Made by a program: the position numbers and the translations under genes
Source: Bacteroidaceae bacterium
Lineage (GTDB): Bacteria; Bacteroidota; Bacteroidia; Bacteroidales; Bacteroidaceae
Direction of reading: 5' to 3'
Assembly: GCA_902362375.1 (NCBI GenBank)
Contig: CABIVS010000015.1
Coordinates: 1-64,000 of the forward strand
DNA length: 64,000 nt
The notes under the pieces: generated by a model
Database searches by the model: none
What the model was told of the DNA's origin: nothing
What the model saw: the letters and a program-made list of their open reading frames with translations, nothing else
Shown here: piece by piece, positions 1 to 64,000 of the stretch
Layout of the letters: each line of letters starts with the position of its first letter
Numbering within the stretch: the stretch's first letter is position 1

Positions 1-1
1 G

Positions 2-73
2 AATCTAAAAAGGCTAAAAGCTGGGTGGGATGAAAAATATTTATCAAAACTTTTACAGGATAATGATTTTTAA
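2..73 (+). CDS. Possible 3' end of a gene that begins left of the window
   Basis: Reading from base 2 gives 23 sense codons followed by TAA at 71-73, with a protein-like C-terminus (ending LLQDNDF). A second frame, from base 1, ends at 33. The stretch is too short to assign a family, and an open frame of this length can arise by chance. A gene here would run in the same direction as the PUL that starts at 410. Confidence 0.25.
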   Translation, partial: NLKRLKAGWDEKYLSKLLQDNDF

Positions 74-195
74 TGCGTCTGCCCTGTAGAAGGATGAGAA
101 ACTCTAAAGATACAAAATTAAACAGTAAAAAGCAAGAGGGAGACTGGAAATATTGCCTCATCGGCGGAACGGATAGATTGCATTTCCGCACGTTA

Positions 196-224
196 GTTTG
201 TAATATTCCACCATACGTTTGTAA
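196..224. promoter_or_regulatory. Candidate operator: direct repeat upstream of the first susC
   Basis: GTTTGTAA occurs at 196-203 and again at 217-224, a period of 21 bp (two helical turns), about 190 bp before the SusC start. AraC-type DNA-binding domains, including those of Bacteroides hybrid two-component systems, often use direct repeats about two turns apart, so this could be the operator of PUL 1. A TATTTTTG sequence at 303-310 could be the -7 box, but no matching upstream box is visible. The rest of 74-409 shows no convincing gene. Confidence 0.3.
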
Positions 225-409
225 AATGACGTATTTTTCAGGGAGTGTCCGTTTTTACAAGCATTAGAATGGCCTGTGTAATCGACTCTCGTCGGAACGT
301 CCTATTTTTGAGTCAGAAAAACATCGTCGGAGTTTTGTCTCTGCGATCGAAGTAGTTATCAGAAATAGAACAGAAATCTTTTATTTAACAATTTATTAAA
401 CTAATATTT

Positions 410-3400
410 ATGAAACAGAAAGTAGCTTTCATGCTATTGGTTATTTCGTTCTGGTGTACATCTGCTATTCAAGCACAGACGGGAAGCCAAATTACAGGTA
501 AAGTTGTCGATGCCTCCGGAGAACTCGCAGGAGTCAGTGTGGTGGTAAAAGGAACAACAAATGGAGTGACTACAAACATGGACGGCGAATTTAAATTAGG
601 AAATGTAAAATCCGGCGACGTTCTGAAATTCTCTTTTGTAGGTTATAAAACCCAGGAAGTGAAAGTGGGCAATAAGAAAAGATTCGATATTGTAATGGAA
701 GAAGATGCCCAGACATTGGAAGAGGTAACTGTAGTGGCTGTGGGTTACGGTGACGTCAGAAGACGGGACCTGACCGGTTCTATCGGCAAGGCCAATATAA
801 GTGATATGACGAAAACCCCGGTAAACAATATCGCGGAGAGTCTGGGTGGCCGTATTGCCGGTGTACAGGTGACTTCTACCGACGGAGCTTTGGGGGATAA
901 CTTCAATATCGTCATCCGCGGAGCGGGTTCGCTGACGCAAAGCACGGCTCCTCTCTATGTAATAGATGGATTCCCGCAGGAAAATTCCAGCATGAGCGCC
1001 CTCAATCCGAATGACATCGCATCTATCGACATCTTGAAAGATGCGTCCGCCACAGCTATTTACGGTTCGCGCGGTGCCAATGGTGTCGTCATCATCACCA
1101 CCAAACAGGGACAGGCCAGCAAGGCGAAAGTGACTTATAACGGAAGCGTCAGCATAAGCAAAGTCAACAAAACGATGGATATGATGAGCGGTTATGATTT
1201 CGCTTTGTTACAACAGGAAATCATGTCGGCAGACGACTTCTCCAATTATTATCTGAAGAATGGCGTCACTCTGGAAGATTACAAAACTTTTAGAGATTAT
1301 GACTGGCAGGATGAAATCTACCGTACAGCCGTCAGCCACAATCACTATGTGGGATTGAACGGCGGTAGCGACAAAATGAAATATTCGGCTTCGCTCTCTT
1401 ACAGCAACCAGCAGGGTATTGTTATCAATACGGATTTGAGCCGTTATCAGGGACGTTTCAATTTCAGCCAGCAAATCAATAAGAAGATAAAGGTAAATGC
1501 GAATGCGAATTTCGCCAGTAACGTGCAGAACGGAGTCAGTCCGTCGGCACAGGCTTCGTCGATGTCTCATTCCTTATTATACAGTGTTTGGGGATACCGT
1601 CCGGTTTCTCCGTCGGGTTCCGACCTGTTGGCGGCCATGTATGATGAAGATGTGTCGATGAGCGATGACTATCGTTTCAATCCGGTACTTTCCGCACGGA
1701 ATGAATACCGTCGCAACACGACTAATCACCTGCAAGCCAACTTAGGAGTGGAATGGGAAATTATCAAGAACCTGAAATTCAAGACTACCGCCGGATATAC
1801 GGGACGGGACATCAAAAGAGAAGAGTTCAACGGCAGTCAGACCCGTACAGGTAACTCGCATCCTAAGAATACACAAAGCAAGGGTATCAATGCCAAGCTG
1901 ACTCAACAGGAAACCAGAAATTACCTGAATGAGAATACGTTGACTTATCAGTTCAACAAGAACAAACACAGTTTCAACGCACTGGCCGGTCTGACTTTCC
2001 AGAAATACTCCGATTATACGACCAGTATCACGCAGGATTACATCACGAACGAATCTTTCGGCATGGCAGGTATCGGTAAGAGTGAAGCTACTCCGACGAC
2101 CACTGCATCGCTGGGCGACAACGCTATGATGTCTTACTTTACCCGTTTCAATTACAATTATAAATCAAAATATTACGCAAACTTTACCATACGTGCCGAC
2201 GGCTCTTCCAAGTTTGCCAAGGACAATCGCTGGGGATACTTCCCATCCGGTTCGCTGGCATGGACTTTTTCACGTGAGAGTTTTGTAAGCGGGAATCTTC
2301 CCTGGCTGTCAAACGGTAAATTACGCGCAAGCTGGGGTCTGACGGGTAACAACCGCATCGGAAATTATGATTACATGGCGCAGCTGATTACACACAGCGA
2401 CTACTATAAATATCCGTGGGACAGCTCTTTCACTACCGGTTATGTACTGAGTTCCATGGCCAACCCCAGCCTGAAATGGGAGACGACCGAACAGTTCGAC
2501 CTCGGTATCGATCTGGGCTTCCTCAAAGGCCGCATCAACCTGACACTGGACTACTATATCAAAACGACCAAAGACCTGTTATTGAACGCGGAAGTTCCGG
2601 CAAGTTCGGGTTATGCCACAGCAACACTGAATATCGGTAAGCTGCGTAACAAAGGTTTTGAAATCACCCTGGAAAGTACCAATATCACAACGAAAGACTT
2701 CACATGGAGCTCTAACTTCAACATTGCATTCAACAATAATGAAATTATCGCCCTCAACTCCGGACAGAAAGAAATGCTTAGCTACGTCAGATGGGATAAT
2801 GCCTACAACAATATGCCTGCTTATATCAGCCGCGTAGGTGAATCTGCCGGAAAACTGTATGGTTACATCTACGAGGGTACTTACAAGTACGACGATTTTA
2901 ACCAGACCACTAATTCGGACGGCTCCATATCATACAAACTGAAAGACGGAATCCCCAGAATCTCCGACAGTGTACAACCGGGTGACCCCAGATACAAAAA
3001 ACTGTCCAACGACGGAACCAACAAAATCACCGACGACGACCGTACCATTATCGGCAACGGACAACCGAAACACACGGGAGGATTCACCAACAACTTTGTC
3101 TATAAGAACTGGGACTTGAATATCTTCCTGCAATGGAGCTATGGAAACGATATTCTGAATGCAAACAGAATGGTTTTCGAAAATCCGAGCAACCGGACCA
3201 ATACGAATATGTTCGCCTCTTACAACAACCGCTGGAGCGCAGCCAATCCTACCAGTGACATGCCGAGAGCGCAAGCTCTGGACGCCAAACATTACAGTTC
3301 TCTGTACGTGGAAGACGGCTCTTTCCTAAAGTTAAAGACCATCTCTTTAGGATACAACTTAGGAAGAAAAGCACTCTACAAACTGGGTATTCAGGCAGCC

Positions 3401-3559
3401 AGAGTGTACTTCTCCGCTGAAAATATAGCCACCCTCTCGGGATATTCCGGTTCAGACCCGGAAGTTTCCGTCCGCAACAGCGTATTGACTCCCGGATTCG
3501 ACTGGTCTTCCTGCCCGCGTTCATTCAATGCATCATTTGGCGTAAACATAACATTTTAA
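410..3559 (+). CDS. SusC-like TonB-dependent outer-membrane glycan transporter (PUL 1)
   Basis: This 1049-residue protein is an outer-membrane importer that takes up oligosaccharides with its SusD partner, powered by TonB. Visible parts: signal peptide (about 1-23, ending SAIQAQ), a carboxypeptidase-regulatory-like beta-sandwich (about 27-100), a TonB-box-like stretch EEVTVVAVGYG (104-114), a plug with LYVIDGFP (182-189) and the family signature DASATAIYGSRGANGV (211-226), then a long beta-barrel ending in aromatic F. Length is typical for SusC. It is the first gene of a six-gene co-directional cluster; susD follows after 12 bp. There is no STN domain, so regulation through a FecI/FecR-type sigma relay is unlikely. 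The family call is secure; the substrate is inferred from neighbours only. Confidence 0.97.
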   Translation: MKQKVAFMLLVISFWCTSAIQAQTGSQITGKVVDASGELAGVSVVVKGTTNGVTTNMDGEFKLGNVKSGDVLKFSFVGYKTQEVKVGNKKRFDIVMEEDAQTLEEVTVVAVGYGDVRRRDLTGSIGKANISDMTKTPVNNIAESLGGRIAGVQVTSTDGALGDNFNIVIRGAGSLTQSTAPLYVIDGFPQENSSMSALNPNDIASIDILKDASATAIYGSRGANGVVIITTKQGQASKAKVTYNGSVSISKVNKTMDMMSGYDFALLQQEIMSADDFSNYYLKNGVTLEDYKTFRDYDWQDEIYRTAVSHNHYVGLNGGSDKMKYSASLSYSNQQGIVINTDLSRYQGRFNFSQQINKKIKVNANANFASNVQNGVSPSAQASSMSHSLLYSVWGYRPVSPSGSDLLAAMYDEDVSMSDDYRFNPVLSARNEYRRNTTNHLQANLGVEWEIIKNLKFKTTAGYTGRDIKREEFNGSQTRTGNSHPKNTQSKGINAKLTQQETRNYLNENTLTYQFNKNKHSFNALAGLTFQKYSDYTTSITQDYITNESFGMAGIGKSEATPTTTASLGDNAMMSYFTRFNYNYKSKYYANFTIRADGSSKFAKDNRWGYFPSGSLAWTFSRESFVSGNLPWLSNGKLRASWGLTGNNRIGNYDYMAQLITHSDYYKYPWDSSFTTGYVLSSMANPSLKWETTEQFDLGIDLGFLKGRINLTLDYYIKTTKDLLLNAEVPASSGYATATLNIGKLRNKGFEITLESTNITTKDFTWSSNFNIAFNNNEIIALNSGQKEMLSYVRWDNAYNNMPAYISRVGESAGKLYGYIYEGTYKYDDFNQTTNSDGSISYKLKDGIPRISDSVQPGDPRYKKLSNDGTNKITDDDRTIIGNGQPKHTGGFTNNFVYKNWDLNIFLQWSYGNDILNANRMVFENPSNRTNTNMFASYNNRWSAANPTSDMPRAQALDAKHYSSLYVEDGSFLKLKTISLGYNLGRKALYKLGIQAARVYFSAENIATLSGYSGSDPEVSVRNSVLTPGFDWSSCPRSFNASFGVNITF

Positions 3560-3571
3560 AGAGTATTCAAC

Positions 3572-5182
3572 ATGAAAAAGATATATCGCAATTTAAAGAC
3601 CGCTGTACTGGCATTAGGATGTATGTCCTTATTACTGTCATCCTGTTCAGACTTCCTGGATAAAAACCCGCATGATTTCGTCTCTCCCGAAATCTTCTAC
3701 AAAAATGAAAGTGACTGTATGATGGCACTGGCCGGAGTTTATTGGACACTGGCTACCGACCATGTATACGGTGAGAGGTACTCGAATATCCTATCCAATA
3801 CCGACGACTTGAGTTACTATGCCCGCCTGAACCAAAGCGGTCAGGTTTATACCAACTCACACAATTCAAGTAATAATGATATTTACCAGACGTGGACGCA
3901 GCTCTATTCCGGTATCAACAACGCCAACGTATTATTGGACAATATCGATGCAGCCAACATTCCGGATGCAGCCGTGAAGAACCGCATTAAGGGAGAAGCC
4001 AAATTCCTGCGTGCCTACTACCACTTTCTGCTTGTACAGAGCTGGTATGAAGTACCCATCCGCACGGAAACCGTGACCGACATCAATAACAGCTCCCTTG
4101 CGGCAACTCCGCATGCAGAAGCCATTGACTGGATTATCAAGGAGATGGAAGACTGCATCGACCTGGTGGATGACTCCAAATACGACCTGTCTCCATCACA
4201 CGTCAAAAAGACGACTGTTCAAGGCATATTGGCACGCGTCTGCTTATGGCGTGCCGGATCGCCCTCCAATGGCGGCAAGGAGTTTTATGAAAAAGCGGCC
4301 AAGTATGCCAAGGCTGTGTATGACTCGCATAAGCACAAACTGTATCAGGGAGACATCTATGCGATCTGGAAAAACATCGCTTCCGACAAGTATGATACGG
4401 AATACAATGAAAGTATGTGGGAAGTGGAATTCATCGGTACCCGCGTAGACGGCAAGTTTACCTACTCACGCATAGGAAACACTATCGGAAACTGGCAGGA
4501 AAACACCTCTTCCACCGGTAAGGGATATGCCTACGGGTTCTATTGCGGTTCACTGATCTTATGGGATTTGTTCGAGAAAAACCCCGGTGACTTACGTCGC
4601 GACTTATCAATGGCTACTTACAAGCTCGACGCCAGCGACGCCGCGGTATACTGGAAAGATACGGAAATCGTGACACGCCGTTGCGGCAAATACCGCAGGG
4701 AATGGACCACTACTTCCCCTAAAGAGAAGAACAACGACCAGATCAACTATCCGGTGCTGCGTTATGCCGATGTGCTGCTCATGCTGGCCGAAGCCGAGAA
4801 CGAAGCCGGTAAAGCTCCTACTGACCTGGCCTACGATGCAATCAATGAGGTACGCGAACGTGCCGGAATCGATAAAGTGGAGAACCTGTCATACGCGGAA
4901 TTCCAACAGGAAGTGCGCGATGAAAGAGCCCGCGAACTCTGTTTCGAGAGTCTGCGCAAGTACGACCTTATCCGCTGGGGAATCTATTATGATGCCGCTC
5001 ATAACAAACTGACTGAAGCCACGAACGACAAACGGTGGACTACCAGCGGGTATTATAAAGCAGCTAAAGAATATGCAGCCAATACGGAAGAAAGGCATCA
5101 GTTCCTGCCTATTCCGATGAAAGAATTGGGAGTGAACTTACTTCTGAAACAAAACTCTTATTGGAGTAACGCAGCAGAATAG
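3572..5182 (+). CDS. SusD-like surface glycan-binding lipoprotein (PUL 1)
   Basis: A 536-residue lipoprotein that caps the SusC channel and binds glycan at the cell surface. The N-terminus has a lipobox ending LSSC with the lipidated Cys at residue 25, followed by SDFLDKNP, the usual start of mature SusD proteins. The RagB/SusD fold is supported by an N-terminal TPR-like half (GEAKFLRAYYHFLLVQ) and the C-terminal segment with NEVRERAG and DERARELCFE. It is separated from susC by 12 bp and so is almost certainly cotranscribed. The glycan bound cannot be read from the sequence. Confidence 0.97.
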   Translation: MKKIYRNLKTAVLALGCMSLLLSSCSDFLDKNPHDFVSPEIFYKNESDCMMALAGVYWTLATDHVYGERYSNILSNTDDLSYYARLNQSGQVYTNSHNSSNNDIYQTWTQLYSGINNANVLLDNIDAANIPDAAVKNRIKGEAKFLRAYYHFLLVQSWYEVPIRTETVTDINNSSLAATPHAEAIDWIIKEMEDCIDLVDDSKYDLSPSHVKKTTVQGILARVCLWRAGSPSNGGKEFYEKAAKYAKAVYDSHKHKLYQGDIYAIWKNIASDKYDTEYNESMWEVEFIGTRVDGKFTYSRIGNTIGNWQENTSSTGKGYAYGFYCGSLILWDLFEKNPGDLRRDLSMATYKLDASDAAVYWKDTEIVTRRCGKYRREWTTTSPKEKNNDQINYPVLRYADVLLMLAEAENEAGKAPTDLAYDAINEVRERAGIDKVENLSYAEFQQEVRDERARELCFESLRKYDLIRWGIYYDAAHNKLTEATNDKRWTTSGYYKAAKEYAANTEERHQFLPIPMKELGVNLLLKQNSYWSNAAE

Positions 5183-5229
5183 TCTTATCTCCCCGTTTTG
5201 AGAAACATTATACCCCCAACAGAAAAACC

Positions 5230-8070
5230 ATGAAACAGCTATTAATTACAGTCCTTTTGTCAGGAAGTTGCGGATTTCTTGCTGCACAGAAAACAGTTAA
5301 AACACCTGCCATATATAAACCTGTCCGTACCGAGATGTATAAAAAGGGATGGATAGACTTTAACAAGAACGGGGTGAAGGACATCTATGAAGATCCTTCA
5401 GCACCTGTCGATGCACGCATCGAGGATTTGCTCAAGCAGATGACGCTGGAAGAAAAGACCTGTCAGATGGTCACTCTGTATGGATATAAGAGGGTATTAA
5501 AGGATGATCTGCCCACTCCCGAATGGAAGAACCAGTTGTGGAAAGATGGTATCGGAGCCATTGACGAGCACCTGAACGGATTTCAACAATGGGGACTTCC
5601 TCCATCGGACAATGAATATGTCTGGCCTGCTTCCCGTCATGCGTGGGCGTTGAATGAGGTGCAGCGGTTCTTTATAGAAGAAACCCGGTTGGGTATTCCT
5701 ACCGATTTCACCAACGAAGGGATTCGTGGGGTAGAAAGTTACAAAGCAACGAACTTTCCTACTCAACTCGGATTAGGACATACCTGGAATCGGGAACTCA
5801 TCCGCCAGGTCGGTGTCATCACCGGACGGGAAGCCCGTATGCTGGGGTATACCAATGTTTACGCGCCCATACTCGATGTGGGGCGCGACCAGCGGTGGGG
5901 ACGTTATGAAGAAGTGTACGGGGAGTCTCCTTATCTGGTAGCTGAACTGGGCATTGAAATGGTACGGGGGATGCAGCAGGATTATCAGGTGGCTGCCACG
6001 GGAAAGCATTTCATCGCTTACAGTAACAACAAAGGCGGGCGTGAAGGTATGTCCCGCGTCGATCCGCAGATGTCTCCGCGCGAGGTTGAGATGGTTCATG
6101 TTTATCCTTTCAAGCGGGTGATCCGTGAAGCGGGATTGCTGGGAGTGATGAGTTCTTACAATGATTATGACGGGTTTCCTATCCAAAGCAGCTATTACTG
6201 GCTGACTACCCGCCTGCGCGGAGAGATGGGATTTCGTGGGTATGTTGTTTCCGACAGTGATGCTGTGGAGTATCTTTATACCAAACATAATACTGCCAAG
6301 GATATGAAAGAGGCGGTAAGGCAAAGCGTAGAAGCCGGATTAAATGTCCGTTGCACGTTCCGCTCTCCCGATTCTTATGTATTGCCGTTGAGGGAATTAG
6401 TGAAAGAGGGAGGATTGAGTGAGGAGGTCATCAATGACCGGGTACGGGATATTCTGCGTGTCAAGTTTTTAGTCGGACTGTTCGATCATCCGTATCAGAC
6501 AGATTTGAAAGGGGCGGATGAAGAAGTGGAGAAAGCAGAAAACGAGGAAGTCGCCCTGCAGGCTTCCCGGGAATCGATCGTACTGCTGAAAAACGATCAA
6601 GACGTGTTGCCGCTGGATATTTCAGGTATCAAGAAGATAGCGGTTTGCGGACCGAATGCGGATGAATGTTCTTATGCATTGGGACATTATGGGCCGTTGG
6701 CGGTAGAGGTGACTTCCGTACTGAAAGGTATTCAAGAGAAGACGGACGGGAAAGCGGAAGTGCTTTATAGCAAAGGATGCGAACTGGTAGATGCGAACTG
6801 GCCGGAATCGGAATTGATTGATTTTCCGCTGACGGAAGAAGAGCAAAAGGAAATAGACAAAGCTGTCAGTCAGGCAAAAGAGGCGGATGTAGCGGTAGTT
6901 GTATTGGGAGGCGGACAGCGTACGTGCGGAGAGAACAAATCCCGCAGTAGTCTCGATCTGCCGGGGAGGCAACTTGACCTGTTGAAAGCAGTAGTGGCTA
7001 CGGGCAAACCTGTCGTACTGGTGCTTATCAACGGAAGACCTTTGTCTATTAACTGGGCTGACAAGTTTGTTCCCGCCATTCTCGAAGCGTGGTATCCGGG
7101 AGCGAAAGGTGGAAAAGCGGTAGCCGACGTGCTTTTCGGAGATTATAATCCGGGCGGTAAACTAACTGTCACTTTCCCGAAAACAGTGGGACAAATTCCT
7201 TTCAATTTCCCGTGCAAACCGTCTTCTCAAATTGATGGGGGGAAGAATCCGGGAATGGATGGCAATATGTCACGTGCCAACGGTGCATTGTATGCTTTCG
7301 GATATGGCTTGAGTTATACCTCTTTCGAATATTCCGACCTGAAAATAACTCCGGCAGTTATCACTCCTAATCAAAAGACGTATGTCACCTGCAAAGTGAC
7401 GAATACAGGCAAACGGGCAGGAGATGAAGTAGTACAGCTCTATGTGCGCGATGTGTTGAGCAGCGTCACTACGTACGAGAAGAACCTGGCCGGATTTGAA
7501 CGAATCCATCTGAAGCCGGGCGAAACAAAGGAAGTTTCTTTTCCCATTGACCGGAAGGCATTGGAATTGCTGAACGCGGATATGCATTGGGTAGTAGAGC
7601 CCGGTGATTTCACACTGATGGTAGGGGCTTCTTCTACGGATATTCGTCTGAACGGCACGTTAACGGTGGTTGACTGCATAAACGACTCTACTCCGCAAAG
7701 CAAGGAAAACGAAGCTCCGATAAGTGCAAGTACGAATCAGGAAACGGTGAATAACGTGGTGGATAACGACCTTACCACTTTCTGGGAGGGAAACAAAGGG
7801 GATTACATCACCTTTGCCTTACAGAACGAAGCGAAAGTGGATGGCATTTCCATTGCCTTTCATCGCGATAACGGACTGGAAACCGATTTTGAAATACAGC
7901 TTTCCAGTGGTGGCGGACAGTTCCTGACGGTGTACTCCGGCACAGTGAAAGAGTATCATAAGCTGTTGAACTTTCCTTTTAAAGGAACTACTGCCAGCGA
8001 CCTGCGTATCGTGTTAGGCAGTGACAGAGTGGGCATTACAGAAATCAAATTACCTCAAATTAAAAAATAA
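5230..8070 (+). CDS. GH3 family beta-glycosidase with C-terminal discoidin-like domain
   Basis: A 946-residue secreted or periplasmic exo-beta-glycosidase. Signal peptide about 1-19. The GH3 N-terminal barrel has the KH motif (ATGKHF, K259-H260) and the nucleophile region VVSDSDAV with D342 as predicted nucleophile. The GH3 C-terminal domain follows (VALQASRESIVLLKN), then a fibronectin-III-like domain (KVTNTGKRAGDEVVQLYV). The last about 115 residues look like a discoidin/F5-8C-type beta-sandwich (TTFWEGNKGDYITFAL), not present in the shortest GH3 enzymes. GH3 covers glucosidases, xylosidases and others, so linkage and sugar are open. The gene lies 47 bp after susD and 5 bp before the GH95 gene, within one apparent operon. 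Confidence 0.93.
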   Translation: MKQLLITVLLSGSCGFLAAQKTVKTPAIYKPVRTEMYKKGWIDFNKNGVKDIYEDPSAPVDARIEDLLKQMTLEEKTCQMVTLYGYKRVLKDDLPTPEWKNQLWKDGIGAIDEHLNGFQQWGLPPSDNEYVWPASRHAWALNEVQRFFIEETRLGIPTDFTNEGIRGVESYKATNFPTQLGLGHTWNRELIRQVGVITGREARMLGYTNVYAPILDVGRDQRWGRYEEVYGESPYLVAELGIEMVRGMQQDYQVAATGKHFIAYSNNKGGREGMSRVDPQMSPREVEMVHVYPFKRVIREAGLLGVMSSYNDYDGFPIQSSYYWLTTRLRGEMGFRGYVVSDSDAVEYLYTKHNTAKDMKEAVRQSVEAGLNVRCTFRSPDSYVLPLRELVKEGGLSEEVINDRVRDILRVKFLVGLFDHPYQTDLKGADEEVEKAENEEVALQASRESIVLLKNDQDVLPLDISGIKKIAVCGPNADECSYALGHYGPLAVEVTSVLKGIQEKTDGKAEVLYSKGCELVDANWPESELIDFPLTEEEQKEIDKAVSQAKEADVAVVVLGGGQRTCGENKSRSSLDLPGRQLDLLKAVVATGKPVVLVLINGRPLSINWADKFVPAILEAWYPGAKGGKAVADVLFGDYNPGGKLTVTFPKTVGQIPFNFPCKPSSQIDGGKNPGMDGNMSRANGALYAFGYGLSYTSFEYSDLKITPAVITPNQKTYVTCKVTNTGKRAGDEVVQLYVRDVLSSVTTYEKNLAGFERIHLKPGETKEVSFPIDRKALELLNADMHWVVEPGDFTLMVGASSTDIRLNGTLTVVDCINDSTPQSKENEAPISASTNQETVNNVVDNDLTTFWEGNKGDYITFALQNEAKVDGISIAFHRDNGLETDFEIQLSSGGGQFLTVYSGTVKEYHKLLNFPFKGTTASDLRIVLGSDRVGITEIKLPQIKK

Positions 8071-8075
8071 GATAT

Positions 8076-10457
8076 ATGAAAACCAGACTATTCCTCTTAC
8101 TTATTATGTGTCTGTTTATTCTGCCGTCGGCATCAGCACAACAGAAAGAATATTCGTTGTGGTACAGTCAGCCTGCACCTAATGAAGGAGCTGAAAACAT
8201 TGTAAAGAGTCGCGGATTCCCTTATGACAAATATTGGGAGAGATGGTCTTTACCCATAGGGAACGGATATATGGGGGCTTGCATATTCGGACGCACGGAT
8301 ACGGAGCGTATTCAGTTGACAGAAAAAACATTCGGCGTCAAAGGACCGTACAAGAAAGGGGGCATCGGCAACTTTGCGGAAATATATATAGAGGGTATTC
8401 ACCATGACCAGCCATTGAACTACAAACGTTCACTGCGCCTCAACGATGCCATCTCTACGGTAAACTACCAATACGAGGGTGTGAACTATACAAGGGAATA
8501 TTTCGCCAACTACCCAAGCAATGTAATCGTCGTAAAGCTCAAAGCGGACCAACCCGGAAAGATTTCGTTCACTCTTCGTCCCGTGCTTCCTTACCTGCAC
8601 GAATATAACGACGAAGGAACCGGACGTACAGGCAAGGTATCAGCACAGAATGACTTGATTACCCTGACCGGAGATATACAGTTTTTCCGGCTGCCGTATG
8701 AAGCGCAGATTAAAGTAATTCCCAGTGGGGGACAGCTAAAAGCGATGAACGACGAATCGGGAAACAACGGAACCATCCGCATACAACAGGCTGACAGCGT
8801 AGTGTTACTGATTAATGCACAAACTGCTTATCAACTGAAAAGTTCGGTATTCACAGCATCTCCGGAAAACAAGTTTACCGGAAACGAGCATCCGCACCGT
8901 GCTGTCAGCCAATGCATACAAAAAGCGGCCGACAAAGGATATGAGGCATTGTGCAAAGAGCATATAGCCGATTATCAGTCTCTCTTCAGCCGGGTGGACT
9001 TGCGTCTTTGTGATGAGACTCTCGGTATACCGACTGACAGCCTGTTGCACGACTATCAGAGAGGAAAAGAAAGTTTATATATGGATGAATTATTGTTCCA
9101 GTACGGACGTTATTTATTAATCGCTTCGTCGAGAAAGGGTTCGTTACCACCCCACCTTCAGGGAGCATGGAGCCAGTATGAATATGCGCCCTGGTCCGGA
9201 GGCTACTGGCATAACATCAATATACAAATGAATTACTGGGCTGCCTTTAACACGAATCTGGCGGAAGTATTTATTCCTTATGTGGAATACAATGAGGCTT
9301 TCCGTCAATCGGCCAACGAGAAAGCGACAAGTTATATCAAAAAGAATAACCCTGACGCCTTATCGGCCATCCCCGAAGAAAACGGATGGACCATCGGAAC
9401 AGGGGCAAACGCTTTCTCAATAGATAGCCCCGGCGGACATTCGGGACCTGGAACGGGAGGATTCACCACCAAATTATTCTGGGATTATTATGATTTCACC
9501 AGGGATGAGGATATACTGAAGAAACACTCTTATCCCGCCATGCTGGGTATGGCCAAATTTCTTTCGAAAACTCTGAAACCGACAGAGGAAGGATATTTGC
9601 TGGCTGATCCGTCTTCTTCGCCTGAACAATATCATAACGGTACGACTTACCAGACGAAAGGTTGTGCATTCGATCAGGGAATGATTTGGGAGAGTTTTCA
9701 TGATGTATTGAAAGCAGCGGATATCCTGAAAGAGGAGTCGCCTTTCCTCCGGACGATAAAAGAGCAGATTGGCAAACTGGATGCCATCCAAATTGGAGAA
9801 TCGGGGCAGATAAAGGAATATCGTGAAGAAAAAAAGTATAGTGACATCGGAGATCCGCGCCATCGCCATATTTCGCATTTATGCGCACTCTATCCGGGTA
9901 CGCTGATTAATGCGGAGACTCCCGAATGGTTGAAGGCGGCTACCGTAACTTTAAACAACCGGGGAGATAAATCGACAGGATGGGGTGTCGCCCATCGTTT
10001 AAACTTATGGGCACGGGTAAAAGACGGGGATATGGCATACCAACGATACCAGCTGTTATTGAAGAAATACATCCTCGAAAACCTGTGGAATATGCACCCG
10101 CCTTTCCAGATTGACGGAAACCTGGGAGGGACTGCCGGAGTAGCAGAAATGTTGATTCAAAGTCATGAAGGGTATATCAACCCTCTCCCCGCCCTGCCGG
10201 CTGCATGGAGAGACGGAAGTTATGAAGGTTTGGTAGCCCGGGGAAACTTTGTAGTTTCCGTTTTCTGGAAACAGGGACTCATGACTCAAATGGATGTCTT
10301 ATCCAGAGCGGGTGGCGAATGCGTCATTCAATACAAGGATATTGCCAATTTTACAATCAAAGACGCCAAAGGAAAGAAAGTGAAAACTATCCGGGAAAGT
10401 AAGAACCGCATCAGATTTGCCACCCAAAAAGGAAATACCTATTACTTAAACCATTAA
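8076..10457 (+). CDS. GH95 family alpha-L-fucosidase / alpha-L-galactosidase
   Basis: A 793-residue inverting exo-glycosidase. Signal peptide about 1-22 (SASAQQ). GH95 hallmarks: WSLPIGNGYMGACIFG near the N-terminus, PPHLQGAW and WHNINIQMNYW (N380, N382), DPSSSPEQ (E517, predicted acid) and FQIDGNLGG (D680, predicted base). The two Asn two residues apart, then Glu, then Asp match the order known for the Bifidobacterium GH95 fucosidase. Family members act on alpha-1,2-fucose or on alpha-L-galactose, so activity cannot be settled here. The short spacing to GH3 (5 bp) and GH88 (8 bp) indicates cotranscription. It implies that the PUL 1 substrate has terminal L-fucose or L-galactose. Confidence 0.93.
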   Translation: MKTRLFLLLIMCLFILPSASAQQKEYSLWYSQPAPNEGAENIVKSRGFPYDKYWERWSLPIGNGYMGACIFGRTDTERIQLTEKTFGVKGPYKKGGIGNFAEIYIEGIHHDQPLNYKRSLRLNDAISTVNYQYEGVNYTREYFANYPSNVIVVKLKADQPGKISFTLRPVLPYLHEYNDEGTGRTGKVSAQNDLITLTGDIQFFRLPYEAQIKVIPSGGQLKAMNDESGNNGTIRIQQADSVVLLINAQTAYQLKSSVFTASPENKFTGNEHPHRAVSQCIQKAADKGYEALCKEHIADYQSLFSRVDLRLCDETLGIPTDSLLHDYQRGKESLYMDELLFQYGRYLLIASSRKGSLPPHLQGAWSQYEYAPWSGGYWHNINIQMNYWAAFNTNLAEVFIPYVEYNEAFRQSANEKATSYIKKNNPDALSAIPEENGWTIGTGANAFSIDSPGGHSGPGTGGFTTKLFWDYYDFTRDEDILKKHSYPAMLGMAKFLSKTLKPTEEGYLLADPSSSPEQYHNGTTYQTKGCAFDQGMIWESFHDVLKAADILKEESPFLRTIKEQIGKLDAIQIGESGQIKEYREEKKYSDIGDPRHRHISHLCALYPGTLINAETPEWLKAATVTLNNRGDKSTGWGVAHRLNLWARVKDGDMAYQRYQLLLKKYILENLWNMHPPFQIDGNLGGTAGVAEMLIQSHEGYINPLPALPAAWRDGSYEGLVARGNFVVSVFWKQGLMTQMDVLSRAGGECVIQYKDIANFTIKDAKGKKVKTIRESKNRIRFATQKGNTYYLNH

Positions 10458-10465
10458 TAAAAGAT

Positions 10466-11716
10466 ATGAGACTGAAAGAACAAATAGCGATTCTGGCACT
10501 GGGAGCAGGTTTCGCCGGCTGCACTCCCCAACCGGCAACCAACCTCATTGAAGATAACATGGAGTTTGCACAGCAACAACTCCGGTTTGCTTTTGATGAG
10601 ATAGATTATGCCATCGTCAATGAGTCACCCGAAAGCCGCGCAAAACGGGAAAAGAACGGTTGGGGAGAATTGACCAACCCCCGCAATTCGGAACCGGACG
10701 GGACACTGAACTTGGTGCCGTCCAAAGACTGGACAAGCGGATTCTTTCCGGGAGAACTTTGGTTCCTTTACGAATATACCCAAAACAATTTCTGGAAAAA
10801 GAAAGCCCAGCAACATACTGATATATTAGAAAAAGAAAAGATGAACGGAAGTACTCACGACATGGGTTTTAAAGTCTATTGCAGCTTTGGCAACGGATAC
10901 CGTCTGACGCAAGATGAACACTACAAGGAGGTATTGCTGCAATCAGCACGCACGCTCGCTACACGCTTCAAACCGGCGGCAGGGATTATCCGGTCGTGGG
11001 ATCATAGTACGGCCAAATGGGTATGTCCGGTGATTATTGATAATATGATGAACCTTGAACTGCTGTTCTGGGCTACTAAGGAGAGCAAAGACTCTACGTT
11101 TTACCGGATAGCGGTCGATCATGCAAGAACTACGATGAAGCATCATTTCCGGCCTGATTTCAGCAGTTATCATGTGATAGATTATGATACAATTACAGGG
11201 CAGGTATTAAAAAAGAATACTCATCAGGGCTTTGCCGATGAATCTGCCTGGTCACGCGGACAGGCATGGGCGCTCTACGGATATACGATGTGTTATCGCG
11301 AAACCCGGTTACCGGAGTTTTTGGAGCAGGCACAAAACATAGAGAAGTACCTCTTTACTCATCCCAATATGCCGGAGGATCTTATTCCTTACTGGGATTT
11401 CGATGCGCCCGGTATACCCGACGAGCCGCGTGATGTTTCAGCGGCTACGGTCATCGCTTCGGCACTTTATGAACTTAGCCTGTATGATCCTGAAAAGGGG
11501 GAACGCTACAGGAGCAATGCAGATAAGATCATAGAGAACCTGACGAAGCATTATCGCGCTACGCTAAAGAAAGACAACGGTTTCCTGTTATTGCACAGCA
11601 CGGGTACCAAACCGACTAATACGGAAGTGGACGTACCTATTGTCTATGCCGACTATTATTTCATAGAAGCGTTGATGCGTAAAAACAAATTAGAAAAAAC
11701 GGGTAAACTGTTTTAA
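10466..11716 (+). CDS. GH88 unsaturated glucuronyl hydrolase (lipoprotein)
   Basis: A 416-residue enzyme that hydrates and removes the unsaturated uronate left at the non-reducing end of lyase products. The (alpha/alpha)6-barrel family is recognised from STHDMGFKVY (D132) and PVIIDNMMNLELL (D192); the two Asp are 60 apart, matching the catalytic pair of Bacillus unsaturated glucuronyl hydrolase. SAWSRGQAWALYGY is a further GH88 signature. The N-terminus has a lipobox-like GAGFAGC, so it is probably membrane-anchored. It sits directly upstream of a lyase gene, the functional pairing expected for uronate polymer breakdown. Confidence 0.93.
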   Translation: MRLKEQIAILALGAGFAGCTPQPATNLIEDNMEFAQQQLRFAFDEIDYAIVNESPESRAKREKNGWGELTNPRNSEPDGTLNLVPSKDWTSGFFPGELWFLYEYTQNNFWKKKAQQHTDILEKEKMNGSTHDMGFKVYCSFGNGYRLTQDEHYKEVLLQSARTLATRFKPAAGIIRSWDHSTAKWVCPVIIDNMMNLELLFWATKESKDSTFYRIAVDHARTTMKHHFRPDFSSYHVIDYDTITGQVLKKNTHQGFADESAWSRGQAWALYGYTMCYRETRLPEFLEQAQNIEKYLFTHPNMPEDLIPYWDFDAPGIPDEPRDVSAATVIASALYELSLYDPEKGERYRSNADKIIENLTKHYRATLKKDNGFLLLHSTGTKPTNTEVDVPIVYADYYFIEALMRKNKLEKTGKLF

Positions 11717-11776
11717 TATTAAATCATGTCGGTAAGAAAACGGAATATTTAATTGTTTAAACTAACGGATAAAACC

Positions 11777-12988
11777 ATGAAGAAATCTACTAAATTATGG
11801 ATGGTCATTCTCTTCCTATTCACCGGAGCAGGAAGGGTAACTGCTCAAATTCCATCTACCAGAATATACGACGGAGAGAAACTGGCTAAGGTAAAAGCCC
11901 GTATGGAGTCAAAAGAATATGCATCTGCCATCACTAAATTGATGAATGAGGCGGACAAAGCCCTGAAAAGTAAACCTGTCTCCGTGATGGATAAAACGAT
12001 GGTTGCGGGTAGCGGGGACAAACACGACTACATTAGTATGGGACCTTACTGGTGGCCCGATCCGACGAAACCCGACGGTCTGCCTTATATCCGCAAAGAC
12101 GGAGTACGCAACCCTAATGCAACGAGTGACTGTACGAACATCGGAAAGACAATTAATGATATATCGACTTTAGGAATCGCCTACTATTTCTCCGGCAATG
12201 AGAAATATGCAGCCAAAGCTGCTGAACTCACCCGCATCTGGTTTCTGAACCCTGAAACTCGCATGAATCCCAACATGAATTATGCACAAATGATTCCGGG
12301 TCATAATGGGAACAAGGGCAGAGGGTTCGGCATGATTGATGTTTATTCGTTTATCAATTTACTGGATGCAGTAGAGATGATGAATACTTCCACCGCCTTT
12401 ACAACAGCAGACCGTTCCGGTCTGAAAGATTGGTTTACCGATTATCTGGAATGGATTCGCACCAGTCCTGTAGCCGACGAGGCACGGACATCTGAAAATA
12501 ATCATGGGGTATCTTTCGACGTGCAACAAACGGTGTATGCGCTCTTCACCGGAGATTCCGTCCTGGCACGGAAGACAATCAGTGAGTTTGCAAAGTTACG
12601 ATTGTTCCCACAAATCGAACCCGACGGCAGACAGCTTAGAGAACTGGAGCGCACCAACGGACTTAGTTACACAAACTACAATCTGGCTCTTATAATGGAT
12701 ATGTGTGCAATCGGCCATACATTAGGTATAGATGTCTACAACAGCACTTCCAAAGACGGGCGTTGCATCGCGAAAGCATTGAAGTATATGGCTTCTTTTA
12801 TCGGCAAGCCACAAAGTGAGTTTCCATACCAGCAAAGCAGGGATTGGGAAAAAGAGTTGCAAACAAGTTGTTGGATATTGCACCGTGCTTCTTTCTATGA
12901 CAATAAATCGGGTTGGGAGGAGATCTGCCAAAAATATCTGAAGCCATCCAGCACGGACAGAAGGCGATTGTTATATAGTTTAGAATAA
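11777..12988 (+). CDS. Polysaccharide lyase of the alginate-lyase fold (PL5/PL38-like)
   Basis: A 403-residue secreted lyase, last gene of PUL 1. I start it at ATG 11777 rather than the in-frame ATG at 11753, because MKKSTKLW followed by a hydrophobic stretch and VTAQ forms a normal signal peptide. Features of the alginate-lyase family (PF05426) are HDYISMGPYWWPDP (83-96) and ENNHGVSFD (240-248), whose Asn-His pair corresponds to catalytic residues of (alpha/alpha)-barrel lyases. The sequence resembles the glucuronan-lyase-type branch (PL38) more than classical PL5, but this is from memory of motifs. Beta-elimination products would suit the adjacent GH88. Spacing to GH88 is 60 bp. Confidence 0.82.
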   Translation: MKKSTKLWMVILFLFTGAGRVTAQIPSTRIYDGEKLAKVKARMESKEYASAITKLMNEADKALKSKPVSVMDKTMVAGSGDKHDYISMGPYWWPDPTKPDGLPYIRKDGVRNPNATSDCTNIGKTINDISTLGIAYYFSGNEKYAAKAAELTRIWFLNPETRMNPNMNYAQMIPGHNGNKGRGFGMIDVYSFINLLDAVEMMNTSTAFTTADRSGLKDWFTDYLEWIRTSPVADEARTSENNHGVSFDVQQTVYALFTGDSVLARKTISEFAKLRLFPQIEPDGRQLRELERTNGLSYTNYNLALIMDMCAIGHTLGIDVYNSTSKDGRCIAKALKYMASFIGKPQSEFPYQQSRDWEKELQTSCWILHRASFYDNKSGWEEICQKYLKPSSTDRRRLLYSLE

Positions 12989-13105
12989 TTCAATAGGTAT
13001 ATTATAAATATTACACGACATCGGAATAGATTAAGATGTTTCTGAATAAGATATTACCAGATTCTGACAAGATTGGGTAATGTCTTATTTTTATAATGAG
13101 GAAAA

Positions 13106-13133
13106 TTGTTACCTTTGTTATATCTTATATTTG
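13106..13133 (+). promoter_or_regulatory. Bacteroides-type promoter for the alpha/beta hydrolase gene
   Basis: TATATTTG at 13126-13133 matches the -7 consensus TAnnTTTG, with TTG at 13106-13108 about 17 bp upstream. It supports translation from ATG 13163 rather than from the in-frame ATG at 13106, which lies upstream of the predicted transcript start. Confidence 0.65.
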
Positions 13134-13162
13134 CAATAAGATCAAATCTAATTTTTCCTCTT

Positions 13163-14578
13163 ATGAAAATAATTAAAGCCGCCCGCATCGTTACCCTCAT
13201 TACCGGACTAGTAGTAGCCGGAGTGTTCTTTTCATCCCCTGTTTCTGCCCAGGATATTTCGGGAACCTGGCATGGAAAACTTTCCATTCCCACCGGTTCA
13301 TTGACTATTGTATTCCATATCAGTCAAACAGAACAGGGAACTTATGTGACGACATTGGACAGCCCCGACCAGGGAGCTAACGGCATAAAGACGCAGACTA
13401 CTTCTTTCAATGATTCTATATTGACGATCCAGATACCCATTATCCATGCCTCTTACAAAGGAAAATTGGATAGTAATCAAACAATCAGTGGGACGTTTAT
13501 ACAGGGAATGCCTATTCCGTTGAATTTGGAAAAGGGAGAAGCCAGCCGCCCCAGGCGCCCGCAGGAGCCTCAACCGCCTTTCCCCTACAAAAGTGAAGAG
13601 GTCATTGTGAGGAATGAGCAGGATGGCATCAACCTTGCCGGAACATTGACTCTTCCCCAAAAGGGAACTAAGTTTCCGGCAGTGGTTATGGTGACAGGGA
13701 GCGGTGCACAGAACCGGGATGAAGAAATCATGGGACACAAACCTTTCCTCGTCATCGCCGATTATCTGACCCGGAACGGAATTGCCGTACTTAGGTGTGA
13801 TGATAGGGGAACTGCCGCTTCACAAGGTAATCACGCAACAGCTACCAATGAGGATTTTGCCAGAGATACGGAGGCTGCTATCAATTATCTGCGCAGCAGA
13901 AAAGAAATTAATGCGAAGAAAATCGGTATCATCGGACATAGTGCGGGCGGAATCATTGCATTCATCGTTGCAAAAAAAGATCCGTCGATCGCATTTGTCG
14001 TTTCATTGGCAGGGGCCGGTGTGAAAGGTGACAGTCTGATGTTGAAGCAGGTAGAGTTAATATCTAAGTCCCAGGGAATGCCGGATGCAGTCTGGCAGGG
14101 GATGAAACCGTCTATACGAAACAGGTACGCCATACTGCAACAAACGGATAAGACTCCCGAAGAGTTACAGAAAGAATTATATGCAGACATTACCCAAACA
14201 ATGTCTCCCGAGCAGCTGAAAGATTTAAATACCATCCAGCAGATATCTGCACAAATCAGTTCGATGACTTCTCCGTGGTATCTGCATTTTATGCGATATG
14301 ATCCGGCCGAAGACTTGAAGGAACTAAAATGTCCGGTTCTGGCACTAAACGGAGAAAAAGACATTCAAATGGATGCCGCCATGAACCTGACCGCCATCCA
14401 AGAAAGAATCACTGGAAATGGAAATAAAAATGTAACTATCAAAGCCTATCCCAACTTAAACCATCTGTTCCAGACTTGCGAAAAAGGAACACTGGCAGAA
14501 TACGGGCAACTGGAGGAAACCATCAGCCCGGAAGTTTTAAAAGATATCGCAGAATGGATTCTAAAGCAAACGAAATAG
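13163..14578 (+). CDS. Secreted alpha/beta hydrolase (acyl-peptidase/esterase type)
   Basis: A 471-residue exported serine hydrolase. Start chosen at ATG 13163: it yields a signal peptide ending SPVSAQ, and a -7 box lies just upstream. Residues about 31-120 form a small beta-rich N-terminal domain (DISGTWHGKL onward) common in Bacteroidetes hydrolases. A proline-rich linker leads to the catalytic domain with GHSAGG (nucleophile Ser about 260), a candidate Asp in LNGEKDIQM and His in NLNHLF. The substrate is unknown; relatives include esterases and peptidases. It has its own promoter and is probably not part of PUL 1. Confidence 0.88.
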   Translation: MKIIKAARIVTLITGLVVAGVFFSSPVSAQDISGTWHGKLSIPTGSLTIVFHISQTEQGTYVTTLDSPDQGANGIKTQTTSFNDSILTIQIPIIHASYKGKLDSNQTISGTFIQGMPIPLNLEKGEASRPRRPQEPQPPFPYKSEEVIVRNEQDGINLAGTLTLPQKGTKFPAVVMVTGSGAQNRDEEIMGHKPFLVIADYLTRNGIAVLRCDDRGTAASQGNHATATNEDFARDTEAAINYLRSRKEINAKKIGIIGHSAGGIIAFIVAKKDPSIAFVVSLAGAGVKGDSLMLKQVELISKSQGMPDAVWQGMKPSIRNRYAILQQTDKTPEELQKELYADITQTMSPEQLKDLNTIQQISAQISSMTSPWYLHFMRYDPAEDLKELKCPVLALNGEKDIQMDAAMNLTAIQERITGNGNKNVTIKAYPNLNHLFQTCEKGTLAEYGQLEETISPEVLKDIAEWILKQTK

Positions 14579-14691
14579 TCGCTTTATCCATCTTCCAACC
14601 TCCCGGCAATCATCTTGCTACACACTAGCATTGTATAAATTGATTTAAATCAAAATCGTCCGGTCTGAACTCACCTTGAAAGATTTTGTTT

Positions 14692-14699
14692 TACCTTTG
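14692..14699 (+). promoter_or_regulatory. -7 box for the MFS transporter gene
   Basis: TACCTTTG matches TAnnTTTG about 65 bp before the start codon at 14765. No clear upstream box at the normal distance was seen. Confidence 0.5.
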
Positions 14700-14764
14700 C
14701 AGCCGAAATAAAAAAAGCGGCAGGTAAAAAGGTAAAAAGCAACAGGTATTAGGTAAAGTTTGGT

Positions 14765-15907
14765 ATGAAGAAGAGTCTTATTGCATTGGCGTTCGGTACA
14801 CTGGGATTGGGTATTGCCGAATTTGTGATGATGGGAATTTTGCCCGATGTGGCAAAAGATTTAGGTATTAGTATTCCTACCGCAGGGCATTTCATATCTG
14901 CTTATGCATTAGGAGTCTGTGTCGGTGCCCCTGTACTGACATTGGCCCGCAAATATCCATTAAAACATATTCTGTTGGTATTAGTTACCTTGATTATGAT
15001 AGGTAACATCTGTGCGGCTATGGCTCCCAATTACTGGGTGCTACTCGTTGCCCGTTTCATCTCCGGCTTACCTCATGGCGCATACTTCGGAGTAGGCTCT
15101 ATTGTTGCCGAGAAACTGGCCGATAAAGGTAAAGGCTCGGAAGCCGTCTCCATCATGATTGCGGGAATGACCATTGCCAACCTATTCGGTGTACCTCTGG
15201 GAACTTCTTTAAGTACCATGCTTTCCTGGCGTGCCACCTTCCTCTTAGTCGGCATTTGGGGAATTGTTATCATGTACTATATCTGGCGATGGGTTCCCCA
15301 TGTAGAAGGTTTGCAGGACACCGGCTTTAAAGGGCAGTTCCGTTTTCTTAAAACTCCGGCTCCGTGGTTGATTCTCGGTGCTACAGCCTTAGGAAACGGC
15401 GGTGTATTCTGTTGGTATAGCTACATCAATCCGCTGCTTACCCATGTGTCCGGCTTCTCCACAGAAAGCATTACGCCTTTAATGATCCTTGCCGGTTTCG
15501 GTATGGTGATGGGAAACCTGATTAGTGGCCGTCTCTCCGACCGTTACACTCCCGGAAAGGTGGGAACTGCCGCACAAGCACTCATCTGCATGATGTTATT
15601 GCTTATTTTCTTCCTTTCTCCATACAAATGGGCAGCCGCCCTGTTAATGTGCCTTTGTACGGCTGGACTGTTTGCTGTATCCAGTCCGGAACAGATATTG
15701 ATTATCCGTGTAGCAAAAGGAGGAGAAATGTTGGGAGCAGCCTGCGTACAGGTTGCGTTCAATCTCGGAAACGCCATCGGTGCCTATGTAGGCGGACTGG
15801 CTGTTAGTGGCGGATACCGTTATCCTGCCCTGACAGGTGTACCGTTTGCCTTGATCGGATTCACTTTGTTCTTGATTTTTTATAAGAAATACCAGGCAAA
15901 ATACTAA
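14765..15907 (+). CDS. MFS transporter, AraJ-like drug:H+ antiporter-1 family
   Basis: A 380-residue inner-membrane protein with about 12 predicted transmembrane helices. The N-terminal segment (LGLGIAEFVMMGILPDVAKDLG) and the loop between helices 2 and 3 (LARKYPLKH) fit the AraJ/YdhP-type efflux branch of the major facilitator superfamily. An FGVPLGTSL segment in helix 5 resembles the antiporter motif. The substrate is not predictable: such proteins export sugars, arabinosides or drugs. It is monocistronic, with its own -7 box, between the hydrolase and ychF. Confidence 0.9.
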   Translation: MKKSLIALAFGTLGLGIAEFVMMGILPDVAKDLGISIPTAGHFISAYALGVCVGAPVLTLARKYPLKHILLVLVTLIMIGNICAAMAPNYWVLLVARFISGLPHGAYFGVGSIVAEKLADKGKGSEAVSIMIAGMTIANLFGVPLGTSLSTMLSWRATFLLVGIWGIVIMYYIWRWVPHVEGLQDTGFKGQFRFLKTPAPWLILGATALGNGGVFCWYSYINPLLTHVSGFSTESITPLMILAGFGMVMGNLISGRLSDRYTPGKVGTAAQALICMMLLLIFFLSPYKWAAALLMCLCTAGLFAVSSPEQILIIRVAKGGEMLGAACVQVAFNLGNAIGAYVGGLAVSGGYRYPALTGVPFALIGFTLFLIFYKKYQAKY

Positions 15908-15924
15908 AACTCTATCAAAATACC

Positions 15925-15932
15925 TATCTTTG
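15925..15932 (+). promoter_or_regulatory. -7 box for ychF
   Basis: TATCTTTG matches TAnnTTTG and is followed by a roughly 35-base leader to the ychF start at 15973. Confidence 0.6.
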
Positions 15933-15972
15933 CAGTCAGATTATCGATAACTAAATAAAACGAAATAGATAA

Positions 15973-17076
15973 ATGGCATTGCAATGTGGTATTGTCGGAC
16001 TACCGAACGTGGGTAAGTCGACTCTTTTCAACTGTTTGTCGAACGCAAAGGCACAAGCGGCAAACTTCCCTTTCTGTACAATTGAACCGAATGTAGGTGT
16101 AATTACCGTTCCTGACGAACGTCTGAACGCACTGGCTGAATTGGTACATCCCCAACGAATTGTTCCTACAACTGTAGAAATCGTAGATATCGCCGGACTG
16201 GTGAAAGGCGCAAGCAAAGGTGAAGGACTGGGAAACAAGTTCCTAGCCAATATCCGTGAAACAGATGCAATCATCCACGTGCTCCGTTGTTTCGATGACG
16301 ACAACGTGACACATGTAGACGGTAGCGTAAACCCCGTCCGTGACAAAGAAATCATCGACTACGAACTTCAATTGAAGGACTTGGAAACGATTGAAAGCCG
16401 TATCCAGAAAGTACAGAAACAGGCGCAGACGGGTGGAGACAAAGCTGCAAAGTTAGCTTATGATGTACTTGTCCAATACAAAAATGCTCTGGAACAGGGT
16501 AAATCTGCACGTACAGTGACTTTCGAAACGAAAGACGAACAAAAGATTGCTCACGAACTGTTCTTATTGACCAGCAAACCGGTGATGTACGTTTGCAACG
16601 TTGATGAAGCAAGCGCAGTGGGTGGCAACAAATACGTAGATATGGTGCGTGAAGCTGTAAAAGACGAGGATGCTCAAATCCTGATTGTTGCAGCCAAGAC
16701 AGAAGCGGACATTGCCGAACTGGAAACGTACGAAGACCGCCAGATGTTCCTTGCCGAAGTAGGCTTGGAAGAATCAGGTGTAGCACGCCTTATCAAATCA
16801 GCTTATAAACTATTGAATCTTGAAACCTATTTCACAGCCGGCGTGCAGGAAGTACGCGCCTGGACTTACGAAAAGGGATGGAAAGCTCCTCAATGTGCTG
16901 GTGTTATCCATACTGACTTTGAAAAAGGCTTTATCCGTGCCGAAGTTATCAAATACGAGGACTATATTCAATACGGATCGGAAGCAGCAGTGAAAGAAGC
17001 CGGAAAGCTAGGTGTGGAAGGAAAAGAATATGTAGTGCAGGACGGAGACATCATGCATTTCCGTTTCAATGTGTGA
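15973..17076 (+). CDS. ychF: Ribosome-associated P-loop ATPase YchF/OLA1
   Basis: A 367-residue Obg-family protein. The Walker A motif GLPNVGKST is at the N-terminus, with DIAGLVKGASKGEGLG as the G3/switch region. The G4 position reads NVDE rather than NKxD; this change underlies ATP preference in YchF/OLA1 proteins. The C-terminus carries the TGS domain (FTAGVQEVRAWTYEKGWKAP). The protein acts in the cytosol on ribosomes and in stress control in other bacteria. Full length and well conserved. Confidence 0.97.
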   Translation: MALQCGIVGLPNVGKSTLFNCLSNAKAQAANFPFCTIEPNVGVITVPDERLNALAELVHPQRIVPTTVEIVDIAGLVKGASKGEGLGNKFLANIRETDAIIHVLRCFDDDNVTHVDGSVNPVRDKEIIDYELQLKDLETIESRIQKVQKQAQTGGDKAAKLAYDVLVQYKNALEQGKSARTVTFETKDEQKIAHELFLLTSKPVMYVCNVDEASAVGGNKYVDMVREAVKDEDAQILIVAAKTEADIAELETYEDRQMFLAEVGLEESGVARLIKSAYKLLNLETYFTAGVQEVRAWTYEKGWKAPQCAGVIHTDFEKGFIRAEVIKYEDYIQYGSEAAVKEAGKLGVEGKEYVVQDGDIMHFRFNV

Positions 17077-17123
17077 TTATCAATAATCACCAACGACTCA
17101 TTAATTATTAATTCGCTAATAAC

Positions 17124-18032
17124 ATGAAGTATCTCATCGCAGGAACTGGAGGTGTAGGCGGCAGTATCGCAGGATTTTTGTCGCTGGCAGGCAAAGATGT
17201 AACCTGTATTGCCCGTGGTGCTCATTTGCAAGCAATACAAACGGATGGTTTAAAACTGAAGTCGGATTTAAAAGGCGAACATACGCTCCGGATTCCGGCA
17301 ACTACCGCTGAAGAATTCAATGGAAAAGCGGATGTGATATTTGTATGCGTGAAAGGTTACTCGGTCGATTCTATTGTAGAACTCATTCAAAGAGCCGCTC
17401 ACAAAGACACGGTTGTCATCCCCATACTGAATGTGTATGGAACAGGACCGCGGATACAGAAACTTGTTCCGGGAGTTACCGTTCTGGATGGTTGCATCTA
17501 TATTGTGGGTTTTGTATCCGGCACAGGAGAAATCACCCAGATGGGGAAAATATTCCGGTTAGTGTATGGCGCTCATCGCGGCACTATCGTTAAACCCGGA
17601 TTACTGGAAGCCATCCAACAGGATTTGCAGGAAGCAGGTATCAAAGTAGACCTTTCACCGGATATCAACCGGGATACATTTATCAAATGGTCGTTTATTT
17701 CTGCAATGGCTTTAACAGGGGCATACTACGATGTTCCGATGGGTGAAGTTCAAAAACCGGGAAAGATACGGAATACATTCATCGGACTCACTACAGAGAG
17801 CGCTGCTTTAGGAAAGAAGCTAGGTGTGGAATTTCCGGAAGACCCTGTCACTTACAATCTGAAAGTCATCGATAAACTGGATCCCGAAAGCACTGCTTCC
17901 ATGCAGAAAGATCTGGCACGCGGACACGAATCCGAGATACAGGGACTGCTTTTCGATATGATTGCAGCAGCCGAAGAACAAGGGATTGACATACCGACCT
18001 ACCGGATGGTTGCAGAAAAATTCAAAGAATAG
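17124..18032 (+). CDS. Ketopantoate reductase family (ApbA/PanE)
   Basis: A 302-residue NADPH-dependent 2-dehydropantoate 2-reductase-like enzyme. The Rossmann motif AGTGGVGGSIAGF opens the protein, and FVCVKGYSVDS continues the cofactor domain. The C-terminal helical domain includes KWSFISAMALTGAY, where the Lys fits the catalytic lysine of PanE, and a late HESEIQGL segment. Pantothenate synthesis is the standard role, but several paralogues occur in Bacteroides, so I leave out the symbol. It begins 47 bp after ychF and ends 49 bp before lgt; the three may be cotranscribed. Confidence 0.9.
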   Translation: MKYLIAGTGGVGGSIAGFLSLAGKDVTCIARGAHLQAIQTDGLKLKSDLKGEHTLRIPATTAEEFNGKADVIFVCVKGYSVDSIVELIQRAAHKDTVVIPILNVYGTGPRIQKLVPGVTVLDGCIYIVGFVSGTGEITQMGKIFRLVYGAHRGTIVKPGLLEAIQQDLQEAGIKVDLSPDINRDTFIKWSFISAMALTGAYYDVPMGEVQKPGKIRNTFIGLTTESAALGKKLGVEFPEDPVTYNLKVIDKLDPESTASMQKDLARGHESEIQGLLFDMIAAAEEQGIDIPTYRMVAEKFKE

Positions 18033-18081
18033 CCACTAGAGAAAGAATGAAACCTATTAAATAAATAATACTACCAAGCCT

Positions 18082-18915
18082 ATGTATTCACTTCTCAACA
18101 TCAACTGGAACCCGAATCCCGAACTATTCAACCTGTTCGGTATTTCTATCCGTTATTACGGATTATTGTGGGCAGTAGGAATATTCTTTGCTTATGTTAT
18201 TGTTCACTACCAGTTCCGGGATAAAAAGATAGAAGAAAAGAAGTTTGATCCGCTTTTCTTTTACTGTTTCTTTGGTATTCTGATCGGCGCCCGTCTGGGA
18301 CACTGTTTATTCTATGATCCGGGATACTATCTGTCACATTTCTGGGAAATGATTCTTCCCATCAAGTTTATGCCGGATGGAAACTGGAAGTTTACCGGAT
18401 ACGAGGGATTGGCCAGCCATGGTGGCACACTAGGATTGATAGTCGCACTTTGGCTGTATTGCCGCAAGACAAAGCTCCATTATATGGATGTATTGGATAT
18501 GATTGCCGTAGCCACTCCAATCACAGCCTGTTTCATCCGCCTTGCCAACCTGATGAACTCCGAAATCATCGGCAAGCCGACTGATGTACCCTGGGCGTTT
18601 ATATTCGAGCGTGTAGATATGCAGCCCCGTCATCCGGGACAACTTTACGAGGCTATCGCCTATCTTATCCTATTCTTCATCATGATTTATCTGTACAAGA
18701 ATTACAGTAAGAAACTGCACCGCGGCTTCTTCTTCGGACTTTGTTTGACTTACATCTTTGTCTTCCGCTTCTTCATCGAGTTCCTGAAAGAGAACCAAGA
18801 AGCATTTGAAGACCACATGATGTTCAATATGGGCCAATGGTTAAGCGTTCCATTTATCATCATAGGCGTTTATTTCATGTTCTTCTATGATCGGAAGAAA
18901 GTAGAAAAGAAATGA
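18082..18915 (+). CDS. lgt: Prolipoprotein diacylglyceryl transferase
   Basis: A 277-residue polytopic inner-membrane enzyme that transfers diacylglycerol from phosphatidylglycerol to the lipobox Cys of prolipoproteins. Diagnostic segments: [32 protein letters not shown] and RHPGQLYEA. Seven transmembrane helices are expected. Its stop codon overlaps the start of the truncated acetyltransferase gene by 4 bases (ATGA). The enzyme serves the many lipoproteins in this window, including the SusD proteins. Confidence 0.97.
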
Positions 18916-19074
18916 AACATATCATAGATATAGAAACTTGGGGAGCGGACAGGAAAAGCAATCACCAAAGAAGGCAAATTAGTAATGCCTATCGCTATGA
19001 CCATTCATCATGGATTTGTAGACGGGCATCATCTTTCATTGTTTTACAGGAAAGTAGAAGAGTTACTAAAATAA
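18912..19074 (+). pseudogene. Internally deleted chloramphenicol acetyltransferase (CatA-type) gene
   Basis: The ATG at 18912 (overlapping the lgt stop) opens a typical type A CAT N-terminus, [10 protein letters not shown]. From about 18934, in a different frame, the CAT C-terminus follows: GKLVMPIAM, the active-site motif IHHGFVDGHHLSLFY and a natural stop at 19072-19074. Only 163 bases remain of an expected roughly 630, and the two parts are out of frame, so about 470 bp of non-multiple-of-three length were lost. The frame from the ATG would read 71 residues of no known family. The intact start, coupling to lgt and intact terminus indicate a recent internal deletion. The product cannot acetylate chloramphenicol. 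Confidence 0.8.
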
Positions 19075-19142
19075 AGCACAAACAAGGATTATCATTCTCC
19101 CCCATTGCTTCATATTACAGACTTTAAATTAAGGGGAAATAA

Positions 19143-21761
19143 TTATTTCCCCCTGACTATCTTCTTGATATCATTCAGCTTATTCAATGCTTCAATCGGA
19201 GTGAGATTATTCACATCCAAATTCAGAATCTCATCACGAATCTGGCAGAGAATCGGATCATCCAGTTGGAAGAAACTTAACTGCATCCCTCCACGGTTCT
19301 CGCTCACTTCCGTCAACGGTTTACCGGAAATTCCTTGTTGGCGATTGTCAGATTCGAGCTGCTTCAGTATCTCATTGGCACGTTTCACAATACTTTTCGG
19401 CATACCGGCCATCTTTGCCACGTGAATACCGAAAGAGTGCTCACTACCACCCCGCTCCAGCTTACGAAGGAAGATTACCTTATTATCAACTTCTTTCACC
19501 GATACATTATAATTCTTGATACGTTTGAAGGATTTCTCCATCTCATTCAACTCATGATAATGCGTAGCAAATAAGGTACGTGCTTTAGCTTTCGGATACT
19601 CATGGATATGCTCTACGATTGCCCAAGCAATGGAAATACCGTCATAAGTAGACGTACCACGACCCAACTCATCAAACAACACCAGACTTCGGGAAGAAAC
19701 ATTATTTAGAATATCTGCCGCTTCATTCATCTCTACCATGAATGTTGATTCTCCGACCGATATATTATCACTCGCTCCTACACGAGTAAATATCTTGTCT
19801 ACCAAACCGATGTGCGCACTCTCCGCAGGAACAAAGGAACCGATTTGAGCCAATAGCGTAATTAATGCCGTCTGACGTAAAAGCGCAGACTTACCAGCCA
19901 TGTTCGGACCTGTAATAATAATAATCTGCTGTGTAGTATTGTCCAGCATCACGTCATTAGCAATATACTTCTCGCCAATCGGAAGCTGTTTCTCAATCAC
20001 CGGGTGACGCCCCTGGCGAATATCCAATACATCATTATCTTCAATAATCGGACGGATATAACGATTCTCACGAGCCACATTGGCGAATGACAACAGACAG
20101 TCCAGGCGGGCAATCTGATTCGCATTAATCTGTATCTGGGGAATAAACTCCGTCAATGCCTGTACCAAATCCGTATATAGCTGCGTTTCCAGCACCAGAA
20201 TCTTATCTTCCGCCCCTAAAATCTTCTCTTCATATTCTTTCAATTCCTGCGTGATATAACGCTCTGCGTTGACCAACGTCTGTTTACGAATCCATTCGGG
20301 CGGAACTTTATCCTTATGTACATTACGGACTTCAATATAATAACCGAACACATTATTGTAAGCCACTTTCAAACTCGGAATACCCGTCCGTTCGCTTTCG
20401 CGCTGCTGTATCTGAAGCAGATAATCCTTTCCCGAATACGAAATCCGGCGTAGTTCGTCCAAATCCGCATTCACCCCGTCTTGAATCACTCCCCCCTTAT
20501 TAACAGCCAACGGCGGGTCATTCTTAATCTCTTTGGCAATCCGGTCGCGAATAGTGACACAAAGGTTCAACTGCTCCCCTATCCAGTTCAGACTTGCGTT
20601 ATCGGCCTGGATACATGCCAACTTTATCGGCTCGATAGCCTGCAAAGCCACCTTCAACTGAACCACCTCACGAGGTGATACACGCCCTACAGCAACTTTG
20701 GAAATGATACGCTCCAAATCGCCTATCAGATGCAGCTGCTCTTCAATCAGTTCCTTAAAGTCCGGTTGACGGAAGAAATACTCTACCACATTCAACCGTT
20801 CGTCAATCGGCTTCTTATCCTTCAAAGGAAAGACCATCCAGCGCTTCAGCAAACGTGCTCCCATCGGGCTGATTGTCCGGTCGATGACATTCAGCAAACT
20901 GCTTCCGCCATCATTCATATTGCCAATCAACTCAAGGCTGCGCACCGTAAACTTATCCAGACGAACGTATTTGTCTTCCTCAATACGGGCCAAAGAAGTG
21001 ATATGTCCAATCTGTGTATGCTGCGTCATCGTGAGGTATTGCAGGATAGCGCCGGAAGCAATGATACCATTCTTCAAGTGTTCCACGCCGAAACCTTTCA
21101 GGTTCTTCGTCTCAAAATGCTTCAGCAACTTCTCACGGGCAGTAGTCTCCGTAAATACCCAGTCATCAAGCTCGAAGGTAAAGAACTTGCTGCCGAAATT
21201 CCCCTCAAACATCAAACGTTTGCCACGTTCAAAAAGAATTTCCTTCGGGGCGAAGTTGTTCAACAGTTTATCAATATAATCAAAAGGTCCTTCTGCAGTT
21301 AGAAATTCACCGGTAGAAATATCAAGAAAGGCAACCCCACAGGAAGCTTTACCGAAATGAACGGCAGCCAGGAAGTTATTTTCTTTATAATTCAGGACAT
21401 TATCATTGATAGAAACACCGGGAGTCACCAGTTCGGTAATGCCACGTTTCACCAATTTTTTCGTCATTTTCGGATCTTCCAACTGGTCACAGATAGCGAC
21501 ACGCTTTCCGGCGCGAACCAATTTCGGAAGATAAGTATCGAGAGCGTGATGTGGGAATCCCGCCATCTCAACAGTCTTTCCTTTTCCGTTAGCACGTTTC
21601 GTCAATGTGATTCCTAATATTTCCGATGCAACGATAGCATCCGTAGAATATGTTTCATAAAAGTCACCGCAACGAAACAGCATCACTGCATCCGGATGTT
21701 TTGCCTTCAAATCCAGAAACTGTTTCATCATCGGGGTGAGGACGATTTCTTCTTCGTTCAC
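19143..21761 (-). CDS. mutS: DNA mismatch repair ATPase MutS
   Basis: An 872-residue mismatch-recognition protein. I start it at GTG 21761 because GGAG lies just upstream and a promoter -7 box at 21819-21812 sits between this codon and the in-frame ATG at 21860. The mismatch-binding motif is [10 protein letters not shown] near residue 30. The ATPase domain has [13 protein letters not shown] (Walker A), [13 protein letters not shown] (Walker B/signature) and a following THYHEL. It ends with the dimerisation and beta-clamp-type tail. Length is normal for bacterial MutS. It is transcribed toward lgt, with the acetyltransferase remnant between the two. Confidence 0.97.
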
Positions 21762-21811
21762 GGTTCTCTCCTTTTCTTTTTTATTTAGGGTAAACAATTG
21801 CAATATCTTTG

Positions 21812-21842
21812 CAAAGATAACGGTTTTTCGGCAGAGAATCAA
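21812..21842 (-). promoter_or_regulatory. mutS promoter
   Basis: On the minus strand TATCTTTG (21819-21812) follows a TTG by 20 bp, matching the Bacteroides sigma factor consensus. It places the transcript start near 21805 and therefore rules out the upstream ATG at 21860 as the mutS start. Confidence 0.75.
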
Positions 21843-21967
21843 TGGCATTCTCCAATTCAATTTTCACAATTAGTGTTGCATACCATCAAAAAAAGAGGGT
21901 TTATTTCTTAACAAGTAGGAGAAAAATATTAAAACGTGTTATAAAACATACTATTTTTCTTGGATAA

Positions 21968-22066
21968 TTTGCTAATTTCCCAATAGTCCGTATCTTTGCA
22001 ATGTGTTTTTCATAGTATTAGATTTAAGGTTAACAAAGGTTGGAGCAAGGCGTTGCTCCTTTTTTT
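21968..22066 (+). ncRNA. Candidate very short ncRNA with its own promoter and intrinsic terminator
   Basis: TTTG (21968-21971), a 19-bp spacer and TATCTTTG (21991-21998) make a consensus Bacteroides promoter. About 45 bases later comes a perfect hairpin: GGAGCAA (22042-22048), loop GGCG, TTGCTCC (22053-22059), followed by seven T. The predicted RNA spans about 22004-22066, roughly 60 nt. It has no start codon followed by a useful frame, and the next gene (22117) is on the other strand, so this is not a leader. The segment TAGATTTAAGGTTAACAAAG before the hairpin is its most distinctive part. Function unknown. Confidence 0.7.
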
Positions 22067-22116
22067 ATGTCCGTACGTTTCACTTCCCCATAAATTGCAG
22101 TCAAATCCTCTTTATT

Positions 22117-22998
22117 TTACCGAGCCTTTCTTTCTGCCTGATAGACTCCAAATATAATGCAACCTGCTCCCAATAATGTAATCCACGTGATTTGTTCGTG
22201 AAGAATGATTACGGATGCCACCATTGTCACCAACGGATTGAGATAGATATAATTGGAAGCTCTAACAGTTCCCAACTGTTTTAAGACCACATTCCAGAGG
22301 ACATAACATATCAAGGAAGCCAGAACAGCCAGAAACAAAAGATTGGATAATACAATCGGTTTTAAAAGTATGTCAAGATCCGGTTGTAGCGGATGAAGAA
22401 GAAAGGCGGGAAGTATGGTCAATACTCCATAAAAGAATATCTTGCGAGTGATAAATACAGTGGGGTAACGCCCCGTCATTTTCTTTATCACCAAACTATA
22501 AAATGCCCACGACAGGGCAGCAAGTAAAGTAAGCAAATCCCCTACCGGAGATAATTTAAGTACAAAACTGCCGTTGAAGACCACCAGTCCCACTCCGATT
22601 AAAGCTAATATGGAACCATAAACCAAACCTTTGGTGGCTTTTTCACTCTTATAAAAGAGAAGGGAAAGAATGGTGGTAAGCAAAGGAGCTGTGCAAATGA
22701 TGAAAGCGACATTAGATGCTTGCGTGATTCCCAAAGCTGTATTCTCGGTAAAGAAATAGAGTGAGCCACCGAAAAGACCTCCTGCCATCAACCAAAGTTC
22801 GTCTTTCCAATTACCCGCAAACAGACGTTTGGGAGAAATCACCCAAATGCCCAGATAAGCAATGAGAAAACGATAAAAGAATATCTCTTGAGGGGTCAGT
22901 CCGTGATTAATCAGTACTTTGGTTGATATAAAGGTCAGTCCCCAGATAGCAACTACAAGTATCGCAATCAGATGGTAATATCCATGCTTCAATTCCAT
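22117..22998 (-). CDS. EamA/DMT-superfamily permease (drug/metabolite transporter)
   Basis: A 293-residue inner-membrane protein with ten predicted helices in two EamA repeats (AILVVAIWGLTFISTKVL; LLTLLAALSWAFYSLVIKK). I start it at ATG 22998 (MELKHG). A longer open frame to 23388 exists, but a -7 box TATCTTTG at 23034-23027 on the minus strand falls inside that extension, and the added residues do not resemble a transporter. Substrate unknown; relatives export amino acids and metabolites. It is divergent from the ATPase gene at 23128. Confidence 0.9.
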   Translation of the reverse strand: MELKHGYYHLIAILVVAIWGLTFISTKVLINHGLTPQEIFFYRFLIAYLGIWVISPKRLFAGNWKDELWLMAGGLFGGSLYFFTENTALGITQASNVAFIICTAPLLTTILSLLFYKSEKATKGLVYGSILALIGVGLVVFNGSFVLKLSPVGDLLTLLAALSWAFYSLVIKKMTGRYPTVFITRKIFFYGVLTILPAFLLHPLQPDLDILLKPIVLSNLLFLAVLASLICYVLWNVVLKQLGTVRASNYIYLNPLVTMVASVIILHEQITWITLLGAGCIIFGVYQAERKAR

Positions 22999-23026
22999 AG
23001 TGATGGTGATGTTTTTTAATAGAGTG

Positions 23027-23088
23027 CAAAGATAGCGAGAAGTTATGGAATGTTTGTTTGGAGAAGTAACAAAAAGCCCGTACCTTTG
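23027..23088. promoter_or_regulatory. Divergent promoters between the DMT permease and the AAA-ATPase genes
   Basis: On the minus strand TATCTTTG at 23034-23027 serves the permease. On the plus strand TACCTTTG at 23081-23088 with TTTG at 23057-23060 (20-bp spacer) serves the gene at 23128. The two boxes are only about 47 bp apart. Confidence 0.7.
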
Positions 23089-23127
23089 TTTATGTTCAAA
23101 GAAAGCTCCTAAAATAAGGAAAAAGTT

Positions 23128-24879
23128 ATGGAAAAATATACAGCACCGGACAGGAAACGTATCCCCTATGGCATGATGAACTTTGCAGTAATCCGCCGCG
23201 ACGACTGTTATTATGTAGACAAAACCCGGTTTATACCCATGATAGAAGAGGCGGACAAGTTTTTCTTCTTTATTCGCCCGCGCCGTTTCGGCAAAAGTCT
23301 CACAGTAAGTATGTTGCAGCACTATTATGATATACTTGCCAAGGATAAATTCGAAGCGCTGTTTGGCGACCTTTACATCGGAAAGCATCCTACGCGCGAC
23401 CGGAACAGCTATCTGGTACTATACCTCAACTTCTCCGGAATAGTAGGCGAACTGCACAACTACCGCAAGGGACTGGACGCGCATTGCCAAACAATGTTCG
23501 ACTACTTCTGTGACATTTACGCCGACTATCTCCCCAAAGGCATCAAAGAAGAACTCGACAAAAAAGAAGGAGCTGTCGAACAATTTGAATACCTGTTCAC
23601 AGAATGTAATAAGACCAACCAACGTATTTACCTCTTTATTGACGAATACGATCATTTCACCAACGCCATTCTCTCTGATATAGAAAGCCTGCACCGTTAT
23701 ACGGACGAAACGCATGGCGAAGATTATCTGCGTGCCTTCTTCAATAAAATTAAAGCCGGAACCTATTCCAGCATTGAACGCTGTTTCATTACCGGCGTAA
23801 GTCCCGTGACAATGGACGACCTCACAAGCGGTTTCAACATCGGAACCAACTACTCGCTCACACCGGAATTTAACGAGATGATAGGTTTCACGGAAGAAGA
23901 AGTCCGCCAAATGCTTACCTATTATTCCACCACCAGTCCATTCAATCACAGTGTAGACGAACTGATAGAAATAATGAAACCCTGGTATGACAACTACTGC
24001 TTTGCAGAAGAATGTTACGGTGAAACCACTATGTACAACTCCAACATGGTACTCTACTTCGTCAAGAATTATATTCAACGAGGCAAAGCCCCCCGGGATA
24101 TGGTAGAAGACAATATCCGTATCGACTACGAAAAATTACGTATGCTCATCCGGAAGGACAAAGAGTTTGCACACGATGCCTCCATCATACAAACATTGGT
24201 GAGCGAAGGCTACGTCACCGGAGAACTGAAAAAAGGTTTTCCTGCCATCAATATTACCAATCCTGACAACTTTGTGAGCCTGCTTTACTATTTCGGTATG
24301 CTCACCATTAGCGGCACGTATGAAGGAAGAACCAAACTCACCATCCCCAATCAGGTAGTCCGCGAACAAATCTACACCTATCTGCTAAGTACCTACAACG
24401 AAGCCGAACTTAATTTCAGCAGTTACGAGAAAAACGAACTTGCCAGTGCCCTTGCCTACGATGGCTCTTGGAAAGCTTACTTCGGCTATATTGCCGACTG
24501 TCTGAAACGCTACACTTCCCAGCGCGACAAGCAGAAAGGCGAATTTTTTGTCCATGGCTTCACACTTGCCATGACAGCACAAAACCGTTTCTACCGCCCC
24601 ATCTCTGAACAGGACACACAGGCAGGTTATGTCGATATTTTCCTTTGTCCGCTACTGGATATCTATTCCGACATGAAGCACAGTTACATTGTGGAACTGA
24701 AATATGCCAAGTATAAAGACCCCGAAAGCCGCGTGGAAGAACTGCGGCTGGAAGCTATTGCTCAAGCCAATCGCTATGCTGACACCGATACGGTGAAGAG
24801 AGCAGTCGGCACTACACAGCTTCATAAAATCGTAGTTGTATACAAAGGAATGGATATGCCGATATGCGAAGAGGTTTAA
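23128..24879 (+). CDS. AAA-ATPase-like / PD-(D/E)XK nuclease-like protein (DUF1703 type)
   Basis: A 583-residue cytosolic protein of a family highly expanded in Bacteroidetes. The N-terminal AAA-ATPase-like domain (PF09820 type) starts IPYGMMNFAVIRRDDCYYVDK and has an atypical P-loop, RPRRFGKSLT, then LFIDEYDHF as Walker B. The C-terminal domain (PDDEXK_9 type) has GYVDIFLCP and YIVELKYAK, whose D and ExK fit a nuclease active site. Function has not been established for the family; links with mobile elements or defence are suggested but unproven. It has its own promoter. Confidence 0.88.
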   Translation: MEKYTAPDRKRIPYGMMNFAVIRRDDCYYVDKTRFIPMIEEADKFFFFIRPRRFGKSLTVSMLQHYYDILAKDKFEALFGDLYIGKHPTRDRNSYLVLYLNFSGIVGELHNYRKGLDAHCQTMFDYFCDIYADYLPKGIKEELDKKEGAVEQFEYLFTECNKTNQRIYLFIDEYDHFTNAILSDIESLHRYTDETHGEDYLRAFFNKIKAGTYSSIERCFITGVSPVTMDDLTSGFNIGTNYSLTPEFNEMIGFTEEEVRQMLTYYSTTSPFNHSVDELIEIMKPWYDNYCFAEECYGETTMYNSNMVLYFVKNYIQRGKAPRDMVEDNIRIDYEKLRMLIRKDKEFAHDASIIQTLVSEGYVTGELKKGFPAINITNPDNFVSLLYYFGMLTISGTYEGRTKLTIPNQVVREQIYTYLLSTYNEAELNFSSYEKNELASALAYDGSWKAYFGYIADCLKRYTSQRDKQKGEFFVHGFTLAMTAQNRFYRPISEQDTQAGYVDIFLCPLLDIYSDMKHSYIVELKYAKYKDPESRVEELRLEAIAQANRYADTDTVKRAVGTTQLHKIVVVYKGMDMPICEEV

Positions 24880-24937
24880 TACAAAAAAGGAACTCGCATT
24901 ACAAGCGCATCATGCAAAAAACAGATAGGCTAACAAT

Positions 24938-25855
24938 ATGAAAAAATCAATAAAACGTTTGCCAAAACGCACGCAAGAAGAGTTGGCGGTGTTGCAAGAA
25001 CTGATATTGTCGAATCTTTCGAATGTGCGTATGATTATCCTGTATGGAAGTTATGCGCGGGGAAAATATGTCATCTGGGATGTTACATACGACGGGTGCG
25101 GAGGGGGTACTTACTACCAAAGTGATTTGGATATTCTGGTGATATGTGATACGGGAGATGCTACTAAAGCGGAAAGACATGCGCGCGAGGTTATCGTCCC
25201 CAAATATGATACACGAATGGAAGGGAAACGGCATCCGGCGCCTCCTAGTATTATTGTAGAAACTCCAGCGACCATCAATCGAGCTATAAGAAGGAAGCAT
25301 TATTTCTTTTATGAAATTATAAAAGATGGCATTCTGTTGTATGACGATGGCATGTTTCAGATTGGTAAACCGGAGAAGTTGCCGTATCGGGAGATTAAGA
25401 AATATGCAGAGGAAGAATATGAAGAATGTTTCGACATGGGAGAATGTTTCTTGGATTCGGGACACACTGCTTACAAAAATGGTAATTTTAAATACGGTTC
25501 ATTTGAATTACATCAAGCCTGCGAACGCTTCTACAAAACATTTACGCTTGTATATGGCGGCATTCGCCCTAAATCTCATGAATTGAAAGTGCTAGGAGCA
25601 ATGGCCAGAAGCTGTTCACGAGAATTCGCAAATGTGTTCCCTACCAATACTCCCGAAGAAAATAAAGCGTTTGATAAATTATGCAGGGCATATATCGAAG
25701 CGCGATACAACCGGCTATTCACCGTTAGCAAAGAGCAATACGAGTATATGCTGGCACGAACAGAGGTGCTGCGCGAAGTGACTATTCGGGAATGTGCCGC
25801 ACGCATAGTATATTACGATGAGATGATAGAAAAAGAAGAGAAAGAAAAGATATAA
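24938..25855 (+). CDS. Fused nucleotidyltransferase-HEPN protein (MNT-HEPN)
   Basis: A 305-residue protein. The N-terminal half has the minimal nucleotidyltransferase motif LYGSYARGK (35-43) and the metal-binding pair SDLDILVI (D63, D65), with a later acidic residue in IIVETPA. The gap between GS and DxD is about 25 residues, roughly twice the usual, owing to a Gly/Tyr-rich insertion around 46-61. The C-terminal half (about 150-305) is helical and resembles HEPN domains (ARYNRLFTVSKEQYEYM). In separate MNT/HEPN pairs the HEPN is an RNase toxin and MNT an AMP-transferring antitoxin; here both are in one chain. The role is an inference. Confidence 0.75.
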   Translation: MKKSIKRLPKRTQEELAVLQELILSNLSNVRMIILYGSYARGKYVIWDVTYDGCGGGTYYQSDLDILVICDTGDATKAERHAREVIVPKYDTRMEGKRHPAPPSIIVETPATINRAIRRKHYFFYEIIKDGILLYDDGMFQIGKPEKLPYREIKKYAEEEYEECFDMGECFLDSGHTAYKNGNFKYGSFELHQACERFYKTFTLVYGGIRPKSHELKVLGAMARSCSREFANVFPTNTPEENKAFDKLCRAYIEARYNRLFTVSKEQYEYMLARTEVLREVTIRECAARIVYYDEMIEKEEKEKI

Positions 25856-26018
25856 ACCGTATATCGTAAATATAGTACGATAACCTTTACAGTTCCCCAT
25901 TCTTGTACAATTTGTTTTCCAGATATCTCCCTTTTTAAATAGTAAATACATGACATACATTTTGCCAAAACAAGAGAAAAAAGGTATGTCAAAACCTTTA
26001 TAAATGAAGAATTGAGGG

Positions 26019-26139
26019 TGTGTCGAAACTCTCATAAACTTAAAATTACCCTCGCCACAGACAGTTGTAGCGAGGGTGATTTCGATAAAAGGGGAGTTTT
26101 TACACATTCCCAATCACGTTAAAAGAGAGTTTCGACACA
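26019..26139. mobile_element. MITE-like element with 15-bp perfect terminal inverted repeats and inner hairpin
   Basis: TGTGTCGAAACTCTC at 26019-26033 has a perfect inverted partner at 26125-26139, bounding 121 bp with no coding capacity. Inside is a hairpin with ACCCTCGC (26048-26055) and GCGAGGGT (26070-26077), extendable on both sides with one mismatch and one wobble pair. It lies in the 333-bp gap between the convergent MNT-HEPN and GH78 genes, so it may also stop transcription from both sides. The remainder of the gap shows only a weak 7-bp inverted repeat at 25862-25882. Confidence 0.6.
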
Positions 26140-26188
26140 TCTCCTTACTATCAAATTCCTACATGAAAAACTATCGCAACTATATACT

Positions 26189-28759
26189 TTATTTGGTCAC
26201 CTTGTAAGTTCCACTTCCATAGTCTTTTGACTTCATCTCTCCGGGAAGGGTTACGGTAGCGGTAACACCCTTAGGAATGGTGAATTCCCAAATCCAAGTG
26301 TCACCCTCGTATTTCCAGGCGCTCTTGATGAGTCCGGCGGCGGAACGGTATTCGGCAGTTACGTGTCCCAATCGCTTGTCTGGAATGGGTTTCATAATGA
26401 TATGCTTGAAGCCTGGGGTGGCAGGATCGGCTGCAATGCCGGCAACAGTTTCCCAAATCCATTCACATACGCATCCGTAGGCATAATGATTGAAGCTGTT
26501 CATACCACGTGGTCCCATTCCCTTATCTATCATATAGCTGTTCCACCTTTCCCAAATAGTGGTAGCTCCATTGTCCACAGAATACAGCCAACTTGGGTTC
26601 TTACGTTGGAAGAGTAGTTCATAGGCAATGTCTTCCATGCCATTCTCCGTGAGGGTGGCCATAAGGATAGATGTGCCCAGGAATCCGGTCTGCAAGCAAA
26701 GGTCGTGTTGTGCGAAGTTTTCGCGCAGGCGGTCTATCATCTTCGCTTTGGCTTCGCCTTCCACAAGCTGGTTTTTCAGGGCGAACAGAGCAGGAGTTTG
26801 CATGGTGTTGAGGATGGCGGTTTTGAAAGTGCCGTCTTCGTTGAGGAAGTTCTCTTTGATGTATGCTTTTGCCAAGTCGCCCATTTGCTGGTATTTGGTG
26901 GAATTGCGACCGGTAGCGGTAGCCATGTCGCGCATCATGAAAGCATCTATCACCCAGTAGGAAGCACTTAGATAGTTCCAGTAGCTAATGGCATCAGGAA
27001 GCGGACCTTGGGGAGAGAAAGCCAGTCCGCTACAGCTTTCCAGCGGTTCGTAGCTCAACCAGTCAGCCCATTGGTAGTTGCCATTCTCGCTGCAGAGCGT
27101 CTCGTGGTTATACTTGGTGTCGTTGATGTGGTTCATAAACAGGTCCATGGCATTCCAGTTCTCCTCAATGATTTGCGTATCTCCGAATTGTTTCCACACC
27201 GTCCAAGGCACAATGATTCCGGCATCGGCCCATCCCAAACGCATTTTCTCATCACCGTATTGTGCTAAGGGAGCCACTCCGGGGAATCCGCCCAAACTGT
27301 TCTGGGTGTCGCGCATGTCACGCATCCACTTGTGAAAGAACTTCATGGTGTTAGCAAAGAACGTACCGGTTTCTGCAAACACTTGTGTATCTGCTGTCCA
27401 GCCCAGACGCTCGTCGCGCTGCGGACAGTCGGTGGGTATGGACAGGTAGTTGGATAGCTGTCCCCAATAAGTGTTGGAGATGAGCTTGTTCACAAGGTCG
27501 TTGCCTGTGGTGATAGTGCCGGTCTCCAGTTCCTTTGTGATGGAAGTGACGGGAATGGATTTCAACGACTTGATGGCGACATTTCCGGTGGCAGTTATGG
27601 AGACGTAGCGGTAGCCGAAAAAGGTGCAGTGAGGATAGTAGGCCACATAATTATCTCCGGCAGCAAAGGTGTAGTTCAGGCGGATGCCGGTGTGGGGAAT
27701 ACGCAGGTTTTCGCGGTGGCAGCTTCCTTCCGGACCGTCCATGCCACGAATCCTGGCACCGTTGCCGTCATTGAGCAACTCTGCGGGAAAGCAAGTCAGC
27801 ACTGTTCCCTCGGCGGCTTTGAATACGAAAGAGGGTATGCCGGCACAGTTTTGCCCGAAATCCACCACTAATGTCTCTCCCGGACTTATGGTCATCTCCG
27901 TGCCCGATGCGAACTCACGGGCGATAATCACTTTACCGAACTCGTTTTCTTTCGCTCTTTCTATCTTCTTCCAAATGTATGCTCTGACAGGAGCGAGGGC
28001 GAGATCGGTGCGCAGATAGACCTCCGCTCCGTCCGAAGGCAGAATGTCACCAGAAAATTCGGTATTCTCTTCGGGTGTGGAGAGTTTGTCCACACATTCG
28101 TAGCCCATCGGTTCGCGTGCATCATACTCTTCTCCGTCAAAGATGCCGGCATGTTTCACCGGACCGGCAATTCCGGCTTTCCAGTTTTCGAGGTCGGTAC
28201 CGTAGCACTTCTTAGTTCCGTCAGAAAAAGTCAGTTCCAATACACCGCGGAAGGCACACTTTTTGCCTATCATGCCGTCATATCCTCCGGGGGTTATGAT
28301 TTTGTCAGCCCACCATCCCGGTGTCACCTGTACGGAGAGCATGTTGTCGGCGTTTGGCTTGGTACGGATGACGTCTGTGATATCATAGGTGAAAGAACGT
28401 TTGGTCTTGGCATAGTGTGTGAAGCCCGGTTTCAGGAATTCTCCGCCTACGGGTTTCCCATTCACATACAACTCGTAAACTCCCAGTCCGGCGGTCATCC
28501 ACTTGGCAGAGATGACTTTCTGTTCATTTTTCACGGTGGACACGAACCAACTGGCACCATCGGCTGCGCGACCGTTGTTATGTCCTTTCACTACAGGAGC
28601 GTCTACTGCTGAAATCCATTTGGATTCGTTCCAGGCCGACGCTTCCAATGCGTGAGTACGTTTTCCGACTTCAGTTGCGTTTATCAGTCCGCTATTCGAG
28701 AAAAGCGCGAAAATCATTACCGGAACAAGATTCGCAAAACAATGGAAATTCATTTTCAT
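26189..28759 (-). CDS. GH78 alpha-L-rhamnosidase
   Basis: An 856-residue exported enzyme that removes alpha-linked L-rhamnose. The signal peptide is at the N-terminus. Two N-terminal beta-sandwich modules (YELYVNGKPVGGEFLKPG; WADKIITPGGYDG) precede the (alpha/alpha)6 catalytic domain. Its motif TDCPQRDERLGW carries the predicted acidic catalytic pair, and ATTIWERWNSY the predicted base Glu. A short C-terminal beta-domain ends the chain. The gene is solitary with no SusC/D nearby and a long upstream gap. A TAATTTTG -7-like box lies at 28832-28825. It may act together with PUL 2, which has another GH78, but it lacks that locus's promoter module. Confidence 0.93.
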   Translation of the reverse strand: MKMNFHCFANLVPVMIFALFSNSGLINATEVGKRTHALEASAWNESKWISAVDAPVVKGHNNGRAADGASWFVSTVKNEQKVISAKWMTAGLGVYELYVNGKPVGGEFLKPGFTHYAKTKRSFTYDITDVIRTKPNADNMLSVQVTPGWWADKIITPGGYDGMIGKKCAFRGVLELTFSDGTKKCYGTDLENWKAGIAGPVKHAGIFDGEEYDAREPMGYECVDKLSTPEENTEFSGDILPSDGAEVYLRTDLALAPVRAYIWKKIERAKENEFGKVIIAREFASGTEMTISPGETLVVDFGQNCAGIPSFVFKAAEGTVLTCFPAELLNDGNGARIRGMDGPEGSCHRENLRIPHTGIRLNYTFAAGDNYVAYYPHCTFFGYRYVSITATGNVAIKSLKSIPVTSITKELETGTITTGNDLVNKLISNTYWGQLSNYLSIPTDCPQRDERLGWTADTQVFAETGTFFANTMKFFHKWMRDMRDTQNSLGGFPGVAPLAQYGDEKMRLGWADAGIIVPWTVWKQFGDTQIIEENWNAMDLFMNHINDTKYNHETLCSENGNYQWADWLSYEPLESCSGLAFSPQGPLPDAISYWNYLSASYWVIDAFMMRDMATATGRNSTKYQQMGDLAKAYIKENFLNEDGTFKTAILNTMQTPALFALKNQLVEGEAKAKMIDRLRENFAQHDLCLQTGFLGTSILMATLTENGMEDIAYELLFQRKNPSWLYSVDNGATTIWERWNSYMIDKGMGPRGMNSFNHYAYGCVCEWIWETVAGIAADPATPGFKHIIMKPIPDKRLGHVTAEYRSAAGLIKSAWKYEGDTWIWEFTIPKGVTATVTLPGEMKSKDYGSGTYKVTK

Positions 28760-28824
28760 ACTTATATGTATTTTTTAGTATTAAAAGATTAACTTAGAAG
28801 TGCTGTTTTATGGGACTTGCACAA

Positions 28825-28832
28825 CAAAATTA
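28825..28832 (-). promoter_or_regulatory. Possible -7 box for GH78
   Basis: TAATTTTG on the minus strand matches TAnnTTTG and lies 66 bp before the GH78 start. No upstream box is evident. An alternative is that transcription comes from the stronger promoter at 29330-29323 through a roughly 550-nt leader. Confidence 0.4.
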
Positions 28833-29112
28833 CAGAATTATATGATATGACAGACGATTTCTACATTTTTTTTGACTCAACAATGGTTTCTGTTCAATCT
28901 GAAGCTTTTTACGTTGGAGAATCGATTATCGGGCAAAACAACGACATATTGTAAAATAATATAATCAACGCATTCGCTAGTTCTATTGTATCAATTATTT
29001 ATCAAATAAGAAAAGAAGATGACGGTTATTCATTGCAGTCATTCTTTCTTCTTTACACGAAAACCTCGAAATCGAATAAACTCTATTCAAGTTTTTAATA
29101 AATAACGAAGGG

Positions 29113-29147
29113 GTTTATTATAAATGGTATCCAAGTTTATTATAAAC
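29113..29147. repeat. Direct repeat GTTTATTATAAA, period 22 bp
   Basis: Identical 12-mers at 29113-29124 and 29135-29146, 22 bp apart. The second continues to a near-palindrome, GTTTATTATAAAC. The arrangement suggests a dimeric regulator site. A similar pair with the same period occurs at 50328-50362. The 28760-29448 gap otherwise holds a candidate ncRNA and the leuS promoter. Confidence 0.6.
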
Positions 29148-29188
29148 TCTTTTTTGACGCTTTTAATACCTGAAATAGAATTATTGCA

Positions 29189-29330
29189 ACAAAAATGGGC
29201 AAGAACCTTCACAGTTTCTTGCCCATTCGTTATCCTATGTTATGCATTTCGCACATCCACCTATTGAACTTATGTCACAATATTTATATCTTTCATCATT
29301 CGTTTTCTATTTTTAATTTCCCCAAATATA
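29189..29330 (-). ncRNA. Candidate minus-strand ncRNA (about 125 nt) upstream of GH78
   Basis: On the minus strand TTG (29353-29351), a 20-bp spacer and TATATTTG (29330-29323) form a promoter. The RNA would start near 29316 and end after a perfect 12-bp hairpin: arms AATGGGCAAGAA (minus-strand 29227-29216) and its complement (29205-29194), followed by a five-T run. There is no open frame of useful length. It could be an independent small RNA or an attenuated leader of GH78, whose start codon is about 430 bp further on. Confidence 0.5.
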
Positions 29331-29386
29331 CGAAATAAAAACAAGAAAGTCAATAGGGAAAGCGTGGTTATCTGAAAATAAACACG

Positions 29387-29394
29387 TAAATTTG
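29387..29394 (+). promoter_or_regulatory. -7 box for leuS
   Basis: TAAATTTG matches TAnnTTTG about 55 bp upstream of the leuS start at 29449. No T-box-like or other obvious leader structure follows. Confidence 0.55.
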
Positions 29395-29448
29395 TGCCTC
29401 GAATTAGAAATAACAGTATAAATCACTATAAATAAAAACTTTATCACT

Positions 29449-32283
29449 ATGGAGTACAATTTCAGAGAAATTGAAAAGAAGTGGCAGAAAAGGTGGGTGG
29501 AAGAGAAAACCTACCAAGTTACGGAAGAGGATTCGAAGCAAAAATTTTATGTACTAAACATGTTCCCTTATCCATCAGGAGCCGGCCTACACGTAGGACA
29601 CCCGCTGGGATATATTGCTTCCGATATTTATGCCCGTTACAAACGACTGCAAGGCTTCAATGTACTCAATCCGATGGGATATGACGCATACGGTCTGCCT
29701 GCAGAACAGTATGCCATCCAAACCGGACAGCATCCTGCAATCACTACCGTCAAAAATATCGACCGTTACCGCGAGCAGTTGGATAAGATAGGGTTCTCTT
29801 TCGACTGGAACCGTGAAATCCGTACTTGCGACCCGGAATATTATCACTGGACACAATGGGCCTTCCAAAAAATGTTCAATAGCTACTATTGCAACGATGA
29901 ACAGGAAGCCCGTCCTATCGAAGAATTGGAAAAGGCTTTTGCAATCTACGGAAACGAAGGATTAAACGCCGCTTGCAGTGAAGAAATCAGCTTTACTGCC
30001 GAAGAGTGGAATGCCAAAAGCGAAAAAGAACAGCAGGAAATCCTGATGAACTACCGTATCGCTTATCTGGGTGAAACCATGGTAAACTGGTGTGCTGAAT
30101 TAGGAACTGTATTGGCGAACGACGAAGTAGTGGACGGAGTGAGCGAACGTGGTGGTTACCCCGTTATACAAAAGAAAATGCGTCAATGGTGTCTGCGTGT
30201 ATCTGCTTACGCACAACGCCTGCTCGACGGATTAGATACAATCGACTGGACAGATTCTCTGAAAGAAACTCAAAGAAACTGGATCGGACGCTCGGAAGGT
30301 GCTGAAGTGCAATTCAAAGTAAAAGACAGTGATCTCGAATTCACCATTTTCACCACTCGCGCAGATACCATGTTCGGTGTCACCTTCATGGTATTGGCTC
30401 CGGAAAGCGAACTGGTAGCACAATTAACGACTCCTGAACAAAAAGCAGAAGTAGATGCTTACCTCGACCGTACCAAAAAACGTACGGAACGCGAACGTAT
30501 CGCCGACCGCAGTGTTACCGGTGTATTCAGCGGCTCATATGCCATCAACCCGTTCACAGGTGAAGCAGTGCCCGTCTGGATCAGCGATTACGTATTGGCC
30601 GGATACGGAACAGGTGCTATTATGGCTGTACCTGCTCATGATAGCCGCGACTATGCATTCGCCAAACATTTCGGGCTGGAAATCCGTCCGTTGGTAGAAG
30701 GTTGTGATGTAAGCGAAGAAAGTTTCGATGCCAAAGAAGGGATCGTTTGCAACTCTCCGCGTCCTGATGTCACTCCTTATTGCGATCTTTCGCTGAACGG
30801 ACTGACGATCAAAGAAGCAATAGAAACAACCAAGAAATATGTAAAAGAACATAATCTGGGCCGTGTGAAAGTGAACTACCGTCTGCGCGACGCTATCTTC
30901 TCCCGCCAGCGTTACTGGGGCGAACCGTTCCCTGTTTACTACAAAGACGGAATGCCTTACATGATCGACGAAAGCTGTCTGCCACTGGAACTTCCGGAAG
31001 TAGCTAAATTCCTGCCTACCGAAACAGGTGAACCTCCATTGGGACACGCTACCAAATGGGCTTGGGACACAGTAAACAAATGTGTAGTAGAAAATGAGAA
31101 GATTGACAATGTAACCGTCTTCCCGCTGGAACTGAACACCATGCCGGGATTCGCCGGTTCTTCGGCATATTATCTCCGTTACATGGACCCACGTAATCAT
31201 AAAGCATTGGTTGATCCGAAAATCGATCAGTACTGGAAGAATGTAGACCTTTATGTAGGTGGTACCGAACATGCTACCGGACACTTGATCTACTCTCGTT
31301 TCTGGAATAAATTCCTGCACGATGTAGGTGTATCTATCATGGAAGAACCATTCCAGAAGTTAGTAAACCAGGGAATGATTCAAGGTCGCAGTAACTTTGT
31401 ATATCGTATCAAAGACACCAATACTTTCGTTTCGCTGAACCTGAAAGATCAGTACGAAGTTACTCCTATTCACGTAGACGTAAATATCGTATCTAATGAT
31501 ATTTTGGATCTGGAAGCATTCAAGGCATGGCGTCCTGAATACAAAACGGCCGAGTTTATCCTCGAAGACGGAAAATACGTTTGCGGATGGGCAGTTGAAA
31601 AGATGAGTAAATCCATGTTCAATGTTGTCAATCCGGATATGATTGTTGAAAAATACGGTGCAGACACACTTCGTATGTACGAAATGTTCCTCGGCCCGGT
31701 AGAACAATCCAAACCGTGGGATACCAACGGAATTGACGGTGTACACCGTTTTATCCGCAAATTCTGGTCGCTGTTCTACAGCCGTACAGACGAATATCTG
31801 GTAACGGACGAACCTGCAACGAAAGAAGAATTGAAGAGCCTTCATAAATTGATTAAGAAGGTGACAGGTGATATTGAACAGTTCTCTTACAATACATCTA
31901 TCAGCGCATTCATGATTTGTGTAAACGAACTCTTCAACCTGAAATGCAGCAAAAAAGAGATTCTGGAACAGCTCATTATCACTCTTGCACCTTTCGCTCC
32001 GCATGTTAGCGAAGAGCTGTGGGATGTACTGGGACACGAAACTTCCGTATGCGACGCCCAATGGCCTGCATACAACGAAGAATATCTGAAAGAAGACACT
32101 ATCAACTATACCATCTCTTTCAACGGAAAGGCACGTTTCAATATGGAATTTGCAGCAGATGAAGCTTCGGACGCTATCCAGGCGGCAGTATTAGCCGACG
32201 AACGTTCACAGAAGTGGATGGATGGCAAGACTCCGAAGAAAGTCATAGTCGTTCCGAAAAAGATTGTAAACGTTGTTGTTTAA
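29449..32283 (+). CDS. leuS: Leucyl-tRNA synthetase
   Basis: A 944-residue class Ia aminoacyl-tRNA synthetase that charges tRNA-Leu in the cytosol. The HIGH-type motif is [16 protein letters not shown] near residue 45 and the KMSKS motif is in [13 protein letters not shown]. The CP1 editing domain includes [10 protein letters not shown] and [16 protein letters not shown], with the conserved Asp of the editing site. The length is in the upper range for the family, as usual in Bacteroidetes. It has a single-gene layout with its own -7 box and is followed by a large inverted repeat. Confidence 0.98.
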
Positions 32284-32290
32284 AAACAAA

Positions 32291-32370
32291 TTAGGCACGG
32301 ATTACGCGGATAACACGGTTTAGAATTTAGAGTCAATCAGAACCGTGTTATCCGCGTAATCCGTGCCTAA
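32291..32370. repeat. Perfect 30-bp inverted repeat after leuS
   Basis: Bases 32291-32320 are exactly complementary to 32341-32370, separated by a 20-bp spacer. The arms are built from repeated CACGGATTAC / GCGGATAACAC units. No T-run follows on either strand, so it is not a standard intrinsic terminator, although an RNA hairpin of this strength could still block exonuclease or polymerase. It begins only 8 bp after the leuS stop, and its right arm reaches into the leader of the next gene. Confidence 0.9.
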
Positions 32371-32386
32371 CATAATTATAAATCCT

Positions 32387-33304
32387 ATGCATAAACTAAC
32401 AAAAGCGGAAGTAATGAGAGAAGTGAAAGATTATATCTACATCACTCTCGGATTGATAAGCTATTCTTTGGGATGGGCTGCATTCCTGTTACCTTATCAG
32501 ATAACTACCGGAGGAACTACCGGTATCGGGGCTATTATATATTATGCAACAGGATTTCCAATCCAATGGTCATACTTCATCATAAATGCAGTGCTGATGA
32601 CATTTGCCATCCGGATATTGGGCCCGCGATTCAGCATAAAGACTACCTATGCTATTTTTGTGTTGACCTTCTTGCTTTGGCTTTTTCAGTTAATAGTAAA
32701 TAACTACGTTGTAGCTCCGGATATGACGCCTGACGGCAAACCGTTGCTGCTCGGTGCAGGACAAGACTTCATGGCTTGTATTATCGGTGCGGCCATGTGT
32801 GGTGTAGGTTTGGGCATCACTTTCAACTACAACGGAAGTACGGGTGGAACAGATATTATCGCTGCTGTTGTTAATAAATACAGAGATGTATCACTCGGAC
32901 GAATGATTATGATCTGTGATGTATTCATTATCGGTTCCTGTTATTTTATATTCCATGATTGGCGCCGGGTTATCTTCGGCTTCGTCACCCTGTTCATTAT
33001 CGGTGTCGTACTCGACTGGATTATCAACAGTGCCCGTCAATCGGTTCAATTTTTCATCTTCTCCAAGAAATATGACGAAATAGCCGACCATATTATTAGA
33101 GATACCAACCGCGGAGTAACCATACTCGACGGTACGGGATGGTACAGTAAAAACAACGTGAAGGTGCTGGTAGTGCTTGCCAAAAAGCGTCAGTCACTCG
33201 AAATCTTCCGTTTGGTAAAACGTATTGATCCGAACGCATTCATTTCGCAAAGCTCCGTAATCGGTGTGTATGGTGAAGGATTTGATAAACTCAAAGTAAA
33301 ATAA
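32387..33304 (+). CDS. YitT-family membrane protein (DUF161/DUF2179)
   Basis: A 305-residue inner-membrane protein. I take ATG 32387 (MHKLTKAEV) as start; an upstream in-frame ATG at 32363 lies inside the inverted repeat and adds residues unlike the family. About five transmembrane helices (LGLISYSLGWAAFLLP; FPIQWSYFIINAVLM) precede a soluble C-terminal DUF2179 domain (ADHIIRDTNRGVTILDGTGWY). GITFNYNGSTGGTDI is the typical family motif. The molecular function of YitT proteins is not established. It probably uses its own promoter or reads through from leuS. Confidence 0.88.
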   Translation: MHKLTKAEVMREVKDYIYITLGLISYSLGWAAFLLPYQITTGGTTGIGAIIYYATGFPIQWSYFIINAVLMTFAIRILGPRFSIKTTYAIFVLTFLLWLFQLIVNNYVVAPDMTPDGKPLLLGAGQDFMACIIGAAMCGVGLGITFNYNGSTGGTDIIAAVVNKYRDVSLGRMIMICDVFIIGSCYFIFHDWRRVIFGFVTLFIIGVVLDWIINSARQSVQFFIFSKKYDEIADHIIRDTNRGVTILDGTGWYSKNNVKVLVVLAKKRQSLEIFRLVKRIDPNAFISQSSVIGVYGEGFDKLKVK

Positions 33305-33348
33305 CCGGTTGATAAGTATTGAACAACTCTGTTAAAACAAAAAATAAA

Positions 33349-33933
33349 ATGATGAAACGCAAACTTGTATTTGCTACCAATAATGCTCATAAACTGGAAG
33401 AAGTTGCTGCTATACTGGGAGACAAAGTAGAATTGCTAAGTCTCAATGATATCGGTTGCCAGACCGACATTCCCGAAACAGCTGAAACACTGGAAGGAAA
33501 TGCGCTATTAAAATCCTCCTTTATTTATAAGAATTACGGCTTGGATTGCTTTGCCGATGATACGGGACTGGAAGTAGAAGCCTTGAACGGAGCTCCGGGA
33601 GTCTATTCCGCCCGTTATGCAGGAGGTGAAGGACATGACGCTCAAGCCAATATGCTTAAACTTCTTCATGAACTGGAAGGAAAGGAAAACCGTAAAGCGC
33701 AATTCCGCACTGCTATTTCACTCATCTTAGATGGAAAGGAGTATCTCTTCGAAGGAGTGATAAAAGGCGAAATAATCAAAGAAAAACGGGGTGATTCCGG
33801 ATTCGGTTACGATCCTGTATTCAGACCGAATGGTTATGATAAAACTTTCGCAGAACTGGGAAACGATATTAAAAATAAAATCAGTCACCGGGCATTAGCT
33901 GTAGAGAAACTTTGCGAGTTTCTGCAACGCTGA
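33349..33933 (+). CDS. rdgB: Non-canonical purine NTP pyrophosphatase (RdgB/HAM1)
   Basis: A 194-residue house-cleaning enzyme that hydrolyses dITP, XTP and ITP to the monophosphates. Start placed at ATG 33349 ([12 protein letters not shown]); the longer frame from 33319 adds a non-conserved tail. Family motifs: [36 protein letters not shown] split around residues 70-92, and [11 protein letters not shown]. It starts 44 bp after the YitT-like gene, so cotranscription is likely. Confidence 0.95.
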
Positions 33934-34098
33934 TTATTCTGACTATCGTTTCGTCCAATTTATTACTCTGACATCATTGAATCCATCAACAGTCGATTCG
34001 AGTTTTGTGTATTTCTTAACTATATGATACAGAGTTTCATAAAAGAAATATTGCTTACTTCCAAAGAAAATTATTACTTTGCAGAAAAATAAAACGCA

Positions 34099-34941
34099 AT
34101 GAAGAAAGTTACATTATTTACTCTACTGACGTTACTATTATGTACTTCATGTGTAACGAAAAAGAAGTTTATGCTCGCAGAAATGGCAGCTACCACAAGC
34201 AAAGATAGTTTACAAAGACTATTGACCGACTGCCGTAACACAGGCGACCAGATGTCAGCACAAATCAAGAGACTGTTGCGTGATACAACTCAAATGGGAA
34301 ACAGTATCCGTCAGTATCAAAGTATGTTGAATGTGAACATGACTGAACAGGAAAAACTGAACGCCCTGTTAAGCCAGAAGAAAAATGAGCTTAGCGAAAG
34401 AGAACGCACTATCAACGAGCTGCAGGATATGATTAATGCTCAAAATGATAAAGTGCAGAAACTATTGAGCAGCGTGAAAGATGCATTGCTGGGCTTTAGC
34501 ACCGACGAACTGACCATCCGTGAGAAAGATGGGAAAGTGTATGTAGCCATGTCGGATAAATTACTGTTCGAATCAGGAAGTGCCCGCCTGGATAAGCGCG
34601 GTGAAGAAGCTCTTGGCAAACTAGCCGAAGTGTTGAACAAGCAGACAGACATTGATGTGTTTATTGAGGGACATACCGACAACAAGCCTATCAACACGGT
34701 GCAGTTTAAAGACAACTGGGATTTGAGTGTGATTCGTGCTACTTCTGTTGTTCGCATCCTGATTAAGAACTATCATGTGAATCCTCTGCAGATACAACCC
34801 AGCGGCCGTGGTGAATATATGCCTGTTGCCGATAATGAAACAGCAGAAGGCAGAAGCAAAAACCGCCGTACGGAGATTATCATGGCTCCGAAGCTGGATA
34901 AGTTATTTCAGATGTTGCAGACTTCGGAAGAGGCTAAATAA
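34099..34941 (+). CDS. OmpA-family lipoprotein with coiled coil
   Basis: A 280-residue outer-membrane lipoprotein. The lipobox ends CTSC (Cys18). Residues about 30-135 are predicted coiled coil (NALLSQKKNELSERERTINE). The C-terminal OmpA-like peptidoglycan-binding domain (about 150-265) has LLFESGSARL, EGHTDNKPI and the terminal GRSKNRRTEI. It probably tethers the outer membrane to peptidoglycan. It is followed by a strong bidirectional hairpin. Confidence 0.92.
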   Translation: MKKVTLFTLLTLLLCTSCVTKKKFMLAEMAATTSKDSLQRLLTDCRNTGDQMSAQIKRLLRDTTQMGNSIRQYQSMLNVNMTEQEKLNALLSQKKNELSERERTINELQDMINAQNDKVQKLLSSVKDALLGFSTDELTIREKDGKVYVAMSDKLLFESGSARLDKRGEEALGKLAEVLNKQTDIDVFIEGHTDNKPINTVQFKDNWDLSVIRATSVVRILIKNYHVNPLQIQPSGRGEYMPVADNETAEGRSKNRRTEIIMAPKLDKLFQMLQTSEEAK

Positions 34942-34957
34942 ATGAATCTTATTAGAT

Positions 34958-35004
34958 ATAAAAATCGAGCATCTCATGTTAATTCTGAAATGCTCGATTT
35001 TTAT
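34958..35004. terminator. Bidirectional intrinsic terminator between ompA-like and nadA
   Basis: A perfect 15-bp stem (34958-34972 with 34990-35004) around a 17-base loop. The outer part is A-rich on the left and T-rich on the right, so it reads as stem plus U-tract for both converging genes. Confidence 0.85.
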
Positions 35005-35092
35005 TATACCCATATTGATACAATTAACAATTCTCTATATAGTTATTAACCGAATACTTTCAATCCAATTACTAGAACTGTTTTAAAACAAA

Positions 35093-36031
35093 TTACAATC
35101 CTAATTTAGCCGAAATCTCCAGCATCCGCTGGATCGGCTTCACTGCTTTCTCTGCCACTTCAGGATCTACCGTTATTTCCGGTGACTCATTCTTCAGACA
35201 CTCATACAGCTTCTCTAACGTATTCAATCGCATGAAGCTACACTCGTTACATCCGCACGTACTATCATTCGGTGGAGCAGGAATAAACGTAGTCTGCGGA
35301 CACTTCTTCTGCATCTCATGCAAGATACCCGATTCGGTAGCCACAATATATGTATTTTCAGGATGATTCACTGCGTACTTCAACAGGGCGGCTGTAGAAC
35401 CTACCACATCAGCCAGTTTCAAGACCGTACTCTTACATTCGGGATGTGCCAACACCAATGCTTCGGGATGCTGTGCTTTCAGTTCCACAATCTTTTCAAC
35501 CGAAAACTGTTCGTGCACATGACAGGCTCCGTCCCAAAGCAACATATTCCGGTTCGTAACCGAGTTAATATAATTCCCCAGATTCCGATCCGGACCAAAG
35601 ATTATTTTCTCATCTTTGGGGAAGCTTTCCACAATCTGCTTTGCATTAGTGGAAGTCACCACTACATCTGTTACCGCTTTCACGGCAGCCGTCGTATTGA
35701 CGTACGAAATAACCGTGTATCCGGGGTGCTCTTTGACAAACTGCGCAAACTTATCTGCCGGACAACTGTCCGCCAACGAACAACCTGCATTCATGTCAGG
35801 CACCAGCACTTTCTTGTTCGGACAAAGCACTTTCGCCGTTTCACCCATAAAGTGAACACCGCACATCACAATAATGTCCGCTTCCGTCTTGGCCGCCCAT
35901 TGAGCCAATGCCAAACTGTCGCCGACGTAATCAGCGATGTCCTGTATCTCACCCTTCTGGTAGTAATGCCCCAGAATGATTGCATTCTTTTCTTTCTTCA
36001 GCTCGTTAATAGTCTTTATGAGTTCATTCAT
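35093..36031 (-). CDS. nadA: Quinolinate synthase A
   Basis: A 312-residue cytosolic [4Fe-4S] enzyme that condenses iminoaspartate with dihydroxyacetone phosphate to quinolinate in NAD synthesis. The family motifs AIILGHYYQKGEIQDIADY and VMCGVHFMGETAKVL are present. Cluster ligands are expected at C84 (DMNAGCSLAD), C170 (WDGACHVHEQF) and within CGCNEC (259-264). Length agrees with the bacterial family. nadB and nadC are not next to it in this window. Confidence 0.97.
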   Translation of the reverse strand: MNELIKTINELKKEKNAIILGHYYQKGEIQDIADYVGDSLALAQWAAKTEADIIVMCGVHFMGETAKVLCPNKKVLVPDMNAGCSLADSCPADKFAQFVKEHPGYTVISYVNTTAAVKAVTDVVVTSTNAKQIVESFPKDEKIIFGPDRNLGNYINSVTNRNMLLWDGACHVHEQFSVEKIVELKAQHPEALVLAHPECKSTVLKLADVVGSTAALLKYAVNHPENTYIVATESGILHEMQKKCPQTTFIPAPPNDSTCGCNECSFMRLNTLEKLYECLKNESPEITVDPEVAEKAVKPIQRMLEISAKLGL

Positions 36032-36521
36032 AATAATATTCTTATTTCTTTCTTTTTAAAAAAAATCCTTTGTTAATAATGATAGCCTGTTAATAGTGTT
36101 AGCAAATAAATCCGTTTTTTCTTGCCGGATAAGTTATTAGTCCATGCTTCTGCTTTATGAGTCCGTTATGAACGGGAAAAAAGAAGAAGATATCCTATCT
36201 ATTCACTTCATTATCAATGAGAGTACCGGCAATAGACAGTTTGCTATTAACTCCCTGTTGATAAAGTGCAAAGTTAAAAACTTTATGGATATAAACAGAT
36301 AGATAAGTGCTGAAAAATATGTTTATGTCTGCATGGAAAGTTTTGATTTTATTTTTTGGAATGTTCATAACGAGTACCTCATATATCTTCTTTTGAATAA
36401 TGCAAGAATTATTTTTCAAAATCTTTGCCGATAGTTTTGACAGGTTTTAAACCGTTATCAACACCTCTGTTAACAGAAAAGAATTACCTTTGTAGCAAGA
36501 ACGTAATAAAAGAAAAGACGT
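36032..36521. other. AT-rich 490-bp intergenic region with DnaA-box-like 9-mers
   Basis: Between divergent nadA and the SpoU methylase. TGTTAATAA at 36071-36079, TGTTAATAG at 36088-36096, TGTTGATAA at 36256-36264 and TTATCAACA at 36455-36463 resemble one another and loosely resemble DnaA boxes on both strands. A 74-codon minus-strand frame here (36195-36419) has no signs of being a gene. The methylase -7 box TACCTTTG is at 36485-36492. Confidence 0.4.
36485..36492 (+). promoter_or_regulatory. -7 box for the SpoU methylase gene
   Basis: TACCTTTG matches TAnnTTTG and leaves a roughly 25-base leader before the start codon at 36522. Confidence 0.6.
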
Positions 36522-37049
36522 ATGCGTAAACTGAAAATAACAGAGCTGAACCGTATTAGTGCCGAAGAATTCAAACAGGTTGAAAAACTGCCTCTGGTAG
36601 TAGTGCTGGACGATATTCGTAGTTTGCACAATATAGGTTCTGTGTTCCGCACTTCGGATGCTTTCCGCATTGAGTGCATCTATCTCTGTGGTATAACAGC
36701 CACTCCTCCACATCCTGAAATGCATAAGACAGCTTTAGGAGCAGAGTTCACTGTTGACTGGAAGTATGTTAATAACGCTGTTGAAGCTGTTGATAACCTC
36801 CGAAAAGAGGGATATATCGTTTATTCCGTAGAGCAGGCAGAAGGAAGTATCATGTTGGATGAACTTCAGTTAGATAAAACCAAGAAGTATGCTATCGTGA
36901 TGGGAAATGAGGTTAAGGGAGTGCAGCAAGAGGTTATTAACCATTCGGACGGTTGTATAGAGATTCCTCAATATGGTACGAAGCACTCGTTGAATGTTTC
37001 TGTAACTACCGGTATTGTAATTTGGGATTTGTTCAAAAAGCTACGTTAA
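36522..37049 (+). CDS. TrmH/SpoU-family RNA 2'-O-methyltransferase
   Basis: A 175-residue SPOUT-fold methylase acting on tRNA or rRNA ribose with S-adenosylmethionine. Three family motifs are visible: HNIGSVFRTSDAF (motif 1, with the catalytic Arg), YAIVMGNEVKGV (motif 2) and IPQYGTKHSLNVSVTTGI (motif 3, trefoil knot). It lacks the N-terminal substrate-binding domain found in RlmB, so it resembles the short TrmH-like branch. The target nucleotide cannot be inferred. Confidence 0.93.
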   Translation: MRKLKITELNRISAEEFKQVEKLPLVVVLDDIRSLHNIGSVFRTSDAFRIECIYLCGITATPPHPEMHKTALGAEFTVDWKYVNNAVEAVDNLRKEGYIVYSVEQAEGSIMLDELQLDKTKKYAIVMGNEVKGVQQEVINHSDGCIEIPQYGTKHSLNVSVTTGIVIWDLFKKLR

Positions 37050-37170
37050 TGGCTTAAAACTTCATTGGTTAATAAGTAGTTTATAACTGGTTTATATCAT
37101 AGTTAATAGACTAATAATCAATAGGTATTTGATTGTTCATAAGTATAGAATCCAAGTGATGTGATTATAC

Positions 37171-37320
37171 TCTTTGCAGGATATATAGATGCTGTTTACA
37201 GGGGATATATATCCTGCGTATTGGACATATATGCGCTGTACGTTGGACATATAGTTCCTGCAAGTAGCATCTATAGCTCTTGTATATTGCTTATATACGT
37301 CTTGTAAAAGCAGGATAAAT
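37171..37320. repeat. Nested inverted and direct repeats in the methylase-GH27 gap
   Basis: Within the 404-bp gap 37050-37453: GCAGGATATAT (37176-37186) pairs perfectly with 37207-37217; TATAGATGCT (37184-37193) pairs perfectly with 37266-37275; TTGGACATATA is directly repeated at 37221-37231 and 37243-37253 (period 22). The segment could fold into alternative structures or bind a dimeric protein. No gene is visible. The flanks carry several GTTAATAA-like sequences. Confidence 0.65.
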
Positions 37321-37453
37321 GTTGGTAAGTCTGGAATAAGAAAGGTTATAACCAGACTCTATTAACCAGAGTTAATAAAGTCGGTTAATAAGTATCGAAT
37401 GTGTAATTCAGATCTGTTAGTTTGTCTTTATCTGCAAATCATATCAAATCGTT

Positions 37454-39406
37454 TCATTTCACAGGTTCTATTTTTATAAAAAGTACTCCGTGTGAAGGTA
37501 TATCAGATTGATATTTATTGTTGTAAATGCCTTTGTCTTTTTGTTCCCAAAGATTACGTACTTTCTGTTTACCTTGAATATTCAGTTGATCCCAGAAAAT
37601 AGATATGTCCTGTTTATTATCGGATAGATTGAATAATCCGACTGCTATGGAACCATCTTTTAGTGGTTTACTCCATACTTCAATTTCTTTATTATTATCA
37701 GCATATACTCTGCTACCTTGTATACCGGCAATATCCTGGTTGATGGCTATTACTTCTCTGTTACTTAATAGATTCATTGTAAAATCATCCATCTGTTCCA
37801 GATCGCATCCTATCAGTAAAGGCGCTGCCAGAATACTCCATAAAGTGATATGCGTATATTGTTCATCAGGAGATAAATGTGTAGAATGTATATTTTTTCC
37901 CCAGCCAACCTTTCCTACAATGAGCATATCCGGGTCATTCCAACTGCCTGGTTTGGCAAATGGTTGCCACTTATCCTGAAGGAAACCTATGGTAGTCATA
38001 CTACACCAGGAATCATAAATATCTCCTGTTGTCCGCCAGGCATTTGTTAGATTGCTCCAGTCTTCTGCCAGTTCAAATGGGGCAGCATTGGAGATGCTAT
38101 ATAGAATATCTCTTCCCGATTGGCGTAAAAGATATGATAGTTCTGCTGTATGGGCTATATCATTAGTTACCCAGTCGTACTTAATATAATCGAATCCCCA
38201 TTCTGCCCATTGCTTTACGTCATTTTTAGCAAATGAAAATTCTCCATATCTGCGGCTTGAATTGACAACTTTACCATTACGTGTATCAGCACTGCTGCCA
38301 ATGTATCCGGCAAAAGTTTGTACCCACGGAGAAGAATATATTCCTATTTTGAGACCTTTACTATGTACATAATCAACAAGACCTTTCATATCAGGAAATT
38401 TATCGTTCGGCATTATTGCATTGTATTTTCCTCCACGTACGCCTTGCCATCCATCATCGATATTTATATAAGCATATCCATAATTGACGAGTCCCAGTTC
38501 TACCATGCGGTCGGCCATCCTTCTTATTTTCTTGTCATCAATGTCTGCTCCGAAAATGTTCCAGCTATTCCAGCCCATAGGAGGAGTCAGACTTATCTTT
38601 TCCCCGATTTCAAGAGTTAAGTCTTTAGTAGTTTCTCCATATTGATTTTTAGCGGAGATATGAACAGTATAGGTTCCCGGATTTATCGCTTTTCCTGTAA
38701 TAATGCCGGTATTGCTATCGATGGATAATCCTTCGGGTAAATTAGTTGCAGTTATATTTAGTGGTCTTTCTCCTGAAACAGGTACTGTAAACAGAAATGG
38801 ATTTCCCGGGCGGGCACCATATATATAAGGAGCATTAATCATAGGCTGCCTTGCCACAGCAGGAGTTAGGATGTATTCCTGTTCACGTTCTTTTTTTACC
38901 GAAACAGGATCGGCACCTTTCACTTCAAACCTGGCATTTACCCAGTTGGTGCGATCTCCGGCTATTCCATCTCCTGCATGATCGACACGTAAGATTAGAG
39001 ATTTTATACCCTTAACAGAAATATCTATTTGTTTTGCTTTTTCTCCTGCATGCATGATTCCACTTCGCCAGATGATTTTGCCATCTCCTAAAATTATAAA
39101 TTCGGCACTGGCTTGTTTTAATTCGTGTTCGGGTGCGGAATCATCTATCCCTGCAGATGCCTTGAAGGAGACTGTTTTGCCGTCAAGTTTTATGCGGAAT
39201 ACGCTTGCGGCATGTGTACCTACACCCCGGTCAAATTTTTCTCCGGCGATAGAAAGTGGTGTTTTCCACATTGATTGATTGGCTATTGCTTTACCTGCAG
39301 ATTGATCGACGTTAGAGAGATCTAATTCATCTAACCATACTATACGGGGAGCAGTTGTAAAGCTCGAAAGCAGTATGATTAATAATGCGGAGAAGTATTT
39401 TTTCAT
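37454..39406 (-). CDS. GH27 alpha-galactosidase with NPCBM and Ig-like domains (PUL 2)
   Basis: A 650-residue exported retaining alpha-galactosidase. Order: signal peptide, NPCBM carbohydrate-binding domain (about 20-165, KFDRGVGTHAASVFRIKL), a putative Ig-like He_PIG domain (about 185-270, NLPEGLSIDSNTGIITGKA), then the GH27 barrel starting LTPPMGWNSWN. The nucleophile is expected in YIKYDW and the acid/base Asp in WRTTGDIYDSW; NDPDMLIVG is also typical. A C-terminal beta-sandwich closes the protein. It is divergent from the regulator gene, and its promoter (39450-39443) lies beneath copy A of the PUL 2 module. Confidence 0.94.
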   Translation of the reverse strand: MKKYFSALLIILLSSFTTAPRIVWLDELDLSNVDQSAGKAIANQSMWKTPLSIAGEKFDRGVGTHAASVFRIKLDGKTVSFKASAGIDDSAPEHELKQASAEFIILGDGKIIWRSGIMHAGEKAKQIDISVKGIKSLILRVDHAGDGIAGDRTNWVNARFEVKGADPVSVKKEREQEYILTPAVARQPMINAPYIYGARPGNPFLFTVPVSGERPLNITATNLPEGLSIDSNTGIITGKAINPGTYTVHISAKNQYGETTKDLTLEIGEKISLTPPMGWNSWNIFGADIDDKKIRRMADRMVELGLVNYGYAYINIDDGWQGVRGGKYNAIMPNDKFPDMKGLVDYVHSKGLKIGIYSSPWVQTFAGYIGSSADTRNGKVVNSSRRYGEFSFAKNDVKQWAEWGFDYIKYDWVTNDIAHTAELSYLLRQSGRDILYSISNAAPFELAEDWSNLTNAWRTTGDIYDSWCSMTTIGFLQDKWQPFAKPGSWNDPDMLIVGKVGWGKNIHSTHLSPDEQYTHITLWSILAAPLLIGCDLEQMDDFTMNLLSNREVIAINQDIAGIQGSRVYADNNKEIEVWSKPLKDGSIAVGLFNLSDNKQDISIFWDQLNIQGKQKVRNLWEQKDKGIYNNKYQSDIPSHGVLFIKIEPVK

Positions 39407-39442
39407 TGTATTTGAAATTAGTATTAAATAAATTCTTTACTG

Positions 39443-39520
39443 CAAAAGTATAGGATAGGATTGATGAAGTTGAATAAAAAAGAGAATAAAATGAAAACAA
39501 AATCCGGACAAAACGCAAAT
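39443..39520 (-). promoter_or_regulatory. PUL 2 promoter module, copy A (GH27)
   Basis: Read on the minus strand: TTTTG units with G at 39509 and 39498 (period 11) and a degenerate third unit upstream, a pyrimidine-rich tract, then the -7 box TACTTTTG at 39450-39443. The distance from the last repeat G to the first base of the -7 box is 48 bp, nearly as in copy D. Being in the divergent GH27/regulator gap, it could also control the regulator. Confidence 0.8.
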
Positions 39521-39616
39521 AAACCACTTTATGCTTGACAATTACTAGATTTTATTTGTATTTTCACAGCGGATTTTTATTTCTAAATAATTAGTTCGTG
39601 TTTAATTTTAATATAA

Positions 39617-41020
39617 ATGATGGACGAATATAAGGATAAAAGGTACATAAAGGAAATAATAAAAGAATATAATATTTTATTAGAGTCGTGGGGTTCTTCG
39701 GAGTCCTGGGACTTAAATCAATTTAAAACACTGGAAAATATGATCTTCGAAACAACGAAGATCGATGTAAATGCTAATACACTTAAACGATTTTTTCAGC
39801 AGAAGACAGGCAATCCACAGTTGGCGACAAAAGATGCTTTATGTCGTTTCTTAGGTTATTCGGGGTATACCGACTTTGTAATGAAGAAAACGAAGAAAGA
39901 AGAGGCTATCAGTATCCAGACGGAAGACGTTGTTGAAGAAACAAAGGAGCATACAGATGACACAGAAAAAAATGTAAATAGTTCCCAGCTGGATAACACG
40001 TCGAATAAAGTGACAAAAGATCCGGAAGAGGTATCGAATCGTATCTATAAGAAAAATAAATGGTATGTAAATTTTACTGCTATACTATTATTGGCAATAG
40101 TCGGATATATGTTGTATACATATAAATTAAAGGATATGTATGTGGAATATCTGATTTCAAAAATAGAATTTACCACTTCACAAGTAAAAGGAATATGCCC
40201 GCTTACAGTCACATTCTCCTATCATATACCAGCTTCATTATTTGAAGATATCACTGTTGTATATGAAGAAGCTAATGGGGATGTATCCGAAAGAAAACTA
40301 AATGAAAATATAGATAAGATAAATGCCACCTATATATATGAAGGTGAAGCATTCTGTCATCTGAAGTATAAAGATAGAATTATAAAGACCATTCCGGTGG
40401 AGTGCCGCAAGACGGGGTGGTCGGTTTTCGTCCGTGAGGAAAGAAAGAAAATATTTCGAGTTTTTCCGATGGAGCAGGCTTACAATGATTCGGGATATGT
40501 AAGTTTACCAATAGAAAATGTCCCACAAGAAGCGCATACTAACCACATGTTTGTCAGTTATGTGTTTTATAAAGAAAAGTTGATAGACGGAGATAATTTC
40601 ATATACGAGGCACGCGTTCGCAATTCAAAACAGGAGAATGCTGTTCCTTGCTCGGATATTATCATGTATATACATTCGGATACAGCTATGCATGGCTTTG
40701 CTATGAATGAAAACGGATATGCTTATATAAAATTCATCAGTGGAGAAAATACAATTAAGGGAGATGAGTACAACTTAAGCCGGTTTAATTTTAACTCTTC
40801 CGAATGGCATGTCATGACTATCAAAGTAGTGAATAAGAAAACTACCTTCTACGTAGATGGAGAAGAAGTGTTAGGTATGGATTATAATGAACCTTTGGGA
40901 TATGCCAATGAACTTACGTTAAGATTTAAGGGATGCGGAGCTGTAGATTATGTGAAAGTCTACAATCTTGATGGTAAGGTTGTATATGAAGAAAACTTCG
41001 ATTCAGATAAAAGAAAATAG
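39617..41020 (+). CDS. Putative membrane-anchored transcriptional regulator with extracytoplasmic PKD/LamG-like sensor
   Basis: A 467-residue protein of no named family. Residues 1-95 are helical and charged, with an HTH-like section typical of Bacteroidetes regulators (NTLKRFFQQKTGNPQLATKD, then FLGYSGYTDF). A Glu/Asp/Asn-rich linker (about 96-145) leads to one transmembrane helix (about 150-168, FTAILLLAIVGYMLYTY) preceded by KKNKW, which orients the N-terminus inside. Outside lie a PKD-like domain (about 185-260, GICPLTVTFSY) and a LamG/concanavalin-like domain (about 320-460, SSEWHVMTIKVVNKKTTFYV). I infer glycan sensing outside and DNA binding inside. It sits among PUL 2 genes that share one promoter module. 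No histidine kinase, sigma factor or AraC domain is present. Confidence 0.65.
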   Translation: MMDEYKDKRYIKEIIKEYNILLESWGSSESWDLNQFKTLENMIFETTKIDVNANTLKRFFQQKTGNPQLATKDALCRFLGYSGYTDFVMKKTKKEEAISIQTEDVVEETKEHTDDTEKNVNSSQLDNTSNKVTKDPEEVSNRIYKKNKWYVNFTAILLLAIVGYMLYTYKLKDMYVEYLISKIEFTTSQVKGICPLTVTFSYHIPASLFEDITVVYEEANGDVSERKLNENIDKINATYIYEGEAFCHLKYKDRIIKTIPVECRKTGWSVFVREERKKIFRVFPMEQAYNDSGYVSLPIENVPQEAHTNHMFVSYVFYKEKLIDGDNFIYEARVRNSKQENAVPCSDIIMYIHSDTAMHGFAMNENGYAYIKFISGENTIKGDEYNLSRFNFNSSEWHVMTIKVVNKKTTFYVDGEEVLGMDYNEPLGYANELTLRFKGCGAVDYVKVYNLDGKVVYEENFDSDKRK

Positions 41021-41034
41021 TACTCTCTTTTCTT

Positions 41035-41069
41035 ACAACCATCTTATACATAGGTGGTTGTCTTGTTTT
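41035..41069 (+). terminator. Intrinsic terminator of the regulator gene
   Basis: ACAACCA (41035-41041) pairs with TGGTTGT (41055-41061), and pairing extends inward by three positions including one wobble. CTTGTTTT follows. It lies 15 bp after the regulator stop and directly before copy B of the promoter module, separating the regulator from the GH105 operon. Confidence 0.7.
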
Positions 41070-41160
41070 GTTCATATTTTGTTCCTGTTTTGTTTTACCT
41101 TTTTCTCTCTTTTCTTAGCCTTTTGTTTGCATGGTTGCGGATGATTTGGGATAGATTTGC
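41066..41160 (+). promoter_or_regulatory. PUL 2 promoter module, copy B (GH105 operon)
   Basis: Three TTTTG units with G at 41070, 41081 and 41092 (exact 11-bp period), followed by CCTTTTTCTCTCTTTTCTTA and the -7 box TAGATTTG at 41152-41159. The last repeat G lies 60 bp before the first base of the -7 box, exactly as in copy C. Over about 95 bp, copies B and C look about three-quarters identical by eye, although the genes they serve are unrelated. Confidence 0.85.
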
Positions 41161-41220
41161 AATTGTTATCATCGTCCTGTTGGGCGCGTTAACTAAATCT
41201 ATATAATCTGAAATGATCCG

Positions 41221-43032
41221 ATGAAAAAGAAGAAATGGATATGCTTGTTATTATCTGCATTGTTGGGGGTAGGCACTGCTTTTCCTCAACAGAGCAAAGA
41301 ATCACCTGTAGAAAAAGTAAAGAAGATTGGTGATAAATTGATTAGAGAAACTCCCTTTGCTTACAAGCTGGGACTTGCTTCTCGTAGTACTTCTTTCAAC
41401 GCGTTAAACTTTGTGGATTTCGGGCGTACCTTCGGTTTGGGACAAGAAGCTGTGGCCTATGCCTATACACAGCTATCGTTTCCCCGAGATACCACCATAC
41501 GTGTAGAAACAGAGCATAACGATGCCTGTAAAATCTGGTGTAACGGACAACTGGTTTATGAAAATAAAGGGAAGCGGGATATTAAGATAAACCGCGGAGA
41601 ACGAAGTATGCAGATGACTTCTTCATTCTTGCTTCCGTTGAAAAGTGGTAATAACAATGTGTTGATAAAGTCGGCCACTTTCGGCAAAGAATGGTGTGTG
41701 TTCTTACAACCACCAAGTGATAATGATGCCGTTTTATCCATTGTCCGAAGTTATCCTCAAATAGGTTTAACCAATTTGAATAATGTTGATAAACAAGTAT
41801 CCAACCTTACCAACTGGCTCATTATCGGACCTTTTCGGGGTGGCATTGACGTAGTGCATGAACCGGAACAGGAATTCAAGTTTGGATATATGTATAAAGG
41901 ACTTCATTGTCCGGTGACTTGGACAATTCCTAAAATAGAGGTACTCGGAGAGATGATAGATCCCGAAGTTTGGGGAACTACTTACCAATGGAATTACCAT
42001 AATGGAGGTGTTGCCTGGGCCATGCAGCAACTTGGTGAACTGACCGGAGCAGATAAATATACCAAATGGGCAACTGACTTCTGCGACTATCAAATGGAAG
42101 GCATGCCATTTGTTGACTATCAAGTCAACAATTTGCGGGCATATAATTCAGCCAATGCGATGGTAATTAATTCCACATTACTTGATTTTACATTAGCTCC
42201 CTCACTTCCCATTCTATACCGTTTACGTACAGATAAGGATTTTAAGAATAGAAACATTTATCAGGCATACATTGATAAAATGACAAACTATGCACGTTTC
42301 GGGCAAATCAGAAGTGAAGGAATGACCAATTATACCCGTGATACTCCGGAAAAATATACAGTGTGGGTAGATGATATGTTTATGGGTATTCCTTTCTTGA
42401 TACAAGCTGGATTGTATAGCAATTCACCGGAGTTGCGAAAGATATTCTTCGATGATGCAGCCAATCAGATTATAGATTTTACGAAACATGTATGGAACAA
42501 AGACACTCGTCTTTATATGCATGCTAATTATACATCACGCCCCGGCATTAAACTACCTCATTGGTCACGTGCCAATGGATGGGCTATTTGGGCTATGTCT
42601 GACGTATTGATGGCATTGCCTAAGAGTCATCCCAAATACAAAGCAATACTCAAGCAATATCAGACTTTTGTCTATTCTCTGATAAAATATCAGAGTCCTG
42701 ACGGATTCTGGCATAATGTAATCGATCGTAGCGATTCTCCCAAGGAAGTTTCGGGTACGGCCATATTTACAATGGGTATAGCACGCGGTATCAGGTATGG
42801 CTGGCTGGATAAGAAAAAATTCATACCAATTGCATTGAAAGGATGGGATGCAGTGGCATCCGAGATCGAAGACGATGGAACGGTACATAAAATCTGTATA
42901 GGAACCATGTGTACTGAAGATGTAAACTATTATATGAACCGTCCATTTTTCGATGATGATACACATGGATCGTTTGCCGTCATATTTGCAGGTATAGAAG
43001 TCCAGCGAATGATGGATGAATACGCCAAATAA
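41221..43032 (+). CDS. GH105 unsaturated uronyl hydrolase with N-terminal beta-domain (PUL 2)
   Basis: A 603-residue exported enzyme that removes unsaturated galacturonate or glucuronate from lyase products. The catalytic (alpha/alpha)6 domain fills roughly residues 240-600, with YTVWVDDMFMGIPFL (catalytic Asp), HWSRANGWAIWAM and GFWHNVIDRSDSPKEVSGTA split around 495-515. About 200 extra N-terminal residues after the signal peptide form a beta-rich domain (TTIRVETEHNDACKIWCNGQ) resembling sugar-binding modules; classical GH105 proteins are near 370 residues. First gene of a three-gene operon. It implies that a lyase acts in this locus; the 588-residue gene at 54062-52296 is the candidate. Confidence 0.9.
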   Translation: MKKKKWICLLLSALLGVGTAFPQQSKESPVEKVKKIGDKLIRETPFAYKLGLASRSTSFNALNFVDFGRTFGLGQEAVAYAYTQLSFPRDTTIRVETEHNDACKIWCNGQLVYENKGKRDIKINRGERSMQMTSSFLLPLKSGNNNVLIKSATFGKEWCVFLQPPSDNDAVLSIVRSYPQIGLTNLNNVDKQVSNLTNWLIIGPFRGGIDVVHEPEQEFKFGYMYKGLHCPVTWTIPKIEVLGEMIDPEVWGTTYQWNYHNGGVAWAMQQLGELTGADKYTKWATDFCDYQMEGMPFVDYQVNNLRAYNSANAMVINSTLLDFTLAPSLPILYRLRTDKDFKNRNIYQAYIDKMTNYARFGQIRSEGMTNYTRDTPEKYTVWVDDMFMGIPFLIQAGLYSNSPELRKIFFDDAANQIIDFTKHVWNKDTRLYMHANYTSRPGIKLPHWSRANGWAIWAMSDVLMALPKSHPKYKAILKQYQTFVYSLIKYQSPDGFWHNVIDRSDSPKEVSGTAIFTMGIARGIRYGWLDKKKFIPIALKGWDAVASEIEDDGTVHKICIGTMCTEDVNYYMNRPFFDDDTHGSFAVIFAGIEVQRMMDEYAK

Positions 43033-43067
43033 CTGATGTAAAAAAATAGATATCCAAATATAATATT

Positions 43068-49984
<6,917 letters not shown>

Positions 49985-50007
49985 GCTTTTAAATTTATAA
50001 AAGGGTC

Positions 50008-50080
50008 GTCCGAAAAGTCTTGATCTAATGAATCACCTTTGCTACAGCATATCGTAGCAAAGGTGATTTCTTTTTTCAGG
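50008..50080. repeat. Hairpin element related to the MITE-like sequence; probable terminator of the GH2 operon
   Basis: A perfect 15-bp stem, 50031-50045 with 50054-50068, around an 8-base loop, followed by CTTTTTT. Flanks (GGGTCGTCCGAAA before, GGTGATTTC within) resemble those of the element at 26019-26139, so it looks like a decayed copy of the same repeat family. It starts 24 bp after the GH2 stop and is well placed to terminate the operon. Confidence 0.65.
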
Positions 50081-50327
50081 AACTTTCAATCCTCTCGTCA
50101 GAATAAGGTGTAGCATTGGTCATTTAGAATTCAGTGATGAAAATGGCCAACTGTACACGGTCCTGAAAGTGTATTTGTATAATAAATGGAATAGTGTGTA
50201 TGTATCATAAATTTATCGTTTATATATATAGTACACGGTTGTTTGTTTCTTACGATATTTATTTTATTGAAATATCTTTATTGTTTATGCATAAACAGCT
50301 TTATCGTTTCTAATAGATTTTTGAAGA

Positions 50328-50362
50328 GTTTATTAGAAACGTTGTTTGAGTTTATTAAAAAC
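50328..50362. repeat. Direct repeat GTTTATTAnAAAC, period 22 bp
   Basis: GTTTATTAGAAAC at 50328-50340 and GTTTATTAAAAAC at 50350-50362. The same motif and period appear at 29113-29147. A perfect palindrome GTTTATGCATAAAC (50283-50296) lies just upstream. No gene start is close to it. Confidence 0.6.
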
Positions 50363-50409
50363 TATATGGAAGATTTTATCGGCATTTATATTGAATTTAT
50401 GTAACAAGA

Positions 50410-50577
50410 AAGGCTGCAGAATTCATAGAATTTCGCAGCCTTAGCTATTGACAGGATTTCTGTCCACTGTATTTTTATATAATTACTTAGTTTATTTGTT
50501 TCAATTTATTTGTTTTTAAATCCATTCTTTATTCGTCTTTTTTGATTGATGATCTATATTCTTGTTTTACAAATATA
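50410..50577 (-). ncRNA. Candidate orphan minus-strand ncRNA (about 155 nt)
   Basis: On the minus strand TTTG (50601-50598), a 20-bp spacer and TATATTTG (50577-50570) make a consensus promoter inside the 669-bp gap 49985-50653. The RNA would begin near 50563 and end at a hairpin with arms AAGGCTGC and GCAGCCTT (50442-50410) followed by TCTTG. A smaller hairpin (GACAG/CTGTC) lies within. No gene follows on this strand before the opposed GH2 gene, so this promoter does not serve a normal protein gene. A 12-codon frame is present but unremarkable. Confidence 0.5.
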
Positions 50578-50653
50578 CAACATAAAAAGAGCGTTTCCAA
50601 ATTTTTGCGATATACAGAATTAAAAGTATTCTTAGTGGTTTGTATTGAACACC

Positions 50654-52291
50654 TTACTTCTGAAATATTTCAGGGTATTTCCTGATAAAATAAACAGGCG
50701 TACAGCTCCAAGCGTGGCAATAGCTGTTGATAGGATAAAAATCGTATGGAGAAATAAAGTCGTTTGTAGGATCGTATGCCTCCCAAAATGTATCGGCTCC
50801 TTTGGCGATCATCCCTCCCCAATAATTGACTAAAGCCTCTTTGGCTTCGAGATTCATGCCACAATCTATCAGCGACTGAATATAATAATGATACATATAA
50901 GGAGTGCCGGGATAACAAACATCCTGTGTTGTAGTTAATGCTGATAAAGCCTTTTTGCCTTCGGCTTTACTGGTAACTCCGCTTAAAATCATCCATATCT
51001 GTGACGCATAAGAAATCTGTTTGTCACCTGTTCCGACGAAAAGGCCGGTTTTCCGATTGTATAAGTTTTTGCGGGCAGCCTTTATCATTTTGTTAGTTAA
51101 TGCAGGCAAGTCGGCAACTTCTTTTTCTTTTCCGAGCAGTTGAGCCAACTTATAGGATTCCTTTAGTGCAAATATGGATACTCCTTGTAAGGGAACCTCT
51201 TTATACAAATCCTCTTTCCAATCGAAGAAGACCCACCAGTCTTTCTTTACTTTCTCAAAATCCATCAATCCATTCGCCTTGACATTGGTACGGACAATAT
51301 CCAGTTGCTTTTTAGCCACAGGCCACAAGTCTTTGACAGTTTCCATATCGCCCGTTGCTTCCAGGTAGTCTTTCAATGTTACATTATACAGTAGCGCATA
51401 TTCATAAAGAAACTGTTTGTCCTGGGCTCTCGGTACAGGATTTTCAATTACTGTAGCCAACAGATATCCGTTCAGGTCGCTCAATCCGGCCAACAAATAC
51501 AAACACCGTTTTGTAAGGTCGTGCTGCTTGTAAGAATAATTGTTGCCAAGAGCTTCCAGATATAAATCCCCGATCCAAAGACGCTGATCTCTCTTCGGAC
51601 CATCCTCGTAAACGGTTTGCATACATTCTTTCAGTGTATTGAGTCCGACACGATCTATTTTCCTTATCATGGGATCAACTGTCTGCGGAAGCTCTTCAGG
51701 TATGTTTCTGGCAGAAGTTTGAGCCATACATTTTATATCATGTATGTTGAAATCATAATAAGGGGAACTGCCCAGCAACTCTATTTTCACATAGCGGAAA
51801 GCCAGCCTGCGTGAAAGATTGACTGTTTGCGGCACATACATTACAGAAACAACTTCGTCCTGCAGCCATGCCCTGCTTAAGCCTTCTTTATAAGAATCAA
51901 AAGGGACAGCCACTTCCGAAGGAACTTCCCCGAAGGTCAATTTCAACCTTAACGGACCGTCGGCTGCAAGCCCGGTACTCCTTACAGAGAAACTGAAATA
52001 TCCGGTCAGATGCTCTCCGAAGTCAATCGTAATTTCTTTTTTCAGTCTGAAAGGCATAGAGTATAAAGAGTCGATAGGACTGACATCTACTGCTTTGTAT
52101 TTCTGAAACGATTGTGCGTCGGGTACAATATCTACTACTTTCAGTGGCTTTTTCTCTGTGATTATAAGTTTCGGTTTATATTGCTCTGCTTTTTGTAGCC
52201 ACTGCTTACGGTTGTTCCCATAATAGTCTTGTGCAAAACAAGCGATTGTGATGAATACCAGTGTCAAGCTGAATAAGATAGATTTCGTCAT
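50654..52291 (-). CDS. Short GH78-type alpha-L-rhamnosidase (PUL 2)
   Basis: A 545-residue exported protein, last gene of the SusC/D operon. After the signal peptide (ACFAQ) comes one beta-sandwich (IDFGEHLTGYFSFSVRS), then an (alpha/alpha)6 barrel with EDGPKRDQRLWIGDLYLE, the GH78 signature carrying the predicted acidic residues, and GADTFWEAYDP with the predicted base Glu. It is much shorter than typical GH78 enzymes (the other GH78 here has 856 residues), lacking extra N- and C-terminal beta modules. It starts 4 bp after the preceding gene. Rhamnosidase activity is probable but not proven for this compact subgroup. Confidence 0.82.
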   Translation of the reverse strand: MTKSILFSLTLVFITIACFAQDYYGNNRKQWLQKAEQYKPKLIITEKKPLKVVDIVPDAQSFQKYKAVDVSPIDSLYSMPFRLKKEITIDFGEHLTGYFSFSVRSTGLAADGPLRLKLTFGEVPSEVAVPFDSYKEGLSRAWLQDEVVSVMYVPQTVNLSRRLAFRYVKIELLGSSPYYDFNIHDIKCMAQTSARNIPEELPQTVDPMIRKIDRVGLNTLKECMQTVYEDGPKRDQRLWIGDLYLEALGNNYSYKQHDLTKRCLYLLAGLSDLNGYLLATVIENPVPRAQDKQFLYEYALLYNVTLKDYLEATGDMETVKDLWPVAKKQLDIVRTNVKANGLMDFEKVKKDWWVFFDWKEDLYKEVPLQGVSIFALKESYKLAQLLGKEKEVADLPALTNKMIKAARKNLYNRKTGLFVGTGDKQISYASQIWMILSGVTSKAEGKKALSALTTTQDVCYPGTPYMYHYYIQSLIDCGMNLEAKEALVNYWGGMIAKGADTFWEAYDPTNDFISPYDFYPINSYCHAWSCTPVYFIRKYPEIFQK

Positions 52292-52295
52292 ATTA

Positions 52296-54062
52296 TTAAT
52301 CCTCTTTACTATCTGTCACGTTCCAATTTCTGAAGTCATACACGCGTGATTCTTTTCCATGCGAAACATTCAGGAAACGTCCGTTCACCGCTTGTTCCAT
52401 CCATGGGTTTGAATACAAAGGCCAATTTTCATAATCCACCTTTTCTCCGTTGACGAAACGTCCGTAGTTGTAGATAATTTTTAGTGTATCACCGCTAAGT
52501 GAGTGATAAATGGTCTGTCGGTATTCCGGATTGGTAACGATGTATTCCAGTTTCGTTGTTTTCAGTATATCTTCTGCAAACAGGTCCAAAGCTGTTTGCG
52601 TTCCTGTAGGCTGATATTTATCCGGCAAACAGGTTTCTATGACTGCGGCAGTGCCACGTTGGTCACAGCGTAACATCTTATGTTTTACCCCGCGGAACAT
52701 CCGGTCTTCGTCCCATGTGTATGGATGACAGAATTTTACGGCAAACAGAACACTTCCTCCGTCAAAGAATATCCAGCCGGATTTGTCCTCTTTCATTTGT
52801 TTTATTGCATCAATAGGCACTACTCCTGTCACATACGGATGGGGTTCTTCCGATTCTATTTTATACATGGCCAGCAACGTGCCGTTATGTTGTAATACTT
52901 GTTCGCGACAAGTAGCTCCGAAAAGGCTTTCGGCTGATCTACCATAATGACTGATATGAGTCAGGAAGAAAGTACTTGCGGGTGCATCCGATTCCCATAC
53001 TAGTTTCCACCGGCGCATCTGCGCGCTCCATCCCAGACTGATTCCATCCCATTGACTGGCTAATCCATACGTTTTGTTGATATATGTATATTTCTTGAAT
53101 CCCCATGGATAGTTGAGTTGTGCAAATGGAGTCATATCATGCGATTCTTTATGTACGTATGCATTTTTTCTATCCGATGCTATATGCTGTATAATCTCTG
53201 GTACACGATAGGAAGAAACGGCCGCCAGTACAGAGTAAAAGCCTTCATTGTTCACAATCAACTCTCCGTTTTCATACTTTTGCTCTAATACCGGATTGGG
53301 ACCGCCACCAAAAAACAACCAGCCTAAAAGTGGATAAGGACTCATCATATGGGGAGAACAAGCAAAATAATATTCCCGTAGAGAGGAAGATATGAAATAA
53401 CCATTCAACCATTCGGGTGCCATGTTGAGTAAATGCCATTCAAGAGTCATTTGTACCTGTTTCTTAAATTCAGCATCCTTGCTGTGGTCATACAAAGAAA
53501 GAAGGCAAGTGATATAGAATGTGCCGTACGTAGGAGAATCAAACTCTTTGATACCATAACGTACCGTCTTATCCATTACATCCATAAGTACTGAACGGCA
53601 ATGTGCCATTACCGTGTCGGCTTTCCCCCAGTCGGGGAAAGCCAGTGCGGTAAGATATCCAGCTGTTTTAAACATCAGTCTATGATTTTCGGTACTTCCA
53701 TCTGCCAAATAATCCTCGCTTGTCATACGTTTCCGTACCTTCTCTTTCAGCTCTTTCGGGTATACAGACTGAAAGCGTAGATACGCGTCGATATTCTGAT
53801 GACAATCGAACATGTCGAAGGGTGCATCTTCCTGCATCCGGTTCAGCATATCCAGAGCATACTTGACATCTTTCTTTGTTTCCAGGCGAGCTAAAACAAA
53901 TCCCATTGCTGTCTTGATATCGTTATCTCCCCAATATTGGTCGTTTGGACGGGCTTTGGAGTAATAATCAAGGAGATATTTTTTCCGCTCGTCAAAAGAA
54001 GACGCAGAGGTGAGAGAGAGAAACAGAAAAGCAAATGCCAGTAAAATCAACAGCTTTTTCAT
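52296..54062 (-). CDS. Unrecognised secreted protein, possible (alpha/alpha)-toroid polysaccharide lyase (PUL 2)
   Basis: A 588-residue exported protein that I cannot assign to a named family. Residues about 20-300 are strongly helical, with STENHRLMFKTAGYL near 125 (an Asn-His pair like those of toroid lyases) and SPTYGTFYITCLLSLYD. The second half is beta-rich, with TYINKTYGLASQWDG near 340 and FFLTHISHYG. The layout, toroid followed by beta-sandwich with Asn-His and Tyr, is that of the heparinase/alginate/hyaluronate-lyase superfold. A lyase would supply the unsaturated uronates needed by the GH105 at 41221. It sits 2 bp after susD and 4 bp before GH78. Confidence 0.5.
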   Translation of the reverse strand: MKKLLILLAFAFLFLSLTSASSFDERKKYLLDYYSKARPNDQYWGDNDIKTAMGFVLARLETKKDVKYALDMLNRMQEDAPFDMFDCHQNIDAYLRFQSVYPKELKEKVRKRMTSEDYLADGSTENHRLMFKTAGYLTALAFPDWGKADTVMAHCRSVLMDVMDKTVRYGIKEFDSPTYGTFYITCLLSLYDHSKDAEFKKQVQMTLEWHLLNMAPEWLNGYFISSSLREYYFACSPHMMSPYPLLGWLFFGGGPNPVLEQKYENGELIVNNEGFYSVLAAVSSYRVPEIIQHIASDRKNAYVHKESHDMTPFAQLNYPWGFKKYTYINKTYGLASQWDGISLGWSAQMRRWKLVWESDAPASTFFLTHISHYGRSAESLFGATCREQVLQHNGTLLAMYKIESEEPHPYVTGVVPIDAIKQMKEDKSGWIFFDGGSVLFAVKFCHPYTWDEDRMFRGVKHKMLRCDQRGTAAVIETCLPDKYQPTGTQTALDLFAEDILKTTKLEYIVTNPEYRQTIYHSLSGDTLKIIYNYGRFVNGEKVDYENWPLYSNPWMEQAVNGRFLNVSHGKESRVYDFRNWNVTDSKED

Positions 54063-54064
54063 AC

Positions 54065-55675
54065 TTAATATCCTTTACTTTGTTTCATTAATGGATTCGT
54101 TCTCAATTCACTTTCAGGTATCGGAAGATAATAGTCTTGTGGATCGTAATGTACAGTTCCTGCCTTTGTTGAAGGATATTTGGCCAATTCCTGTTCCAAT
54201 ATTCCCCAACGGCAAATATCATACCAACGGATATTTTCAAAGAATAGCTCTTTGTAACGTTCTTCCTGAAGGATTTCCATGGTGACAGTCGAAAAATCTT
54301 CTCCTTTTGTACCGGGTACGTCGTAGTTACTTTCTCCCCATGCCCGGCGACGGACTTTGTTCACATATTCGGTGGCCACATCTACAGAGTTCAGTTTGAG
54401 CATTACTTCGGCATACATCAGATAAATATCCGCCAAGCGGATGATATCTACATTCTTGGTTGAGAATACAGGTGAAGACACGTTATAGAAGTCGGTATAC
54501 TTACGTGCGTAATATCTGTAATCGGGCACATCCGTATCCGCCTTTATAAATGTAATGCCGGTAGTGGCTGTACTCCAAGCCTGCCATGTATAATCGTATA
54601 ATGTAGCTTCATACAGACGTGGATCGTCTCCGAATCGTGCAGCAGTACGTTGATCGACGAAAAAGTTGTTCCAGGCACCCGGAGCTCCTCCGAAGATACG
54701 AACCAGGTGATGTTGGGGGGCATCATCATAGGCACTTCCTGACGAGAGGTAATATTGCAGGGAGAAGATACATTCGGGATTGTTGTCCGTATGCTGAATG
54801 TAATCTGTAAAGTTGACCGGTTTGTCCAATTTGAAGCGGCTGTCGCCTATCACTTTCTCAAATTCTGTCTTGGCATTGGCATAGTCGCTCATATACAGAT
54901 ACACTTTTCCGAGTAATGCATGTACAGCCGGTTTTTGGGCCCATCCCTGGTCTTTTGTATAATCAGTGTCTGTATAGCCGGGACCGGGTACTGCAGTATT
55001 GACCGGGATCTGGTTGTCTCCAATGCAGGTTTCGGCTTTTTTCAGATCCTTGATTATCAATTGATAACATTCTTCAATAGTTGATCTGGCTGTAATTGCA
55101 TTACTAGCGTCTGCAATACCTTCCATCAGAATGATTCCTTTCGCATCCTTGTTGTTTGGATACATTCCCCCGAAAGAAGGTCCTTGTTCTCCGAACAGGC
55201 GTAATAGATCGAAATGTATGAATGCTCTTAAAAATAAACTTTCACCCTGGAAGTTCATTACCATTGTTTTTTTCTCTTCATCCAGCGCTTCCAAGTCTAC
55301 ATGGTCGATCAAGTCTAGCATGAGATTGGCAGAAGCCAAGGCTTTATAGTATTTTATGTAGGCCTCTTCTACATTCTTGTTGCTGGAAGTGAGCCCATTG
55401 ATGGCCCATTGATTACGTTGTTCTTCGCCCAGCCAATCAATATCCATTTCGTGCGACATGGTTGACATATATTCCGTCTGTCTTCCATAAAGCATGATAG
55501 AACCTAGAGACCTGTAAGCGCTTCCCAAAAATTCGCCTAACTTTGCGGGGTTTTTTTGTATGATTTCTCCAATATTATCGTCTGATACAGACGTTGTTAG
55601 AGGATGATCCAGAAAATCACTGCATGCTGATGTCAGAAGCAGACATCCTGCTATGAACATATATTTAATTTTCAT
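54065..55675 (-). CDS. SusD-like surface glycan-binding lipoprotein (PUL 2)
   Basis: A 536-residue RagB/SusD-family lipoprotein. Lipobox ending TSAC with Cys18, then SDFLDHPLTT. The helical segments FQGESLFLRAFIHFDLLRLFG and the C-terminal VNKVRRRAWGE and EERYKELFFENIRWYDICRW split over 430-490 are typical. It begins 18 bp after susC, and the next gene begins 2 bp after it. Ligand unknown; the surrounding enzymes suggest a glycan with rhamnose, galactose, mannose and uronic acid. Confidence 0.97.
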   Translation of the reverse strand: MKIKYMFIAGCLLLTSACSDFLDHPLTTSVSDDNIGEIIQKNPAKLGEFLGSAYRSLGSIMLYGRQTEYMSTMSHEMDIDWLGEEQRNQWAINGLTSSNKNVEEAYIKYYKALASANLMLDLIDHVDLEALDEEKKTMVMNFQGESLFLRAFIHFDLLRLFGEQGPSFGGMYPNNKDAKGIILMEGIADASNAITARSTIEECYQLIIKDLKKAETCIGDNQIPVNTAVPGPGYTDTDYTKDQGWAQKPAVHALLGKVYLYMSDYANAKTEFEKVIGDSRFKLDKPVNFTDYIQHTDNNPECIFSLQYYLSSGSAYDDAPQHHLVRIFGGAPGAWNNFFVDQRTAARFGDDPRLYEATLYDYTWQAWSTATTGITFIKADTDVPDYRYYARKYTDFYNVSSPVFSTKNVDIIRLADIYLMYAEVMLKLNSVDVATEYVNKVRRRAWGESNYDVPGTKGEDFSTVTMEILQEERYKELFFENIRWYDICRWGILEQELAKYPSTKAGTVHYDPQDYYLPIPESELRTNPLMKQSKGY

Positions 55676-55693
55676 ATTTATATTTTTATCTGA

Positions 55694-58600
55694 TTAAAAA
55701 CCAACATTAAGACCAAATGAAATAGAACGGGACTGAGGATATTGAGTTAAGCTATATACTCCCTGTTCGGCATTGTTATTACCTATAAATTCAGGATCAA
55801 ATCCTTTGAATTTAGTGAATGTCAGTGCATTTTCTACTCCTACATAAATTTTCAGTTTTGATAATTTCATTTTAGATACTACCGATTTCTTAAAGTTATA
55901 TCCTAGCTGAATGTTTTTTAATCTCAAGTATGAACCATCCTCAACCATATATGAGTTAGGCAATTGATAGTTGTGGGTAGCATTACCCAGACGAGGTTGG
56001 CTGGTTTGGGTATTGTTGGGTGTCCATGCATTCCACACATCCGGAGTTGAGTTCCAGTCAGCATTCATATTTTCAAGACATTGTTTGGTATTGTTGTATA
56101 TATCTCTGTCAGCTACCCCCTGCCAGTTCATGTTGAACTCAAAACCTTTGTATTCCAAGTTCACATTGAATCCATATACATATGTTGGCCAAGGGTTACC
56201 TATTGAAGTCATGTCTTCATCATTGATACGTCCGTCTCCATTCAGGTCTTTAAATTTAATATCTCCCGGGCCTATATTTCCTGCATCGTATGCTACGCCC
56301 CATTTTTCCATTGATATCGTATTCAAGGCATCTATTTCTGCCTGTGTTTGATACAATCCGTCTGCTACGTATCCCCAAAATGCTGCTACCGGTCCGTCTA
56401 CGAGTGTGCGATTGAAGCTTCCTCCGGACAAATAGCTGGCATTACCGATGTTTAGTACTTTATTTTTGTTGTACGAGATATTTCCACTTACGAGGTAGTT
56501 GAAATGATTGATTGATCCTCTGTATGACAAAGCCACTTCAATACCTTTGTTGCTGATTTCTCCTTTGTTCAACTTATAAGTACTACTACCAACACCGATA
56601 TGTGAAGGCATTTTTTGTTCAATCAATGCATCGCGTGTTTTCTTGTTGTATAGGTCGATAGTGGCTGTAAAAGCATTATTCCATGCTCCAAGATCTATTC
56701 CGATGTTAGTTATTCTTGTTTTTTCCCATGTTACGTCTTTATTCGGAGTTTTCTGGGCCAACCAAGTACCATTCGTTTGTAATTTATATTCTTGTCTCCA
56801 CCAGTTTTTGTCTATACTGTTGTTGCCAATTTCTCCGATACCAAACCTTAGTTTCAAGTCATTAATCTTTTCTACTTTAAAGAACTTCTCATTGGCTATG
56901 TTCCAACCAACAGACACAGATGGGAAGAAAGCGCTTCTTTTGCCCGGAGCAAATATATCAGTGGCATCATTTCTAAAGTTCGCTGTTAGCAGATAGCGGT
57001 TGTCATAAGCATAGGTAACACGTCCGAATATGGAGTAGCTACTTCCTGTAGCCCAAGAGTTGGTACCGTCTCTGTGATCGGTAAGAGCAGTACTTCTTAA
57101 GTCTTGAGCCGGTATACCCCATTCAGCATATCCTGATGCGTCATCATTACGTGATTCTCTTACTTCGAAACCGACCATTGCTCCAAGATCGTGTTTACCA
57201 ATCAATTTATTATAGTTTACGTATGTATTCAACAAGTAGGAAGTACTTTGATTGTGAGAATAATCCAATTGGTGTCCTTGGATGTTTTTTCCTTCCACAA
57301 AGTCAATAGAGTTGGTTGATATGCCTCCAAATGTATTATATAAGAAGCTTGAAGTCGCATGATTGCTAAGAGTTCCTGTCAGGTTGGTAGTCCATACCAG
57401 TCCTTTTATCGGGGTGATGATTACTTGCAAATTTCCCCATGCAACGTTCCATTTCTCCCAATGATCTTTCAAGTCAGCGCTTTCCAATGGGTTTCCTCCC
57501 TGCCAGTCGATTGTTCCTGCAAATTCATCAGTGAAGTATCCATATCCTGTACCCATCGGGTTGGTGTCATCGTATACATTCATGGCTGGATTAGCGCGAA
57601 GGACGTGTTGCCAGTTCAATGCATTATGTTTTCTTTTTGAGTGACTGAAATTTACTGTCTGACTGAATTTTAGCCATTTCAATGGAGTTTGTTCGAATCG
57701 GGTTTTAATGGCCCATTTCTCGTAGTTTGTATTCACATAGGTACCCTCGTCATTCTCGTACATGGCAGAAAGGAAATAAGATGATCTATCGGAAGCTCCG
57801 GAGATGTCAATGCTATGAGAATGTTCTATTCCGGTGCCAAACATAACGTCTACCCAATCAGTATTAGGCAATTGCGATACTTCATTTGGAGTCAGGAAAT
57901 AGAACGATTTAATATCATTAGTTGTAGGTTCGCCCTTATCCGGATTGTTGGACATCCATCTGGCCTTGTACATATCAATGTAACCTTGGGTTCCCAGCAT
58001 TTCAGGAAGTCCGAGGGCATGGTTTATCTTTACGTATCCGTTGTAGTTCACGGCTATTCTTCCTTTAGCACCTTTCTTGGTTGTCACCAATACGACTCCA
58101 TTGGCTGCTTCAATTCCATAGATGGCGGCGGATGCGGCATCTTTTAATAATTGGATAGACTCCACTTCATTAAAATTATCCAGTGGCATTCCAGGCACTC
58201 CATCGATAATCCAGAGTGGAGCGGCATTATTTAGTGTTCCTACACCGCGCATATATACAGAGGAACCCTCACCGGGTAATCCGCTTTTCCTTGATACATA
58301 GACGGGTGCTTTTCCTTGTAGGGCTTGAGAGGCATCATTGGTGGCCATCGTATGTAGGTCTCGTGTGCCCAAAGATGTAATAGATCCGGATACATTCGCT
58401 TTCTTTTGTACACCATAACCTACGACGATGACTTCTTCCAGCTGCTTAGAGTCTTCTGTTAATACAACTTTCAGATTTTTACTTTGGTTGTTTACAGCGA
58501 TTGTTTGTGTAATGTATCCTACATAGCTGAAAGTCAGTTTCCCGGTAGCATTTTTCAGCTTAATCGAGAATTTACCATCTATATCGGTTATTACCCCGTT

Positions 58601-58756
58601 TGTAGTTCCCGTCTCGGTCACTGTAACACCTATCAGAGGATCATTCTGATCGGAAATAACAGCTCCATTGACGACTGCTGTACCCTGTGCGTTCGTATAT
58701 TGTATTCCCGTCAGGAATATCAATATCAGAAGCTTAATTTTTAAGTACTTTTTCAT
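55694..58756 (-). CDS. SusC-like TonB-dependent outer-membrane glycan transporter (PUL 2)
   Basis: A 1020-residue transporter. I start it at ATG 58756 (MKKYLKIKLLILIFL), which gives a signal peptide ending YTNAQ; the open frame extends to 58933, but the predicted -7 box at 58803-58796 lies inside that extension. The carboxypeptidase-regulatory-like domain follows (about 25-100), then the TonB-box-like EEVIVVGYG, the plug (LWIIDGVPGMPLDNF, DAASAAIYGIEAANGVV) and the barrel. First gene of a four-gene operon. It has no STN domain. Transcription is probably driven by module copy D. Confidence 0.97.
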   Translation of the reverse strand: MKKYLKIKLLILIFLTGIQYTNAQGTAVVNGAVISDQNDPLIGVTVTETGTTNGVITDIDGKFSIKLKNATGKLTFSYVGYITQTIAVNNQSKNLKVVLTEDSKQLEEVIVVGYGVQKKANVSGSITSLGTRDLHTMATNDASQALQGKAPVYVSRKSGLPGEGSSVYMRGVGTLNNAAPLWIIDGVPGMPLDNFNEVESIQLLKDAASAAIYGIEAANGVVLVTTKKGAKGRIAVNYNGYVKINHALGLPEMLGTQGYIDMYKARWMSNNPDKGEPTTNDIKSFYFLTPNEVSQLPNTDWVDVMFGTGIEHSHSIDISGASDRSSYFLSAMYENDEGTYVNTNYEKWAIKTRFEQTPLKWLKFSQTVNFSHSKRKHNALNWQHVLRANPAMNVYDDTNPMGTGYGYFTDEFAGTIDWQGGNPLESADLKDHWEKWNVAWGNLQVIITPIKGLVWTTNLTGTLSNHATSSFLYNTFGGISTNSIDFVEGKNIQGHQLDYSHNQSTSYLLNTYVNYNKLIGKHDLGAMVGFEVRESRNDDASGYAEWGIPAQDLRSTALTDHRDGTNSWATGSSYSIFGRVTYAYDNRYLLTANFRNDATDIFAPGKRSAFFPSVSVGWNIANEKFFKVEKINDLKLRFGIGEIGNNSIDKNWWRQEYKLQTNGTWLAQKTPNKDVTWEKTRITNIGIDLGAWNNAFTATIDLYNKKTRDALIEQKMPSHIGVGSSTYKLNKGEISNKGIEVALSYRGSINHFNYLVSGNISYNKNKVLNIGNASYLSGGSFNRTLVDGPVAAFWGYVADGLYQTQAEIDALNTISMEKWGVAYDAGNIGPGDIKFKDLNGDGRINDEDMTSIGNPWPTYVYGFNVNLEYKGFEFNMNWQGVADRDIYNNTKQCLENMNADWNSTPDVWNAWTPNNTQTSQPRLGNATHNYQLPNSYMVEDGSYLRLKNIQLGYNFKKSVVSKMKLSKLKIYVGVENALTFTKFKGFDPEFIGNNNAEQGVYSLTQYPQSRSISFGLNVGF

Positions 58757-58795
58757 TGTTTTAAATTTTAAAGTTATACAAAACGAATTTTGCTG

Positions 58796-58878
58796 TAAAA
58801 GTATTGCATTTAGATCAATGTGACCGAATGAAAAAAGCAATAAAGTAAAAACAAAACATGAACAAAATACAAACAAAA
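58796..58878 (-). promoter_or_regulatory. PUL 2 promoter module, copy D (susC operon)
   Basis: On the minus strand three TTTTG units with G at 58874, 58863 and 58852 (period 11), a T-rich tract, then TACTTTTA at 58803-58796 as a -7 box with one mismatch. The last repeat G to the -7 box is 49 bp. The tract TTTTGTTCATGTTTTGTTTT aligns nearly base for base with the other copies. It leaves a roughly 33-base leader before the SusC start. Confidence 0.8.
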
Positions 58879-59051
58879 GTGCTTTGGCCAAGGGTTTGGC
58901 GGATAATAGAGGGTTTCTCTCGTCTTTGTTCAAGACAAATATATTCTATTATTGGATGACTGTACCGGAAATTTGTTTCTTTTTGGGGATGCTATAAATC
59001 AAATAGAGGTAAGGTTGGGAGCAATCGCTTATGTGCGTGGTCATTATCGTA

Positions 59052-59146
59052 CTTTGTTTATGTTTTGTTCGCGTTTTGTTTTTCCTTTTTCTCTTCTTTC
59101 TTAGCTTTTTGTAGACATATATATGGAGATTTTGGGATAAATTTGC
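59052..59146 (+). promoter_or_regulatory. PUL 2 promoter module, copy C (GH92 operon)
   Basis: TTTG units with G at 59056, 59067 and 59078 (period 11), then CCTTTTTCTCTTCTTTCTTA and the -7 box TAAATTTG at 59138-59145. The repeat-to-box distance is 60 bp, identical to copy B. Together with copy D it fills the 413-bp divergent gap between susC and GH92. Confidence 0.85.
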
Positions 59147-59169
59147 TTCATAAAAATCTAAAGAAAAAG

Positions 59170-61449
59170 ATGAGAAAAATAATATGGACCATCATGGCGT
59201 TATGTGCCCTGTCCGGGTGCAGATACGAAAATAGTACTATCAGTGCAGATAGTTTGTTGGACTTTGTCGACCCATTAATAGGTACAGGTGGACATGGACA
59301 TACGTTTCCGGGGGCAGCATACCCTTTCGGAATGGTACAATTAAGTCCTGACACAGGACTTGAAGGATGGGATTGGTGTTCCGGCTATCATTATTCCGAT
59401 AGTTCCATCATTGGTTTTTCTCATACGCATCTTTCGGGTACAGGACGTTCCGATCTGATGGATGTGATGTTGATGCCTGCGACGGGAAATTTGAAATTGA
59501 ATCCGGGATCGAAAGATAAACCGGATGAAGGATATCGCTCCCGTTTTTCACATGATGAGGAGTCTGCATCTCCGGGATATTATAAAGTAAGGTTGAAAGA
59601 TTATGATATTATGGCTGAATTGACCGTATCTCCTCGATGCGGTTTTCATCGTTATACCTTTCCTGAAAGTAAATCTTCTCATATTATATTGGATTTATCT
59701 CATCATTTCGCAACTGATTCTGTTCTTTTTACTTCCATGAATAGGATAGACAGTTGTACAATAATAGGTGAAAGGAGGACAAAAGGCTGGGGTGAGCCCG
59801 GAGAAAAATACTGGAGTGAACAACAATTGTTTTTTGCTTTGAAAGTATCTAAGGCATTTGACTTGTCTGTTGCTGTGGATGATCTGTTTATTCAGGAAAA
59901 ACAAGCTTCCGGCAAAAATATAAAAGCTATTCTTAATTTTGAAACTTCCTCTAATGAGATGGTGTTAGTAAAAGTGGGAATATCTGCTATAAGTGCAGAA
60001 AATGCACTTCAAAATCTTTCGGAAGAGATACCGCATTGGGATTTTAACAAAACGCTTAGCGAGACACAGTCGATATGGGAAAAAGAATTATCAAAGATTA
60101 AGGTAGAAGCTTCTGATAAGAATAAAATAATTTTTTACACAGCGCTGTACCATTCTTTATTGGCCCCTTATTTGTATAATGATGTGAATAAAGAGTACTT
60201 GGGCCTTGATAAACAGATACATACAGCCGAAGGGTTCAATAACTATACAGTGTTGTCGCTGTGGGATACTTTTCGTGCTGAGAATCCGTTATTAACGTTG
60301 ATTGCTCCAGATAAAACGAACGATCTGGTACAATCTATGCTTGCGCAGTATGATCAGTATGGATTACTGCCGGTGTGGCCATTATGGTCGAGTGAAACAA
60401 ATTGTATGATTGGCTATCATGCCATTCCGGTTATTGTAGACGCATACTTCAAAGGTATAAGAAATTATGATGTGGAAAAGGCGTATCAAGCCATGAGGAC
60501 ATCGGCTATGCAGGATAACTTTGGTGTGAAAGAGCTGAAACAATACGGTTATATTCCTTATGACATTTACAATAAATCGGTTTCTGCGGCTTTGGAATAT
60601 TGCTATGACGATTGGTGTATAGCTCAAATGGCCAAGGACTTGGGTAAGATGGATGATTATAACTATTTTATAAGCCGGTCTTCCGGTTATAAAACATATT
60701 TTGACAAAGAATATAAACTAATGAACGGTTTTTCGAGCAAAGGCAGTTTCCGCCGTCCGTTTGATCCTTTCTTTTCATCTTATGGGGAATGTGATTGGGT
60801 GGAAGGAAATTCATGGCAATACTCTTTCTTTGTTCCTCACGATGTGCAAGGGTTGATAAATCTATATGGGGGCAGTGAGGAATTTGTCAATGCTCTCGAT
60901 ACCTTATTTTCCATGCCTATGGGTATGTCAGGCCATGATGTGCCGATAGATATAACCGGACTTATCGGCCAGTATGCACATGGCAATGAGCCTAGCCATC
61001 ATGTAGCTTATCTTTATAATTATGCGGGCCAGCCTCATAAAGCTCAACAACGGTTGCATGAAATCATGTCTACTTTGTATACTGATCGGCCGGACGGATT
61101 ATGTGGTAATGAGGATTGCGGGCAAATGTCGGCTTGGTATGTCTTCAGCGCGATGGGATTCTATCCTGTGAATCCCGCGGAAGGAATATATATTCTGGGT
61201 AAACCGATGGTAGAAAATGTTGAAATTACCATTGGAAACAAGCTCTTTAAAGTGAAAACAGCAGGGTGGAGTGATGAGAACATATATGTGCAATCGGTGA
61301 AACTTAATGGTGAGGTTTATAATAAGCTTTTTATTACACATACCGATATAGTGGATGGAGGAATCTTGGAATTTACGATGGGTTCGGTTCCGGGTAACTT
61401 TGGGGATTCGGTTTTACCTCCGTCTTTATCTGAAATTCTAAGTGAATAA
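59170..61449 (+). CDS. GH92 exo-alpha-mannosidase lipoprotein (PUL 2)
   Basis: A 759-residue calcium-dependent inverting alpha-mannosidase. Start chosen at ATG 59170 (MRKIIWTIMALCALSGC, lipobox Cys17): the longer frame from 59065 begins upstream of the -7 box. GH92 signatures: PLIGTGGHGHTFPGAAYPFG, GFSHTHLSGTG, GYHAIPVIVDAY, and GNEDCGQMSAWYVFSAMGFY near the C-terminus. GH92 enzymes release alpha-1,2/1,3/1,4/1,6-mannose depending on subgroup, which cannot be decided here. Its stop codon overlaps the start of the next gene by one base. Confidence 0.94.
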   Translation: MRKIIWTIMALCALSGCRYENSTISADSLLDFVDPLIGTGGHGHTFPGAAYPFGMVQLSPDTGLEGWDWCSGYHYSDSSIIGFSHTHLSGTGRSDLMDVMLMPATGNLKLNPGSKDKPDEGYRSRFSHDEESASPGYYKVRLKDYDIMAELTVSPRCGFHRYTFPESKSSHIILDLSHHFATDSVLFTSMNRIDSCTIIGERRTKGWGEPGEKYWSEQQLFFALKVSKAFDLSVAVDDLFIQEKQASGKNIKAILNFETSSNEMVLVKVGISAISAENALQNLSEEIPHWDFNKTLSETQSIWEKELSKIKVEASDKNKIIFYTALYHSLLAPYLYNDVNKEYLGLDKQIHTAEGFNNYTVLSLWDTFRAENPLLTLIAPDKTNDLVQSMLAQYDQYGLLPVWPLWSSETNCMIGYHAIPVIVDAYFKGIRNYDVEKAYQAMRTSAMQDNFGVKELKQYGYIPYDIYNKSVSAALEYCYDDWCIAQMAKDLGKMDDYNYFISRSSGYKTYFDKEYKLMNGFSSKGSFRRPFDPFFSSYGECDWVEGNSWQYSFFVPHDVQGLINLYGGSEEFVNALDTLFSMPMGMSGHDVPIDITGLIGQYAHGNEPSHHVAYLYNYAGQPHKAQQRLHEIMSTLYTDRPDGLCGNEDCGQMSAWYVFSAMGFYPVNPAEGIYILGKPMVENVEITIGNKLFKVKTAGWSDENIYVQSVKLNGEVYNKLFITHTDIVDGGILEFTMGSVPGNFGDSVLPPSLSEILSE

Positions 61450-62363
61450 TGAGAAGTCTGAAGCTCCTGTTATATCTGTTTATATCTTGCTTGTGTTTTG
61501 GTTGCAAGTCTTCTTTGCCCCAAAAAAGCCGGATAAATAAGCAAAATGATGTGTATGTTTTGTCTTTTGCTGACCTCTCTTTCAGCGTATCGGCAAAAAA
61601 GGGGGGACGGATTATTTCTTTTAAATGCAGAGATAAGGAACTGCTGACTTCTGATTTGGTACATAGTAAGTATTACGGAGCAACGTTCTGGTTATCTCCA
61701 CAGTCAAACTATTGGCCACAATATCGGTGTGTCGATGAGCTTCCTTATAAGGCAGAGATAGACGGACAAATTCTTCGACTGGTGAGTTCGCCGGATTCTT
61801 TAAGCGGTATCTCTATCATTAAGGAGTTTTCTGTATCAGAAAGAGATTCATCTATATTGATTAATTATTCTGTTCGGAATGTATCTTGCCAGCTAAAGAG
61901 ATTTGCCCCCTGGGATGTGGTGAGAGTGCATGGAGGTTTGAGCTTTTTCCCTGTAGGAGAGGCAGATCAGATGAATAAGTCTGATGTCACGGGAGCATAT
62001 GAGGATAAGGGTATAATGTGGGTTCCATGTCCGGATGGTACCAATGAGAGAGGTCAGAAATTATACTCGACTGCTTATGAAGGTTGGATCGCTCATTATT
62101 ATAAGGAGCTTCTGTTTATAAAATGTTTCCCGGACATTGGACCCGGTGAAGTTCCTCCCGGACAAGGTGAAGCAGAGATTTTCGTAGCACCGAAGGGGCG
62201 GTATCTGGAACTTGAAAATCACGGAAGATATACAGAACTGTCACCCGGAGAGTCTTTGGTATATCAACAAAAATGGTTTTTGAAAGATGTGTCCGACGGG
62301 AGAGTATCTGATTGGACCAGCAAATTGAAAAGATATATAGATAAACAAAAAAAACGTAGATAA
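61449..62363 (+). CDS. DUF4380-type lipoprotein, mutarotase-like beta-fold (PUL 2)
   Basis: A 304-residue lipoprotein with lipobox CLCFGC (Cys19). The body is beta-rich, with SFSVSAKKGGRIISF, GATFWLSPQSNYWPQ and a terminal YQQKWFLKDV; these fit the DUF4380 family, whose fold resembles galactose mutarotase domains. No catalytic function is established for the family. Its start overlaps the GH92 stop (TAATG), so the two are translationally coupled, implying a partner role in handling mannose-containing fragments. Confidence 0.75.
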   Translation: MRSLKLLLYLFISCLCFGCKSSLPQKSRINKQNDVYVLSFADLSFSVSAKKGGRIISFKCRDKELLTSDLVHSKYYGATFWLSPQSNYWPQYRCVDELPYKAEIDGQILRLVSSPDSLSGISIIKEFSVSERDSSILINYSVRNVSCQLKRFAPWDVVRVHGGLSFFPVGEADQMNKSDVTGAYEDKGIMWVPCPDGTNERGQKLYSTAYEGWIAHYYKELLFIKCFPDIGPGEVPPGQGEAEIFVAPKGRYLELENHGRYTELSPGESLVYQQKWFLKDVSDGRVSDWTSKLKRYIDKQKKRR

Positions 62364-62396
62364 AGCTTGCTTTTGCACCGGTAAGGACTTGTGGTA

Positions 62397-63002
62397 TCAG
62401 ATTTGTCCGTTCTCCACCATCAATACCACGCGTTCCGTTAGTTTGTCCTCACCTTGCGGATCATATTCTTTCTTTAAACTGGCCCCGAACAGTGCGGCAA
62501 ATGCTTGATAGAACCCTGCCTTGAAAGGTCCCATAAACGCTTTTACCAGTTCATAACTAGTCTGATTACTTTGACGGTCCACAAGCTTTATCAACAATTT
62601 TCCCTGTGCAAAAGAGAGTTTCTTCATTCGGGCAGTATATTGATCTTTCAATCCTTTTTCAACCCGTTTGATATGTTTTTGGCGGGCTTTCTCATTGGGT
62701 AGAGTCTGAAGATATTCATAAGTTTCGATGATAGCCTGATTAATTTCTTTGGAAATAGGATATACCTTTTTCACGTTCCGAATCAATCGATAGTACTCCT
62801 GACGTTCCTTTTCATTTTTGAACTTAAGTGGTTTGAAGATATACACAGTCGGTAGTTGGATACTTGGGATTGTATCTCCATTGTAGATACACATCGGAAC
62901 CAAATATCCATTGATGCTTTGTTTTTCCTGTGCCTGCAAATGTAGTGAGCAGCAAACAGTGGCAAACAGTGTCATTACTACTATGTTAAGCCTTCTTTTC
63001 AC
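62397..63002 (-). CDS. DUF4294 domain-containing exported protein
   Basis: A 201-residue protein conserved in Bacteroidetes, function unknown. It has a signal peptide (MKRRLNIVVMTLFA... ending LQAQ) and the DUF4294 core rich in charged helices (NVKKVYPISKEINQAIIETY; KDQYTARMKKLSFAQGKLLI). The start is GTG at 63002; the first ATG in frame is codon 10 (62975), which would remove the basic n-region. A -7-like box TATTTTTG lies at 63014-63007, only about 5 bp before the GTG, so the mRNA may be nearly leaderless. It is divergent from the gene at 63121. Confidence 0.85.
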   Translation of the reverse strand: MKRRLNIVVMTLFATVCCSLHLQAQEKQSINGYLVPMCIYNGDTIPSIQLPTVYIFKPLKFKNEKERQEYYRLIRNVKKVYPISKEINQAIIETYEYLQTLPNEKARQKHIKRVEKGLKDQYTARMKKLSFAQGKLLIKLVDRQSNQTSYELVKAFMGPFKAGFYQAFAALFGASLKKEYDPQGEDKLTERVVLMVENGQI

Positions 63003-63067
63003 GATACAAAAATAGAATTAAAATTTTATTATTCAGACATATCTTTCAGACGTTAACCTATTTAAAG

Positions 63068-63075
63068 TATCTTTG
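63068..63075 (+). promoter_or_regulatory. -7 box for the helix-hairpin-helix/barrel gene
   Basis: TATCTTTG matches TAnnTTTG and lies 46 bp before the ATG at 63121. A minus-strand box for the DUF4294 gene is at 63014-63007. Confidence 0.6.
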
Positions 63076-63120
63076 CCCCCTTGTATGTAAAAAAGCGAGA
63101 AGATAATACACATTTTATTG

Positions 63121-64000
63121 ATGAAAACTACTCAACTAATCCGGTTGATAAGTATTATAAACAGCCTGTTCATAATTCCTGCTTGTAGTGCTCAAAACCC
63201 TTCTGAAAGTCTTTTAGAGGATGTTCTTGAAGATTTATCTGTTAATAACGATATTAATAACTCTGTTAATACCTTGAATTGGGAGAATGAATTGGAAGAA
63301 CTTTCCAATCGTCTGCAAGAACCTATTAATTTGAATGTTGCTACCCGTGAACAACTCGAACAGTTTCCTTTCCTTAGTGATATTCAGATTGAACATCTGC
63401 TGGCTTACATCTATATACACGGACAGATGAAAACTATCTATGAACTTCAACTAGTGGAAGATATGGATAAGCAGACAATCCAGTATTTACTACCATTCGT
63501 CTGTATAAAAGCTATTAACAATGAATCTTCTTTTCGGTGGAAAACTATGTTGAAAAGCGCAGCGAAGTATGGAAAAAATGAACTGTTAACTCGCTTTGAT
63601 ATACCACTTTATAAACGAAAAGGTTATGAACATACTTATTTAGGACCTTCTGTTTATAACTCTGTGAAATACAGTTTCCGATATAGTGACCGACTCTATG
63701 CAGGAGTCGTTGCAGAAAAAGATGCCGGAGAACCTTTGGGAGCTTTACACAATCGCTATGGCTACGATTATTATTCCTTTTATCTATTATTAAAAGATTG
63801 TGGGCGATTAAAAGCATTAGCTGTTGGTAACTATCGGCTTAGTTTTGGACAAGGATTGGTGATTAGCACTGATTATCTGATGGGAAAAACAGTCTATGCC
63901 TCTTCTTTCAACAATCGTAGCAGCAGGATAAAGAAACACTCTTCCAGTGATGAATACAATTATTTCAGAGGAGTGGCTGCCACAGTTGCTTTATCTAAGG
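63121..64000 (+). CDS. Helix-hairpin-helix protein with C-terminal beta-barrel region (5' part)
   Basis: The open frame from ATG 63121 runs off the right edge (293 codons visible). Signal or lipoprotein N-terminus (LFIIPACSAQ), then an acidic segment (LLEDVLEDLSVNND) and a ComEA-like helix-hairpin-helix motif (PINLNVATREQLEQFPFLSD). The remainder (from about 150) has alternating beta-strand pattern with many aromatics (YSFRYSDRLYAGVVAEKDAG), as in an outer-membrane barrel. Large proteins of this plan are common and uncharacterised in Bacteroides. Function unknown. Confidence 0.8.
   Translation, partial: MKTTQLIRLISIINSLFIIPACSAQNPSESLLEDVLEDLSVNNDINNSVNTLNWENELEELSNRLQEPINLNVATREQLEQFPFLSDIQIEHLLAYIYIHGQMKTIYELQLVEDMDKQTIQYLLPFVCIKAINNESSFRWKTMLKSAAKYGKNELLTRFDIPLYKRKGYEHTYLGPSVYNSVKYSFRYSDRLYAGVVAEKDAGEPLGALHNRYGYDYYSFYLLLKDCGRLKALAVGNYRLSFGQGLVISTDYLMGKTVYASSFNNRSSRIKKHSSSDEYNYFRGVAATVALSK

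Follow-up and report, generated by a model that had tools for sequence, protein, structure and literature searches.

The window, the whole stretch of 64,000 nucleotides analysed here, carries a PUL whose genes are listed in Table 1 together with four arrays, A to D, each made of a tandem 11-bp repeat with the core TTTGTTC and followed by a -7 box. The original prediction had described copies of one promoter module in front of GH27, the GH105 operon, GH92 and susC, and the positions, strands and downstream genes that it gave for all four are correct. The susC start used is the ATG at 58756, the ORF listing having begun at a TTG upstream (58933), and the -7 box of array D, TACTTTTA, is one base away from TAnnTTTG.

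Table 1. Arrays, PUL genes and predicted regulator domains in the window
Feature	Position	Strand	Remarks
Array A with -7 box TACTTTTG (39450-39443)	39443..39520	-	GH27 promoter
Array B with -7 box TAGATTTG (41152-41159)	41066..41159	+	GH105 operon promoter
Array C with -7 box TAAATTTG (59138-59145)	59052..59145	+	GH92 promoter
Array D with -7 box TACTTTTA (58803-58796), near consensus	58796..58878	-	susC/susD promoter
GH27, array A target	37454..39406	-	
Candidate array regulator, 467 aa	39617..41020	+	No family in Pfam or NCBIfam; no sequence relative in PDB
Regulator residues 1-101	39617..39919	+	Predicted five-helix DNA-binding-like domain, weakly like lambda-repressor/XRE/POU domains
Regulator residues 148-170	40058..40126	+	Predicted transmembrane helix
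Regulator residues 265-453	40409..40975	+	Predicted concanavalin/galectin-like beta sandwich; presumed extracytoplasmic glycan sensor
GH88/GH105-type hydrolase, array B target	41221..43032	+	
1210-aa protein, no Pfam/PDB match, PUL-conserved elsewhere	43068..46700	+	Presumed array B operon
GH2 beta-galactosidase-type	46712..49984	+	Presumed array B operon
GH78-type alpha-rhamnosidase	50654..52291	-	Presumed array D operon
588-aa protein, no Pfam/PDB match, PUL-conserved elsewhere	52296..54062	-	Presumed array D operon
SusD	54065..55675	-	Presumed array D operon
SusC, array D target	55694..58756	-	Named from relatives and from its position before SusD, without Pfam scan
GH92, array C target	59170..61449	+	
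DUF4380 protein	61449..62363	+	Presumed array C operon

Array architecture in the window

A 29-base pattern, TTTTGTYCNNNTTTTGTTTTNNNTTTWTY, was searched with at most 3 mismatches and matches the window five times, at arrays A to D without any mismatch and once more inside B at a shift of 11 bp, while the expectation from 100 shuffles is 0.00. With a shorter pattern of 20 bases, also at up to 3 mismatches, three extra weak matches appear (around 10850, 16544 and 18243), and none of them is accompanied by further units. TTTTGTYCNNNTTTTGTTTTNNNTTTWTY was built from the window copies themselves, so the test on other genomes carries more weight. The -7 box had also been described as lying at a set distance, which fails for the distance as such (63 bp in A, 86 bp in B, 86 bp in C and 75 bp in D from the first matched unit) but holds for the helical phase, which modulo 11 is 8 in A and 9 in B, C and D. 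In all 15 upstream regions taken from the window and related loci, which were themselves picked for their 11-bp score (16 or more out of 20 with four units), periods of 8, 9, 10, 12, 13 and 14 score below 11 bp. The comparison of -7 phases leaves aside the L002 site at 8827 (score 16), which is unlike the other sites.

Arrays and regulator relatives across genomes

Nearly full-length relatives of the 39617-41020 protein, 48-66% identical to it, occur at 14 loci in 13 genomes, in related PULs of Bacteroidales and Chitinophagaceae where arrays are likewise present. Their loci adjoin homologues of the window PUL genes, and 12 of the 14 fetched loci include GH105. The genomes were scanned with the phase-blind pattern TTTG-N7-TTTR-N7-TTTR-N7-TTT-N{26,50}-TAnnTTTG, the reversed pattern serving as control; an earlier first pattern had given 0 matches in the 13 genomes, and its replacement was tried on known sites before the genome counts. 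Of the 13 genomes with the regulator, 11 contain matches, 23 in total at 21 distinct sites, and the reversed control gives 1. In Bacteroidales genomes without the regulator (E 1e-20), 11 matches occur in 8 of 148, with 8 for the reversed control, and in Chitinophagales genomes without a close relative, 8 matches occur in 8 of 247, with 3 for the control; five of these 247 contain distant regulator relatives (E 1e-15), and one of the five, G643, holds one of the eight matches. This amounts to 1.8 matches per genome with the regulator versus 0.05 without a close relative.

The original prediction had proposed asking whether such hits cluster at PULs that carry homologues of the 39617-41020 gene, and they do, 15 of the 21 distinct strict sites lying within 20 kb of the regulator gene (13 genomes). 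Its reading of the arrays as dedicated sites is supported by this clustering and by a pattern count near that of the reversed control in genomes without the regulator. A strict array site is present in the regulator's own PUL in 10 of 13 genomes, and in the other three relaxed inspection places an array upstream of susC, with a -7-like box at phase 9. Arrays are also found upstream of dispersed genes in regulator-carrying genomes. Three sites distant from the regulator each lie upstream of a lipoprotein gene. In three other genomes its homologues (76-79% identical), under the same array, stand first in the susC operon of the PUL that carries the regulator.

When matches overlapping within 45 bp were merged, and L008 (an array with no exact box) and the relaxed G003 and G008 sites left out, an exact TAnnTTTG was present in 25 of the 27 collected sites, always at phase 8 or 9 of 11 (25/25). 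All 27 precede an open frame of more than 100 codons, with 25-78 bp between the -7 position and the ATG. Among control loci, a frame of more than 100 codons starts 23-40 bp after the box in L073, L076 and L105, and 110 bp after it in L075.

The candidate regulator and the rival explanations

The gene at 39617-41020 is likely the regulator of the arrays. Its sequence matches 0 Pfam and 0 NCBIfam families and no PDB sequence, and a search of viral contigs returned no match. Structure modelling predicts an all-helical, helix-turn-helix-like N-terminal domain, for which fold comparison gave no significant match, and an outer domain with a concanavalin/galectin-like jelly-roll beta sandwich. The best 19-residue hydropathy windows begin at residues 149-153, with a maximum of 1.67 from residue 151, and basic residues precede the putative transmembrane helix. 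The model and hydropathy together predict the topology of a membrane one-component regulator, that is, a cytoplasmic DNA-binding domain, a single transmembrane helix and an outer sensor.

The best reading of these observations is a membrane-tethered, glycan-sensing one-component activator whose molecules bind as a row on a single DNA face. The arrays are probably the operators of this membrane protein, which would sense a glycan, bind as a row and activate the four operons; direct binding, ligand sensing and activation are steps that we infer. In such a mechanism, the lectin-like outer domain would sense a glycan fragment in the periplasm, while the N-terminal helix-turn-helix-like domain, at the inner face of the membrane, would bind the 11-bp units, whose core is TTTGTTC in Bacteroidales and TTTGATCGCA or TTTGTTTGCA in Chitinophagaceae. 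Monomers would line up on one DNA face. The row would stop upstream of the TAnnTTTG box, in constant helical phase with it, and would recruit or position RNA polymerase, and GH27, the GH105 operon, GH92 and susC/susD would be switched on.

A first alternative does without a dedicated regulator and takes the arrays as T/A tracts in helical phase whose role is to curve the DNA, or to serve the primary sigma factor as a generic upstream element. T-rich units at helical spacing, as in these arrays, are typical of curved DNA. Control hits lean mildly to the same phase, 9 of 19 being at phase 8-9 where 24% are expected (three of the 19 are overlapping hits from one repeat in G068). Against a generic element, however, the 395 genomes without a close regulator relative give 19 matches versus 11 for the reversed pattern. 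The selectivity of two unit positions that the pattern left free also speaks against this explanation: A or T fills position 5 in 99% of Bacteroidales and 100% of Chitinophagaceae units, and G occurs at position 6 in 0% and 5%, respectively. Moreover, Chitinophagaceae units mostly have three T's, with GC-bearing spacers, and this explanation appears very improbable.

It is also unlikely that the arrays serve another regulator travelling with these PULs, such as a sigma factor or hybrid two-component system whose gene lies elsewhere. Such a regulator could act from a separate locus, and binding by the candidate is itself inferred, but no other regulator domain was found in the 12 window-region proteins scanned, the candidate included, and the arrays track the candidate across two orders. 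Even L091, a relative of 23% identity, has its own array in the stretch that separates it from its divergent neighbour, with four exact TTTG units at 11 bp and at phase 9. A somewhat less remote alternative, although still an unlikely one, is that the protein binds the arrays as a repressor and lets go when glycan is present. Phage-repressor-like folds, which the predicted N-terminal domain weakly resembles, are often those of repressors. Repressor sites, however, usually overlap the core promoter, whereas each array is placed before its -7 box, on a single face of the helix and at distances that differ by whole turns, which is the layout typical of activators.

Known regulators and distant family members

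The regulators described for PULs in Bacteroides are SusR-like proteins, hybrid two-component systems and sigma/anti-sigma pairs (PMC3878776). If the activator reading is true, these types would be joined by a one-component class that has an operator grammar of its own, a series of PUL genes annotated as 'hypothetical protein' would gain a role, targets of the regulator beyond its locus could be found from sequence, and an operator whose code lies in unit number and helical phase would be a useful part for building glycan-responsive promoters. A search of the open-access literature with narrow terms, covering mostly titles and abstract openings, found no matching system.

SusR-like proteins are described as regulators of PUL operons that sense sugars in the periplasm and use direct-repeat operators; in SusR a putative helix-turn-helix lies close to the C terminus, and its predicted boxes are 67 or 77 bp apart (PMC3878776). 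The candidate is likewise proposed as a PUL regulator with periplasmic sensing and direct-repeat operators, but its predicted DNA-binding domain is N-terminal, its lectin-like domain C-terminal and its units are 11 bp apart. Hybrid two-component systems of the AraC type join periplasmic glycan sensing to PUL promoters in one polypeptide, also with direct-repeat operators, their motifs being reported there as two sites 21 bp apart on average (PMC3878776). A single polypeptide linking glycan sensing with PUL promoters through direct repeats is proposed here too; in contrast, the candidate has no kinase, receiver or AraC domain according to Pfam and NCBIfam, and its arrays run to at least four units with an 11-bp period. 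ECF sigma/anti-sigma pairs, in the account given there, provide transmembrane control of susC-type operons (PMC3878776). The same kind of control is proposed for this locus, but no sigma or anti-sigma domain was found in the 12 region proteins scanned (SusC not among them), and the promoters retain an ordinary TAnnTTTG box.

ToxR/CadC-type regulators have a cytoplasmic N-terminal DNA-binding domain with an OmpR-type winged helix, one transmembrane helix and an outer sensing domain. The candidate has the same predicted layout, but its N-terminal domain is predicted to have five helices and a weak likeness to XRE domains, and its sensor to be lectin-like. The SARPs of Streptomyces are soluble winged-helix activators. 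Their operators are described as 11-bp tandem units of a heptamer plus 4 bp, with monomers thought to lie on one DNA face (PMC5930380). The window arrays share this arrangement of tandem 11-bp units on one face, as judged from sequence layout alone, whereas the candidate has no Pfam match (no Trans_reg_C or BTAD), its DNA-binding-like domain is predicted to be all-helical and it is predicted to be membrane-tethered.

For the wider domain family, the evidence that the scheme extends to it is no more than suggestive. With the unit TTGAACGG, selected after L034 and L110 had been inspected, three-unit tandems at 11 bp occur in 5 of 26 distant loci, with 1, 3, 1 and 1 at periods of 9, 10, 12 and 13, and in 1 of 22 control loci. 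A unit-blind scan of 53 distant members found 11 bp to be no commoner than 10 bp. In the reverse test, a TGAACGG tandem gave 7 hits in 248 genomes versus 5 for the reversed control, with the domain in 0 of the 7 3-kb loci. A family-wide 11-bp rule is unproven. When periods of 9-11 bp, a set picked post hoc, were pooled, 11 of 50 members versus 11 of 134 control upstream regions exceeded z>3 (Fisher p 0.013), and 13 of 50 versus 14 of 134 exceeded z>2.5 (p 0.0098), after removal of overlaps and shared 20-mers had reduced the regulators from 53 to 50 and the controls from 223 to 134. Three other period sets showed no enrichment in the same upstream regions, and an earlier pooled run, whose control set contained true sites, gave 10 of 53 versus 24 of 245 (p 0.055). 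It may tentatively be proposed, at rather less than even likelihood, that PULs have an additional class of control, in which a Bacteroidota-wide family of membrane-tethered proteins combines this N-terminal domain with lectin-like or other outer domains, each protein binding an array of its own, made of direct repeats at a helix-turn spacing of 9-11 bp, and the output being set by occupancy of a row and not of a dimer site. The units of close relatives are of the TTTG type with an 11-bp period, and beside the genes of some distant members stand TTGAACGG-type units with the same period or different units that repeat every 9-10 bp.

Promoter module and its association with the candidate regulator

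The PUL of the window spans about 37.4-62.4 kb, and a shared promoter module is present at the start of each of its enzyme/transport units, as the original prediction had claimed for all four of them (array A before GH27, B before the GH105 operon, C before GH92 and D before susC). In this module, 11-bp units TTTTGTTCnnn repeated in tandem are followed by a run rich in T and C and then by a TAnnTTTG box, which is the -7 consensus of the Bacteroides primary sigma factor (PMC7366714, PMC12632263). Within the window, a 29-base pattern with up to three mismatches found no copy beyond the four, and a 20-base pattern gave three extra weak matches, all without additional units. The phase-blind pattern TTTG-N7-TTTR-N7-TTTR-N7-TTT-N{26,50}-TAnnTTTG recovers arrays A, B and C in the window, and misses D because the box of D ends in A.

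A scan of genome contigs for the candidate regulator returned 19 loci: at 14 of them the relative is near full length, with 48-66% identity, and at the other five the match is partial, chiefly to the N-terminal domain. The near-full-length relatives are spread over 13 genomes, namely a Dysgonamonadaceae MAG, two Tannerella MAGs, Coprobacter secundus (two copies), Dysgonomonas, seven Chitinophaga and Niastella (76.6 Mb, summed from listed sizes). A GH105 homologue accompanies 12 of the 14 on the fetched locus, where homologues of the 1210-aa protein, GH92, GH27 or susC/susD are also frequent. Of these 13 genomes, 11 contain matches to the phase-blind pattern, 23 in all at 21 distinct sites, against one match for the reversed pattern. 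Among 148 Bacteroidales control genomes, in which the regulator is absent at E 1e-20, 8 held a total of 11 matches (reversed, 8). In the Chitinophagales control, made up of 247 genomes that lack a close relative (five contain distant ones), there were 8 matches in 8 genomes (reversed, 3). The average is thus 1.8 matches in a regulator-carrying genome versus 0.05 in the others, the latter being about the reversed-control level. Moreover, 15 of the 21 distinct sites lie within 20 kb of a regulator gene, a zone of about 0.7% of the searched sequence, so that array matches do cluster, as anticipated, at PULs with regulator homologues. Three genomes lack a strict in-PUL site (G003, G008 and G012), and a relaxed look placed an array upstream of susC in each (Table).

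Table. Features of the PUL of the window and of related loci
Feature	Location	Strand	Box	Phase (modulo 11)	Distance before susC ATG
GH27	PUL of the window	-			
Candidate regulator + GH105 unit	PUL of the window	+			
susC/susD with GH78	PUL of the window	-			
GH92 with DUF4380 gene	PUL of the window	+			
1210-aa protein	43068-46700				
588-aa protein	52296-54062				
susC array	G003		TATTTTTG	9	312 bp
susC array	G008		TATTTTAG	9	174 bp
susC array	G012		TATCTTAC	9	49 bp
Regulator remnant L038	G009:C41, 1380-1800				
Control-genome repeats L106	G503:C645, 81-172			8	

The six remaining distinct sites fall outside the 20-kb zone. Three, in Chitinophaga (L082, L083, L084), lie upstream of a lipoprotein-type gene (527-530 aa; a putative right-handed beta helix, judged by eye). 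In three other genomes (loci L007, L009 and L086), a homologue 76-79% identical to these three is the first gene of the regulator PUL's susC operon, with an array upstream. The other three (L079 twice, L081 once) belong to two genomes and have related neighbouring genes (two gene pairs, 81% and 61-63% identical). Since the array stands upstream of genes at these distant sites, it also marks genes away from the regulator.

The single Coprobacter secundus genome encodes two regulators (L004 and L012; 61% and 49% identical to that of the window), each with its own arrays and its own PUL genes. At L038, a short regulator remnant with stops, flanked by one array per side, seems to be what is left of a second copy of the locus. 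Two single protein records appear to carry a regulator piece fused to another protein, with kinase-type Pfam domains (P0106) or PF01467/PF06574 (P0004), and are perhaps assembly chimaeras. The 1210-aa and 588-aa proteins of the window, without Pfam or PDB sequence matches and 69-78% identical to homologues in related PULs where found, are candidate new carbohydrate-active enzymes.

Helical phase and unit composition

The -7 box had been proposed to lie at a set distance from the repeats; the distance itself varies, being 63, 86, 86 and 75 bp from the first matched unit in arrays A to D, and what is maintained is the phase, that is, this distance modulo 11 (8, 9, 9 and 9). When 27 sites were pooled (four of the window, 21 strict, one extra Coprobacter array and one beside the distant relative at L091), TAnnTTTG was exact in 25, and the phase was 8 or 9 in 25/25. 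An open frame of >100 codons follows all 27, its ATG 25-78 bp from the -7 position (an assumed position at the two sites whose box is inexact). Control matches also lean towards phase 8-9 (9/19; expected 24%), and the preference may thus be partly a general promoter property, with 25/25 against 9/19 giving a Fisher p of 4e-5. The array module tolerates gain or loss of whole helical turns, not of partial turns, which is the requirement expected of a row of proteins along one DNA face.

Units were counted at 18 Bacteroidales sites, 83 in total, and at 9 Chitinophagaceae sites, 39 in total, with positions 1-3, and partly 4, fixed by the counting method and the others free. Among the free positions, C or T occupies position 0 in 90% of Bacteroidales and 83% of Chitinophagaceae units, A or T occupies position 5 in 99% and 100%, and G occurs at position 6 in 0% and 5%; the units are more than bare T tracts. 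On a 4-kb contig of a control genome, the 11-bp repeats of L106 (TTTGTCAGTTG twice in full and once in part) possibly represent another system of the array/regulator kind.

Proposed mechanism and known regulators

For the candidate regulator we infer DNA binding, glycan sensing and activation. In the favoured reading, a glycan would bind the outer lectin-like domain and thereby switch the N-terminal domain to another state; the N-terminal domains would line up on adjacent array units along one face of the DNA and contact RNA polymerase at the -7 promoter. Its predicted layout matches that of ToxR/CadC-type membrane regulators. Membership tests assign it neither to these nor to the SARP regulators. 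The latter share the operator layout of 11-bp units, and their monomers are thought to occupy one DNA face (PMC5930380). SusR-like regulators, as described in PMC3878776, differ in having boxes 67 or 77 bp apart and a DNA-binding region near the C terminus, while the two sites of hybrid two-component systems, about 21 bp apart, are likewise unlike the 11-bp arrays (PMC3878776).

Wider N-terminal-domain family

The N-terminal domain was detected in 31/198 Chitinophagales genomes (E 1e-7) and in 8/118 genomes sampled from the phylum (E 1e-5). At L091, the DNA between a 23%-identical relative and the gene next to it holds four exact TTTG units, spaced at 11 bp and in phase 9, and TTGAACGG-type tandems lie close to the genes of other relatives (L034, L044, L099, L109, L110). 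A unit-blind test on 50 distant members was marginal (p 0.013, with periods 9-11 pooled and the set chosen after looking), and the reverse search, from tandem repeat to N-terminal-domain genes, found no linkage; a family-wide array rule is therefore only a lead. Short N-terminal-domain genes (184-224 aa) at L139, L140, L141, L145 and L148 are preceded by tandems of 9-bp period (AATGAACT-, TTTGAACGG- or AATGGATTT-like), and other family members (L094, L095, L018/L019, L015, L133) by tandems of 10-bp period, with units such as CTTGCA and AATGAAA.
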